This document shows positions 1-64,000 of a stretch of DNA of 64,000 nucleotides, piece after piece. The translations under genes and the position numbers were made by a program. The DNA is from Alitta virens (lineage: Eukaryota; Annelida; Polychaeta; Phyllodocida; Nereididae), in assembly GCA_932294295.1 (NCBI GenBank), contig OW028574.1, forward strand, positions 14,084,215 to 14,148,214, given 5' to 3'. Below the pieces are notes generated by a model, which saw only the letters and a list, made by a program, of their open reading frames with translations, did no database searches and was not told where the DNA came from. How positions within the stretch are numbered: position 1 is the stretch's first letter; every line of letters begins with the position of its first letter.

Positions 1-807
1 CATAAATTTCATTTTCCTTCACATGTCTGGTCCTATTACCCTAGTATACACTTCAATTGCCATAGTGAATTAGTGATTTCATAACACAAATAATCTGGTG
101 CCAAATGTCACAAAATAATCTCTTCTCTGTTCATAGTAACATTCTCATTCTTTTATTCAACAGAAATCTAAAATGCAGAAGTTTGGCCTGAGCCACATTC
201 TCACAGTAGTAGGTATTATTAAATAAGACCACATATCAATTTGGATTATTGTTAGCCTTAATAGTGAGGTTCTAATGTATAGTATACATGGCTTTCTAAT
301 AGTAACTTGTTTCTTGGGTGTGGTTTCCTCAGCAAGTTAGCAATAATTTTCAAGTCCCATTCAATTACATTTGACATAGATATTGCCATTTAACATGCGA
401 TCTTGTCTCAGTGAAATGACCTGTTATTACAAACTGATTACTATTTTGATATTGCGTAGGAGCCTCACTGACACGCAAATAAAAGAGTATGTAATGAAAG
501 ACTGTGAGCTGTGGGCAAACAGGCATGCTACTTACTTAGTCTATGACTATGTCTCAATGCTACACTCTTAGAAAGTATTGTCTGTTTCAGAAAAATGATT
601 CTTTAGCTGGTGGCCATCAACAATTTTGATTAAAATCACCCAAGATATTGTTTGTCTTCAGACAATGGTTGCATAGTTCAAACATTGATGTTGGTTAGCT
701 TGCACAATTCAATGTCTAAGGCCAAACAATATTATATCTTGGCTGATTTTGGATGGACACCAGCTAAGCAATCATGTACTTGGTCTGAATTAAGCTTAGT
801 CAGCTCA

Positions 808-912
808 TATGACCAGCTGCCAGAGGCAGATGTAATGATGAGATGATATTGCTTGTAGTCCACACAATGTTACATTTATCCCATGGGTGGGGTCTTTTAC
901 TTTGCTGAGATG
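808..912 (+). repeat. Dispersed repeat, copy 1
   Basis: About 105 bp matches 31763-31867 in the same orientation at roughly 85 per cent by eye. Both share the opening gaccagctgccag, the block ggcagatgtaatgatgaga and the block cccatgg..ggtcttt. The sequence just after this copy (gttcaagcctgggacc, about 939) resembles a pol III B box, so it may be part of a SINE. The family is not identified. Confidence 0.6.
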
Positions 913-1109
913 AAGCTCATGAAAAGTGCCTGAGCCAGTGTTCAAGCCTGGGACCTTCAGCAGAGCTGGTCTAAATTGTCAAATAAATATATACAATTGT
1001 AACTCGCTTTCTGATCAACATTTTTTGAAAAACCCCCATTCAATGCTGGGTTTACATGAGATCATCCTTGAGTCCAGTTCTCATTGTAGTTACATGAGCC
1101 GGTATCAGG

Positions 1110-1192
1110 TCGAAACGTCCGAAAACCGAAACGTCCAAACCCATGAAGTCCGATTCCCTAAACTTACGAAAAGTGTCCGAAACGTCCGAAAA
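1110..1192. repeat. Clustered cgaaacgtcc motif
   Basis: The motif cgaaacgtcc or close variants (gtccgaaa, ccgaaacgtcc) recurs about five times within 83 bp. It is CpG-rich in an otherwise CpG-poor AT-rich region. Its function is unknown; it may be a short minisatellite remnant. Confidence 0.4.
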
Positions 1193-3671
1193 TAATTGTT
1201 CTGCCGTTTTATGTACTTTTACGCAATAGTTTGTTAAAAATTCATTTAATTTCTTTTACATACAAGTTCTGTCTGCAGTTTAACATGAGATTTGATGAAC
1301 AAGACCTTGTTTTAGTGATTTTATTAAGTTAAAGCTGACCGCACCAATCGGATGTTTCGGATTATGGATCTTGTACTCAAGGACTATGAGCCAAGGTCAA
1401 GTGTGACTTAAAAGTTGCATACACTGTATTTTCATTTCAAGTTGTTAACAAGTCGAGAAAGATACCATGAGCATTTAAGCTTAATAGGAGTTATGGGAAT
1501 TGCAGAAGTACAGTGTTGACGTGCTATCTGCATGGTCGTATTTAACACCTTTTATTGATCTATTTAAAATATATTTAAAGATGGTTTATAAACGAAGGGT
1601 TGTTTTTAATAAAGTTTGACCAAAATGGAGTGAGCACCAGCTTAAAATGTAACATGCCTAATTAAGTAAAAAACAGATGTTTGATTTTTGAGCATGCAAT
1701 CATGACGCAACCAACACGACAGTTTGCCATTTTTAAATCGCTTCTCTTGACTCTTTTAAGCAAAATAACTAATAAAAGCTACTGGCCACAAATGATGACA
1801 ATGAGAGCAGTTGCCTGCTGAGCTTTGTCATCACAGTTTGCTGAGTTTGCTGCTGCTGTTGCTGCTATCACAAAGTGTTATCAGTAGCCCAAGCCATTTG
1901 GCCATCTGTGGTCACTCTGCAAGGACACTTCAGCACAAAAAACTGTCCTCTTATCCAGAAAAAAAGGGTCCTCGTAAAGAATGGCTGCACACTTGCACGA
2001 GCAAATAAATGTAATGCACAGGTGTTCAGACACATCAATTACATTCTGGACATTGCGATCAGCCAATGATGAGAGTTCACTTCCTCGTCAATTCAGCTGA
2101 TAGCATATGTTGAATTGTTGATGGATTATGTCATTAATCGTAATAATATCAATAATCTTTTCGAGATCATAACAAAAGGTTCAAAATAAGAAATTTTGAA
2201 AACAACATACTTCACAAAAATTATGCAATTATTCTTTTTTTTAAATGTTTGTATCTATAATCACGATAATAATTATATATTTTCTGCTACAAGAAAACGA
2301 AACGTTACAATCTTAAAGTTTAAGTATATGATTAAAGTCTTCTTTTTTAAATTTTTTTTTTGTGCAAAAATTTTTTTGTGCAAAAACTAGTTTAACATTA
2401 ATATAGGTCATATACCTGCTACAAATTGCCCATATACCATCTAAAATTAATCTTTCCCATTTTCCCATTTTACATTCTTTGTAAGTAATTTCGTATAAGC
2501 TCTTGGCACAATGACATAACTGCTAATGTCTAGCCCAGATACGTGCATAGGATGCGTGCATGAGTCGGTTATTGGCGCTGCAGACAATGGGAGGATGCAT
2601 GCACTGGGTTTATGGTCATCGCCTAATTTCAATGCAATTAAACGCCTCTTTGTTTTTATGGTAGCCAATTTTCACCAATTTAGATTTGCTCCAATCCTTT
2701 TATTTAACATTAAGCCGAGACCTTAGTAACCATGAAATCCCAATGCAGTAAAATAGCCAATGCTTTGAATGGGTTAAATTGTAGGAAATTAGGCAATTTT
2801 GTCTATACTGGTGCTAGGACAGTATTCCGTACAATAATGTATTACTGTACAACGGAACCTCACAATTAAGACCATTCTTACCAATATTTATAAATCTCTT
2901 ATTAAGTGGTCCGAATGTTTTTACTTTGCAGGCCTAAAATCATTTTTGTTAAATTGTGACTATTTTAAGTGTCTTTATAATTGGGGTATAGTCTAAGTAT
3001 TGCATGGTTTATAGTTTCTATGTGAAATTCTGCTGTAGGTATATGTAATAAATTGTGTTGTGGGGCCATTTAAACCGGTTAGGCAAATACATTTCTCATT
3101 CAAATGTAAGTCCACGTAATTTTGTTTTCAAATATGACATCATTCACTCAACGAATGTGACATCCAACTGAGGAAATAGATCATGGGTGGCTTCACTATA
3201 CAAGTGTCGAAGGGACTGCTTGCTGAGATTCCCAGTTTGATCTAAGAAAACATTGACCAGTTCCTAGGGGTAATTGCTACCACTTTGGCCAATTTACGAC
3301 CATACACAGAATGTTGTCGGTCACAACAGACAACTCAGAACCAAGCTAGTTCTTTCCTTTGACCGTCTGTCAGTGTGTGGCCCTACTCAATTTCACCTTT
3401 AATTTACTCTGGGACCTTCACAGTACCCTTTAAAATTTCCTTATTTTGACTGAAATATATACACATATAACGTAATCCAACAACAAACTCAAAAATGGGT
3501 GTAACTGTAAATACGTATATTTGGATAATAAATTAACAATATAAACAATTAAACCAGCAAGTCTGAAATGTATGTACAAGTAGACATGTTAATAGCAAAA
3601 GTTCACTCGTAAGGTATCACATTTCACTTGTTAAGTAGTTCGCATTTAAGCTGTTGTGCATTTTCCAGTTC

Positions 3672-5543
3672 TCAGCAATAAGTGCCTGGTTTTCCTGTAA
3701 CATTCACATGCCACTGAGCCGTGTAATGCTCATTTTCTGCTTTCATTTGAAATCGTTCAATCATTGAGGTCGGCTTGGGTGTTTCTCCGCACTTGAAGTA
3801 CTCAATGCCTGGTTTCCTCGACTTGCAGGAAGCGCTCGACATAGACCTGGATACAGCGTTTGACATTCCTACATCCCGGATATCCTTCAGGGATGCAGAT
3901 TTTTTGTTTAGTCCATTTTGAGATTTGGTAGATCTAATCCTCTGATTTTGACTATCCATTAAATGTCCAGCGAATCTGTCAACACTGTCAAGCACATCTT
4001 TTACAGTGTATACATGATATGAGCTCATATCAACAATGTCAGAATTCTTAACAATGTCATCAATATGAGCCCTAGAATCCTTGGCACCTCTAGGAACAGA
4101 GTCAGTCCTTTGTGGAGGATACAACTTCGAAGATGACTTTACTGGAGCACCAGAATGTTTGTAATTGCGAGCAGGTAACTGTGGTGGTTCCTTATCAGGT
4201 AAATCCATGAGCAAGGAGGAATTGATCTTGTCGTAAGTATAGTCATTACGCGAAAAGTGGGTGGGGCTTTCATCCGGAATGTCATCCGGAATCGTCTCGT
4301 AGATGTTTTCGGAAAGTGGGGTGACACGACCTTCGCTGATTGACTCACGTTTACACCGGAAAGAGTCCTGACTGCACCAGCTTCCTCTACCAGAGTCTAC
4401 AGACACTGAAACTCCACTGTTCCAGCGAACACTGCACTCTAACGAAGAGGCATCCGATAATGAACTGAACGAATCATCATAGCCAAGGTCGCTTCTGGTA
4501 GGGTCAGACCAGTATTGCATCGAGGTAATAGATTCATCGTGTCTGGTGACCTCTGGGGTTGGGTATGAACTTGGAAATGTACTCGGCAAAGGTTCCAGAT
4601 AAGTGTCAATAAGGGAATAGTCACTCGAGTTGTCTGATCCAGCATAATCACAAGATGTAATCGTGACATCATTTGATGTCATTGTGACGTCATTAGGATT
4701 GCAATGACGTACAGGAGTCCTTGGTGATGACTGGCATGCTGGGTTTGTAGCAGGTGCCCTGTTGAGGCAGTGTGTGGTCTTGGGCATTGCAGAAGTTTGA
4801 GAGCAGTTCTGTTTGGCTAATTCAGCATGAGAGTTCAACAGTTCTATGTTCTTGTCTTTTTTTAAAGCCAAACCACTTCGACTGCGCGGAACATTCCTCG
4901 GAATCTGGTACTTGGTAAAATCCTGTATATTACTAATACTTCGTTGGCTGGTCTGAGGTCGCTGATGGCAATGAGGATTCTGTTGACCTTTCTGACCTTG
5001 ACAGTGATGCTGCTGGTCAGTTCCATGCAGAAGGAGGTCTATCTCATCCTCCCTGGTTGGCATAACGTTGTCACTGTCATAACCACTAGAAACAGTCACT
5101 GGAGAGGATCCCCTGATGCAGATATTCACTGGGGATGCTTGGTCAGTTACTGCCCCAGCATCAACGATACAGCACTTGGTTTTGTTGTAGACCAGAAGCT
5201 GTGAAGCAATCCCATCACTGCAGAGATCAATGGCATCCAATGTGTTGTGTGAGCAGTCGAAGTAAGTGTCATCAATGTCAGAAGGAGTGTGTTGGTGACG
5301 AAGGATGTTTGGTATCCAGTCTTCTACTCTTAAAGGGCTGAGGTCGGCTGCTGTTGATGGAGGGTGTCTGGCACTAGATGGGGTGGAGGTTAACCCTGGG
5401 AAGTCCTCTGCGTCACTAGCAGTGAGGACATCTGTCTCGTGCATGCTGTCTGATGCCTTGTGGAGATCTATGTACTGCTGTAGGGCAGTGTGGAGCCTGT
5501 CCATGCACTTGGCCACCTCCTCTCCTTCGCTGCACATCTCTCT
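3672..5543 (-). CDS. Terminal coding exon of an unidentified adaptor/scaffold-like protein
   Basis: I do not recognise the family. The minus-strand frame is open for over 620 codons to a TAG/TAA-type stop at 3672. A splice acceptor (ttcatttcag) ends at 5544, so I read it as the last coding exon starting in phase 0 at 5543; upstream exons lie outside the recognisable sequence. The predicted part is Ser/Thr/Asp-rich and looks disordered. It opens with a short amphipathic helix-like stretch (residues 5-30, KCMDRLHTALQQYIDL). It carries a tyrosine motif NIYETIPDD near residue 414 that resembles an SH2 or PTB docking site, and a PPQLPARN SH3-type motif near residue 454. These features suggest a signalling adaptor, but that is inference. 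The length of uninterrupted frame and the acceptor make a real exon likely. Confidence 0.75.
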   Translation of the reverse strand, partial: REMCSEGEEVAKCMDRLHTALQQYIDLHKASDSMHETDVLTASDAEDFPGLTSTPSSARHPPSTAADLSPLRVEDWIPNILRHQHTPSDIDDTYFDCSHNTLDAIDLCSDGIASQLLVYNKTKCCIVDAGAVTDQASPVNICIRGSSPVTVSSGYDSDNVMPTREDEIDLLLHGTDQQHHCQGQKGQQNPHCHQRPQTSQRSISNIQDFTKYQIPRNVPRSRSGLALKKDKNIELLNSHAELAKQNCSQTSAMPKTTHCLNRAPATNPACQSSPRTPVRHCNPNDVTMTSNDVTITSCDYAGSDNSSDYSLIDTYLEPLPSTFPSSYPTPEVTRHDESITSMQYWSDPTRSDLGYDDSFSSLSDASSLECSVRWNSGVSVSVDSGRGSWCSQDSFRCKRESISEGRVTPLSENIYETIPDDIPDESPTHFSRNDYTYDKINSSLLMDLPDKEPPQLPARNYKHSGAPVKSSSKLYPPQRTDSVPRGAKDSRAHIDDIVKNSDIVDMSSYHVYTVKDVLDSVDRFAGHLMDSQNQRIRSTKSQNGLNKKSASLKDIRDVGMSNAVSRSMSSASCKSRKPGIEYFKCGETPKPTSMIERFQMKAENEHYTAQWHVNVTGKPGTYC

Positions 5544-8500
5544 CTGAAATGAACAAAACCAATCTAGCGTCAGATAAAGCAGTTTCAAAGGACCAATTGC
5601 AGGCGCCTGGCCAGCCATGCGTGACGGCCGGCCAGCCAACCTGATGACAGTGGTCACCCACCAAAGGGTAACACCCCTCTGGGTTGTTCACAGACAGACA
5701 CCACACGACGTTATTGCACCCCCACACCTTGCTCTCTGCACACACGAGAACACCCCTGAACTCTCCCCTGCTGTAAACATGCGTATTCTCTAATATCTCA
5801 TCAAGGAATATATATATGCTGGGCAATCTCGGGCTGCTGGTTTCAAAACACTGCACAAACACCCATTTCACATTTTATGCAACCATGCACTGTGCCATTT
5901 TGTAGGTGTAAACACATACATACCATATTTCCTGACACACACTGCGTAATTGAAAGAGAACTTTTATTGGGACCGACTTTTTTCTCTCCACTATTTTGCT
6001 CTCAATGAAGTGAAAGGGCGTCAACACATAAATAAGCACTGCAGTACGGCCAGAACACCACACCTGCACTTAGGTTAGTTGCACGCTAGGAGGACCATGG
6101 ATAAAAGTCATGCACACGCTCACAGCTGAAAGACACATTTTATTGCACTGGGCACTTAAGAAAATTCCAAAAAGATGTCTGTAATTCCAAAGAAAAGCCC
6201 TTGTTAGCCACATATATTTCACTTTAATGATTTTAAATAGAATTCTCAATACCGTGTCATATTGTATCAAGATCAGCCAAAACGACCATCATGCTAAGTG
6301 CAGGAAATGAATTATTACATAACTTTGTTACCTATGATATTCACACATGAATATATATTTCAATAAAGGTTACATCTCACTATCAAACATTATCAAAGAA
6401 CACATTTCGAATGATGCTGCCAGTTTTTTTTTTATGCTAGAGTGGACAATTTTTTGCTATTCACTCTGATAGTGGATGTCCTTTCCCTTATGGTGCCAAA
6501 GGAGAGGTCCATTTTTCTTTGAACTCAATTGAGCCTCATTAATAGTCCTTCCCATGGTGCAGTGCAAGATGGTACTCGTGGCTAAATTGGACTAGTGGTG
6601 CCCCCTGGGAGACACAAGTGTCCTTGACAGGCAATGACAGCAGAAAGGCAGAAAGATGAAACATAGATGAAGAGGGTGAAACAGGGTGAAATGGGGGAAA
6701 GGAGGGCGAGGGGTGATGAGTGGCTTCCAAGGGAGACCGGACCAGAGGGCACCCAAGACACCCCATCTGCCTCCCAAGATAGGATAGGATAGGATAGGAT
6801 AGGATAGGATAAATAGGACAGGATAGGATGGGACAGGATAGGATAGGATAGCTAACCATCACACGATCTTCTACACCAATTAACTAAGACAACAACCTCA
6901 CTGTCTAGACTATACTTTCAGACCTATGCCAACACAACACCAATACTATGTTCCTTTTGATCTGTTAACGATAATTCAAACAAATATACAGGCTAACAAA
7001 TCATGTGTTTGATCTGCAATTAATATTCAATCTACACGTTCTTTTGGAATTTGAGCTTGGTGTAGGTAGTTCTGTTGGTAATGGGGTACACCTGAGACGG
7101 GTTGTATCTTTCTTTTTTGCTGTAGGGCATCTGAGAACACCCCCTTCAACAAAACGTCCACACGCCGCTCTTTTATTAAACCTACTCATTTCCACAAGGG
7201 CTTTTTTCATCTCACTGGGCATGGTACTTGTGCAGCTTGAATATTGGGTAAGGGCTATGTATATGCCCCAGCATGGTGCACCAATCGTGCGCCCCTGGGG
7301 CCATCAACGGAACATACTCCAAGGCCTTTGAAGGTCGAACCACTTTGTAGTTGTAAGTCTCATACACCACTCCAATGGAATCAATGTCTTGTAAACCCCT
7401 CTTTTTTCCTACTTGGGCCAATCTATTCGTTTTCAAGCAACACTCGTGCATGTTTGCAATGACCGTTGCACTCGTAACACTACATCCACTGGACGTTATG
7501 GTTGGTTAGGGCATTGCATAACCTTAACCAATCAACAAATTACTGACCATCTGGTTCTCCGATGCCAAATTGAATTGCGCTCAACAAAAGGTGATGGAAA
7601 CTAGTCACCAAGATTAAATTTTGTATGAAGTCTAATACCTGCAGATTTAGGTGTAATTAATCTAAATGGTAAGCCTGTTTCCAAGCAGGTGGTAGTTTTG
7701 CGATTACAAATTTGATTGAGAAAAACAAGACGTACACAAAGAGATTAAAGAGAACATAACAATCAGCAAGCAGATATGGGTTTTAGTGCAAATGCCAGAT
7801 GAGATATTGAACAAAACTGAGAAAGGGTATTCGTGTAGACAGAAACTTCGACTGACAAAAGATGCATTGATAGGAAGCTTGTCCTACCACAGGTGTTGCT
7901 ATACCATTGCATTACCATTTTATACACACTTTATGACATTGAAATCTGAGGACATTGTCATAAAAGATTTCTGCTTCAACGTTATGGCATTATATTTTTA
8001 CATTGCTGCAGAAAAAATACACAATGATACCAGACTCATAAATGTTGCACACTTGTTGTAAATTCTGCATGAAGTTGTTCTTCACAGAGAACTCACTCAT
8101 GAGGACATTAGTCACAATTTGCACACAAATATTCAATTGTCAAGTTGCACACCCCTCTATATGTGTAGCTGAAAAAGGCAACTACAGCTCTTATAACATT
8201 TCCTTCGAAGAAAGTAGGCTGTGATAATTCTTTTGCTCTCTTTTTTTTCTGTCGTTTTACCTTTACAAGGTCAATGTCAAGGTGCAAGTGCACACGTTTT
8301 TACAAAACACCCTCGAAATGAAATATCATCCTCACTGTAATTCTGACAAAAAAAAACTCTGTTTTTGTGACTCTGAATTCTTGCCAACACAAGTCATTGT
8401 TATACAAATTGGAGTTTCTTATCTTTAGAAATGCCAGTCATGGGTTAAAAAAAGTACCAGACATTAGAAACTGACACCTCGGAATAACTATTGTGACAAA

Positions 8501-11500
8501 TTCACTGCAACCCTTACAACTACTCAAAAAAGGTTAATCGTAATAGCATGTTACATTATCTGTCTTAAATTCTTTTTTTATCACTATGGTATGCTCACGT
8601 GTTCTTGATTCTGTATCACTCAGCTATTTACTATAGCATTGAAATCTCCAATGATTTTAACCAGGCACCAGTTACTCGTTACATGGCAGCATACAAGGAA
8701 GTTTTTGTATTTTGGCGAATGTGTCCATCATTTAATGTTAGCATGTGTACACCAGCACACTTATCACTCTGTGTGATACCACTTTGGGACTTTAATAGCA
8801 TTGGCCTCTTCTGAAAACCTCAGCATGTTCATCTTCAAGTGGTACAATGTTTTTTAATGGACTTTTCTAAGGAAATATTCAGCCCTGCCGCATAATCAAG
8901 ACACAAAACAGATGCAAGTGTTTTTTTTTTGTGTTTTCTTTCTTCTTGGAGCAGGCCATCATCACACTGATAGCACAGGACAGCATGTTGTCACTATGTA
9001 CAGTCACAGAAAGGTCACAAAAAGGTTGTAAATGCTGAGTGACAGTAAATTCCACACTGGACAACATTTTTATGAGGAAAAAATTTGTTCTGGCAAACCA
9101 AAGTGGTGACAGGTTGGGACCACCAACAAAGCTGATTTAAGCTGTCATCATACAAGAACACGTGCCAACTGCATATGTTATGTGCATGGCCAGCTAATGG
9201 ACTAATAATAGATGCACACTCTGTTACTCAGGTGTGATGAGAAGTCCCACCAGACAATGTAATGCAACAAGTTATGTATAACATCCTCAACACCTTTTGG
9301 CATACCTGAAGTTCACAGTCAAGAATTAAAATTCCTTCACTGCAAATTTAGCCTCAGGTTTTTCTTCGAATAACTGCAATAGGTTTCCACATGTAAGCAG
9401 CCTTAAACTATTCTGGTTGCATTCAGATTTAAACAATTTATAACTTTTTTTCCAGAATGTTTCTTTCATTTTGATAATTTTTGCTTGTACGTCAACATGT
9501 CTTGTACATCAGTTGCTTTTTATGCATACATAAAATGAACATACAATGAATTGTAGCTTGTAAACTGTGCCCTGGGAGTGTTAGAATAACAACAGTGGAG
9601 TTGTAAGAGTAGCATTCAGCGTACGTCAAACCACACTTGCAATAGTTGTTATTACGTACACATGAGTTGCAAAATCAGCATGGCTACAAATCGTTCTTTA
9701 TGTACTACATCCTGTACCTGTGGAAAAACATGCACAGAGGACCTGTTTGCCATTGAATCAGTGTTGTGACTGTAGCTTCTTTGTATGGTTGGGTTCTTCC
9801 AGGTGAGCTGATCCAATCTCTCTTTCAGTTGAACCTATAAAAAGGCACTTCAGTTTTGCCTGCAGTTTTCTAGCTGGAAGACCACTTGGCACAGATGCAA
9901 GTTTGAAGTTCTGTCCCCTTAGGAACAGTGGGGCTTTTGCTGATACACTAGCTATTAAAAAAGTGCATCTTATCTGTTTGCCATGACAGATCTGAGATTA
10001 GCTTCTCAATGCAAACCTGTCTGGTGGACCAGAGGGACTTCAATGCAAATCACGAACAAGTGTCTGGGGGTGAACCTCAGCCCCAGGGTGACAACAGACA
10101 CCCTATCTATTTTCATTGCTTTTTATTGTGCAGTTTTTGTTATCAATTTTGTGGTCCTTTTAAAGGTAATTCTTAACCACACATTGTTGATAAAAACATT
10201 CATAAAGCAGTGACTGACATTGTGTTACCACAATGTATGAGTGTGGCCATGCTAAACACATGGAACCTGTCAGTACGTGATGGCACAATACATCAGTTGA
10301 TACCAGAGGGACTTGTATTTTAATAAGGGTACATCTATTGGATTTGGGCACAAAAGACTCTTTATAACACAAGGGATGAAAAAGTAGAGTTTTTTTAAAT
10401 GCAGCAACTTATAATTTTTTTATATGTGATCAGCTGATAAGTCATAAAAAGTATGGATCCACTATACAACTTTCACATTCAAATCCAAATAGGGGACAGT
10501 GAACTGACCATTAAAGATGAAATATAGCTTTCTGTTTGCAATTCATTTTCGAAATGTCCAGGACAGTCAAGCTGTGTTACAGGCGGTTGGAGTTGAAGCT
10601 GTTTGAAAATTCTGATAATATCTATTGTAAATTAGGAAGTAAATTCAAAATGAAAATATATAGAAGGGTAACATGTTATTACTGGGTGGGCACTTTGTAA
10701 AACCAATCTATGTTGGTGACAACCAATTTCCCATTTGAGAAACTTCAGAGCCCATGGCAACCCCATGCCAATTTTAACCACATGTAATAAAATGAGCAAT
10801 TCATGTGAAATTTATGGGATTTTTGGCCTCTTTGGTAGGTTGGTCAATTTTCAGCTGATCCTTGTGCCTTCGTGAAACTTGAGACAGATGAGCCATTGAT
10901 AATAACAGAGTGCCTCAATGCTACTTAAATGCCAGTTGGATTTATAGGGACAGATTGCAGATTGCCTTAAAATGAAGCCATAAAACTCATCTTTGAATGC
11001 TCTAAGTTTAGAGTAGTCAGCCAAAGAATTAGCATCATCTCTTTATGAAAAGCAAATAAAAAACAAAGATGGGAATAAGAAGAACGTCACGGTTGGACGT
11101 AATTCATAAATCTTGGCTTCACATATTTGAGCAGTATGATAGATGCTTGTCATTTCCTGGCATTGAATTACACATGATTCAAATACCACACATGCACCAG
11201 ATGGTTGCAATACACAAGAGTGTGCTCCAGTTAAACAACCACAACCACAAATGGGAGAAAAATCAAACAGGTGCACGACCCCAGACGACGTTATGACGTT
11301 ATGACGAGCTGTGTAAGACGGTCGTCAGGACGTTGCCCACGCCTCGCGTTACGCACATCCCTTGGGATGAAAGTGCAACAGTAATGCATCTCAGTTTCTC
11401 CATTTCACTATACAGGTGTACATAAATGTCTCTCGGCATTATCCAATTGTCTCATTTCCATGTCCTAGGACGTAAGATTCTAATCCACCCCACCCACAAC

Positions 11501-14000
11501 CAATTCTACTATCCAGTTTACTAGAGTTTTATACTCATGGTTCCTGATCAAAGTGATCATAGAGTAAGTATTCCTCTTAAGTGAGAATGCATGTTGTTAT
11601 TCAGACCGAAGTGATTTACATTTTTCTGGTCATAGTTCTATGATTTTTAAAATGTTTATGATGGCTATTATACCTCACAGGACGTTACAGATCTGCATTT
11701 TATAGCCTCAAATTTAAGGTGGTCGTATACGCCAGTTGGCCTTCGGGTGAGGTCCCATTGCATATATATACCTGATCTGTCTCTTTGTCCTTGACCTCTG
11801 TGACCTTCACACTTGCCTCTTCTCGACACATCACGCGCATAACGTGGAAAGGCGTGAGGAGACAGCCCTCCTAAGAATAACATGAGGTCATCAAAGAAAA
11901 CCAAAAGGCTCAGAAACCTCTCCAAACAAACCCATTTTGGTGTCTCTTGCAAAAAGGGCTGCTCGCCACAAAAGAGTCGATGCCAAAGCAAACTGGAGGT
12001 CTCGCTTTGAAGAGACCCAATAACAACTGACAAGACAAGCCTAAAAAAATGTTAAACATGACCCGAAACCACGTCAGGTATACAAGGGTTCACACCCTAA
12101 GGGTTCACTTCCTGAAAAGGGTACAACATATTTGTTCATATTATAATAAGTTTGGGTTATTATATGAAGGTACAATGCATCTGTTGTGAGGTTGCACTAT
12201 TATAATCCTACAGGAAGAGCCAATGAGAAAATATGCATACAGGAAAACAGATAGGTACCCATTATTAACGAAATTCTGCGTGCAAAAGGAAAAGTCCTAA
12301 CTTTCCCACAGAAAGAAACAACCCAAGAAACAATTTTGCCAAAATTGCACTATCTCTTATTTACATAAGGAGAGACGTGTATAACTGTCAGTGTAAAATA
12401 ATTGAGGGGTGGGACACTTTTTGACAAAATTAGGGGATTCTAAGATAAGGCAGAAACAATGACACATGAAAAAGCCCTCTCCACTTATCTGTGCTAAACC
12501 CCATTTGTCATATGTTCAAAAACATGTTATTTATGACATGGGGAGGGTGGATGCCAGTTGAACGCCAAAGGCAAACCACGTGTATTTATGGGAACCTCTT
12601 AAGCAACAACAAAGCTCTGAATCTATTTACTTTATCTGTTGGCGTAATGCTTTGCAAATAGCATGTCTTATTAAATTAAAGAAAAAAATGACAAAAGTTG
12701 TGGCAAATTGGCAATATGAGAAATCAATGGGCGAAACAAGAAAAATATTCCAGCCAATGTTAGACACAAGCACCTGAAAAGCTTGGAATGGAAGTGACTA
12801 CAGACCACCAGCAGCTAGGAATATATATTACACGTATGCAGAGCCACAAAATCTGGCTGAAGGATCTAATGCATTTCACACATGACAGAGAAGGCAATTG
12901 AAGGATTAGAAAACACTCGAATGCCACACAAAGCTGGTTCACTTGTGTACTATTCGTCTCTTCTGTTTTGTGTGTCAACTGGCACGAATTCATGCATTGA
13001 ATTGAACCATTAGGGAGAAAACACAATTTTCAAACAGCAAATACAACCATTATGACCTGAATGACAACTTCTGACTTTAGGGAAGTCAAGAAAAACAAAG
13101 GCAAATAGCAAACAATTTAAATTAACATTTACCGGAGGATTCGATTTCACGCCCAAAGCTTGGGTTAATTATTGTTTAGGCTGTAAATGAGTTTTCACTG
13201 AAACTTTACGCTCCCACACAGGAAAGAATGACGTGAATGCACATTTTAAAGTGACTGGTCAAGCCGTCACTGTGCAGTGGACACTGACATTTTGATGTCA
13301 CAATTATTGTCAGTGAAAGGGGAAGGCAATGTCCTTAGCAGCTAATAACGCTGTCTAACAAGGGGTGGGACACTTTTGTCATATGTTCAAAAACATATGT
13401 CACTTCACTCTGTAATAGCTTTATAATTGGTGCTCTACGTGAGTATGTTTACATAACCACACGAAGATAATTTGTCAATTCTGAAATATTAACTTCTTAT
13501 CAATATAATGCCGTGACTACACTTCAATTAGGTACCATCCCACATGCAATGCAATGAGAGATGTGCTGTCTTCACATTGTCATCCGCAAAGTAATACATG
13601 ACTTATGTCCACGTTTCATTTGGGATGGTAACAATTTGACTCATCACCAAAATTAAATTAGTTGGTCCTAAGAATGCATTTTTAACCATAAATCTTATAA
13701 AACTTAAAACCCTAATCATTCCAATCGGATAGTTCACTTAAATTTCAAACACTTTGATTATTAGCATCAAGTGCAACAAATGGATTTATTTCCCAAAAGG
13801 ATTAGACTATCTGTGTGTGACATATGAGGCTATGATAGGACACTTCAGAGAACATCTCATAGAAATGTCAATTCAGAGGTTTCTTGTGAAACCCTCTATT
13901 CAATCAAATCCAATTTGCCCTCCTCAATGGCAATGTTGTCCTCTAATTAATCCTCCCTAGACATTCAAAAAGCCATTTTCTCTATGAGCCTTCCATAAAT
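5544..14000. other. Gene-poor region, left part
   Basis: I found no gene I can support. Part may be intron or upstream sequence of the minus-strand gene at 3672-5543, whose other exons I could not recognise. It contains a pentanucleotide array (6779-6851). A short repeat appears intact at about 12401-12530 and shortened at 13361-13405 (shared blocks aggggtgggacactttt and gtcatatgttcaaaaacat). A frame fragment at 7000-7460 on the minus strand has a faintly coding look but is broken and unrecognised. Confidence 0.5.
6779..6851. repeat. (GGATA)n pentanucleotide microsatellite
   Basis: About 14 units of aggat, with interruptions (aaatag, acagg, gggac) in the middle. Confidence 0.95.
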
Positions 14001-17000
14001 ACAGAGCTACTGGTCCTTAATGAGTCTCAGTGGTTCCAGATGAGCTAGCCAGTGACAATGAACGATGTCCCTGATTTCCTACACAGAATCTTTTATTCCA
14101 CTGTGTGCCTTTGTTTAGTTCAAAATGTTGAACTGTTCTTTGCGATGAACGTCAACAAATCACCCTGATACAGATTATGGGGCCTAGATGCAAATTTGAA
14201 CACTTTCCATGTTATCGTTATTTCCGTTGAATGGGAATTATATGAAAATTCCGCTCATTCAAAACCAAACAAATAGGAATTGATGCGTTTTAGGATTGCC
14301 CTGTTAATGTTTAACTACTCAATTAATTACTCTAAACTGCTGCTTTTTTTTTTTAATTCAACATTAAACTTAACCAAATGATGAACAATCAATTAATGTA
14401 TGCTTATTAACATAAATAGGATGCGTAATACTTTTTATCAACTACCTGACAATCTGACTTTATCCAATTTAATTTTGCTGTCGAAAATACCCCAAATTCA
14501 AGTCTTGAAATAAAGTTACTAACCTTTCTATTTCGTGTGCGGTTAGAAGAGCAGTTTCTACAAATGTTCAGATTGATATCCAGTCTCATTGTAAAGAGAT
14601 ATACAAGCCCTGCGCCTTATATATCTTATGTGATATCTCATGTATTAGTGACTGAGTGAGATGTCTGTTGATCCCTTGAACTGATAATGATGGGCACATC
14701 GGATTAACAACCGTTATAAGGGGCAGGCATGTAGCATGATGCTGGCTGGCTCAAAATTATGAAGGCGAAGTTCAGTTTTAGCTTTCAAGTGACTGACCAG
14801 TGGTCAAAATGCTGGTCCGTAGACACTTGTGCATTATGCTGGTATTGAAGATGGCCCCCATGCAGTGCCTCAGTACCCCAAACACATTGTCAAGTGGACC
14901 TACGCTTGACCAGTACCAAACTGTTGGCCAGTGGTCATCGCCAGTATAATTGACCTGTCACTGGCCATAACTGACCATCATTAAAGAACTAACGGTTCCA
15001 ATATTGGAATTAACAGGACTCCTGCGAAGAGGTGTGACACCACTCATAGGTCATCAGTTATCTATTTGATTGTAATTGAATGGACACAATAGTGATTCAA
15101 ACAGCAGCATATTTCAAATGTCAGTGTGCACCCAATTATAAATTTACAGACTCAAATGAAGCATGAACCTGGGTATTATTACTATACCTCAGGTATGTTA
15201 GGAATTTAAAGATCAAAATAACCACAAATCATGAGTTATGCCCATTATAAAATGGTTTAGTTATTGCTGAATATTTCCTTATCGAGTAATTCAGAAGTCA
15301 GCCAACTGTGTTCAGGAAATATTTCTTACGTAATTTATTCATTAATTTAATTCACATAAAAAGACTATATGATTCAGTATAAAGTGTCTCCTTTCTTAAA
15401 GATAAGAAGATCTTTCCTCCTTTAACAATTGCACTTAATTGCACCCGTCTAATTACTCCTAATTGCACTTACAATAATCACAATAACATCTACCTCATCA
15501 AGCCTTACACCTTTTTCCGTATGGAGCAAAGTGTCACGTTAACCTTCAAACAACCTGCCAACTATCAATTAAACTTTTAAAAGGTGTACCATCCACATTA
15601 GCCATGTTTCAACATTTAGGAAAGTACATTAAACTTATGCACTCGACCACATGGTCTGATGTCCCTACAATGGGGTTAATTAAAACACGTAAATTATTGC
15701 CTGGGAATTTCCACAAGGACATGTCAACAGTCAATAATTTGATGGCCTTGTGAAGACAAACCCTGCTTGTATTAGATGTGATTTTAAATAGTCGCAATAA
15801 TTATAATTACAAGGCAGTACAAAATGCAGCTTGTTTGAATCGTGATAAATTACACCAAACTTTCCAGTGTGCTTTTATATATTAAGACCTATGACTTTTC
15901 TTTTGTATAGAGAAAGAACCACTAAACGATAAAAAGTTAGTCTTGTGCAAAGGTGAGTGCTGTTTTTGTTCTGTTTTAAATAGTTAATGTATTTTTTAGA
16001 GCTACATGTTTAGTGCATATAAGCACATATGGTAACGCATACAAAAAATGTAAAAAAAAATAGGAAAATTTCCTTCCAGTACCTGAACAGAGGCAATCCA
16101 TGTTTGGAGTATTTACTGGTCCATAGAGTTCTATGTGTAGAGTATTCACTGGTCCAGAGAATTCTGAGTCAATAATTGAGTGCTGAGAACTGTGCTGAGG
16201 ACTCAGAGGAAGTCAAGAGTCAGAGTTCAGAGTCACTAGTGTTTGTCAACAGTAAATGATACGGCGATTATTCTTAGATCCTCTCAAATGGGCAGTTTAT
16301 GTTTAAGCATCGGGAGTATGGAGTCAGTGGATCTTTTGTTCTTTGATCTCAGCTCAGAAATCGGATTCTTCAGAAGTCACCCAGAGGGGGAGAGATCTAT
16401 GTGATCTGAGAGGCTTGAGTTGTGCTTTTAACAGTGGTGCATCTATTTATACCACCCTCATTCCACATAAGTGCTCTTGATAACTCCAAGATTTCCCCTA
16501 TCCCCACAAGAACGCGCTTTGCCAAATGAGGTGTGCTGTTTCCACTGGTTCCACTCAGTGATCAAGGCCTTCAAAAGGATGCCTGTGGTTCACCGGTGGA
16601 GGATCGTCCAACGAGACCCAGACTGCACGGTGTTACTCCAAATCTCGTGACCCTAGTGATCACGCGAGACTTTGTTATCACTTCCACTACATTAAAGTAG
16701 TACTTAAAATCTGGGGTCAGTTACAGAGAACCAGACATTGTTATTCCATAAAGTCTGTTTTTACTCTAAACACAGTCTTTGGCATTTTATCTCCTCTTTG
16801 TGTATGTCACTGCTTGGGACCCTCTGATCTTTCTTTGATCTCAACAAGAGCAGGTGCAGTTGATATCACGAAGCACAAGACGCCTTAATATCCACAAAAG
16901 ATAAGCCCAGGAGACCACCATCAAATTTATAACTCTATTTCGCTTGCATTAGAATCCAGGTGTCTCCGTTCTTTGATCCTGCAGTCTCTATTAGCCAGGG

Positions 17001-17548
17001 CAGGTGTGTTTATTCAGCGAGTTCATTTGAAACACTTCAATACTCAATATCTCGTAAATGTTGCACAAACAGTGACTACTTTAGGAAAGAAAAACGTTCA
17101 TTTGGCATCCATTAAGTCACTAAAAACCACATCCAGGAAAGTCAGCATATCATACTGGCTTAAAGTCGATTGAATGTGAAATTCTCACTCAAGGAACCCC
17201 TCCACAAGTTAATGCAAGGATCTTAATGAATGTAATCCATATGAATGCATTGATATACTACAAGATGGCTCTCATTCATATCCATAATCCGTTTATCACA
17301 AGCAGGAACAGAGCTTAATAAAATCCAGTGGGTGATGTGTGAAAACACGAAAAATATCCACTCAATAAGGATCAGACAGGTCTACACGGAACCCCAAGCA
17401 TCCTGCAGTGTTCACACCACGAGCAGCATCCCTGCACTGACCACATCTCCATGTGTGGTATTAAACGTGCATTCTCTGGCCAGAGGAGTGTCATCGTGGC
17501 CTCATGTTGTGTACATCAAGTCCACCCAGCCAAATGCCACACACATGA

Positions 17549-17564
17549 CCCCCCCCCCCCCCCC
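17549..17564. repeat. Poly-C run
   Basis: Sixteen consecutive C residues, followed by a C/A-rich tail. Confidence 0.9.
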
Positions 17565-20500
17565 TCCCCAATTACACACAAATCACACTCAAATATGTAA
17601 TATTTAATAACACAGAGCGACAACAATGTATATGAAATGTATTTCAATATATTTTCTTATTACTTATGTACAGCCCATAATCGTCAACAATCTCAACTAA
17701 TAAGGATATACCCGGATCTTAAATTCAAATTCATTCATCATTGTCGTGAGAAATATTTCTGAGGTTTCAATCTAAGAATGGCCATGTGATAAGTGCCTAT
17801 TATGTACACATAGACTCTATACACCCTAATGTTTTCTATTGTGAGCTATAGTGGTCTTACCTTTGATGTGCTGATATCAAAATATTTTCAAACTTTAAAT
17901 TTTGTTTTGACATGTGCCATTCTTCAAACTTTACAGAACATTTTGCTCGAACATTACCAATATGTTATTCCAGCTTAAACTAGGTTATTCATCCAGATAT
18001 GTAGTAAGAATTGGTATGGAAAAGAAAAAAGACAAAGAATGAATGAATGAATCATTGGTAAACGAAATTACCACTACAGCTCACATAGCAAGTTAGCAAG
18101 CAAGTTATCGTAATGTGGTCCTGATGTTCACACTCAACATACACACGAACGGCTTACGCCATCCTACGAGCATGGAAAATATGTGACTGCGGTTTGGCTG
18201 GAATGCAGGACTGTTGACAACAGCACCAATACTGTAATACAGGTGACATTGAAGTCACTTCTGAACAACCGTCACCAGCAATGGGGTTAGTGGTTGTTTT
18301 GGTCATCATTTATAATGCATCCCCTGATATTTCAATATTGCTTGAAAATTATCAATTCAGTTGTTTCACTGGGACCTCTCCTAAAGACCACCTCACCAAC
18401 AAGGTAATTTCTCTGTTAAGGACATCCATGTTCATAAGATCACCTCTTCATTAATTCATTAAGGCTACTTTGGTCTTGAACCAACAAAATGACCAAGGAG
18501 AAAAATCGCTAGGTTAACCTTTGCTTTAAACGTTTTTTAGGAGACTCACGAGACTGCATGACTAGAACTATCTATTACTGGAGACGTATGACCTTCTGAC
18601 CACAGGACAGTTTTTAAAGACTGACACACATAAAGGACTGAACAATAACCCACGATGTAGACACCCATGTTATTTCCAAGCTAAACCACCTTGAGGATGC
18701 TACATGAGGAAATATTCTCCTTACACATGCTACCTGAAGATCTCTGTGACTTGTTCGATCAGTCATTTGGCAAAGACAGGCCATGTCATGACACCTTCGG
18801 CCATTGTTGATTTAGTGCAGGTGCTAAGCAAGGCACGAGGAGTGTAAAGTCCTTTCTTTCTGTTCATTAGAGGTCTTCTCCTGTCCATTTGGTATGTCCA
18901 CTCATTGTCCTGCTAGTGGACAGAACAAATGGATGACCCTTCGACATCTTATTGACAAATGCCTCAACACAGCTGGACCTTTCCTAACCAAGGTCAGTCA
19001 TTAAAGGCATGAAATGGGCCAGGTACACGTGTCCATGTGACAACTATGAGAGATTTAGAGACAATGGGAAGGACAGGTAGACAGAATAGCTGACAGAAAG
19101 ACATAGAGATTGACTGCATCCTTCACCTGCCCTGGACTGTCCCTACATGGTGTCTTTGATACCTGATTACATAACACGACATGAAGCCATATTAAATACT
19201 TATGTCTTTCCTGACAGGTGGGTCCCACGTGCGATGCACGAGCAAAAGAATGATTGCAGTTCATCAGAACTAGTCATAAACAACTATGCACTATGTGATA
19301 TGTCTATATCCCCACCCCACAGACCCATCAACAACATACTTTTTCCTGATATAATGTTAAGTTTAGCTTGTAATAGGCTTGTCTAAATCAATCAGATTTT
19401 CTTGTTTTGCAGAACCCACTATAATCAACTGTCCTAAGTTGAAGCTTATGAAGATATAATAGCTTTTTGGAAGTGTTGCCTAGTTTGCAATTTAGAGATC
19501 TGGTATAGAAGTCAGGAAACACCTTAAGAAACAGTTTAATTGCCAAGCAAACTATTAATTTTTTCAAGTTTTAACTGAAAGGTGAAATTTCCAAGGCTTG
19601 CATCTGTTGTAATGGCCTGGTAAAATATATTTGGTTCCACTATGCACAATATTGGCAAATGAACGTACTCATTCAATTACTGTATTCATTTTACTATCTA
19701 CATCGTATCTTTCAATGCACACGGGCATTTAAATGTCAATGGTCTTCCTGTAAGTCTATTGTAGTGGCTATCTATCAGATTCTATTTCTCTGAATATGCA
19801 ACTTCCCCTGGCACTGGTCCACTTGTGTGGTCAATGTCATTCAATGAAATGCCGATAATAGATTTGCTGAACTGATTCACTGGCAATTGGGAAGCCTTCA
19901 ATTAGGGACCACCATTACTATGATTAAAGAACTGCCATATTGGCGAAACGCCCACCTCTGCAAAGATTCAGGCACTAAGGAGGGGCCACCGAAAGCTGTA
20001 AAAATGTATATTATACAATGGCACCTCACTACTGAGACCACCCAAGTCCAAGATTTGGTGGTCTTAATGTTGAGGTATTGTTATAATGTGCATAAATTGT
20101 AATTTTACAATAAGGACAAAATGTTTAATGATCTTCACTGCGAGCTAGTGCAATAGCTTGCAATGATGGCGTTTTGTGTTTAGCTTTTGCAATACAGGAA
20201 TAAATACCAATAAAATCAAGAAATGTAGTTTAAAAAATTGTTATTTCCATAAATTATATTTCAAGTTAAGTGATCAAAGGACGGGGTTCCACCATAGCTA
20301 TAGTCATTCAGTGTGGTCTAGCAGCTTTTAGAAATATCAGTATGACGTCAGAGCAACATAAACGTATCTCTCTTTGACAAGACTTTTTTCGTTTGGTTGC
20401 CATTAGTGTTAATTGTCAGAAGCATTTAGTGTTCTCGTTAAAAATTCTTCTAAATCACCTTCAATTTTTAATTGTAACCTCTGGCTGGGCATTGACCTCA

Positions 20501-21002
20501 TTTCCCTCAGTCGGCCTGATGACAAGCCTTATCGTCTGCTCGGCACAATGACGTCACTCAAGCCGAAAGTTGCCAATAAAACACTTAAATATCGTCTGCT
20601 CTTTCCAAATTGCAGGTTCCATTCACACTGGCAACTTCAAAGACCTTTACCTTCATTTGGCCAGATTCGCTGCATTAATAATATATCGTGTGTTTTCATC
20701 TAGTTCAGTTGGCTGTGAAGATTCCGTCCAAGAAGACGATTGGTGTTGAGACTTTAGGCTCATCAATTAATCACTTCCTCACGACTGCTTGTCAAATTAA
20801 ATTCCATAGAGGTTACGTGAAGTTACGATTCCTTATATTCTAAGAATCCCCTGCATTGTCCAACGCAACAATAATTGATGAGGTAGGGCCATGTTGAGCA
20901 ACAAAACATGGGTAAAAGAATACATCAAAGATATTAACCTCTGGCTCATGAGGTTCTGTCGTGGTAATAGTGAAGAGCTAAACAAAACTAGACCTATTTT
21001 AA

Positions 21003-21085
21003 ACTTATACACTAGTCCGACAAACTGCCTCACGACGAGAGTCGGGCTTGCAAATGACAGCAATGTTTCGGTCTACTTATACACT
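21003..21085 (+). mobile_element. Tiny non-autonomous element with 11-bp target duplication, copy 1
   Basis: A 61-bp core (21014-21074) begins agtccgaca and ends tttcggtct, giving imperfect inverted ends (AGNCCGANA on both strands). It is flanked by the exact 11-bp direct repeat acttatacact at 21003-21013 and 21075-21085. A second, inverted copy of the core lies at 26556-26609 between a different 11-bp direct repeat. Different flanking duplications around the same core are the signature of transposition. An 11-bp duplication fits a Mutator-like mechanism best, but the superfamily is inference. Confidence 0.75.
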
Positions 21086-22662
21086 GCACTTTACACCTCT
21101 CAGATGAACAAAGAGTTTCAATTAGGTTGCTGCAGCCCTCTGCTACAATTCATTCACTGCCATAAAGTAAAAAAATAGATTAAACAGAAGTGAAATCAAA
21201 TGTACATGTACTATAAAGTTTGATGTTTTAGTATTCTTTATATTCACAATATTATGAAAAAGATTCAAAGAATATGACATAGAGATCACACAACAGAAGA
21301 AAACCATATCACTAGATTCTAGCTGGGATTACAAATCCATTTGCCCTGTATATAATGCTTTCTTGTGGCATCTTGGTATAAATTCACTTAAGAGGCAGCA
21401 TTTTGTTAACTGGGGTGTATGCCACCCTGGGATCGGTGGCCTTGTCACTGTTATTAACATTTGTCAAAGAATATATTGCTAATGTGCTTTGCTTTCTTTT
21501 TTTCCTCTTGACTTTTTATGAGTCTAGCCACTGTGGGTCTGTGTTCACAAGCGCTAACAACAAAGTGTCATCTTTTTGAAGATTCCTTAGGCCTATCATG
21601 TATGATGTGCAAAGCTGTCATGTCGGCTCACAAACACCATTAAGAATTTCAACCCTTTTTTATAAAAACCGTGTCATTTGATAGCCATTTGCCGACTCCC
21701 TGCTACTTTTTATGCAAACCCACACTCGGGCGGCAAGATGAAGCCAGCAGTAAAAAGAAGCACTTTTTATCTTGATTTACAAATTTACCTACGATGGGTT
21801 CGTGTACCATGTAATAAAATAAAAGCAGGATAAGTAAAAATAGAAAGATAAAGGTCGAAAAAAAAAAAAAAGGTCCTGAAAAATGTCAATGCCAAGAATG
21901 CTGCTTACCAAGGTCAGACGACCTTGCTAAGTCAAAGTCAGGTCACACCTGAATGTCAAACTCCAGGTCTGAACTCCTTTTATATAACACATTTTGTACA
22001 AGGAAAACTGACTCCCATATCTGATCAGGAAGCACAATGGCTGCAGGGACATTGAACTTGGTTTGGATTGAAACCAGAAAGTCAATACTTAGCAGCTAGG
22101 TCTCCACAAGGCGTCTGATCCTGTAGCTGTCTACAATACATGCGGGCAAAATCTGTCAAGAGCTGGACACACCAGGTAATTGAGGATAGATCTACAGGAC
22201 CTGAAACCTGCTGCTCATGTGCTTGGGGGATTGTTTTGCTTTCCTTTTAAATGAGAGAAGAAGCAAAGTTTAAGTTAAAAATGAATTATGGCCTATTATC
22301 AAAAAGATTTAGCATCAACATATGACTGAGACTGATAAAATAATGTGACAAGGTTTTTGTGGACAAAGAGATGTTTATCATTTCAAGGTTTTGTGACCAA
22401 GACTTTTTAAATCCAATGGACTCCTACTAGTCTCCTAGTTCATCCAATGGGCTACCATGCACTAAAACAGAAAATGTTCAAAAACTAACATTTTTCCTGA
22501 TGTATATATATAGGCCTATATATATATATACATATGTATGCTCTGGGTATTACAGTCAATCTAGACAGTCTTTCTCTTGTGAAGGGTTTTATCACATGCA
22601 GGGGCTTACGAGTTTACACCTTTGCCATCACTGTGGTTGCCTATTACCAAGTGCCCATTACA

Positions 22663-22770
22663 CTTTTGGGTGAGGAGGTGGTTGCAGGAGGATCTGCCAA
22701 GTTAGGGGTTCAAACCTGCTACCTCATGGTTAATAGCAGGCAAACGCCTTAACCACTATACCACATCATT
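22663..22770 (-). repeat. tRNA-derived SINE head or tRNA pseudogene
   Basis: On the minus strand an A-box-like tagtggttaag (22748-22758) is followed by a B-box-like ggtttgaacc (22707-22716) at normal tRNA spacing. Acceptor and T stems do not pair well, so this is a decayed tRNA-derived element and not a working tRNA. Confidence 0.55.
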
Positions 22771-23958
22771 CACAGCTTTTTTTCTCTCTATATTCTAAAT
22801 AGGGTTTCTGTCTTTCCTCTACGGTAATCATAAACATTACAGGTAACCATATACATGTATACACTGCAGAATTATGCTTTCATGTAACCCCAACAACGGT
22901 AATAATCATAACGGCAATTTTGAATGGAGTGTAGAATGACATGTGACATGCGAAAGATCCATGTAAGACATGCATTTCAAAGGATCATGTAACTTCAAAA
23001 TATATAGCATGGATTGCGTGTCTGATGAAAGCCGAAAATGTTCACATGAAAAGTCACGGGTACAGAGTTATAGCTACACGAATAATATCCATGATCCACA
23101 CTTTCTCCCATTGTAGAGTAGTTACCATGAAATCTCGACCAAATCATGTCGTCGCGTGAACAAATTGAGACTTGGAACCGTGAGAATTTAGACCATGCAC
23201 GAAACGAGAGAAAATTTTTTAAAAAAATGGTGGAAATAATAAAAAATGATTAAAAAAGACTTCATACTGCAATACACTGAATCTGGGTGCAACCAGTGGT
23301 GAAATGATTTTTTACGTGGCATCATTCAATTTTGTGGATATTGCTCACTAGAAAATCAGTCAACTAAATTACACTTTAGTATATGTATATGATGTGGAAA
23401 AAAACCGTTGGACATATCAATAGGATACGTTTATTTATCATCAACATTTGGACTCTATTGTGGGACAATTCTCTGTAAACTGTAAACAAACAGTTTAAGA
23501 ACTAGCTAATCAGACGAGTATTGCATAAACTGATTTGCAACACACTCTACCTAGAGAAAGTTAAACTTACTTGTGTATTGAGCCAATTTGCAGCATACAA
23601 TTGATACAATACATTGGGCACAGTGAATAATGTAATTAGTGACTCAGTGTTTGTTGTTGTCCACTTTCTAAGCAGTGACCATTGTATTCCCTTTGGTCTT
23701 ATTTTGCCGGGGGATTAGGTATTTAGCATGGAGGTAAATATTTTGAGCATTGTAAGAAACTTGGCGACAATTGGTAAATTTTCTCATGCCCCAAACCACA
23801 ACCCCTCCAGCAATGATAGTATCAGGGTGAATTGCCTTAACAAACTCTCCTTAGCCTATTGTAACCCATCACCCAATTAGTGTGAAATTGTGACTTATAT
23901 AAGTTTCACTATCACCCTTAAAGATGTGCTGATTGCGGTTGATACACAACAGAGGCTA

Positions 23959-24000
23959 AGAAGAAGAAGAAGAATTAGAAGAGGCAGAAGAAGAAGAAAA
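23959..24000. repeat. (AGA)n-rich microsatellite
   Basis: Repeated aga triplets with interruptions, followed by a further purine-rich stretch to about 24055. Confidence 0.8.
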
Positions 24001-26544
24001 TACTACAATGTAGCAGTACCAACAGCAGAGGAGGAGGAAGGAAGAGGAGGACCTCTGCAATTACTTGGAGTACTTCTTATAAAACGTTTTTAATTGAATA
24101 AAAAACCCATAGAAGAAATCATATTGTAAATTTCCTGCAGGATTGTTGACACAAGAAAGTCCTTCAAGTTCTAAATCTTTAAGCAAACTAACCATTACTG
24201 TAATTAAAACAGGTCATGAAAATGCTCTGCTAGTTCAGGTATAGATGGGATTACCTGTTGGTAAAATGAGTACACTGTAAGTTGGTTGTAACAGGCTTAT
24301 TGTCTTTGTGAACATTGTATGAATTATTGTCTTTTTGACGACCTTTTTGTGCATTGTGTGTGTGGGTCTTGACAGACCCATGGCTATTTATAGCCAGTAT
24401 AGCCGTAGACCATATGGATTTGTACACATACCCCATTTTAGGGGTCTCAGTAGTTGCACTGTACTTCTTATACTTCTAAAGAGGGTAATTTACAAGCTTT
24501 TTGTCCAGGAGCTGATGAGATGTTCCAGCCATCAGATGAGCATTATCCCCATTGAAACGCCCCAATTGGCATATTTACAAAGGTGATTTCAATGTCATTA
24601 TAGAATTCTTGGAGCAGGCATGACTTCGCCATGGTAGCATATTTCTGTGATCCCTTGAGGCAGATTGGCTTGAAGATGCCGCAATTTCTTTGATGGTCCA
24701 AAGGGGTCATTTTGGGCCCTGGCCCTGCATGGTGCCCACCTGCTAGAGACATCATTTTGGGGTGGCCAAAAAGGTCATTGCATGGGTCAGGTCACCAACA
24801 CATCAAGTAGTGTGACTTTCCAACAATTCTAAAAATTTTGCTGTCATAATTATATATCAAAGAATGTATTAAGAAAAGTCAGGTCCACATGTGATAATTA
24901 TATCGATTGGCTGCATGGCTGCATCTGATGAGGGAAACTGCAGTGAATATTACTATTTTTAAATTAGATGTCTAAAAAACTTTGAAAGCAGAGCGTAAGT
25001 ATAAATGCTATAAAAAAGGATGCATCTATAGGATTGCTATGAGACAATATTCTCCACACAAGACACCTCTTTTAAAAGCATTTGACATATTTCAACAACT
25101 CCTCAGGGTTTAGTTCCAGACAAAACGCAAGGAGGCGCTAATGTTATGGCGCCTAAACAATAAGATCGCTAACAAGCGGTGACTACAAAGAAAGAAAAAG
25201 CTGTAATCAAGATCATTGTTCAATTGTGTAACTAAGGAATCCCCTTGAATCTTTTTATTGGCTAATAACAGTGTGTTTTATCTGTGGGACGCTGGGTGTA
25301 AACAATAGGGGTACCGCCCCTAGGGAAACTACCCTGCCCTTATAACAATAGATGAGAGCTGATGAGGGTGCTCTGGAGAAACTATAAAAAGATCAAAGCA
25401 AATGGACCACAGCAAAGTTGACAAATTCCTCACCTATTTCCTATCAGGGGAACCATAAAAGACTTTCCCTGGGGTGGGAATTACTATTCTTTACTATTCA
25501 TTACCAATACTTTCTATTGTTTAGACCTATATTTAGATAAGGAATTAGACCTCAATATATGGAATTAATTTGTGTGAGACTCAAGTAGTTTTGCAGCTTA
25601 TATGAATGGTGCAGGATTAAACTGTTATGTAAGTGACATTGTTTTCACAAAGTATTACAAGCGGCAGTACATTTCTTTCTCCTTAATAAATAGCATTATA
25701 GCAATTAACCCTACTATGACTGTCCTTTAAATTAACTTAAACTGATCACAACAAACATGTTGACTTTCCCCTCCTGAAAGAATAACATACATCTTTCCTG
25801 ATATGTTTAATAAAGAAAGAGTAAAATCCTATTTTCCTGTAGCCATTTCCTTGCTTACCATAATTAGTTATTAATTACACTATTACACAGGTTTCCAATC
25901 CAACTGTGTGAGATTCCATATGAATTAGATAAATTTGAAAATAATTTCATATTGAAGTTATCGTTTGCAGCTGTAATATACGTGCATTTAAAAGTGAATG
26001 TATTACCTGTGATGTTTTGAAATGGAAACCAGATTGACTTAGATAGCATATTTATCAAATATAACATTATTCAGGGCCATAAATGATTTCAAAGACCAGT
26101 TGATAAGATCATGAAATATTATGATGATTCCATATTTGATATTTGGCCATCCTTTCAATTTTGACTGATTCAACCTGAATGATATGAAGCGCCTTTTGAA
26201 TTGATTGTCATATCATCATTCATATCTGCATGTGATTTGTGATGATGTCACATGACATCACAAGCTGCAGTCATCACCCATAAGTCACGATTTAATGACG
26301 TAATGACAGGGTTAACGTTATCTAACCTAATCTTTTGGAAGCTACTGAATAACTTTTGATGAAATCAAAATGGAATTTTTGATACGATGATAGTGACATT
26401 GTAAGTCAGCTAGATTACATAACAAATTAGGTATTTTAATTGATACAACCCAAATGATAAGCTAACACGATCAAAGTGCTACTAGTCCATGGAATTGTGT
26501 AAACAAGATAACAGAGATATGTAAGTGCTATGCAGCATATCAGT

Positions 26545-26620
26545 AGTTCAAAGCTAGACCGAAATATTGCTGTCATTTGCAAGCACGCCGTGAGGCAGTT
26601 TGTCGGACTAGTTCAAAGCT
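26545..26620 (-). mobile_element. Tiny non-autonomous element with 11-bp target duplication, copy 2
   Basis: A 54-bp core (26556-26609) is the reverse complement of the core at 21014-21074, with about 7 bp missing in the centre and one or two changes. It is flanked by the exact direct repeat agttcaaagct at 26545-26555 and 26610-26620, which is unrelated to the duplication around copy 1. The element ends therefore fall exactly at agaccgaaa / tgtcggact. Confidence 0.75.
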
Positions 26621-27664
26621 AGAAGCCATGTCGTTACCACTGATGGGCACAAGTCTGATGCAACTGCACAGGTTTGATTAGCAGTTTGTAGGTAGTAATT
26701 GTTTATTTGAATAGGTTAAGTATCTTGTACATCAATCTAATCAATTCTATAAGTTTTCAATAAAATCACATTTCCACTGATATATTTTCAATTGACATCC
26801 TTTTATCTTTGGCGTCATATATGAATAAAATTTATAAAGATATTGCAATCGCCATGAGTTATTTGATTTGTTTACCCGACTAAGACTTCTAATAAGTACA
26901 TATTCAATCACTTCATTGATTCACGTTAGCAAAATTTGGTATATATTGCAATTAGTAAACGACAATGTTAAACAGCAAGGAAAAGTCTCAACTTGCAGGA
27001 ATGAACATAAATAAAAATTATTCTATCTCATATCATATTATGAAGGGCATTTGTTGTGCAGTTAGTTACAGAAGTCATTTTCAAAATGCATAATAACTTC
27101 ATATTATGATAAATACAATAAGTTTGTACTGAATGATCAATCTGAATCTTGGTCGCAGTGAATGTTTGAATCTTTTTCAGTGATATGCAATTCTTGCTTA
27201 GGTTTGTAATACATGTAGCTTAATGTAATAGCATTAAAGCTGCATTATAAGTCCCTGAGGTCTAACGTGTAAGTATAACACCTCTGTACAATGTACATCA
27301 GTCTTTCTTGCCTCCAAACATTCTCTCTTGATATGTTGTTGTTCAACTGATGCAAAGTGTCAGATTGACCATTGTCCAGCATGATTTATGAGTTGAGTGC
27401 TAATTGATGAGTCTGATCATTGTCAATCAACCCATCATTTATGTGAAGAGTCACTGTCAAGAACAATACAATGGGCTCCAAGCACTTAAAGTATACATGA
27501 AATAGCAGTAATGTCCAAGAATAATTGATTGAAATACACTCTTGGGTGCACTAATATTTCTAAACATACGTGGAGGATCATAATAAACAAGAAGAGTAGA
27601 AGAAATGAGAACCTGTTTGCACTACTATTAAATTAAATGGTGTAGGGCTGGCAGGCTTCTCTAG

Positions 27665-27674
27665 AAGTAGAAGA

Positions 27675-27706
<32 letters not shown>

Positions 27707-27752
27707 TAGTGGTAATATAGTAGTGGTAGTAGTAACAACAGTAATAGTAGAA

Positions 27753-27818
<66 letters not shown>

Positions 27819-27889
27819 TAGTAACAGTAGTAGTATAGTAACAGTAGTAGTTGTAGTAGTAGTTCAGTAGTAGTTCAGTAGTTAGTAGT
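27665..27889. repeat. (AGT)n microsatellite
   Basis: A long tract of agt triplets broken by gtggt, aacag and atag variants. The longest pure run is in the 27755-27818 region. Confidence 0.95.
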
Positions 27890-30097
27890 GTGGGTGGCTC
27901 TAATTATATTGCGGCAGATCAATCGTAGATATATTCTTTGTACGCAATTGTTGCATGACAACATTGAATCTGAAGGGATATACCTGTCATGTTTGAAAAG
28001 GCCAGTTGGTAACTTATATTTGTCTTCAAATACCGAATTTACACGTTGTACAAGATTTGTTTGAACACAGCAATTACCATGATACTGGAGCATGGTCGAC
28101 TACTTCCATGTTCCATGCTTGGAGATTTATGTCAATCATTTTAAATGTAATGTCATGTGGTCACAATTACTGACCTCCATTAACTAAGTCATGCTGCAAT
28201 CAGTCACTAGCCTGTCTCCCAAATCCTGATAAAACAAATACATTAAAACTTCAAAGCCGAACCTAATAGCAATGACTTCCAGACTAGCAGCAGGGAGCCA
28301 TCGAATCAGCTCATTATCGCCACCCCTGCCAGGGCACCTGAGATATATGCAGAGCATAATCAATGAATCTAAAAGACTTTCTATTTGTTGATTCATTCAC
28401 TAAGTAATAAACGTATAATGAGTGAATAACAGCACTTTCTAGGTGCCTGGATAATCTGAAGTCAGATTTGTCAAACAGCAGGGGTTCTGAGTAGTGTTAT
28501 TCACTGGTCTTGCTTCATTGCAATTCAATCCACGATTCATTATGGCCATTAGTGGCCAGCACTGGACCCTGACTCCAAAACACTGGGCCAAAGATGCAGG
28601 GTTAAGTCCAAAGATACACACTTGGAGCCAAAAATGACGGAATAAATCATACCGTTTATGATACACAGAGCTATTGTCATGGTAATTTGCGATTCTTTAC
28701 AACCATCCATTGTTTACAGTTCATTGTAATATTACATAAATATGACACGACAACGTCCTATTTATGATATAATGATTTCCGTGTTGTAAATCAATGGTCG
28801 TAGCAAACATTTACTGATTTTGCCAAATATTGTCAAAACGGTGAGCAAATTAGTTTTTTACGACATGAAAAAAAAAAAAGAAGCCAAATATTTACATTTT
28901 GCACACAAATTTGCAAGATATTACTCAGAACAATAGTGAATAGAATGTTAACTAAAAGCAGTAAATCAGCGGTTTGTTGAATACTTGTTGAGAGGAGAGC
29001 ATTATGCAATTCAAATCACGTTCCTGTCATTGTCATCACCCACAACAATGAGTGTACTTATTAAGTTAGCATTGAAATCTCCACTCATTTATATGACACT
29101 GATACTATCGCAAAATGAGCTATGCAACTCATGCAGGTGGATTAAAAAGTATAATGACGTAACAGCAATTATAGTAAAACAAGGTAACTAATGATGGTGG
29201 TACATATAAATATATCATCTTAATCGCGAGGTCAGTTGAATGTGTGTCGAGACAAACGTAATTGATCACATATTAAAGCTAAGTCACATTAAGGACTATA
29301 GCTAATAAAGACATCAAATCATGAAACTGTCTACAGATTGGATCCTGACTCTGGGTAATCCCTTTTGAGAACTCCATAATTTGCTCACCAAATCTGTGTA
29401 GTAAGTGTACATTCTCTAAACAACAAATGCAAACATTCTTCAATGAAAAAATCCAACAGCTTGGGTACTTTCCCTTTGTTTCTTTTCTATATATATTTAA
29501 GTAATGAATTCATAACCCACCATCTGATCCTTGAGTCTTTCCAGTAGCATTGTCATCCTGGGAACGGTCTTTCTGTTCAGGTTGTTCAATGGGACAGGCG
29601 GTTTCCTGTTGTCTAGGGAGGGCGGGCAAGCATGTAATGCTTCCATGTTAACCCTGAAAGTCAAGTAAGACAACTGAAGCTTCACAAAAGGACTGGCTGG
29701 CTATGATCCTCTGAAGTGAACTGGTCAACACGATTGGTGAAACCCAAAGCCAGACAAGCCAGGTCGGGAGCCAGAGACGCCATGGCCCCTGTCAGCTGAT
29801 ACAACATCAAAGGCTCAGCGCTGGTCCAGGCCCCCTTTCAACTCCCCTGTGTTGATCATAGCACCCTGTCGGCTCCTCTGTGTTGGCATAAAACACCCAG
29901 CGACTCACTCAAAATCAAACAATTTCCATGGCTGTGAAGTAGGCGCCTAATTGCTTAAAACAAATATAAGGCAGCTGTATCAAGTAGCAGTCTCGCGTCA
30001 TGCACGTCACACTAAATCCAAGCTCAGTTAAATACCATTTACTTAGAAAACAGCATGCCTTAATTGTAGTCTTTGGTATATCTATAGCTAGGTATAT

Positions 30098-30123
30098 CCT
30101 TGGATGAACAGATTCATCCAAGG
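30098..30123. repeat. Perfect 11-bp hairpin
   Basis: ccttggatgaa and ttcatccaagg form a perfect stem around a 4-nt loop (caga). The neighbouring tatatcc is repeated on both sides. The function is unknown. Confidence 0.7.
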
Positions 30124-30700
30124 TATATCCATGGATGGTATATCTTACTGCAGTTTTTTTTTTACTCAAGTCACCAAGGATGATTTGTATGACCAAAAGT
30201 TGATATTGTGTGTGTGTGATCTTTCTGAAGTAATTAATTGCCATCTTGAAGGCTTAGCTAATAAATAGCACAAATGAATGACTAGCCCTTTACCAAAGTA
30301 TAGGCCCACAGTGCAATATTACATATTTTTACGTAATTTTAAAACTGACATAAGAGGCCTAGTCAAGGAGTACCTAGACAGTCTTCCATGATGTGATATT
30401 GAACGAATACGATTCATAAAATTGTACCTAAGCAGCCTAAGAAATAAATATTTTTGCTAATTACAGTGAATAAATTATATAGTGCCCTTACCAATTATCT
30501 CCTTAGCTTTTGAATAGAGTCGACCTTTGATGAGTTTGCAAATTCAAACTGACTGTTGAGGTAATCCATAAGCTGTAAGAGTGAAGCTCTGAATGACCAA
30601 GCAGGGAGTTCTGGCTCTTGAAATTCTTGACTAGTGCAACATACTATGAGAGGCAACCAAGCGTGGACTCGATGCCAGCGACCCCTAGCAGTCGAATCCC

Positions 30701-30717
30701 GGGGGGGGGGGGGGGGG
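30701..30717. repeat. Poly-G run
   Basis: Seventeen consecutive G residues followed by aggggg. Confidence 0.9.
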
Positions 30718-31762
30718 AGGGGGTATCCAGACCACTGACCGGACCTAATTTTTACCGAGGTCTAGATAGTCTTGGGATGGAATTGAACATAAAGTTGTTT
30801 TTGTATAGTTTGCATATTGTTTGCATATTCTTGTAGTAATTTTTCTACTTGGATTGTTATTGCCATGCGCAAGGAAGTGCCATCGCAGTGGGACTCAAAA
30901 TAAATATTCACCTAATTTTTGGTCAGCACAGAAATAAGGGGACTAATTAATTTATCCGTAATGTTAAATCTTGGATGAACTAGATCATGCAAGGTGATTT
31001 TTTGCAACATCTCATAACATTCCCAGAATTAGTAATCATGTAATTTTCCTCTGTAAGTCAGGCTAATATATACAGCCATTTGGGCCGGTCAAAACTTTAC
31101 CATAATGCATTATAGTTGTTACAAACACTTCAAACAAACAAAGAACCAGTGACGGTCATGTGTTTTTATAAATATGAAGTATGCTGTATATATCGAACTG
31201 TCATTGATTTTTATAAGGATATAAAATCATTACTTAAAGTAACATGTGGAATTTTGAGAAATTAAAATAACAAGAAAAACACTGTTTTTTTTTTTCCACC
31301 CAGCCCCAAATGGGCTTATTGGTCATTATGAACCATGCAATGTAATATTTAGGTAACTCTAGTTTGTAATAACATTTATATTACGTACATATCATTTTGG
31401 TTTCATATAAAACTCATCTTCATATTTTCTTTCTAGTGTAGGGGCTAATGTAATGCCGTGAAAACTGTGTGTTAGTTGTTGACACCATACATCTTTCGAA
31501 TCCTTAGAATGTGTAGAACAAGAAAAAATATGGTGTAATTTTTTTTTCAAACAGATTTAATGCAAATTCTGGATGGCTAAAGATTATATATGTTTCACTA
31601 CGTGTATGTAATACATATGGCATGAAATTAATATCAACCTCTAAATTTGAATCTTTTCAAAATACAGTTACTGTTTTAGAAAAAAAGCAATATAAGACAA
31701 AAACAAATTAATCTAATTTTCAGAAAAACACAAATATGTGTATGGTTTGTCCATGATTTCTT

Positions 31763-31867
31763 TATGACCAGCTGCCAGTGGCAGATGTAATGATGAGATA
31801 AGGCTTGGAGTCCACACCATGTTATACATTTACCCCATGGTGGGTCTTTTAATTGTCTCAGCAAAGA
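31763..31867 (+). repeat. Dispersed repeat, copy 2
   Basis: Matches 808-912 in the same orientation (see that entry). The B-box-like tail after copy 1 is not present here. Confidence 0.6.
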
Positions 31868-32694
31868 CACTGATTAAACTACCACATCCCAGCAATCCAA
31901 ATCAAATCGACGTTGGTGCGATGTCAGCGTCCTCAAAACAATGTTAAAACAATGCTGGCCCGATTTGGGATGATTTCTGGGATGCAATCGACATCCAGCT
32001 TAGATGTAGCTCAGGGTGGGGTATTCGTGGATGACATGACCACAAGGACATCTAAATCATAAATCTTGATTAACTGATATAAAAAATGTCTAAATACGAG
32101 AACAAAACAGTTGAACTTCATATTGTAAATTAAAAAGAGCCTTAGAGGAATCTTCCTGACCTTTGTTTAGAAGACTCCACAAATATAATGTCAGCTTCAC
32201 ACTAGTCTTGTGGAGCAACACAAGTGCACACATTCCTTCAGTCCATCTGATTCTTATGAAGGAAAACTACATATCTCATGAACTCTGTACATGTCATTTT
32301 GTTCTTCTTGTAATCACTAACATGACAAAGAACTACATTTGCTGACACAACACCAACATTTCATTAGTTCTTTGAGCATCAACAATTGGTGGTAGGTCTG
32401 ATATCACGTACTGGTATGAAATTGACATTCTCTAACTTCCATCCGTGATCTAGGGGAGATGGGATTTCAGAGTTTGCACCAGGGCACAGCACAAGGGTAT
32501 AATGCCCACAAATTATTGTACTTCACAATTGACCAAGTTAGACGTAACTTCTCAGTCTCTGGGCTTACTTAAACAGGTAAACTTGGCAAATTCATTCAAA
32601 AAGCCACAAGGACAGTAAAGTGCACAAAAAATTACTCTAGACCAAACAAAATAATTCTTAAGATTGTGCGTTTGGTTGACGCTGCATTTTGAAG

Positions 32695-32700
32695 GAAGGC
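32695..32700. repeat. Left target-site duplication (gaaggc)
   Basis: Identical to 52030-52035 and directly abutting the element end. A 6-bp duplication is the known hallmark of Polinton integration. Confidence 0.95.
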
Positions 32701-32921
32701 AGTAGTATAAGATGGTGCTCTACAGACGTCAAAGGAATCCACTTGACATTTGGTGAAACGGAGGTAGTAAGGTAGCAACATCAAAGGGAAACCCATTGTC
32801 TTTTGGAGAACAGGATGAAGTAGGGTAGTAATTAAATTTCACACTCCAATGCATTCGGTGAAGCTAGGGTAGCTTATGTGAAGGAAGGGTAGGTAATAAA
32901 TCGCACACCTGTCAAAGTCAT
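32701..32921 (+). repeat. Left terminal inverted repeat of the Polinton
   Basis: 221 bp, inverted copy of 51809-52029. By eye the two arms differ at two positions (near 32751 and 32855). Similarity stops sharply after gtcaaagtcat. Confidence 0.95.
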
Positions 32922-33129
32922 TGTCACGGTGCAGTGAATCAGACCCCCTCTTGATCCCCCCCATCCATTGTAATCCATTGCAGTCTGCTGTAGCTGGCTG
33001 TAGTCTATGGTGCAATACTTGGGAACCCCCTAATCTAAAAATAGACAGGGTGATCATTTTCTAAAAATAGCTTATGAGGTAATGGGAAATAGGGGGAGCC
33101 AGTGGAACCCTCCAGCTGGCCTCCTACAA
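32922..33129. other. Subterminal region with a second, weaker inverted repeat
   Basis: No gene. It contains ccccctaatctaaaaatag and cattttctaaaaatag (about 33026-33070), which recur inverted near the right end (about 51735-51797). These form an interrupted inverted repeat inside the main terminal repeat. A C-rich block with partly repeated ccattgtaatccattgcag motifs precedes it. Confidence 0.6.
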
Positions 33130-33135
33130 TATAAA
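33130..33135 (+). promoter_or_regulatory. TATA box of the PC4-like gene
   Basis: tataaa lies 43 bp before an ATG in a perfect accATGG context at 33178. This spacing places the transcription start between the upstream in-frame ATG (33082) and 33178, so it decides the start. Confidence 0.65.
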
Positions 33136-33177
33136 GCCCCATCACCCCCACTCTCAACACTCAAACTGCTTCTAACC

Positions 33178-33702
33178 ATGGCAACGACGAGCTCCTCCTA
33201 TTACGCTATGACCACCCAACCTGGTGAATGGTCAACCTATGTCCTGGACATAGGCCATAGGAGGAGCGTTAGGGTGCGATCATTTCCAGAAGGAATGACA
33301 ATTCATCGCCCCGATGTAGAAGCAAGCGATTTGAGAAAATACTCAATCACACTGGGATGTGGTTCAGTCAAAGTTATGAACAAATTCTTTGACGAAATAC
33401 GTCGTGCCGTGGCTGAATGTAAATCTGAGCAAATGACAGAGGAATTCTTTCTCCCTTTGGGTGATATGATTTTCCTCCAAATTAAGCCAGATTACAAATG
33501 TCTCACAATTCGTCAATTCTACAAAAGAAAAGACGATCCAACACCATTACCCGGTATACCCGGTGTTTCATTAAAATTTCAGGAATTCATCAATCTGGAT
33601 CCGGAATGGATCGAATTGTTGGATTGCGTGCGTTATGAAAACGCAGAGATTTGTCAATTCGAACATCCAAAAAATCACAAAATCTGTCAGAAATGTTTCT
33701 AG
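33178..33702 (+). CDS. PC4-like (transcriptional coactivator p15-type) protein
   Basis: 174 residues from the ATG at 33178. The frame extends upstream to an ATG at 33082, but the TATA box at 33130 and the strong Kozak context favour 33178. Residues about 90-143 fit the PC4 single-stranded-DNA-binding fold: a short beta region ending in CLTIRQFYKRK, then PLPGIPGVSLKFQEF, matching the family pattern of an IRxxY strand followed by a G-x-SL turn and a helix. An N-terminal half-copy (about residues 28-70) may be a degenerate repeat. The C-terminus has Cys/His residues (CQFEH, CQKC) that could bind zinc. In the element it may help transcription or bind replication intermediates; this is inference. 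A polyadenylation signal aataaa follows at 33971-33976. The call rests on motif pattern only. Confidence 0.6.
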   Translation: MATTSSSYYAMTTQPGEWSTYVLDIGHRRSVRVRSFPEGMTIHRPDVEASDLRKYSITLGCGSVKVMNKFFDEIRRAVAECKSEQMTEEFFLPLGDMIFLQIKPDYKCLTIRQFYKRKDDPTPLPGIPGVSLKFQEFINLDPEWIELLDCVRYENAEICQFEHPKNHKICQKCF

Positions 33703-34266
33703 TGCTCCCATCATTTATAAAATAACCCTACTGGGTTAAAAAAAAATTTTAAAAACCCTCCAATTCTAAAAAAAATCAGCAAAATGGCTGTACAAAATTA
33801 TGATGTCACAAGCTTGCGTTCACGTCGCGACATTGTAAAACAGGTTACACATTATTGTTGCTTTTACAAGACTGTGTAACTTGTTGACTAAAAGCTTCAA
33901 ACTGACAGTTCCAACCCAACAATCAATTCAAAACCCACCACCACTATCATTTTCATTCCATTCATGATCAAATAAAATTTTCATCACCATCATCCCACTA
34001 GTTGTTTGTAGAATATGCTGATTAAATGAGAATAGTAATCAATGAGTTGGAATCTGTTATACTTCAACTCTTTTGATAACCAGCTCCCCCAAATCAGCTG
34101 TTTAGTGGTTGTTAGGGGTTCAACCAGCCATGGTTTGTCCTAATAATGCTTTTTTGTACGGTTGAAAGCATTTGAGAATGTAGCTTATCGCACTGCTGCA
34201 CACTGCTCTGCACACTGCTCTGCACACTGCTCTGCACAATTCCGTATTCTGGATATTCTGTGTTGA
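33703..34266. other. Intergenic spacer in Polinton
   Basis: No gene. It contains the probable 3' UTR and aataaa (33971-33976) of the PC4-like gene. A 12-bp tandem repeat (ctctgcacactg, about 3.5 copies) lies at 34192-34238 just upstream of the next promoter. Confidence 0.6.
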
Positions 34267-34274
34267 TATAAAAG
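34267..34274 (+). promoter_or_regulatory. TATA box of the packaging ATPase gene
   Basis: tataaaag, 53 bp before the ATG at 34328, at a plausible distance for a pol II core promoter with a short leader. Confidence 0.65.
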
Positions 34275-34327
34275 TGCTAATATACGAAATATCTTAACAT
34301 TTATTCACGAGTTGTGATACGGTAAAC

Positions 34328-34975
34328 ATGTTGGGGTTTGAACCCGGATCCACGCATATCTTATTTGGTCAGTCAGGATCGGGAAAGACTAATTTTATTA
34401 AGCGAATACTACAAAATAAGGAGCATTTATTCGGTGAACAGCCACCATCTATTATAAAATATTACTACGGCATCTGGCAAAATACCTATGACCAAATACA
34501 AGAAATCATAGAAAACATTAGTTTTCAGCAAGGATTACCTACTGAAGATGAATTGTTAGCATTTACTGATCCAGAAAAACATAGTTTGATAATTGTGGAT
34601 GATCTCATGGATGAAGCAGCTAATTCCTCAGTTATGGAATTGTTATTTACAAGAATAAGTCACCATAGGAATTGCACATGTTTCTACATACTGCAGAATG
34701 CTTTCATTCAAGGAAAGAAGCAAGTGACAATAAATCTTAACACAAAATACATGGAAGTATTTCGTTCTCCTCGTAGTTTATTACAATTATCATATCTTAA
34801 TAGTCAAATCTTCCCTCATATCCCTGGATTGTTAATCCAAGCTTATAATGATATAATGAAAAATGAGCAGTACGGGTATCTCATTATAGATTTAACAGCG
34901 CAATGCCCTGATGAATTACGACTCAGAACAAAAATATTCCCCATGGAAGATACTATTATATACAAAAAAGATTGA
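34328..34975 (+). CDS. FtsK/HerA-type genome-packaging ATPase
   Basis: 215 residues. The Walker A motif GQSGSGKT lies at residues 14-21 and a Walker B motif LIIVDD at about 87-92, followed by an acidic pair (DE, 95-96). The short, single-domain layout is that of the A32-like packaging ATPases found in Polintons, adintoviruses and virophages. These drive DNA into the capsid by ATP hydrolysis. A TATA box at 34267 supports this start. It lies before the structural gene blocks, as often seen in this group. Fully open, with no sign of decay. Confidence 0.93.
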   Translation: MLGFEPGSTHILFGQSGSGKTNFIKRILQNKEHLFGEQPPSIIKYYYGIWQNTYDQIQEIIENISFQQGLPTEDELLAFTDPEKHSLIIVDDLMDEAANSSVMELLFTRISHHRNCTCFYILQNAFIQGKKQVTINLNTKYMEVFRSPRSLLQLSYLNSQIFPHIPGLLIQAYNDIMKNEQYGYLIIDLTAQCPDELRLRTKIFPMEDTIIYKKD

Positions 34976-35062
34976 AATACCTAGTGCACCCACTGAAGCG
35001 ATACCCTGAAGTAGCAGGCTGGAGCGTTCCGATTAACTATCGCTTGGTGCTTTATATTCGCC

Positions 35063-35085
35063 CGAGCGGGGCGCTCGCCCGCTCG
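35063..35085. repeat. GC-rich perfect hairpin
   Basis: cgagcggg and cccgctcg form an 8-bp all-perfect stem around gcgctcg in a strongly AT-rich neighbourhood. It sits between the ATPase stop (34975) and the TATA box at 35101. It could be a transcript-end or replication structure; this is not provable here. Confidence 0.7.
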
Positions 35086-35100
35086 TGCGCGTCTAAATGA

Positions 35101-35107
35101 TATAAAT
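35101..35107 (+). promoter_or_regulatory. TATA box of the 35.1-37.4 kb gene block
   Basis: tataaat, about 40 bp before the ATG at 35147. It would serve the tightly packed chain of four overlapping ORFs that follows, since no internal promoter is obvious between them. Confidence 0.55.
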
Positions 35108-35146
35108 GAATGAAATATAGGAAAGTAAATTAGTTACAGGGTCGGA

Positions 35147-35401
35147 ATGGAAGAGAGAACATCTAATTACGAAGAGTGGTATTGCTTCACACGTAAATGT
35201 CCGAAATCTCAGTTCGGATTCATCAGTCAGATTATCGTAATTTATATCATCATTATTACTTCTGTAATCAACCTTTCCATAGAAAACGGTGATAAAACTC
35301 TCTGGTCTACATTGCTAGCTTCCAGCCTGGGCTGTCTCATGCCTAACCCTCGTTTGAAAGGGGTTAAAAATCACAAAATTAATGAAAATATTTTACCATG
35401 A
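35147..35401 (+). CDS. Small two-pass membrane protein of Polintons
   Basis: 84 residues with one clear membrane segment (about 24-46, rich in I/V) and a second weaker one (about 51-70) ending in CLMPNPRLK. From memory of the group, similar small hydrophobic proteins ending in a PNP-type motif recur in animal Polintons; no function is established. It may sit in the capsid-associated or host membrane. Its stop overlaps the next start by 4 nt (ATGA). Confidence 0.7.
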   Translation: MEERTSNYEEWYCFTRKCPKSQFGFISQIIVIYIIIITSVINLSIENGDKTLWSTLLASSLGCLMPNPRLKGVKNHKINENILP

Positions 35402-35733
35402 AAAAAATTTTTTTTCAAAAAAAAAATTTTCAAACAAATTTTTTTCATCTACTTCTTTCTTGTAGCAAAAATCAAGCCATAGCCCTATTAGAAACGGCTA
35501 ATGAAGAACAAGTAGCTAACACAGTAATCATCATATATAATATTACACTCAACTCCTCAGTATTATCACCTCAAACCCAAAAATTGCTTTCCAAACATAA
35601 AAAGTTAATTTCAAAAATAACCAATAAAAAGAATTCCGATAAGAAGAATTATTCTATCATTAGAAATAATTCATCCAAGATTCACAACATTTTGCTATCA
35701 GCTAAAAAGATCCTGATTAAAGTCTTAAAATGA
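35398..35733 (+). CDS. Conserved small Polinton protein, function unknown
   Basis: 111 residues, Lys/Asn-rich. The first 17 residues come from a run of A and T (aaaaaaattttttttc), so the true start may be later. The core (residues 25-105: ALLETA, IIYNI, LSKHKKLI, then KK..I..N and a hydrophobic tail) matches the layout of small basic proteins I associate with animal Polintons, which usually sit between the packaging ATPase and the integrase. No function is known. Overlaps both neighbours by 4 nt (ATGA at each end), suggesting reinitiation or a shared transcript. Confidence 0.65.
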   Translation: MKKIFFQKKNFQTNFFHLLLSCSKNQAIALLETANEEQVANTVIIIYNITLNSSVLSPQTQKLLSKHKKLISKITNKKNSDKKNYSIIRNNSSKIHNILLSAKKILIKVLK

Positions 35734-36347
35734 AGAAATACGTTTTAATTCCATTCACCAACAGTAGTGCAACAGAAGCACCTGCAGCACCTGCGGTACC
35801 TGCAGCACCTGCAGTACCCGCAGTAGCAACTGCAGCTGCTACAACAACAACTGCAGTACCCGCAGTATCAACTGCACCTGCTACAACAACTGCAGTACCC
35901 GCAGTACCCGCAGTACCTGCAGCTGCAGTACCTGCAGTACCTGCAGTACCTGCAGCAGCAGCTGCAGCAACTCCTAAACTAAGTTCTGATAGTATTCTGT
36001 CATCAATCCCTCAGAATATCAAATATAAAGCTCGAGCTATACTACAACATATTGAGGATAATGACAAAAATATAACTTGGAATAAAAAGGGTGAGGTAAT
36101 AATTAATCAAAATCTTATACCAAACAGTCACATCATTGATTTGATAAAATGCATGCTTTACCGTTATAAAAACGTACAACCAGAAGGTTTACATCAGTTT
36201 AGAGTAGCACTGCGAGATAGCAATATACCTCAAACTCTAGTTCAGAATGGCTCAGGGATAATTCGGAAACAAAGTTCACAGAGAAAACCACCACCCGGTG
36301 TTCCTATTACTGAAAAAAAAGAGAGATGGATTTGGCACAAGATGTGA
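35730..36347 (+). CDS. Conserved Polinton protein with Ala/Pro/Val repeat N-terminus
   Basis: 205 residues. Residues about 10-85 are a low-complexity APAVPAVPAA array built from 9-bp DNA units (tgcagtacc and variants). Residues about 88-180 form a folded-looking domain with W..KGE, a short helical block around HIIDLIKCMLYRYKN, then PEGLHQFRVALRD and NIPQ. This layout is shared by a protein of unknown role found in many animal Polintons. It overlaps the integrase start by 22 nt. The repeat tract is prone to slippage, so its length probably varies between copies. Confidence 0.65.
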   Translation: MKKYVLIPFTNSSATEAPAAPAVPAAPAVPAVATAAATTTTAVPAVSTAPATTTAVPAVPAVPAAAVPAVPAVPAAAAAATPKLSSDSILSSIPQNIKYKARAILQHIEDNDKNITWNKKGEVIINQNLIPNSHIIDLIKCMLYRYKNVQPEGLHQFRVALRDSNIPQTLVQNGSGIIRKQSSQRKPPPGVPITEKKERWIWHKM

Positions 36348-37438
36348 GAAACTATCTTCTGGAAAAATTTCAAGATTTTAACTTTCCTGGAGCCTATAGT
36401 AGCGTTGATAAATTCTACAGAGCTATAAAAAAAGATAATAAACATATCTTAACCAGAAAACAAATCAAAGAATTTCTACAAAGTCGAGAGTATTACACAT
36501 TACTTAGACAAGTGAATACTAACTTTGTTAGAAATCGAGTTGTAACTCCATATATTGGTTATCAAATAGACTTGGATACAGCTCATATACCGCAGTACGA
36601 TAAAGATAATTCCGGATATATCTACATCTTAGCTGGGATTGATTGCTTCAGTAAAGTTGCTCATACAGTAGCTTTGAAAAGTTTGAAATCGCAAGAATTT
36701 GTTCCAGCTTTAAAAAGCTTGTTGTTAAAATTAGGGACTATAACCAACTGTCGTTCTGATAGAGGTCCCGAGTTCAGATCCCGTGTGACACAGAATTTAT
36801 TCAAGAAACTGAGAATAAATCATTTTTTTACTAATAATACAGAAACAAAAGCCAACATAGTTGAGAGATTTTTCAAGACTTTAAAAAAGTTATTGTTTAC
36901 CTATATGCTTGCTCAAAATACACACAAATGGGTTGATCAGTTGCAGAAAGCAACAAATTCCTACAATCACTCTTATCATAGCAGTATTAAACAGACTCCT
37001 GCTTCCGTTACAGTATCGGATGAATACAAAATATGGAAGCAGTTATATGAAACGGAGCAACCTGATAAGATACAAACCGATTTTCGTTTTAATATACACG
37101 ATATGGTTAGGATAAGTGTAGTCAGACACCCATTCATGAGAGCATTTGACGAATCGTGGACAAGAGAACATTTCATCATTGCTGATAGAATTATGAGAGA
37201 TATCAAACCAATCTATGTAGTAAAAGACTTGAAAAACGAAGTCTTAAACGGGCATTTCCAAGAAAACGAGCTGCAGAAAGTGGTAGTTGATGATAATCAG
37301 ACTTACCTCATAGAAAAAATACTTAAAAGGAAACGAGATAAAGTGTTGGTTAAATGGTTAGGTTGGCCTAAGAAACACTCGACATGGATGAAAAAAAGTG
37401 AAATAGAACATCTCCAAAAAGCAACACTAGTGACCTAG
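36326..37438 (+). CDS. Polinton integrase (rve) with C-terminal chromodomain
   Basis: 370 residues. The N-terminal region resembles the zinc-less helical part of Polinton integrases. The catalytic core has the retrovirus-type D,D,E triad: D82 in QIDLD, D145 in RSDRGPEF and E180 in NIVERFF, with the last two 35 residues apart. A chromodomain (about 326-360: LIEKIL, VLVKWLGWP, STWM) ends the protein, as in known Polinton and chromovirus integrases, and may guide integration to marked chromatin. It would join the terminal repeats to host DNA and make the 6-bp duplication. Starts within the preceding gene (22-nt overlap). Confidence 0.95.
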   Translation: MDLAQDVRNYLLEKFQDFNFPGAYSSVDKFYRAIKKDNKHILTRKQIKEFLQSREYYTLLRQVNTNFVRNRVVTPYIGYQIDLDTAHIPQYDKDNSGYIYILAGIDCFSKVAHTVALKSLKSQEFVPALKSLLLKLGTITNCRSDRGPEFRSRVTQNLFKKLRINHFFTNNTETKANIVERFFKTLKKLLFTYMLAQNTHKWVDQLQKATNSYNHSYHSSIKQTPASVTVSDEYKIWKQLYETEQPDKIQTDFRFNIHDMVRISVVRHPFMRAFDESWTREHFIIADRIMRDIKPIYVVKDLKNEVLNGHFQENELQKVVVDDNQTYLIEKILKRKRDKVLVKWLGWPKKHSTWMKKSEIEHLQKATLVT

Positions 37439-37650
37439 TCTTGTGACCTAGTCTTGTGACCTAGTCTTGTGACCTAGGCTTGTGTCCTAGTCTTGTGTCC
37501 TAGTCTTGTGACCTAGTCTTGTGGCCTGTGGCCTAGTCTTGTGACCTGTGACCTAGTCTTGTGACCTAGTCTTGTGACCTAGTTTTGTGACCTAGTTTTA
37601 TTACCTAGTTTTGTGACTTAGTTTTGTGACCTAGTTTTGTGACCTAGACT
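37434..37650. repeat. 13-bp minisatellite (gacctagtcttgt)n
   Basis: About 15 copies of a 13-bp unit start at the integrase stop codon, with variants (gtcctagtc, gtggcctgt, cctagtttt). Many units carry cctag. There is no open frame across it. It separates the replication/integration block from the capsid block and may be spacer or regulatory. Confidence 0.9.
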
Positions 37651-37757
37651 AAGAACTGGTACATCCAGGTCTCCAACCCTGGGGTTCCAACCCAGGGCTG
37701 CAACCCTGGGGTGCACTCTTGCGTACAAGTACCCGGTAGTATATTACACAGTGGTGA
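37651..37757. other. Short spacer with CCCTGGG palindromes
   Basis: aaccctggggttccaacccagggctgcaaccctgggg (about 37676-37711) contains near-perfect inverted arms of ccctggg/cccaggg. A TATA-like tagtatatta follows at about 37736, 20 bp before the capsid-block ATG. Confidence 0.5.
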
Positions 37758-38201
37758 ATGAGAAAAAGAACATTCTTAATCATGACATCGTTTGTGGTGT
37801 ATGCTTCTAGTACAGATAGTAAAAATATTTTCACTGACAATAATCCTAATGATTTTATAGTGCAACTAGATAGAAATATCAACCTCTGCGCGGAATCTTA
37901 TGTGGAATTGCTAGACATTAGATGTAGAATTAACGAAAGAACCAAAGAAGAGATATATATTTTTAGCGATGTGTGTCAGGAATCTTTTCTATACGGAAAA
38001 TTGTCACCAGTCTTGCGAGTTTTTCAATTACCAGGGTTGAAGGTTTCTCACACAGAATTCGTACGCCCGATTAAATTGAAAACTATTCAAGGACAACTCA
38101 ATCGCTTCAGAATATATATAAAACCCAGAGAAACCACATCACCACCACTATCACTTTCGGAACTGAACGTAACACTTCGTTTTCACAATGTCAGTTATTA
38201 A
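37758..38201 (+). CDS. Minor capsid (penton-like) protein
   Basis: 147 residues; a second ATG at 37782 would give 139 and begins just before the conserved FVVYAS block, so the start is uncertain. The pattern F-x-V-x-L...L...YVELLDI followed by a central Y/F block and regular beta-strand spacing fits the single jelly-roll penton protein of Polintons and adintoviruses. It lies immediately before the basic core protein, major capsid and protease genes, the usual structural cluster order. It overlaps the next ORF by 14 nt. Confidence 0.75.
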   Translation: MRKRTFLIMTSFVVYASSTDSKNIFTDNNPNDFIVQLDRNINLCAESYVELLDIRCRINERTKEEIYIFSDVCQESFLYGKLSPVLRVFQLPGLKVSHTEFVRPIKLKTIQGQLNRFRIYIKPRETTSPPLSLSELNVTLRFHNVSY

Positions 38202-38481
38202 TGATTACGATAGTTGGAAAAAGCATTACGCTGCAATGATTGATGGAAAAATTTTACCAAATCAAAAAATATTTGTGGTAAACGATTCAACTACTCAATC
38301 GGGCAAAGGTTTGCAAGTTGTAACTGCAGCCGCACAGAAAGATAACATGTCACGCTCTATCATTAACAAAGCTATAAAATCGAGTAAAAAGAAAAAATCG
38401 CCTCAGTCTAGATCTAAACACCGGAGCAAGAACACTAAAACTAGACAGACTAAGAAAAAGGTTGTAAGAAGGAGACGATAA
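38188..38481 (+). CDS. Basic core / membrane-active-like virion protein
   Basis: 97 residues. A short N-terminal domain contains DSWKKHYAAMIDG and QSGKGL, followed by a tail (about 55-97) of SKKKKSP, RSKHRSKN and VVRRRR, extremely rich in Lys, Arg and Ser. The position between penton and major capsid and the basic tail match the DNA-condensing or pX/pVI-like proteins of adintoviruses. The SGKG motif resembles the cleavage-site style of adenain-like proteases, but cleavage is inference. Only 1 nt separates its stop from the major capsid ATG. Confidence 0.65.
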   Translation: MSVINDYDSWKKHYAAMIDGKILPNQKIFVVNDSTTQSGKGLQVVTAAAQKDNMSRSIINKAIKSSKKKKSPQSRSKHRSKNTKTRQTKKKVVRRRR

Positions 38482-38482
38482 A

Positions 38483-39802
38483 ATGCAAGCTCACGATGAT
38501 TCTCTCAACCTTTTTTGCGTACAACCTACCAACAAAGCAATATCGCAATCTCAAATGATAGAACATCTTCCAATCTCACAACTATCCAGCGGATGTGTGG
38601 AATTTAGTGTAACTTCACAAAATTTTATCGACTTTTCCCGTTCACACATTCAACTTAGGTGTAAAATTGTTATAGGGGAGAATGATCCTATCAAATTTGT
38701 TGAATCATTGGAGAAATATGATGCTACCGGTGATGTAGCACCTACAAATTGTTTAATCGCATCAATGTTTCAGAAAGTTGACCTCAGTTTACAACATCAA
38801 TCGATATCTAATGATATCCCTACTTACTGCTATCCTTATAAATATATGCTGGATACTCTTTTAACGAGTAAAGTAGACGAACAACTGGGAATATTATTCA
38901 CCAAAGATCTAAGTACTGCGATAAATACTTGTAGTAATTTCAAGGCAGTAGCAGGAACTGATAATGCCGTTACGGATGGGAACCCTGCATTGAAAAAAAG
39001 AACAAAGTTTGTTAACCAGGGGCAAGAGTTTGTTATGACTGGATCTATTGGAGTGGATTTCATGAAACAGAAAAGGTTATTATTACACAACACCAACATT
39101 GGATTGAAATTTTGGCCTTCTACACCCGAATTTTCCTTGCTCTCTTCCGAATTAACACAAAAATTTAATATTAAAATATTGGATGCTAAGCTAGTGTTAT
39201 GTCATGTTACCTTAGACCCAGCAGTTGGTGTTGCTATCAGTGATGCCCTAAAACTTAAATCAGCTCAATATCCTTATATCAATTCAAAAATGCGAACTCA
39301 CACTATAGCTAAAGGTAGTCAAGTGGCTACGATTAATGATTTATTCGGAACCGAATGCCCAGAACAATTAATCGTTTGTATGGCTAAATCTGCAGCTGTC
39401 AGCGGTTCATTCCAACACAATCCATATTTTTTTAGTCACTTTAACATCAGTGAGATAGGATTGTATTTAAACAACATTTCTCTCCCAGCTAAACCACTTC
39501 AAGTTAAATTCGGTGATACAGCTTACCAATCTCATTATTTAGAGGCTTGGCAGAGACTTCACAGACTGAACCCAGACTCTATCATTTCTTTCGAAGATTT
39601 CCATAGAGGATACACAATATTCTGCTTCGATCTAGGGAATAGAGAAAATTTTGAAGAGTTGCTTCCAATTTCGCACACAGGAACAACCAAACTCGAACTT
39701 AGATTTTCAAAAGCTCTGGAAGACTCAATAGTAGTCTTTCTGTATGGGAAATTTAAAGGCTTGTTGAGTATCGATGCTGCACGAAACATTACTACACAAT
39801 GA
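38483..39802 (+). CDS. Major capsid protein (double jelly-roll type)
   Basis: 439 residues, the second largest product of the element. The N-terminal VEFSVTSQNFIDFSRSHI strand and the later PLQVKFGDT and SLLSSELTQKFNIKI blocks match the Polinton/adintovirus major capsid family. Position is also diagnostic: directly after the basic core protein and overlapping the protease start by 4 nt (ATGA). It would form the icosahedral shell of a virion. The frame is intact. The double jelly-roll fold is family knowledge, not something seen directly. Confidence 0.88.
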   Translation: MQAHDDSLNLFCVQPTNKAISQSQMIEHLPISQLSSGCVEFSVTSQNFIDFSRSHIQLRCKIVIGENDPIKFVESLEKYDATGDVAPTNCLIASMFQKVDLSLQHQSISNDIPTYCYPYKYMLDTLLTSKVDEQLGILFTKDLSTAINTCSNFKAVAGTDNAVTDGNPALKKRTKFVNQGQEFVMTGSIGVDFMKQKRLLLHNTNIGLKFWPSTPEFSLLSSELTQKFNIKILDAKLVLCHVTLDPAVGVAISDALKLKSAQYPYINSKMRTHTIAKGSQVATINDLFGTECPEQLIVCMAKSAAVSGSFQHNPYFFSHFNISEIGLYLNNISLPAKPLQVKFGDTAYQSHYLEAWQRLHRLNPDSIISFEDFHRGYTIFCFDLGNRENFEELLPISHTGTTKLELRFSKALEDSIVVFLYGKFKGLLSIDAARNITTQ

Positions 39803-40233
39803 ACACTTCGGAAATAACTAACATTTTACGTAGACACTATCCAGAGTTTGGTGGGGTTTACCCTGCTAACCATATTCATTTAATCAAAGATAACACTATA
39901 GCTATATTGAATACCGATGAAGCCAATAGTGCAGGCACTCATTGGGTTGCTGTATTTGTGAATAATCATACTTGCGAATTTTTTGATTCTTTGGGTGAAA
40001 ACCCGGAAAACTATCATTCTTATTGGCACAAGTTTTTAATTAAAAAGTGCGGTAGGTACGTATACAATGATATCGCTCTTCAAAACCTTAAATCCGATGA
40101 CTGCGGTAAATTTTGTATATTCTATACTATTTTGCGTAGTCAGGGAATAGAATTTTCTTCTATCGTTCGTTTGTTGAAAAATGTGAATCTTGATAGTTTT
40201 ATATATTCTCTAATGTATGAGAGCGTTATCTGA
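39799..40233 (+). CDS. Adenain-like cysteine protease (maturation protease)
   Basis: 144 residues with the catalytic set of the adenovirus protease/Ulp1 fold: H48 in GTHWVAVF, D63 in EFFDSLG, Q95 in IALQN (oxyanion hole) and C102 in DDCGKFC. The length is short compared with adenovirus protease but normal for Polintons. It would process capsid and core precursors during virion assembly. The ATG overlaps the major capsid stop by 4 nt (ATGA). An aataaa lies about 50 nt past the stop (about 40285). Confidence 0.95.
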   Translation: MNTSEITNILRRHYPEFGGVYPANHIHLIKDNTIAILNTDEANSAGTHWVAVFVNNHTCEFFDSLGENPENYHSYWHKFLIKKCGRYVYNDIALQNLKSDDCGKFCIFYTILRSQGIEFSSIVRLLKNVNLDSFIYSLMYESVI

Positions 40234-40317
40234 CCTCTGTCGCGGTATTAAGTTACCCATAAGTCAAAATAACGCACTGAAAAAATAAAACCGCAAAAAA
40301 AATTTCAATTTTCAAAA

Positions 40318-40501
40318 GTTATGATGTCACTGGCAGGATTGAGAAATCTGTAAACATCATGACACCAAAAAAATAAAATAAAAAAGTTATGATGTCACTG
40401 GCAGGATTGAGAAATCTGTAAACATCATAACACCAAAAAAAATAAAATAAAAAAAGTTATGATGTCACTGGCAGGATTGAGAAATCTGTAAACATCATAA
40501 C
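40318..40501. repeat. Three tandem hairpin repeats (68-70 bp period)
   Basis: Three near-identical units begin at 40318, 40386 and 40456. Each holds gttatgatgt and its exact reverse complement acatcataac about 26 nt apart; unit 1 has one mismatch in the second arm. Units are separated by A-rich linkers with aataaa. They lie between the protease gene (plus) and the RING gene (minus), in the convergent 3' zone. Possible roles are 3'-end formation, RNA structure or replication control. Confidence 0.9.
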
Positions 40502-40629
40502 ACCAAAAAATAATATTTAGGACTAGTGACACTGTACTTTGGGGAACCTCCACGTGGTCAGTGTTGGATACAACTGTTTATCACTTTTTAAAAAGTAATA
40601 AATAGTTGGAACTAATACCCCAAAACTAG

Positions 40630-41244
40630 TTAAAATCTCGAAAATTCATCAGCTTCCCACTCAACACTCTCCAATCTACCATTAACAATTCTAACCATTG
40701 CATCAGAGATGGTTTGAAATGAGACTCTGCTGTAATCCACCACCATCTCATCAATTGATGAGTCATAATAAATTGAAGGTCCTACCTGAAAGTCTTCCGT
40801 TTCAAAAATATCCTGTGGTGATCCAACACTTACCTGAGGATCTCCACCCTCCCCAGCTTCCAGCTGATCCACCTCTAATACCACCATTTCCCTCTCAATT
40901 CCTATCTCCGAATTCTCCTCAGCTTCCAGCATTGAATTCTCCTCCGAATTCTCCTCCGAATTCTCCTCCGAATTCTCCTCCGCTTCCAGCATTGGATTCT
41001 CCTCCGCTTCCAGCATTGGATTCTCCTGCGCTTCCAGCATTGGATTCTCCTCCAAATTCTCATGTAAAAATTTGCTTAATTCTTCAAAAAGCCACTCTTT
41101 ACGACAGTGTGGACATTTCAAAGCACCATAAATGACGAAATCGAAATTATTAATGTATGCTGAACAACATGAGTGGTGAATTATGGCATTACAGCAGAAC
41201 AATTGCTTACCACCATCTACCAAACATATTACACACACATCCAT
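40630..41244 (-). CDS. RING-finger protein with acidic repeat tail
   Basis: 204 residues. A RING-like N-terminus has C4-x2-C7, C17/C18, H23/H24, C26/C27 and C44-x2-C47 (CPHC), the cross-brace pattern of E3 ubiquitin ligases. It is followed by a helix (residues 48-60) and an array of EENPMLEAEENSE-type units (about 65-110), strongly acidic. The last 90 residues are also acidic and unrecognised. Viral RING proteins often degrade host defence or cell-death proteins, so a counter-defence role is plausible but inferred. It is the first gene of the accessory module. Repeat units are built from 9- and 24-bp DNA repeats, so copy number may drift. Confidence 0.8.
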   Translation of the reverse strand: MDVCVICLVDGGKQLFCCNAIIHHSCCSAYINNFDFVIYGALKCPHCRKEWLFEELSKFLHENLEENPMLEAQENPMLEAEENPMLEAEENSEENSEENSEENSMLEAEENSEIGIEREMVVLEVDQLEAGEGGDPQVSVGSPQDIFETEDFQVGPSIYYDSSIDEMVVDYSRVSFQTISDAMVRIVNGRLESVEWEADEFSRF

Positions 41245-41989
41245 GTTAGTGATCTCTTTCCTGTAGTGGACTAATCACAACTGAAGTGAAATTTGAAAAA
41301 ATCCCTAGTTTGCATAATTTAAAAAAATGCAGTGATGTGTGCATGTGTGCAATGGGGTATGGATCAATAAATTGAACCAAAACCCTTTCATTTCCTAAAA
41401 TATAACCCATGTGGGTGCATTACATTCATTAAGTGCATTCAAAAAATTGCTGAGGATATAACCCATGTGGGTGCATTACATTCATTAAGTGCATTCAAAA
41501 AATTGCTGAGGTGAGGAGATACAGCTATTATGTTTAAACAGTAAACTTTGAAAGAGTTTTTTCAGATTAAAAGTTTGATAGGCATCCATTGAGGCTATAA
41601 ACCTATTACCCAACTCCTTTATCCCAAATCACAGTTTGGTCTAGGTTTGGTATGCCACCATAGCATAATTGACCTTATCCCAGATTAGATGTAAGACTGA
41701 TAGGGCTGACAGCTGTTTGGTGTCTGTAGGTTCAAACTCATTAAGGATTAAGGTATCTTGTCTTATCATTTCATATTGCTCCAATCCCACCTACTGTGTA
41801 ATCACTCTAATGATCAAGGATGTATTGATCCTAGAAGGAGGTCTTTGTTGTGTTCATTAATCAGAAGCATAATGTGCTTTGATGTAGAGTTAATTTATCT
41901 TTATTACTATTAATTAGTGATATGACTGAAGAATTCACTGCTAAATCCAAGTTCCACCCCATTCTCTAGTTTTCATTGGAGAGGAGCAC
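41245..41989. other. Spacer between RING gene and membrane glycoprotein gene
   Basis: No gene. It contains a perfect tandem duplication of a 56-bp unit (41401-41511). The promoters of the divergent RING gene and of the plus-strand membrane gene should lie here, but no convincing TATA box is visible. Confidence 0.5.
41401..41511. repeat. Perfect 56-bp tandem duplication
   Basis: tataacccatgtgggtgcat... is repeated exactly once more from 41457. Each copy contains the palindromic cccatgtggg. Confidence 0.95.
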
Positions 41990-42647
41990 ATGATTTTTTT
42001 CACTATGTTTGGATTGTTTGAATTGTTATTGTTTTTTGGTTCGTTTGAGTTTGTCCAAACTCAGGTTTTGTGTTTGGAGGGGAATTACTGTATCTGTGAA
42101 GATGCAGTAATGAAGTGTGATAATGTTGTGCCCTTTCTACCTCTGGAAGGAAGGACTGAAACTGTGTTGGTTGCACACTTTAGTAATGTGCAAGATGGGT
42201 ATGGAGTCAAGACTTCGAATTTGGAAGGATATCTGCATGTGGAACTTTATGGTGTGTGTGGTATCTCTCGGCTGAGGAAGTGGAGTTATGGGTGTAATGA
42301 CGAATCCGGTGTTGGAACAACTGTTGTTATGGATGATGTGGATGATGTGGCTGAAGACAAAACGGATGATGATGATGATGATGATGATGATGAAATGTTT
42401 GATGTGGAGGTTGAAGGGTGGTTCGGATTTTTCTCTGTGTCTTTGGCTGGATTGTTGACGTTGAATGTAAGCGTTATGTGCGGTTTGCTGAAGACATGGA
42501 GAAGAATCAACCAATTCAGAAGACAAGCTCCACCACCACCCTGTTCCGTTTCCATGATATTATGGCTACAGAAAATCATACACCGGGTGATAATGTTCAT
42601 GTGCCGCTGTCAAGCTTGCAAGAGAAGGGCTCCCCCTTCTCTAGAAA
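41990..42647 (+). CDS. Membrane glycoprotein-like protein, exon 1
   Basis: 219 codons plus one base. It has a hydrophobic signal-like N-terminus (residues 1-24), then a Cys-rich segment (C28, C34, C36, C43, C90, C102) with LEGNYCICEDAVMKC, resembling a small disulfide-bonded cap. An Asp run (about 126-134), a membrane span (about 144-168) and a second hydrophobic stretch (188-206) with CRCQAC follow. A consensus donor (gaaa|gtaagt) at 42648 pairs with an acceptor at 43201-43202 and keeps the frame (658 + 206 = 864 nt, divisible by 3). If unspliced the frame stops after 223 residues. Surface placement and possible receptor role are inference; the family is not recognised. Confidence 0.7.
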
Positions 42648-43202
42648 GTAAGTCTTTTTAAATTTAAATTTTTATTATTAACCGAACGTTTATGCGTCTT
42701 ACTGTATAGCACTACCCACGCGTTAATGTTTACATTATTAGATCTAAAAAAAGCATCGCTTCGCGCATGCGCGATGCGGTATCTTGCAGCTTCTATTTTC
42801 CCCCGTAGTAAAAAGAGTGGCGCTGCTGACGCTGCTGACACTGCTGGCGCTGCTGGCTCCGCTGGCTCCGCTGGCGCTGCTGGGGAGATCCTAAAAATGA
42901 CGTCACCCGGGAGGGAATACCCTTGACGCTGCGCGCTACAACGCATGCGCGATGCGGTATCTTGAAGCTTCTATTATCCTCCGCAACGTAAAGAGTGGCG
43001 CTGTTGACGCTGCTGGCGCTGCTGGCGCTGCTGGCGCTGCTGGCGCTGCTGGCGCTGCTGGCTCCGCTGGGGAGATCCTAAAAATGACGTCATACCAGCG
43101 GGGAATATCCCAGCAGGGAATCCTCGGATCGTTGTAAAGAGTAAATTAGTTTTAATAATAGGGGAAAAATGCTGATATTAAGTTTATTATTTTTTATTTC
43201 AG
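42648..43202 (+). other. Putative intron with duplicated promoter-like block
   Basis: gtaagt...tttttatttcag boundaries. Inside are two copies of a roughly 165-bp block at a 178-bp period (42765 and 42943). Each has gcatgcgcgatgcggtatcttg, a gctgctggc array and a perfect CRE palindrome TGACGTCA (42898-42905 and 43085-43092). A perfect NRF1-type palindrome cgcgcatgcgcg lies at 42762-42773. The block could act as an internal promoter or enhancer. Short open frames in it are Ala/Gly repeats, not convincing genes. Confidence 0.6.
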
Positions 43203-43408
43203 TTCCACGCGGATTGAGACTCCCGAGAACCCTGCAGGACTTGGTGGGTGCGCCATCCCCGTCTCCTACAGTGAGTGGCCCGGTGACGAGGTCCATGACA
43301 GCCGCTGCTGCTGCTGCTGCCGCTACCGCTGCCACCACCGCTGCCGCCGCAGCCGCCGCTGCTGAGACGCCTCGTGGTCGCCCCCAAGATGTAGAGAGCG
43401 GGCTTTAA
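43203..43408 (+). CDS. Membrane glycoprotein-like protein, exon 2
   Basis: Adds 68 residues in frame to exon 1 at 41990-42647. The segment starts PRGLRLPRTLQDLVG, then a Ser/Pro stretch, TRSMT and a long Ala run encoded by gctgcc repeats, ending PRGRPQDVESGL. Topology places it in the cytoplasm if exon 1 is a type I protein. The Ala run is low complexity and likely variable. Without RNA data the exon is supported by splice-site quality and exact phase match. Confidence 0.6.
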
Positions 43409-44068
43409 TTATTATATATTAAAGATGATTGAATGATATTATGACTTGATTTTTTTTTTTTCAAAAGACACTCTGCCAGTTTGTTATGAAAAAAATGTTA
43501 GCCGTGAACAGCTATTAAACACTTCTCTCACATTCGCCCAACATCACGGGAAGATCGCAGAGCACGGTTGAGCATAATTTGGAATATAGACAGTTGAAAT
43601 CTGTCCTTTTTTTTAAATTTTTTTAATTTTTAAATTTTTTTGTGACTCGTTTTCTCTCCCTCTTTATGATGTGGATGGTTAAATCTAACCCGGGTCGGAT
43701 TTTTCCCTTCCACAGTGGGTGAATATGAAATGAAGCGTATTGTACACAATTAAGCGACTCAGCCATTTATGAGTGGTGCTGTCACACCGAGATGGCGGAG
43801 ATTTAGATCCTTCAACCATCTCCTTACGAAAGGAAGTTGACACCGAGTCACATTTTTTAATACAAATCGAGCCAAATATATATATATATATATTTCAGTA
43901 GCCAAGCTAAAAGCTACAAGCTAAAAGCTACAAGCTAAAAGCTACAAGCTAAAAGCTACAAGCTAAAAGCTACAAACTAAAAGCTACAAACTAAAAGCTA
44001 CAAGCTAAAAGCTACAAGCTAAAAGCTACAAGCTAAAAGCTACAAGCTAAAAGCTACAAGCTAGCTAG
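43409..44068. other. Spacer with minisatellite in accessory module
   Basis: No gene. It contains A/T-rich sequence, a (TA)n tract (about 43877-43893) and a 14-bp minisatellite (43904-44068). The 3' end of the spliced membrane gene and of the convergent CARD operon should fall here. Confidence 0.55.
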
Positions 44069-44070
44069 CT
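43904..44070. repeat. 14-bp minisatellite (aagctaaaagctac)n
   Basis: About 11 copies of a 14-bp unit with agct palindromes, ending in agctagctagctagc. Confidence 0.95.
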
Positions 44071-44401
44071 AGCCTATTCTTAAATACATCTGTTTCAAGA
44101 GTCTGTATTTATCAGACATTTGCATAATCCAACAAGAATTTGGATTAGTTTGAATAGTAGTGGAAGCATAATTTTGAATGTTACACTCCAAAATATTGAG
44201 TCTATGGGTTTGGATGAAATTATGACATTGACAGAGATTGGTTTGGTGGTTATTGGATTCGGTATGACTTAATACCGAGTTCAGAATGCAAACAAAAAGA
44301 TTCACAAGGATTTTTGGATTAGGTTTTGTCTCAAATAATTCTTCATTTAACAAAGCAATGTTCCAATCCAAATCATCACTCGTAGTACTCATAGTACTCA
44401 T
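44069..44401 (-). CDS. Unknown 110-residue protein downstream of the CARD gene
   Basis: I do not recognise it. It starts MSTMSTTSDDLDW, followed by a Leu/Ile/Asn-rich middle (LVNLFVCILNSVLSH) that could be helical, and a Cys-containing C-terminus. Its ATG (44401-44399) overlaps the CARD stop (TGA 44400-44398) in the classic ATGA arrangement. That suggests coupled translation or a shared transcript, and makes a chance frame less likely. It might work with the CARD protein. Codon use is AT-rich like its neighbours. Confidence 0.5.
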   Translation of the reverse strand: MSTMSTTSDDLDWNIALLNEELFETKPNPKILVNLFVCILNSVLSHTESNNHQTNLCQCHNFIQTHRLNILECNIQNYASTTIQTNPNSCWIMQMSDKYRLLKQMYLRIG

Positions 44402-44694
44402 ATCGATACTTTTGTGAATTCGTCTTCGAGATTGGTTAAGAGATTAGCTAGATCGGTTCTTTTTGTTTCCTTCAATGCGTTAAGGAAGGATGCGAATGCA
44501 GCGGGTCCTCGCATCTGTAGCAGAAATAAAAGGGAGTAATTTCGTTTCGATGGTGCTTCTTCTAATATTTCAGTTACCATTTGCTGATTGAGAATTCCGT
44601 CTTGATAAAGAAATGAAAGCACTTCTGTACAAGGTACTTCTCTAACCAAAACTACAAAGTTCCTACGCAAAGCATCACGATCGCATCTGAGCAT
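44398..44694 (-). CDS. CARD (caspase recruitment domain) protein
   Basis: 98 residues that are nearly all one death-fold domain (about 5-85). The signature is that of CARDs: an opening helix DALRRNFVVLV, then EVLSFLYQDGILNQ, a short EAPSKRNYSLLFLL helix, RGPAAFASFLNALKET and a closing Leu-rich helix. The order and the LYQ-x-GIL and RGP-x-AF-x-x-FL motifs match the caspase-2/RAIDD-like CARD branch. A stand-alone CARD could act as a decoy, blocking host apoptosome or inflammasome-type assembly by CARD-CARD binding, as other viral death-fold decoys do; this role is inference. No caspase domain is present. A capture from a host gene is likely. Confidence 0.88.
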   Translation of the reverse strand: MLRCDRDALRRNFVVLVREVPCTEVLSFLYQDGILNQQMVTEILEEAPSKRNYSLLFLLQMRGPAAFASFLNALKETKRTDLANLLTNLEDEFTKVSI

Positions 44695-45416
44695 TTTGAG
44701 GAAATGTTTCGAACTAAAAATATTTTATTTAGATAGAGCGCGTGGGGTCGCGCTTGAGCAGGTTTGGGCACGCGCGCTCACGTGCGGTCACGCTTGAGCA
44801 CGCTTAGGCACGCTTTTGGGTGCGCGCGCACGCTTGGACACGTGCGTCGAATGTGGACGCTAAATAATAACAAAAATGAGTCTTTTCAACCGTGCGTCGA
44901 ATGCAGGCTTTAAAATTCCTGCTAAATAACACCAAAAATGAGTCTTTTCAACTGTGCGTCGAATGCGGGAACTAAAATCCCTGCTAAATAATACCAAAAA
45001 AAAATGAGTAATTGTCTTTTTCAACCGTATGTTCAACTCTGTATTCAACCATCCAGGTAAACCAACCATGCAGTAAACCAACCATAAATTGTTTTATGCA
45101 CCTGTTTAAAATCGTAGCTTCTGGGGTTTCCCCCTGATAGGGTTTCTGTTAACCCTCCTAGTCGTGGTTTCATTGCAATTTACTCTAAGTCAACTTTCGT
45201 AGCTTCTGAATATATGGATGGGGTTTAATTGGGTGTGAAACAATCGTGGTATCATTGCATTAAGATGAACTCGCGTATAGTTAAGCGTACTTTAAACAAT
45301 AAACTTTGAAGTTGAGTAGTGTCACCTGGAAATGGAATATAAGGTCCAGAATTTTTTCTAAATAGCATCACAATCTTCATAGACAGCAATAAGCATTTAC
45401 AGAACCACACTCTGAG
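44695..45416. other. Spacer with GC-rich block and imperfect tandem repeats
   Basis: No convincing gene. 44741-44845 is unusually GC-rich with cacgtg E-boxes and repeated cacgcttgagcacgc motifs, just upstream of the minus-strand CARD gene, so it may be its promoter. A TAAATAAAA-like element lies at about 44721-44733. 44841-45030 holds three imperfect 50-60-bp repeats (cgtgcgtcgaatg...aaaaatgagtctttt). A tataag element at 45338-45343 could serve the next plus-strand gene. Confidence 0.55.
44841..45030. repeat. Three imperfect 50-60-bp tandem repeats
   Basis: Each unit has a gtgcgtcgaatg block, a cctgctaaataa block and an a-run with aaaaatgagtctttt. Confidence 0.8.
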
Positions 45417-45518
45417 ATGAATTCTACTTGCAACTGCCCAGCAACTGATGTTAAACTTTTATACCTGGGGTATGCAATACTGGCAGGGATCATGCTAGTA
45501 TTAAGCATTCAACTATTC
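45417..45518 (+). CDS. Small spliced membrane protein, exon 1
   Basis: 34 codons with N-terminal Cys residues (STCNCPATD) and one strong membrane span (about residues 14-34, LLYLGYAILAGIMLVLS). It ends in phase 0 at a strong donor (ttc|gtaagt). Unspliced, it stops four codons later. Together with the exons at 45685-45770 and 45874-46150 it gives an uninterrupted frame of 154 residues (102 + 86 + 277 nt). A tataag element lies 75 bp upstream. The family is not recognised. Confidence 0.65.
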
Positions 45519-45684
45519 GTAAGTGGAATTTAAACAATAATTCACCTCTCTAATTTTATGAATTTATATATAAATAGTTATGTTATAACGAATTAGTGGA
45601 ATTTAACGGTGATATAAATTTATAGATAACTCGAATATCATTGCAATTTACGGTTTTATAATGATATTTTTTCCTAATTTTTAG

Positions 45685-45770
45685 GGTGCAGCCAGGACAA
45701 AGAAAATTGTTCACTTTTGCGCTGAGAGGTTGTCAGCATTTACTCAAAATGCATCGACGGAAACGGAGCA
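45685..45770 (+). CDS. Small spliced membrane protein, exon 2
   Basis: 86 nt between acceptor ttttttcctaatttttag and donor gca|gtaagttt. It encodes GAARTKKIVHFCAERLSAF and a Thr/Glu stretch. The basic start just after the exon 1 membrane span fits the positive-inside rule, putting this part in the cytoplasm. Phase matches both neighbours. Confidence 0.6.
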
Positions 45771-45873
45771 GTAAGTTTATTTTCACAAGTATTCTGGATA
45801 ATTCTGTGTGTATTTATAACTATTACTCAATCATATAGAAAAATATCTCAAAAATAATCCTTTTTCTTTTCAG

Positions 45874-46150
45874 AAACCGAGACTTGGAAGGGAGCTATAC
45901 CGGAGATGATTCCGTAAGGGGTAATACCCCGGTATTTACCATCCCAACCCTCCCAATCTCCCCATCCAACCCACACCGATGGAGTTTCCCAACTCTTCTC
46001 ACTCCCGGTCCCAGATCCCCGGCTCGCTCCCCATCGGCTCACTCCCCATCGGCTCACTCCCCATCTCGTCGCTCCTCTACCCCACCCGCTATCGCCTACG
46101 TCCACGCCACCCAGACAAGAACCAAACGATACGCCGAATCGTCTTTATAA
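45874..46150 (+). CDS. Small spliced membrane protein, exon 3
   Basis: After acceptor tttttcttttcag the frame runs 91 codons to TAA. The sequence is a disordered Ser/Pro tail with SPARSPSAHSPSAHSPSRRS repeats (from repeated ccatcggctcactcc DNA), ending TRTKRYAESSL. SP-rich tails are often phosphorylated. aataaa follows at 46208-46213. The gene converges on the DNA polymerase gene 92 bp away. Confidence 0.6.
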
Positions 46151-46160
46151 ATATTGTTAA

Positions 46161-46236
46161 TTTTATTTTATTCTTATTGCGAAAATTTGTGTTTTTTTAA
46201 TATTTATAATAAATTTTTTTTAATATTTATAATAAA
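46161..46236. terminator. Overlapping convergent polyadenylation signals
   Basis: Plus-strand aataaa at 46208-46213 and 46231-46236 serve the spliced membrane gene. Minus-strand aataaa (46161-46166 and 46166-46171 read in reverse) lies about 75 nt past the polymerase stop. The two transcripts would overlap by a few tens of bases. Confidence 0.55.
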
Positions 46237-46241
46237 TTTTT

Positions 46242-49200
46242 TTACCTGAAATACTTCGTTCGTATCGGTTCTAATATTATATCTAAGGGTTTGGTTGAGA
46301 TACCATCAGCTAATACTTCCCTTTTAGGATAAAAATAAGCGAATCCGGCTCTATTCTGTTGGTACGTGAAAATAGTATTACTTTTACTGATAAATCCTAC
46401 ATTGGTAGAGCTACGACTTTCCTTAGTCTCCAAAACGCTTTTAAATATTTCTAGAGGGTTTTTGACTCTGTTTTTGGATATACCTTTAGAACTAAACTTA
46501 CAATGGTCTTTGTCGGCTACGATATAGGTTTTAGAACAGAGTCCATAGAATATCTCACCTTCGTATTCACGTTTAAATAACCCGGGGCAACGATTATCAT
46601 ATTTAGTGTGTTCTGGGCAACAAGTTCTTGGAAACCAATGAGTTTCAGCATCAACGTCTCTAACCGAACAATATCCATTTAACTTATGTTTATATTCATC
46701 TAAGAGTTCTGGTTTAATCACATCTTGCAATGTTTCCCCTGCTATTGAAAAGTAATTGCTGTCCGTATCCATCTGAAGCATTTGAAACTTATCTCTAGGA
46801 ACGTATTTACAGAGAAAATCGTAATAGAATTCTAACATTCTTAACTTGGCATATTGCAGAATGAAAAAACCTATTTGAATTGGTAAATCTAACTTAATCT
46901 TGTTTTTTTGAGATTCGATTTCATAAAATTCGTAATCATCGGAAAGTTGGGTCATGGATTTGAATCCTTTCTCGTTAGCTTTGAGGCAAGCCTCATTCTC
47001 ACCTTCTACATATCTAACATCGGTCTGCTTCAGTTTATTAAGGATAGTTGATCCATAGGCGGAATTTCCTATAAGTTTTGATAAATCAGCAATTATTGAT
47101 AAATCTGGATCTCTATCTCCCGCTCTCCTGGCCTCTGTCACATCGCTAACAAATTCCTGAAAGCACTTCATTCTGTTATATTCTATGACTTGGTGAATTT
47201 TGGATACGACTAAACCGTGCTCTAAATACCATTTCAACAAAGGTGTAGCAAATAGCATTTTCCTAGCTTTCATTCCTCCTACCAACAGTCTTCTAGGTTT
47301 TGTATTCATTCCTGAATCACGAGCAAAATTTTGCATATGTTCACCTATTACTTCGAATGGAATATCGGTAGTGCAAAATATCGGTGACATCTCACTAAAA
47401 TATTCGTATGGTGTCAAGTTATCCGGCTGTTTGAAACCTTGTTCCCATTTTTCGGGAACTGCGATGTCTACTTCTACCATACCGAATAGTTCATCCCGTT
47501 TCACCGCTTCTAAAATTTCCTTTTCTGTCAGAGTTTTCTTATGTTTTTTGAAAAACTTGGGTCTTTGGTTTTCTACAAATTTTTGCAAGTCCGGAGTATC
47601 TTTAATCATTTTCAGAAATTTGCATTCCCATATTTCCTCAACTTCGTATCCTAACTTTTTGTAGTAGTTATTCCTATCTTGTCTTCTTTTCTGCGCGAGT
47701 AACCCTTTTTTCTTTTCTTTCTCAGATAAATTTTTATTCATTAGAGGACAATCACCACCGTGATGGTGGAAATAGCAACCATCGTATTGATATATTTTAG
47801 TTATATTATTTGAACAAGATACTCCATCAGCAAAGAAACGACCATCTCTCTTTTCCTTATTTCCATTTCGTTTATGCCAAATCTTTAGATTTCTTTTATG
47901 ACTTAAATAATCCATCCAATAGAACATGTTATCATATCTATCCCTCACCACGGGTTTAAATTCATCTTTCGCGTGTCTTCTAATGAATGAACCCACTGGA
48001 AATTCTTTGCTGAAGGCGTATAGATATAACGCATTAGCGTCATATCCTATTATTCTCTTCACCCGATTATTACCACCCCGAATAAATGTCTTATCTCTCT
48101 GAGCTTGTCTGTGAAAAATAATAGAAGCTCCTCCAATTATATTCTGTAAATAGGAGAAGTAAAGGTCCGAATTTTTTTGGTCAATCAGAGAAAAATAGGC
48201 ACCATTTTTCTCTGCACTCTGAAAAACTAATTGCCTAGCAATTCCTGGGACACTAATGGAGCTTTTGAAAATATCTATTCGCTTAACCTTATAAAAGTCT
48301 TGCAGCTTCATAACTGCTTTAACGAATGGTGTCACATCTAAATTATTATACCATATAAGAAAATCTTTAAAACAACTCATATTTTCGCTCAACCAAACTG
48401 TTTTCAACCATTGGTAATTTTCAAATGTCTCCAGGACATTACATTGCTTTAGGTTAGAGTAGAAGGCTTCGTACGGAGGTAATTCTGGATAATCTAACTT
48501 GGAGGGATCATCAAAAAATTCGTATGGAAAATATCCTTTCTGTTCTTGAATTTTAAAAGCTTTTAAAAAGCTAGAATAACTCGTGCCCGGTGCTAAGTAG
48601 TTTATCACATCTAAGAATCTAAAACTCTCATTAGCAAGACAGGAGTATGAACTGTTTTTCTTGACTATAAACTTGCGTTCTGAATTGTGCAATTCTAGAC
48701 ATCTAGCTATTTCTCTTTTGATTAAATTTATGTCATACTTTGCAGAGTTAAAACCTAAAACTGGAATCTGAGTGTAATAATGTTCGAATGCGTCAATCAT
48801 GTTTTGGATTTTTGTACGCATTATGGCATTGAAGCTTTCTTTCTCATCTACTTCAGTATTCCAAGTATTCAATTGAGATTCCAGTTCCTGCATTACAAAA
48901 CTAAGTTTTTCTTGAACAAGCGCTTGCGCGGTTGATTGAATTCTAGTCATATATGCGAGCATTGCCTTCACAAGCGTCTCGCGATCTTGTTCGACAATAC
49001 AGTGAGCTTCTTCAAAGTCTGGGACATTACTACAAATACTAACGCTAATTGGAATGTGCTCTGCTGTAATCATTGTATTTTCTACCGAATCATTCTCTAT
49101 TTTTTTCAAATATGCCTCGAAATCGTAGACTATAAAATATTCGTAAAATCGTTCATCATTGGAGACATCTATTCCAAATTCTTCTAACTGCTCAAAAATA

Positions 49201-51629
49201 TTTCGTTTCATATCGTAAAAACCACCCGGAAATTGATATTTCGTTGCTAATGTACACGTTTGGCTGTGTCTTTTACATATGAAGAAAGTTTTGAAGTGTT
49301 TTTCACAGTTTGAGCATTGATATTTACTACAATATCTATTAATATCAGTGATATATGATAAGTGATGCTGGTAAAGATTCAAATTCATACTGTTGACGTA
49401 TCTATGACCTGATTTAAATATGGGGTGTGCAGTTTCATCTTCGTGTAAAGAAAATATGTTGACGTTTAACTGAAAAAATTTCTCAAAATCTGGAATTAAC
49501 TGCAGGTCAACTCCTCCTTCCAAATCTTGCTCGCAAGCGTTTGCGAATTCTTGGTAATATTTGTGAACTTTCTCTTCGAAATGTTCAGTCTTTTTATATA
49601 GATCTCTGTGTTTGTGGAATGCTAAGCACCTGAATAGACAAAGGTTGTCTTCATATTTCTTTTTACTCTTAAAACTATGTATAAGGGATATAATAGATTT
49701 ACTATTTCTGATATATTTGGGAAGTTCACCCGATCCTAAAGGGAACCCTGTTGAAGTAATGTAGAATCTAACATTTGTTATAAGAACTAATTTCCACTTC
49801 GTGGAAGGCCTCTCTTTAGTAATATGTGCTGTAACGTCTATCTCAGTCAGTTGATCTCTGAGCTTCTCTAAATCTGCTCTATTTGAAATGCTAATGGGTA
49901 GATCAAATAAGGGGTCATTAGAATAGGCTTTGAAATAACGGTATTTTCCAGTCTCGATATGTTGTAAAATGGATCCAAAAGATAGATTTAACTTAAAGGA
50001 TTGGCTTTGGTCATCGAATATTTCGTTAGCAAAACCCATAAGGTCTTCAATGCTGAAATCTTCAACTACTGGATAATTATAAAAGCTTTGCGGTTGCCCT
50101 AATTCGTGGTTATCATAAATGAATGAGTGGTATCTATTGTAAAATTCTTGCAATTTCTCATCTTCTAATGATACTATTTGAGCTCGACCTCTACCTCGTT
50201 GGAAATGAGAATCTCTTACATGAATATTTAATGAGTGTCTATCCTGAAATTCCTCTAAACATCGTCTACATCTAATTCTATGATTTTTTTTGTGATAACT
50301 TTTATGGAGACTCAGGCTCTTTTCAGAGTTAAAAATCCTCCCGCAAACTTCGCATAGCACATCTCGTGACTGAACGGTTGACTGAACAGGTGACTGAACA
50401 GGTGACTGAATGGTTGACTGAATGGTTGACTGAACACATGGCTGAACAATTGCGGTTTGATTTGTTTGTATGCTATTACAACTTCGTTTGCATGGTTGCA
50501 CAGTGTTGTCAGTGTTGTGTGAATCAGTAAGTGTCCTTTTTCGAGTTTTTTTACAAATATGTTTTCCAAAACTTTTTTCTGATTTGAATATGGAGTGACA
50601 TGAGTGACATTTAATTTCGCACGAGTGAGAATCATGAGCTAGGCTGTTGGTGAAAATTTTCTTACATTTTTGACAGTCAAACACTCCCTCACAAACTTTC
50701 ATGTGTTCGGTTAATGAGGGTTTTTTCTTAAAAGTTTTGCAACAATTTGGACACGAAAAAGTCTGCTGTGGTACCTGCGGTACCTGCGGTACCTGCGGTA
50801 CCTGCGGTACCTGCGGTACCTGCAGACTTTGCAGTAGTTGGAGATCAGTTGGGTTCTTTGGATTATTTTTTTGACTAATAAATTTGTGTTTTGTTCTCTT
50901 AGGAAGTTGACATTTAAGTTCGTGTCTTTGCTTTGCATAGAAACTTTGAAATTGTTTGTTACAGTGCTGACATTTCATCATTTCCTGACATTTATGTACA
51001 CCGAATAAAGAAACTGAAGTAAATTGTGCATGACATTGTACGCATTTTTTGAATCCTGTACATTTCTTTTGATGGGTGTTCCTCTTAAAGCTAGTGGTGA
51101 AAGATTTACCACAAACATTGCAGTTATGCGGTGGTGGTTTTACTGGTTGTACTGGTTGTACTGGTTGATTGAATTCAGGAAAAGGATCATGAGTGACTGT
51201 TTGAATTGGAATATTACCTTGGCAATTGCTTTGATGTAGTTCTTGAAAGACTCTATTGGTGAATTGTTTGAAACATTTTTGACAGTAAAGATGGTTGTTT
51301 AACTGCTGAAGTCTGCTTTGAATTTGTGCATCCCCAATCAGATTGTTTCTGTGTGCAAACTGTATTAAATCTTGTTCATTTGTGAAATTTTGAATCATAT
51401 GTGTGAAATCGTCATATGCGGTTACCAGATAATTGCTACTGCTAGTGAATTGAGAAAGTCTATCTTTAACTTGAGGGTCTTGGGTTAGATCGTTTCTATG
51501 AGCGAATAGCATTAAATCGTGCGAGTTTGTGAAATTTTGAAGCATTTGTTTAAAATCATTGTACACGCTGAGACCATTGTTACTTTGAAAATATTCATTG
51601 ATCAAAGCGTCATCTCTGCTCTCTGCCAT
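46242..51629 (-). CDS. Protein-primed DNA polymerase B with zinc fingers
   Basis: 1795 residues from the ATG at 51629 (strong Kozak; an upstream extension would need a TTG start). It opens with two copies of a 45-50-residue module (QNFTN..DL..FAHRN.L, about 30-60 and 80-110), then about eight C2H2-type fingers (about 115-475) interrupted by PVQPVQPV, VPQVPQ and IQSTIQSPV repeats. A Cys/His segment (DNLCLFRCLAFH ... HHLSYI, about 661-760) looks like a decayed or divergent OTU-type peptidase. Exonuclease motifs are YDFEAY (835) and GFNSAKYD (959); polymerase motifs are YDANALYLY (A, 1196), NSAYG (B, 1522) and MDTDS (C, 1620). A Vsr-like insert (YDGCYFHHHG ... IWECKF, about 1280-1338) sits between A and B. 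It replicates the element by protein priming. Confidence 0.95.
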   Translation of the reverse strand: MAESRDDALINEYFQSNNGLSVYNDFKQMLQNFTNSHDLMLFAHRNDLTQDPQVKDRLSQFTSSSNYLVTAYDDFTHMIQNFTNEQDLIQFAHRNNLIGDAQIQSRLQQLNNHLYCQKCFKQFTNRVFQELHQSNCQGNIPIQTVTHDPFPEFNQPVQPVQPVKPPPHNCNVCGKSFTTSFKRNTHQKKCTGFKKCVQCHAQFTSVSLFGVHKCQEMMKCQHCNKQFQSFYAKQRHELKCQLPKRTKHKFISQKNNPKNPTDLQLLQSLQVPQVPQVPQVPQVPQVPQQTFSCPNCCKTFKKKPSLTEHMKVCEGVFDCQKCKKIFTNSLAHDSHSCEIKCHSCHSIFKSEKSFGKHICKKTRKRTLTDSHNTDNTVQPCKRSCNSIQTNQTAIVQPCVQSTIQSTIQSPVQSPVQSTVQSRDVLCEVCGRIFNSEKSLSLHKSYHKKNHRIRCRRCLEEFQDRHSLNIHVRDSHFQRGRGRAQIVSLEDEKLQEFYNRYHSFIYDNHELGQPQSFYNYPVVEDFSIEDLMGFANEIFDDQSQSFKLNLSFGSILQHIETGKYRYFKAYSNDPLFDLPISISNRADLEKLRDQLTEIDVTAHITKERPSTKWKLVLITNVRFYITSTGFPLGSGELPKYIRNSKSIISLIHSFKSKKKYEDNLCLFRCLAFHKHRDLYKKTEHFEEKVHKYYQEFANACEQDLEGGVDLQLIPDFEKFFQLNVNIFSLHEDETAHPIFKSGHRYVNSMNLNLYQHHLSYITDINRYCSKYQCSNCEKHFKTFFICKRHSQTCTLATKYQFPGGFYDMKRNIFEQLEEFGIDVSNDERFYEYFIVYDFEAYLKKIENDSVENTMITAEHIPISVSICSNVPDFEEAHCIVEQDRETLVKAMLAYMTRIQSTAQALVQEKLSFVMQELESQLNTWNTEVDEKESFNAIMRTKIQNMIDAFEHYYTQIPVLGFNSAKYDINLIKREIARCLELHNSERKFIVKKNSSYSCLANESFRFLDVINYLAPGTSYSSFLKAFKIQEQKGYFPYEFFDDPSKLDYPELPPYEAFYSNLKQCNVLETFENYQWLKTVWLSENMSCFKDFLIWYNNLDVTPFVKAVMKLQDFYKVKRIDIFKSSISVPGIARQLVFQSAEKNGAYFSLIDQKNSDLYFSYLQNIIGGASIIFHRQAQRDKTFIRGGNNRVKRIIGYDANALYLYAFSKEFPVGSFIRRHAKDEFKPVVRDRYDNMFYWMDYLSHKRNLKIWHKRNGNKEKRDGRFFADGVSCSNNITKIYQYDGCYFHHHGGDCPLMNKNLSEKEKKKGLLAQKRRQDRNNYYKKLGYEVEEIWECKFLKMIKDTPDLQKFVENQRPKFFKKHKKTLTEKEILEAVKRDELFGMVEVDIAVPEKWEQGFKQPDNLTPYEYFSEMSPIFCTTDIPFEVIGEHMQNFARDSGMNTKPRRLLVGGMKARKMLFATPLLKWYLEHGLVVSKIHQVIEYNRMKCFQEFVSDVTEARRAGDRDPDLSIIADLSKLIGNSAYGSTILNKLKQTDVRYVEGENEACLKANEKGFKSMTQLSDDYEFYEIESQKNKIKLDLPIQIGFFILQYAKLRMLEFYYDFLCKYVPRDKFQMLQMDTDSNYFSIAGETLQDVIKPELLDEYKHKLNGYCSVRDVDAETHWFPRTCCPEHTKYDNRCPGLFKREYEGEIFYGLCSKTYIVADKDHCKFSSKGISKNRVKNPLEIFKSVLETKESRSSTNVGFISKSNTIFTYQQNRAGFAYFYPKREVLADGISTKPLDIILEPIRTKYFR

Positions 51630-51659
51630 TTCAATGATGAGGAACAAGTGTACCAATCG

Positions 51660-51667
51660 CTTTTATG
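51660..51667 (-). promoter_or_regulatory. TATA-like element of the DNA polymerase gene
   Basis: cataaaag on the minus strand, 31 bp before the ATG at 51629. This gives a very short leader and supports starting there and not at the upstream TTG. Confidence 0.5.
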
Positions 51668-51808
51668 ATGGTGATTTCAATGCTGGCTTGCTGGCCTGCT
51701 GGCCTGCTGGCCCACTACAGGATGGTGAGTTATTTTTAGAAAATGACTTCATCGCAGCAGGGTGCAATGGATTTTCTATTTTTAGAATTGGGGGTTTCCT
51801 ATGACGTG
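51668..51808. other. Right subterminal region
   Basis: It holds ggcctgctggcctgctggcc repeats (about 51688-51712) and, inverted, the ttatttttagaaaatgac and ctatttttagaattgggggtttcc motifs shared with the left subterminal region. Confidence 0.6.
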
Positions 51809-52029
51809 ATGACTTTGACAGGTGTGCGATTTATTACCTACCCTTCCTTCACATAAGCTACCCTAGCTTCACCGGATGCATTGGAGTGTGAAATTTAATT
51901 ACTACCCTACTTCATCCTGTTCTCCAAAAGACAATGGGTTTCCCTTTGATGTTGCTACCTTACTACCTCCGTTTCACCAAAAGTCAAGTGGATTCCTTTG
52001 ACGTCTGTAGAGCACCATCTTATACTACT
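51809..52029 (-). repeat. Right terminal inverted repeat of the Polinton
   Basis: 221 bp, inverted copy of 32701-32921 with two mismatches. Ends cttatactact. Confidence 0.95.
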
Positions 52030-52035
52030 GAAGGC
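52030..52035. repeat. Right target-site duplication (gaaggc)
   Basis: Identical to 32695-32700. Confidence 0.95.
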
Positions 52036-53909
52036 TTCAAAATGACATCAGGATTTGCTTTCATAATACACAGTCAGATTCAGTGAAAGCATAGAATCCA
52101 GGAAGACTGTTCAATATCTGTTCCAACTGCCTCATAGATGGCTTTTATAGAACTGTTGCATTTTCTCCATCACTCTCCACTTAGGGTTGACAAAATGACA
52201 ATAGCATTCATACATTAGACATTAGACCCTTAGTCATTTTGATAATTCTTTGTGTAGAGTGCAGAACGTGTTAGTTCTGACTAAAGCCTGACAATCCTTG
52301 AATGTATCATGTAGCAAACCCTGTGCCTGTTTTGATTGGTAGCATCTACATTTTTAATGAATAACAGCCATTTCATGAAATTTTATTTACAGCACCTTTT
52401 TAAACCTGAGTAGACATGGCATCTCCTCATTGCACTTTACCCAAAAAGGCCGATGATATTAATCAAAAGCATGGGCATCATCTTGATCCAGTGTAGCACT
52501 TAACTGAACTTTCCTCTGCATATTGTCACTTTCTTCAACAGCATGACCCAACTGTTTCATCAAAGCCTGCTTATCTGGTGCAGTGGTCTGGCGTCATATT
52601 GACAGAAAAAAAATACATATATGCTTTGTTAAATAGTTGAGCTGATGACCTGTTGTATCTATGATTATCATCTGAACTGGGAGAACCTAGCCTATACTTA
52701 TGAGGGTGGCCTGCCTTTGGAAAGTGGAGGCCAAAAGGCCACCACCAGCTATAGTCTACAGTTACAGGTGAACAGCACCACCATGCAAGATATACCCACT
52801 TGAAAAAAAAACACACCAAAAAAACTTATATATATTTAAAGAAAACATGACCAATAACCCATTGATACATATAATAAAACCAGCACCAATAATATTGCCC
52901 GAACTCTTTATTTGTGCAAATCTTAAATGTATATTATTCCTTATATTCCTGACAGGTTTCAATGCATATTTACAAGACTTTTCCTTTCATTACATAAATG
53001 CGTCATCAATTATTGATTATTTAACGTGATACGTTGTGAACTTCTGCTGCTAAGACAATCTTTTATTACTATCGTTGTTGATGCCCTGTAAATGACCCTA
53101 AACTATGTTTTTAAATGGCACCATATTTTTTTTAACAACACCTTAAAGAATGAAAAAAGGTTTGGTGTCAAAAATTAACACAAATTTTTTTCTGGACCTC
53201 ATTTATCTACAAAAGCCCCCACACTATTCGGCGCATATAGGCCTATTGTGTACAACCATGTCTTTTATTTCAGGGTGCCATTGAAACATGCGATATTATT
53301 ATGCTGCCATACCCCTTTTTATCTGACAGTGCTTTTTACTCCAAAGTAATTTGGGTGGATTAACTAAAGTTTCTGTTCCAAAAGGTCGATATCAACTTGT
53401 TGGAATAAAAAAAATTAAGATACATACTCAGATGACAAAATTTCAATCTAATCATCATTCTTACATCCATAATTCGATAAGCAGTTAAAAGTCTGAGGTC
53501 ACCTATTAACATTAGCTTATTTGTGAGGACATGGTACAAAATATCTATCATCATATCATGTAAATTCATTCTAATTGGAGGGTTAAATACTAGTTGCCAT
53601 TCACACATGACACCAGGTGGCATATCGATGGGCTATGGCATATATATACTACTTCAATAATTGAACCTATATTCGTCATAAACTTCTCATTACACGTTAG
53701 TGTTTTTTTTTGGGTACTATCTTTCCGTGTAGTCTAGGCAACCATCTAGTAATTCAATCTTCATTCTAAGAATGTTGTTTCCTCTCGAATACGCAAGAGG
53801 TCACCATACTCACCTAGCTGCCACCTAGCGGTAATTTTACACCACAATTGCCCATTTTTCAACACATCTGAATAATAATAAGGACCTCCTGACTTGATCG
53901 TCATTCTGT
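52036..53909. other. Host spacer between Polinton and dispanin gene A
   Basis: No gene recognised. The first ten bases continue the palindrome split by the insertion. The 3' part should include the promoter and 5' UTR of dispanin gene A, but no clear core promoter is visible. Confidence 0.5.
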
Positions 53910-54012
53910 ATGGCATCTAAGGAAGAAGAGGCGAGGGCTTTGACAGAGCATGGAGTGACTCCATGGACAGAGGAGAATCAAGAAAATCCCCCTGCCTATC
54001 CGGGTGGATATG
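53910..54012 (+). CDS. CD225/dispanin-family protein A, exon 1
   Basis: 34 codons plus one base, beginning MASKEEEARALTEHG and ending in NPPAYPGGY. It contains a PPxY motif (PPAY), the WW-domain ligand also used by IFITM-type proteins for NEDD4-family ligases. The donor is tatg|gtttgt, a weaker than usual site. Phase joins exactly to the exon at 58384 (GGC codon across the junction; 103 + 395 = 498 nt). The close parallel with exon 1 of gene B (MESKEDE...PPPPYCGAY) confirms the call. Confidence 0.8.
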
Positions 54013-54186
54013 GTTTGTGAATTAATGTTACCATAATGAGGGATTTTGGTAATGGGTTTAAGACTCATTATACATTATGGTCATATATATGCCAGTTTGG
54101 CTACTTTTACAAGCTCATTAACTATATTAAAATTATAATTGTGTGTGTTTTAAGCCAATTAATTGTGTGTAAATTAATTATGGTAA

Positions 54187-55036
54187 CGATTGTTTTTCTT
54201 GTCCGGGCGTTGTAATTTTGATCCGTGCATTGTAATTCTCACCCACGTGTTGTTTTTCTCATACGGGCCAGGCGTTGTAATTTTTATTTGTGGTTTGTAA
54301 TTTTGATCCGTGCGTTGTAATTTTTATTCGTGGTTTGTAATTTTGATCTGTGCGTTGTAATTTTTATTCGTGGTTTGTAATTTTGATCTGTGCGTTGTAA
54401 TTCTCTCCCACGTGTGTTTTGCTCATTCGGGCCGGGCATTGTAATTTTTATTTGTGGTTTGTAATTTTGATCTGCGTGTTGCAAATGGTGACTTTCCACT
54501 AGTCCGAAGGCCCGCTAGTCCGAGTTTCCGCAAAACCATTAGTGTACACGTGGGATCTTAGGGTTAGCTGGGGATAGCAATTAGGAAGACGTGATTTGCA
54601 ATTGACTTGTCACTACCTGGATTGATTCTTGATTGCTTTTTCATGGGAAGACGCAATTATAGTGAATTGCAATCTATCTATCTATCTATCAATCAATCTA
54701 CCTACCAACCTACCTACCTACCTATACCAGGGGAGCTTGGTACCGTGTACATGTAGCTACAATGTGTTATTATGATGCAAAGAAGATAACCAGCAGTCTA
54801 AAAAAAACAAAAAAACATACCACGCGTCAAAAAAAAACGCGCGGATGAAGAAATGATTGCACGCATGACAAAATAACAACGCAAAGAAAAAATGAAACCG
54901 TGGATAAAAAAAACGAACGTGTGGATTAAAAAAATTAATGCCAGGATGAAAAGAATTTATGCGCGGATGAAAAATTGAACGCACAGATGAAAATAATTAT
55001 TTGGGTGGCTTGCAAAATGATACCAGGGGAGCTTGG
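54187..55036. repeat. Partial foldback-family copy with minisatellite expansion
   Basis: It carries the same blocks as the arms of the 55209-57220 element (gttgtaattttgatc, cactagtccga, gatcttagggttagctgggg, gaagacgtga, attgcaatctatctatc). A block of ttgtaatttttattcgtggtttgtaattttgatc units is repeated several times (about 54295-54480). A motif taccaggggagcttggta appears at about 54724 and 55020. Confidence 0.7.
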
Positions 55037-55512
55037 TAGTATTCTGTGCACTTTGGAAAACAATAGTGGGATATTTTACTTAATTTCTGCATGCTTCAAG
55101 TATGCATCAGTAAAATTACTCAAGGAATTAATACAATGAACACACAATGCTCCTGAATAAACTCTGGGGTTAAAAAAAACTTGAGTAGTATGCATGGGTG
55201 TAACATATCAAGCTCCCTTGGTATAATTTTACAAGGTCTGTGTTGTTTGTTTCATCCACGCATTGTAATTTTGATCCACGCGTTGTAAATCTCATCCGCA
55301 TATCGTTTTTCTCATCTGTGCGTTGTCATTTTGGTCTGGGCGTTGCAATTGGTGACCTCCCACTAGTCCGAGGTCCCGCGCAACCGTAAGTGTGGGATCT
55401 TAGGGTTAGCTGGGGATAGCAATTGGGAAGACGTGAATTGCAATTGACTTGTCACTACCCGGATTGATTCTTGATTGCTCTTACTTGGGAAGACGCAATT
55501 ATAGTGAATTGC

Positions 55513-55615
55513 AATCTATCTATCTATCTATCTATCTGTCTATCTATCTGTCTACCTACCTACCTACCTACTACCAATCAATCAATCAATCAATCAATCA
55601 ACCTACCTACCTTAC
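55513..55615. repeat. (ATCT)n / (ACCT)n / (ATCA)n tetranucleotide array
   Basis: Consecutive runs of atct, acct and aatc units. Similar arrays continue at 54674-54725 and 55806-56046. Confidence 0.9.
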
Positions 55616-55622
55616 TACAGGC

Positions 55623-55806
55623 AGGGGCCTAGCTCAGAGGTAGCGCTCTGGGCTTTCAACTACTGGGTCCCGGGTTCGATTCCCGGTCGAGCCTAAGTTG
55701 GATGGCTGTTTCATCCTTCGTCTCATTACCATGGTCCCTACCTGTCCTAATTAGCTCAACTGGTGCAGAAATACAGGACGTAAAGCCCTAATCACACACA
55801 CACACC
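55623..55806 (+). repeat. tRNA-derived SINE with (CA)n tail
   Basis: The A box tagctcagaggtag (55630-55643) and a perfect B box ggttcgattcc (55673-55683) stand at tRNA spacing, followed by an unrelated body and a cacacaca tail. The acceptor stem does not pair, so this is a SINE and not a working tRNA gene. Nested in the foldback element centre. Confidence 0.8.
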
Positions 55807-56231
55807 TACCTTACTACCTACCTACATATCTATTAATCAATCCATCTACCTACCTACCTACCTACCTACCTATTTATATATCTACCTACCTACCTACCTA
55901 TCAATCAATCAATCTACCAATCTACCTACCTACCTACCTTACTACCTACCTAGCTATCTATCTATCTATCATCAATCAATCAATTAATCAATCTACCTAC
56001 CTACCTACCTACCTATCTATCTATCTATCTACCTACCAACCTACCTAGGGCTAGATTGATTTTTTGTGCAATTATAGTACTAGTAGTGATAGTCGTACTA
56101 GCAACAGTGGTAATAGTAGTAGTCGCAAATGAAAAAATTAAAGCACGGATAAAAAAATGAAGGGGCGGATAACAAAACAAGAACTAGCAGATGAAAACAA
56201 TTGATGCGCTGATGAAAAAAATGATCACACA

Positions 56232-56386
56232 CAGTCTTCCCGAAGTACGTCGGACCGCCGGACCTGACCGGCAAAATTTCATTCGGTCCGGCAAAAGACA
56301 ACCTATTTTACAATGATATTTCATAAATACAGGGGCTCATTTTGACATTCGGTCCGGCAAAGGACATTTGAACTTCGGGAAGACTG
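56232..56386. mobile_element. hAT-like MITE with 8-bp target duplication
   Basis: 155 bp with perfect 15-bp terminal inverted repeats (cagtcttcccgaagt), flanked on both sides by the exact direct repeat atcacaca (56224-56231 and 56387-56394). An 8-bp duplication and CAG ends fit the hAT superfamily. Inside are two direct attcggtccggcaaa(a/g)gaca blocks. Inserted within the foldback element, so younger than it. Confidence 0.85.
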
Positions 56387-56562
56387 ATCACACAGATCAA
56401 AAAATTGACGCGCAAATGAAAAAATGAACGTGCGGATGAAAAAATTGACGTGCGGATGAATAAATGAAAAATTTTTTCATCCGCGCGATTATTATTTTTT
56501 CATCCAAAATCAATATTTTCCATCCGCTCATTCATTTTTTTATCCGCGCTTTCATTTTTTCT

Positions 56563-56815
56563 TTTGCTATTACTACTACTACTTCTACTATTACATCTAC
56601 TGCCACTACTACTACACCTACTACTATCTACTACCACCTACTACTATTACCAAGTTTTATTACTACTAGTACTACCATTACTACAACCACTAATACTACC
56701 ATTACTACTATTACTACAACCACTAATACTACCATTACTACTATTACTACCACCACTAGTAGCTACAGCTTCTACCACTGTTGCTAGTACGACTATTACT
56801 AATAGTACTATCACT
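56563..56815. repeat. (ACT)n-rich microsatellite
   Basis: Degenerate act/att triplets, with a roughly 33-bp higher-order unit (ccactaatactaccattactactattactac) repeated at 56690-56757. Confidence 0.85.
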
Positions 56816-58383
56816 GCACAACAAATCAATTTAGCCCTAGCAGGACGTATATTGTTGTTCCTTTTCCTCATGCTATCTGGTATGTAGGTAGGTTGGTAGG
56901 TAGGTAGATAGATAGATAGCTGGTAGAAAGTTAGATAGATAGATTGCAATTCACTATAATTGCGTCTTCCCAAGTAAGAGCAATCAAGAATCAATCCAGG
57001 TAATGACAAGTCAATTGCAATTCACGTCTTCTAGCAGGCCTTCGAACTCCAGGGACCTCGGACTAGTGGAAAGTCATCAATTTCAACGTGCAGATCAAAA
57101 TTACAACGCCCGGATGAGAAACACAACACGCGAATGAGATTTACAACGCATGGATCAAAATTACAACGCGCGAATGAAAAAAAAAACACAGACCTTGTAA
57201 AATGATACTAGGGGAGCTTGGTACAAAACAGCAAAACCTTCTTGTTAATAGCCTTCTTGATATAATTGCTTATTGTCATAAAATAAGCCCCTAGAAATGC
57301 AGTTAATTGCAACATGGAGATATATATGTCCTTCACCTCGCATCAATTATGGGCATGGACAGGATTGCTGACTTTAAGGGATATTTTCAATTTATTGTTT
57401 GGCCAAAAAAAGTTATTAATAAATAGAATTTAATAACTCATGATTATTAGTATTGATTTATAACAAGCAGCATCCAGCACTCAATGCTGCTCAATAGATA
57501 AAGTAAAGGGTAAAATAAAAGTTTAAATTCAACATACCACAAAATTTTGCAAAGAAAATAAAAGTAAAGATTCAGAAGATAACAAGATACTATTGATTTT
57601 GTGATTAAAAAGTGCCTGTATAACAAGTGCATGTGTGTGATGCTGATTCACTGAGTGCCAAGATTGCTATATCACTGCCCACTGAAAGTGACCAATGTGA
57701 ATGTCAATACATTGCATTTTTTCAACAGAGAAGAAACTTTCTTTTAGTAGCCTTGAAATGATCCTGAATTACTACATTAACAATATAGTTGTTAGATAAA
57801 AAGTTAAAACCATCCTAAACTCTATGAAGACTCAGTTGTGATATTTACAGGTGTTGTTCCAGCTTTCATTATCTTGTCATCTCAATGATGCTAGTAATAC
57901 ACAAAACTAAATTAGGAACTGACGTCAAGAAGACTGACTTAACACAACTTCTAAGTGCCTCATGTGGAATTTTTTTTTTTGGTCAAAAACCCTCTTTCGG
58001 CACCTTGCCCAGTTTTACATGGTTGTGGAGAGTGTTTAAATTAAATTAAGGTAGTAAAAATTATTTATTGTGCAATTGTGGGTAGCAAAATTAAACAATA
58101 CAGTATAAGTTCAATAAAACTTAACTATTAGTAGCTCTAAAATGCCCAGAATACACCACAGAGCACCTTAGATGCCAAAGCTTCCAGGGGTCTATGGCGA
58201 CCCACAACCCCCGGCCTCACTCAGGTGACCAGCAAACCAGTTTCTAAAACTTAGGAGCTATGAGATTAATGGTGACACTAAATTGGTACATTAAATCGAA
58301 TTCAAAAATTTGACAAAATCATATTATGTGCCAATGACTGACTGTGGTATCTATAGCATCATCAACTTTTTTTTTTCATCCAG

Positions 58384-58778
58384 GCTATCCAGTGCAAGGT
58401 CAAGCATACGGCTACCCACCTCAGCAGGTGAACTACCAGTATGGTCAACCTCACATGCAGTATGTCGTCCAGCCTGGGGGTCAACTAATATCCAACCAGC
58501 CTGGTGCCTGCCCTCAACAGGTGATCATCATTAGATCCTTCACACCTCCTAGGGATCACTTGGTGTTCAACATCTTCCTGACCCTTTTTTGTTGCTGGCC
58601 CATCGGTATCTTTGCCATTGTCAAGTCCCTCGAATGTCGCACTGCTATTCAGATTGGGGACCAGCAAGGAGCAGAAAATCTGTCGCAATCTGCCAAACGA
58701 CTTGGAATGTGGGCTCTCGGCACCGGCGTTGCTACTGTTGCCATTGGCATTTTCACACTGTTTATGATTATATTGTAG
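58384..58778 (+). CDS. CD225/dispanin-family protein A, exon 2
   Basis: Completes a 165-residue protein. A Tyr/Pro/Gln-rich cytoplasmic region (GQAYGYPPQQVNYQYGQ) precedes the CD225 domain. A first hydrophobic, partly membrane-buried helix holds the double-Cys motif LTLFCCWPIGIFAIVKS, then a loop with QGAENLSQSAKRL, and a C-terminal membrane span (about the last 22 residues). The CCWP motif and A..KAKRL-like loop are family signatures (IFITM, PRRT1/SynDIG, TMEM91 relatives). Cys residues are likely S-palmitoylated, from family knowledge. Function here is unknown. The acceptor is ttttttttcatccag. Confidence 0.9.
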
Positions 58779-58905
58779 TCCCACAGCAATATGCTCATCA
58801 TGGGTACAACTGAATTTACATGCTGAATGCATGTACAGATTTGCTGCTTTAGAGCTCTAGCTGTAATCTTAAGACTGCAAACCTGGAGTTGAGTGAAACT
58901 CGATC

Positions 58906-58947
<42 letters not shown>

Positions 58948-59652
58948 CTCAGCATAATTCCAGTAAAACTAGATTCTTAGCAGACTATACATGTATATTT
59001 AAGTACTACTCTGATGTACTTTTATAGTTACAATTATATATAGCTAAGCAGCAAGAAAACAGACTAGAAGAACCGGGAGTTCTGGGTGATACTGTTATTA
59101 ATCTCATTTTTGTTCAGGACAAGTATTAGAAGCTATTAGATGAATTTTTCAGCATTATCATTGTTTCCCTGATTTACACATTACAATTTTTAACATAGTT
59201 ATTTTATATTATACATGAAATGCAATCTGGTTTTAATTAGCATTCATTTGAATCTGACACATATGCTGTATCAAAATTTGTGATGAAAAAAAATTTATTC
59301 TTTTAACATTGATGATGTATACTATATATCAGTATATGTGTTGTGCTGTTATTATTTTATCAATCTGCATGAATTCCAATATTTTGGACTGAGTTCAAAC
59401 TTTATAATACTTGTAATATACATTGTCTTCAATTTTTTTTTTTTTTAATGATTTTGTGTTGAAATAAGGCGTAATTCAATGGTACCAACAGAAATTAGTT
59501 AGGGCATTCATTAAGCATAGATGGCGCTGGGGGCTGACAAGATTTGGATGCTGCTGCCATCTGTAGAATTTTCACCTCTGAAGTTGTGTTTGTCAACATC
59601 AGCAGCATTGGGAGCAAGACAACATTGGGTTCAATATTTTATTCGATTTAGC
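58779..59652. other. Spacer between dispanin genes
   Basis: 3' UTR of gene A, a (TA)n array (58906-58948), a poly-T run (about 59438-59449) and the promoter region of gene B. No other gene is visible. Confidence 0.6.
58906..58948. repeat. (TA)n microsatellite
   Basis: Nearly pure ta dinucleotides with a single tta break on each side. Confidence 0.95.
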
Positions 59653-59731
59653 ATGGAATCTAAAGAAGACGAAGTAAAAGGACTGACAGATCAGTACCAG
59701 GAACCACCCCCACCCTACTGTGGAGCTTATG
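59653..59731 (+). CDS. CD225/dispanin-family protein B, exon 1
   Basis: 26 codons plus one base: MESKEDEVKGLTDQ, then PPPPYCGAY. It carries a PPPY WW-ligand motif at the same place as the PPAY of gene A. Donor tatg|gtatgtg is strong. It splices in phase to 59899 (79 + 494 = 573 nt). Parallel exon structure with gene A shows tandem duplication. Confidence 0.85.
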
Positions 59732-59898
59732 GTATGTGAAAGCTTGTGAATTCATGGCAAACGCAGATCTGTGATCATGGTGATGGTTACAATGATGGGG
59801 AATTTTACCACATGAAATTGAGCTTTCTTTACAAATGAGACTCAGCATTAAATGACCCCAGTTGTAAGAGGTTGATAAACTATTTTCTTATACTACAG

Positions 59899-60392
59899 GT
59901 TATCCAATGCAAGGACAGGCCTATGTATATCCGCCACAGCAAGTACAATCCCAGCCAGCTGTTTATTGCCAGCACCAGCCCCAATATGGCCAAGCTCCTG
60001 CTGGCCAACCACAATACGGCCAAGCTCAGCAGCAGGGATATGCTCCACCACAAGTACAGTTTACCCACCCTGGACAAGGACAGCCAATGGTCAACCATCC
60101 AGGCGCCTATCCTCAACACGTGATCATCGTCGCTGCAGGGCCCATCCCGAACCCTCCCCAAGATCATTTGATTTTCAACATCATGATGACCTTATTTTGT
60201 TGCTGGCCCGTTGGAATCTACGCCATTATGAAATCCCTAGAATGCCGCAATGCTATTCAATCTGGTGACCGTCAGAGGGCAGAGATTCATTCTAATGCTG
60301 CGAGACGCCTGGGCATGTGGACCCTTGGCATCGGAATCTTCACTTTTCTAGTTTTCATTCTTTTAACTATTTTAATTGCATTTGTGGGATGA
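59899..60392 (+). CDS. CD225/dispanin-family protein B, exon 2
   Basis: Completes a 190-residue protein. The N-terminal cytoplasmic part is longer than in gene A, with an extra Gln/Pro/Tyr repeat (QPQYGQAPAGQPQYGQAQQQG). The CD225 domain follows with the same LFCCWPVGIYAIMKSLECR motif, loop (RQRAEIHSNAARRLG) and a C-terminal membrane span ending FVG. The acceptor is cttatactacag. Only about 150 bp of intron separates it from exon 1, against 4.4 kb in gene A, which gained transposons. Confidence 0.92.
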
Positions 60393-61175
60393 TCAGTGTA
60401 GTGATTATTATGCAGCAAAGCCGAGTGATTTTACAAGGTTAAGGGATGTTCATCCTGATTGCATATCCACACAACTTTTACTTGTATGAGTTAATTTATA
60501 CCTACCATAGTACAAGTGCATAGAATAGATCAGTCTTTGCAAGTGCATATCCTCGATTCAGCACTGCCGTCTATGTGTACGACTATATGTAAAGTACACC
60601 CAGAACTGCAAGCTATATATTATGCATGTACTGCGTGTATAAAACTATACTACAATTATTTAAGAGCTGTAAGGTCAGATGTGATTGCTACACTGTGTGT
60701 GACCAATGGGAGGTGCACATTATGGGCATGGGACGTCTGATGACACTGAACTGAACTGATCATACTGATGTTTATTTTAAATGACGCAGTGATAGTATAG
60801 AGTATCCAGTACCGTGGATTAAATGAAAACGTTTGGCCAATTTTGAAAACCTATAACAGACAGTATATTTCAAGAGTTTTCACTCAACCGATAGCACAGA
60901 CCAGACAATTGAACTCCAGTTTTGGAAATTGATAAAACTAATAAAAGTGGAGTAATTAAGCAGTTTACAATACAAAGAATACTCATTGTTCATGCCTTGA
61001 ATACGAAGCAAATATATCCGGAACAGGAGTCATATATATTTGTTAATATCAAAGTATTGGATCGCCTAGCTTAGAAATTCTTTGTTTAAAAATTATGATT
61101 TCTGTCAAGATGATATATAGACATTGTTTTAAAAGGTACCTATTGCAAAATTGTATTTGTATATCCAACTTGTTT

Positions 61176-61301
61176 AGGGCTGTTCCATTAAAAAAAAAGG
61201 GGGGGGGGGTGGACAAATATTTTCAGACCCCATCCCGATTTTTGTTTTCAAAAACCTTTCCGTCCACCAAATCCTTTCTTTTTTTTAAATGGAATGGCCC
61301 T
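61176..61301. mobile_element. C/G-rich MITE, copy 1
   Basis: 126 bp with terminal inverted repeats agggctgttccatt / aatggaatggccct (one or two mismatches). Interior has poly-A/poly-G then ccatcccgattttt. Same family as 62234-62491. Target duplication not resolved. Confidence 0.7.
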
Positions 61302-62233
61302 TAACCAATCAGGCCAGTCTAAATTACTTGAGACATGTTACTACACAATGCTAAATGCATTTATAGTTTGGATTAAGACTGTTGTCAACTTGTCATTTTG
61401 TGAATGTTGAGTTCTTTATATTAAGTCTGTTATGTACAAAATGAGGTATCATTTATTGCCATTAAACTTCAAACATATTAAGTTTGCTGTATTCTTATGT
61501 CAAAAAAAGTGAGCTTAAAAACATTACAAAGGTGGGACCTGGTGGGTATATGTAATGTACCACCTGCTGGAGAACAGGGTAATTCATTTGCATGTCCTCT
61601 CATTTCTCAGGAAAGGCTTTACTCCTCGATCTCCCTTGGATTGCAATTGGGATGGATTACTGAAGGCCTAATGCGGTGAAATCCTTGTCCATTGTCGACC
61701 CAACAGAATCATTGTCAGTCTGAGCGAATTGAAGTTATTGAACCAGTAATATATCCTAAGTGCTCAAAATGGATCAATATATTGACCCCATATGACACCT
61801 TCATTAGGTATTTAATTAATAAAATTTGGGTAATTTTAATCCTCGAACTATTGATTAAATTTAACTTTAGTTGCTCAAACAAGTGTTATACATTTTATAA
61901 AATTGTTTGCAAGAATGCATAATGCCCATAATCTTGTGAAGCTGTGAAGCTGAGCATCTACTTGATTTTCACAATATAAAATGCTTGATAAAACACATAT
62001 TGCTACTAACTCTCTGGTACTGACAAAGCAGTATTTTTACTCTGTCTCTCTTTACCAGTCTCAAGTATTATAACAAAAAACCAGTGCAGTTTGTAATTAA
62101 TTTATTAAATTAAAGACAAGACAGGGACATGGTGTTATCAAGCTAATAGTTCTGCAAGCAACAATCAGTACACAAGTGTACATGTGTTTCATATGTCATG
62201 AAGTCAAATATTACAAGCCTAAATTTATAAATA

Positions 62234-62491
62234 AGGGCTGTTCCATTTTTAAAAAGGGTGGGGTGGGTGGTGAGACCAATTTTCAGAACCTTCCCCCCCC
62301 CCCCCCCCATTTTTTGACAGACCCCCCTCCCCTTCACTTTTCTAATTTAATATATTAAGAAAATACTGGTCACCCCCCTCTCTTTTCATCTTTTTTGAGA
62401 AACCCCCCCCCCCCCCCCCCCGCCCCCTGCTTTTTCAAAAACCTTCCTGTCCATCCCCCCCCCCCCCTTTATTTTTTAATGGAACAGCCCT
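62234..62491. mobile_element. C/G-rich MITE, copy 2
   Basis: 258 bp with perfect 14-bp inverted ends agggctgttccatt / aatggaacagccct, flanked by aata on both sides (possible 4-bp duplication). Interior has three poly-C tracts (about 62285-62309, 62405-62421, 62455-62467) and twofold internal similarity (ttttcagaac/ttttcaaaaacc, cccccc). Confidence 0.75.
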
Positions 62492-62570
62492 AATATGATT
62501 GTGTATTTTGAAAGACACCAATATGGCGAATAGCATAATAATCTATACTTATAAATATCATAGTTTACAT

Positions 62571-62710
62571 CTAAACTTGCATATTTTCTACACCTTTTTC
62601 AACTTCATTTACTTTGGATTTCTTTTGACCATCCTTTTGCTTTTTCTGTTTCTTGGTATTTTCTTGGTCGATTGGTGCAGGTTTCACAAAAGGAATTTTT
62701 TCCTTGAATT
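62571..62710 (-). CDS. SARS1: Cytosolic seryl-tRNA synthetase, last exon
   Basis: Encodes the C-terminal tail: FKEKIPFVKPAPIDQEN, then a Lys/Gln-rich extension (KKQKKQKDGQKK) typical of animal cytosolic SerRS, ending ENMQV and TAG. Acceptor ttcttcttccag. Phase follows the exon at 63023-63152. SerRS charges tRNA-Ser and tRNA-Sec with serine. Upstream exons lie beyond the window. Confidence 0.95.
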
Positions 62711-63022
62711 CTGGAAGAAGAAATTTAAGAGTAACACTATTATTTAACCTACATGACAAAATACCTTTTATATATTTTCTCTAAACATTTCAAGTGAACA
62801 GTCACCGGAGACTATTTTTTTTTAGCACAGTGAACTGTACTGTTTATTATTCATTTAAGATGTCTCGATATTATAAAGGTAGTCTTAATTCTAAAATTTT
62901 AGTGTTATCAAGGTTTGGGACTCAATAAAGTGGCTTTAATAAAATTGAGATTGCCTCAATTGTGAGGTTCTACTGAACACATAAAGGTAATAGATTTACT
63001 AAATCAATATTATTGTTATTAC

Positions 63023-63152
63023 TTGGTGGCATGTATTCTCTCAAAATCTCAGGAACTACAATACAATCTTCTTCTTGGTAGTTCTCTAGAATGACGCAGA
63101 TAGTTCTAGTTGTAGCACACATCGTTGCATTCAACATATGTACATACTCTGC
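63023..63152 (-). CDS. SARS1: Cytosolic seryl-tRNA synthetase, penultimate exon
   Basis: 130 nt with acceptor cctctttttcag and donor ccaccaa|gtaata. It encodes [20 protein letters not shown], which includes class II synthetase motif 3 (ATTRTI; the Arg binds ATP), then [17 protein letters not shown]. Confidence 0.96.
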
Positions 63153-63800
63153 CTGAAAAAGAGGAAGAAAACTAAATGCTGCACAAAACGAGTTCTCCCT
63201 TGATCAAAGCAGTAGACATATAATATCAATAATATCACTTTAGATAAAACATATTTTTGCCATGACTTTAATAACAAGCACTGAATAGCATTCATTTTTG
63301 CAAAACAAAAACCTCAGAGGTGCCAGTGTTGCGCAAATTATAATCCTTTACCATATAAACATTTTTTTTTGTAAGCATGTATTTTTGACCCTTCGTCACC
63401 AAGATAAATATTTATGTAGGCTCCACTTATAACACGGGGTTTAGTGCAGTATAGCGGACCCAAATTTATGCCCATATTTGGGGTCCATGAAGTATGAAAT
63501 TTCAAACAATACTTTACAAGTTTGAAGTTCTAGCTCAATTAAAATAACATTTTGTGTAGAGTTGCGGGGTTTGGAGGCAGCAGCCCCCAAGAAAATATAC
63601 TGTGTCTTTACCGTGAAGATGAAAACCGCCATCATTAGTTTGTGACATCATACATTGACTTCAAGCATTTTTACGTCGTAGGCCTGTCAACAAGACTCGC
63701 TAAATATGGGTCCGTATACTGCACTTTTCCCCATAACACGACTATCTTAGAACAACCAAATTTCTGGGCGTTACTGCTAACATATATTTATAACTCGTAC

Positions 63801-63958
63801 CTGCTCATTCATTTTCCTAGTTTGGCCATAACGAACTCGTAAATTTCTAGATTGGTAATCTGTACAATTCGAACAGGACACTAATTCCCTGAAGGCTCCC
63901 GATCCAGGATACCAACCCTCCAGATCATACTTCATTGCTGCAGCATTGTTTAATTCCC
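63801..63958 (-). CDS. SARS1: Cytosolic seryl-tRNA synthetase, internal exon
   Basis: 158 nt with acceptor ttattttgcag and donor gagcag|gtacga. It encodes [20 protein letters not shown], then [20 protein letters not shown] and [11 protein letters not shown]. The EL-N-A-A-K-like block and the SCSNC-DYQ-R motif belong to the class II catalytic core that contacts serine. The gene continues past the right edge of the window, so it is partial. Confidence 0.97.
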
Positions 63959-64000
63959 CTGCAAAATAATGATCAATAAAAGTCTAACACGAATAGGTAC

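Follow-up and report, generated by a model that had tools for sequence, protein, structure and literature searches.

A Polinton in the genome of the annelid Alitta virens carries a gene whose entire product is one CARD, and this CARD has been kept by selection. We analysed a window of 64,000 nucleotides of contig OW028574.1 (positions 14,084,215 to 14,148,214), in which the gene lies at 44398..44694 on the minus strand. The original prediction, made from the letters alone, had described a stand-alone Polinton CARD and had suggested that it blocks or rewires host CARD signalling. By a slight balance of probability, we favour the reading that it is a dominant-negative decoy against an apoptosome-like platform or initiator caspase, which would delay cell death.

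A complete CARD gene inside a Polinton

The 98-aa product matched the Pfam CARD family (PF00619) with an E-value of 3.8e-10 and a score of 40.1 bits, above the curated cut-off of 23.9. Residues 6-88 aligned with profile positions 1-84 of 85, that is, with the whole domain, and the ORF contains no further domain. An AlphaFold2 model (pLDDT 80.8, pTM 0.71) showed a death-fold bundle of six helices (residues 3-18, 22-31, 37-45, 48-62, 64-76 and 80-96). The Pfam and structural checks thus agreed with the claim of a complete CARD with nothing attached. A chance ORF or a false CARD call was ruled out by the Pfam score, the six-helix model and 150 scored genomic matches.

Searched against the PDB as a single query, the product first matched the RAIDD CARD (9.8e-7). 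A profile of 14 sequences recovered the CARDs of RAIDD (1.1e-10), Dronc (6.2e-8), caspase-9 (1.7e-5) and CED-3 (4.8e-5), which are the best sequence relatives of known structure; neither MAVS nor RIG-I was among its PDB matches at E <= 0.01. In RAIDD and the initiator caspases, the CARD is joined to a further domain, either a death domain or a protease, whereas the Polinton CARD is bare. When the model was used in a fold search, the Apaf-1 and caspase-9 CARDs came out on top, tied. The predicted LYQ-x-GIL motif reads LFEDGIL in one Polinton CARD subfamily, and the Polinton CARDs form a clade of their own (see below). The label 'RAIDD/caspase-2-type' therefore holds as a description of sequence similarity but not as a family placement.

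The host element spans 19,329 bp (32701..52029). Its terminal inverted repeats of 221 nt (32701..32921, plus strand; 51809..52029, minus strand) differ at two positions and are flanked by the target-site duplication GAAGGC (32695..32700 and 52030..52035, plus strand). Inside lie a retroviral-type integrase with a chromodomain (36326..37438, plus strand; Pfam rve 34.6 bits, cut-off 32.6; Chromo 27.5, cut-off 25.1) and an adenain/Ulp1-type protease (39799..40233, plus strand; Peptidase_C48 27.4 bits, cut-off 20.7; Peptidase_C5 24.8, cut-off 21.3). A packaging-ATPase-like ORF (34328..34975, plus strand) matched Pox_A32 below the cut-off (E 0.0013) and is 36-38% identical to its equivalent in a second Polinton type, D. 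The major-capsid-like ORF of 439 aa (38483..39802, plus strand) adjoins the protease and shares 25% identity with the D-element equivalent across 434 positions; it had no Pfam match above cut-off, and its equivalent likewise had none. A DNA polymerase B (PolB)-like ORF of 1795 aa (46242..51629) lies upstream of the CARD, likewise on the minus strand; N-terminal zinc-finger-like motifs and the DTDS and KxxxNSxYG motifs were recognised in it by eye. It matched no polymerase family in Pfam up to E 0.1 and nothing in NCBIfam; by contrast, the PolB of the D-type Polinton matched PF03175 at 5.1e-29. With its inverted repeats, 6-bp duplication, integrase, PolB-like ORF, adenain-type protease and ATPase-like and capsid-like ORFs, the element resembles Polintons/Mavericks and adintoviruses, so that the Polinton context had been called correctly. 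A Polinton that had landed in a host CARD exon was ruled out, as the gene lies within the inverted repeats and recurs beside PolB.

Two further accessory ORFs were found. One is RING-like (40630..41244, minus strand) by its cysteine pattern as judged by eye, with a zf-RING_2 match below cut-off (E 0.57) and relatives in L025, L026, L028, L029 and L034. The other resembles a membrane protein (41990..42661, plus strand), with a signal peptide and a transmembrane segment seen by eye and relatives in L025-L028, L034 and L035. ORFs of both kinds, recognised by eye, lie in the CARD's accessory part in both Polinton types (L059 690-1082 and L031 7896-8375 in the other type). Near the Polinton, the window also contains two adjacent CD225 (IFITM/dispanin-like) genes (58455-58778 and 59907-60392), and a host ORF of 648 aa (3672-5618, minus strand) has a weak CARD match that, at 14.3 bits, falls short of the 23.9 cut-off.

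Genomic copies, linkage to the polymerase and selection

A whole-genome search for the CARD gave at least 150 matches, the window's own included (the best 150 of 220 first-look candidates), which ruled out an isolated capture in one Polinton copy. About 139 of these 150 cover all or nearly all of the subfamily protein (hand count), and 146 are free of internal stops, four having them. The gene is thus present and intact in many other copies, as the original prediction would have it. Subfamily A, to which the window belongs, accounts for 73 of the 150 listed matches, of which 69 span the full protein or almost all of it (hand count). Subfamilies B (27 matches), C (19) and D (24) are 62-65%, 50-53% and 56-58% identical to the window CARD, respectively, and seven listed matches are decayed or partial. 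Twenty A copies with 1.5-kb flanks, all chosen for a 100% identical CARD and compared by the best aligned piece of each, showed 2-31 mismatches to the window, plus gaps, across ~2.3-3.3 kb, which indicates that those copies are young.

The nine stretches of A', B and C elements that we examined all have the CARD immediately after PolB, encoded on the same strand. The PolB of these elements is 92% (L033), 65-72% (L023-L026) or 55-56% (L027, L028) identical to that of the window, and in L029 and L034 it matches in several pieces. We then searched the genome with the last 200 PolB residues; the counts that follow cover the first 127 of 152 matches, without the lower-scoring fragments further down or the matches that were not listed. 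A listed CARD lies within 3 kb downstream in 116 of the 127 (A 74/80, B 26/26, C 16/21). Among PolB frames of at least 1,700 aa the fraction was 65 of 66 (A 42/43, B 17/17, C 6/6), and in the sole exception the CARD lies at 7.0 kb.

Selection on the CARD was measured by the NG86 method over 90 codons. Two A' copies compared with A gave a dN/dS ratio of 0.25-0.28, and the comparison of B with B' gave 0.29. Across the two groups (A or A' against B or B'), where dS had already reached 1.4-1.8, the ratio was 0.16-0.18. In comparisons with C and D, silent sites were near or past saturation. Comparisons with few changes ran higher, at 0.60 between A' copies and at 0.53 and 0.80 within C. In the informative comparisons, with dN/dS of about 0.16-0.29, the CARD is under purifying selection across subfamilies, and these values contradict the idea of a dead passenger.

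Downstream of the CARD lies a partner ORF of 110 aa (44069..44401, minus strand), whose start shares 4 nt (ATGA) with the end of the CARD gene. The same overlap was found in L033, L034 and the C copy L028, and in the B copies L023-L026 the partner starts 15 nt after the CARD. The A and B partners are homologous, with 36-39% identity; in C no partner was recognisable by similarity, and three D copies examined had no ORF of at least 60 aa starting within 700 nt past the CARD stop. A search for partner relatives found two, and its model was all-helical at low confidence (pLDDT 62.9). With dN/dS of 0.36-0.80, the partner ORF is weakly constrained. Three adjacent gene pairs of the window's Polinton share an overlap of exactly 4 nt, ATGA (35730-35733, 39799-39802 and 44398-44401). 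Such overlaps are a trait of bacterial operons, and in this animal element they hint that genes are expressed polycistronically or by termination-reinitiation.

Origin of the CARD and its presence in a second lineage

We built a tree from 42 CARDs, in which a branch with support of 100/99 separated 23 Polinton-type sequences from 19 presumed host sequences; the Polinton CARDs were nested in no host CARD group sampled. The phylogeny with host CARDs thus set them apart as one clade. The 23 comprise 10 Polinton copies and 13 database proteins (P0001-P0013) whose genomic context is not known; the incomplete P0014, the first 47 residues of P0013 and further copies of the same subfamilies were left out. 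The host sequences are PF00619 matches without a visible Polinton relative, mostly from short stretches (L036, L037 and L040 omitted). The comparison was made without vertebrate RAIDD or caspase-2, and host caspase genes were not picked out among the rows. One capture is enough to account for the data, and no donor was found among the CARDs sampled.

Two host ORFs carry CARDs in longer architectures. In L021 (658-1773, minus strand), one open frame encodes a CARD at the N-terminus (61.8 bits) together with a Bcl-2 domain (77.6 bits). In L022 (1-1863, plus strand), a ZU5-like domain (20.5 bits, cut-off 21) is followed by a CARD (56.8 bits), a layout that we take to recall FIIND-CARD proteins such as CARD8.

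Fourteen database proteins, from sources marked ena, jgi and lgn, match the CARD family. P0008 and P0009, of 100 and 103 aa, are named caspase 2 by JGI, yet each is a bare CARD, and they are probably misnamed Polinton-type genes. Because no Polinton copy among the ten is closely similar to P0005, P0006 or P0008-P0013, the family probably extends past the subfamilies seen here and perhaps past Alitta virens. Scans of IMG/VR with two CARD alignments gave 20 and 52 pattern matches, none of which was confirmed; animal Polintons are probably few in that collection, and the result carries little weight. The same applies to IMG/VR scans with the two capsid-like ORFs, that of the window (no pattern match) and that of the D element (six matches, none confirmed), and to searches of prokaryote genome contigs (31 matches, none confirmed) and, by tblastn, of phage records (none).

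The CARD of the D-type Polinton lies ~1.0-1.2 kb from one element end, where copies cease aligning (L030, L031, L032, L039), and the rest of the element (L059) encodes the PolB noted above and an integrase (rve 9.2e-16). Compared with the window element, the D integrase is 30-40% identical, and no significant alignment was found between the parts of PolB compared (best blastp E 0.18). The D CARD, however, is 56-61% identical to those of A, B and C. Within the window's own lineage, A and C differ at about equal pace in CARD (53% identity) and PolB (55-56%), so that a CARD ~58% alike between elements so distant is out of line. This mismatch in divergence, with the capsid-like ORF at 25% and the ATPase-like ORF at no more than 38%, suggests that the CARD most likely moved between Polinton lineages. 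The CARD tree alone does not prove such a transfer. A tree with an A+B+C clade and D outside was not rejected (p-AU 0.359, or 0.345 without two long host sequences), and that clade appeared in 0% and 17% of bootstrap trees.

We also asked which capsid-like genes have a CARD nearby. In 24 of 25 D-type capsid rows, a CARD lies 7.8-12.8 kb away. In sister lineages of D (capsid identity 65-70%), none of 74 rows had a D-like CARD within 20 kb, among the 27 D-like CARDs in the matches listed. This count fits a gain of the CARD by D, without settling it. No CARD was seen in a 4.4-kb piece of one sister element, which may stop short of the element end: its best local HMM match had E 0.02, while the D copy used as control gave 1.7e-45. 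At least 99 capsid-like ORFs of the D-type and sister lineages were found in all (the best 99 of 1,410 candidates), and 95 of these had no stop inside the frame. These numbers point to a Polinton load that is heavy and recent.

A proposed decoy and its rivals

CARD-only proteins are known in hosts. ICEBERG/CARD18 and its kin are mammalian CARD-only proteins aimed at caspase-1, whereas the Polinton CARD is nearest to RAIDD and the apoptotic initiator caspases. The closest precedent for a CARD alone in a viral or virus-like genome is the ranavirus vCARD (frog virus 3 ORF 64R), a DNA virus gene with a CARD-motif product (PMC4974522, accessible text); the likeness is one of description. According to the same text, deletion of vCARD increases apoptosis and interferon sensitivity and reduces pathogenesis, and the accessible part of PMC3205390 treats it as a putative evasion gene. 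It belongs to a vertebrate ranavirus, whereas the element here is an integrating Polinton. No description of a Polinton CARD was found in the literature searched, which took in a minority of subscription papers, and a term search of the main text of an adintovirus/meldvirus survey gave neither CARD nor caspase (PMC11071296). The prediction that no Polinton CARD had been described thus agrees with our searches, but viral CARDs that stand alone are already known.

The decoy proposal derives from a bare CARD that is kept by selection in an element still encoding replication and capsid-like genes. Its product would fold as a normal six-helix CARD and bind a CARD in a host platform like the apoptosome or in an initiator caspase (of the CED-4/Apaf-1, RAIDD or caspase-2/9 type). 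By capping or co-assembling with that platform it may block caspase recruitment or activation, and cell death would come later, while the element replicates and packages. We infer that the CARD is made in an infection-like phase, that it has a host CARD partner and that binding inhibits this partner. Because of the sequence similarity, RAIDD/initiator-caspase platforms are the first candidate targets; MAVS-like and ZU5-CARD platforms are further candidates.

A decoy aimed at one of those other platforms, RLR-MAVS-like or ZU5/UPA-CARD (inflammasome-like), instead of the apoptosome is unlikely, given that RAIDD and initiator caspases lead the sequence search at a threshold which MAVS and RIG-I did not reach, and that the Polinton CARDs fall within no sampled host group. 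Free adaptor CARDs can nucleate assemblies, and a selected gene within the element might accordingly seed filaments and turn a host pathway on, for example for particle release, or serve host defence. We consider such a pro-death or signalling role improbable, since an element that resembles a virus, down to replication and capsid-like genes, would seldom profit from early cell death, and since vCARD, the one virus CARD with mutant data examined, limits apoptosis in the accessible text of PMC4974522.

The chance is small that the CARD has been repurposed outside host death pathways, for instance to bind the partner protein or the particle. The ATGA overlap or 15-nt gap that ties the two genes in A, B and one C copy speaks for such a role, but the partner is the less constrained of the two and cannot be recognised in C, and the three D copies have kept the CARD with no such ORF behind it. 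It is very improbable that a functionless host exon was simply copied along by a successful element. The A copies are young and near-identical, and youth alone would keep their ORFs open; between subfamilies, however, dN/dS is well below 1, the gene holds the same site beside PolB at 55-72% PolB identity, and a second lineage also has it.

It has long been asked whether Polintons are transposons or whether they are viruses that go through a real infectious cycle. Polinton particles have not been observed, according to the accessible text of PMC8097293. A broader proposal, which we hold tentatively and at a little under even confidence, is that the CARD is a standing anti-death module of invertebrate Polintons, captured once from a host, long kept and moving between lineages with very different polymerases, which would imply an infectious phase, now or in the past, that needs apoptosome suppression. 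The CARD, as a host-derived cell-death module that selection conserves and that occurs in Polintons of two very different lineages, answers a need that a virus has and a mere transposon lacks. The Polinton CARD therefore offers a handle on this question, as one small protein that would act on one defined host pathway, and it may serve as a natural probe of annelid CARD signalling.
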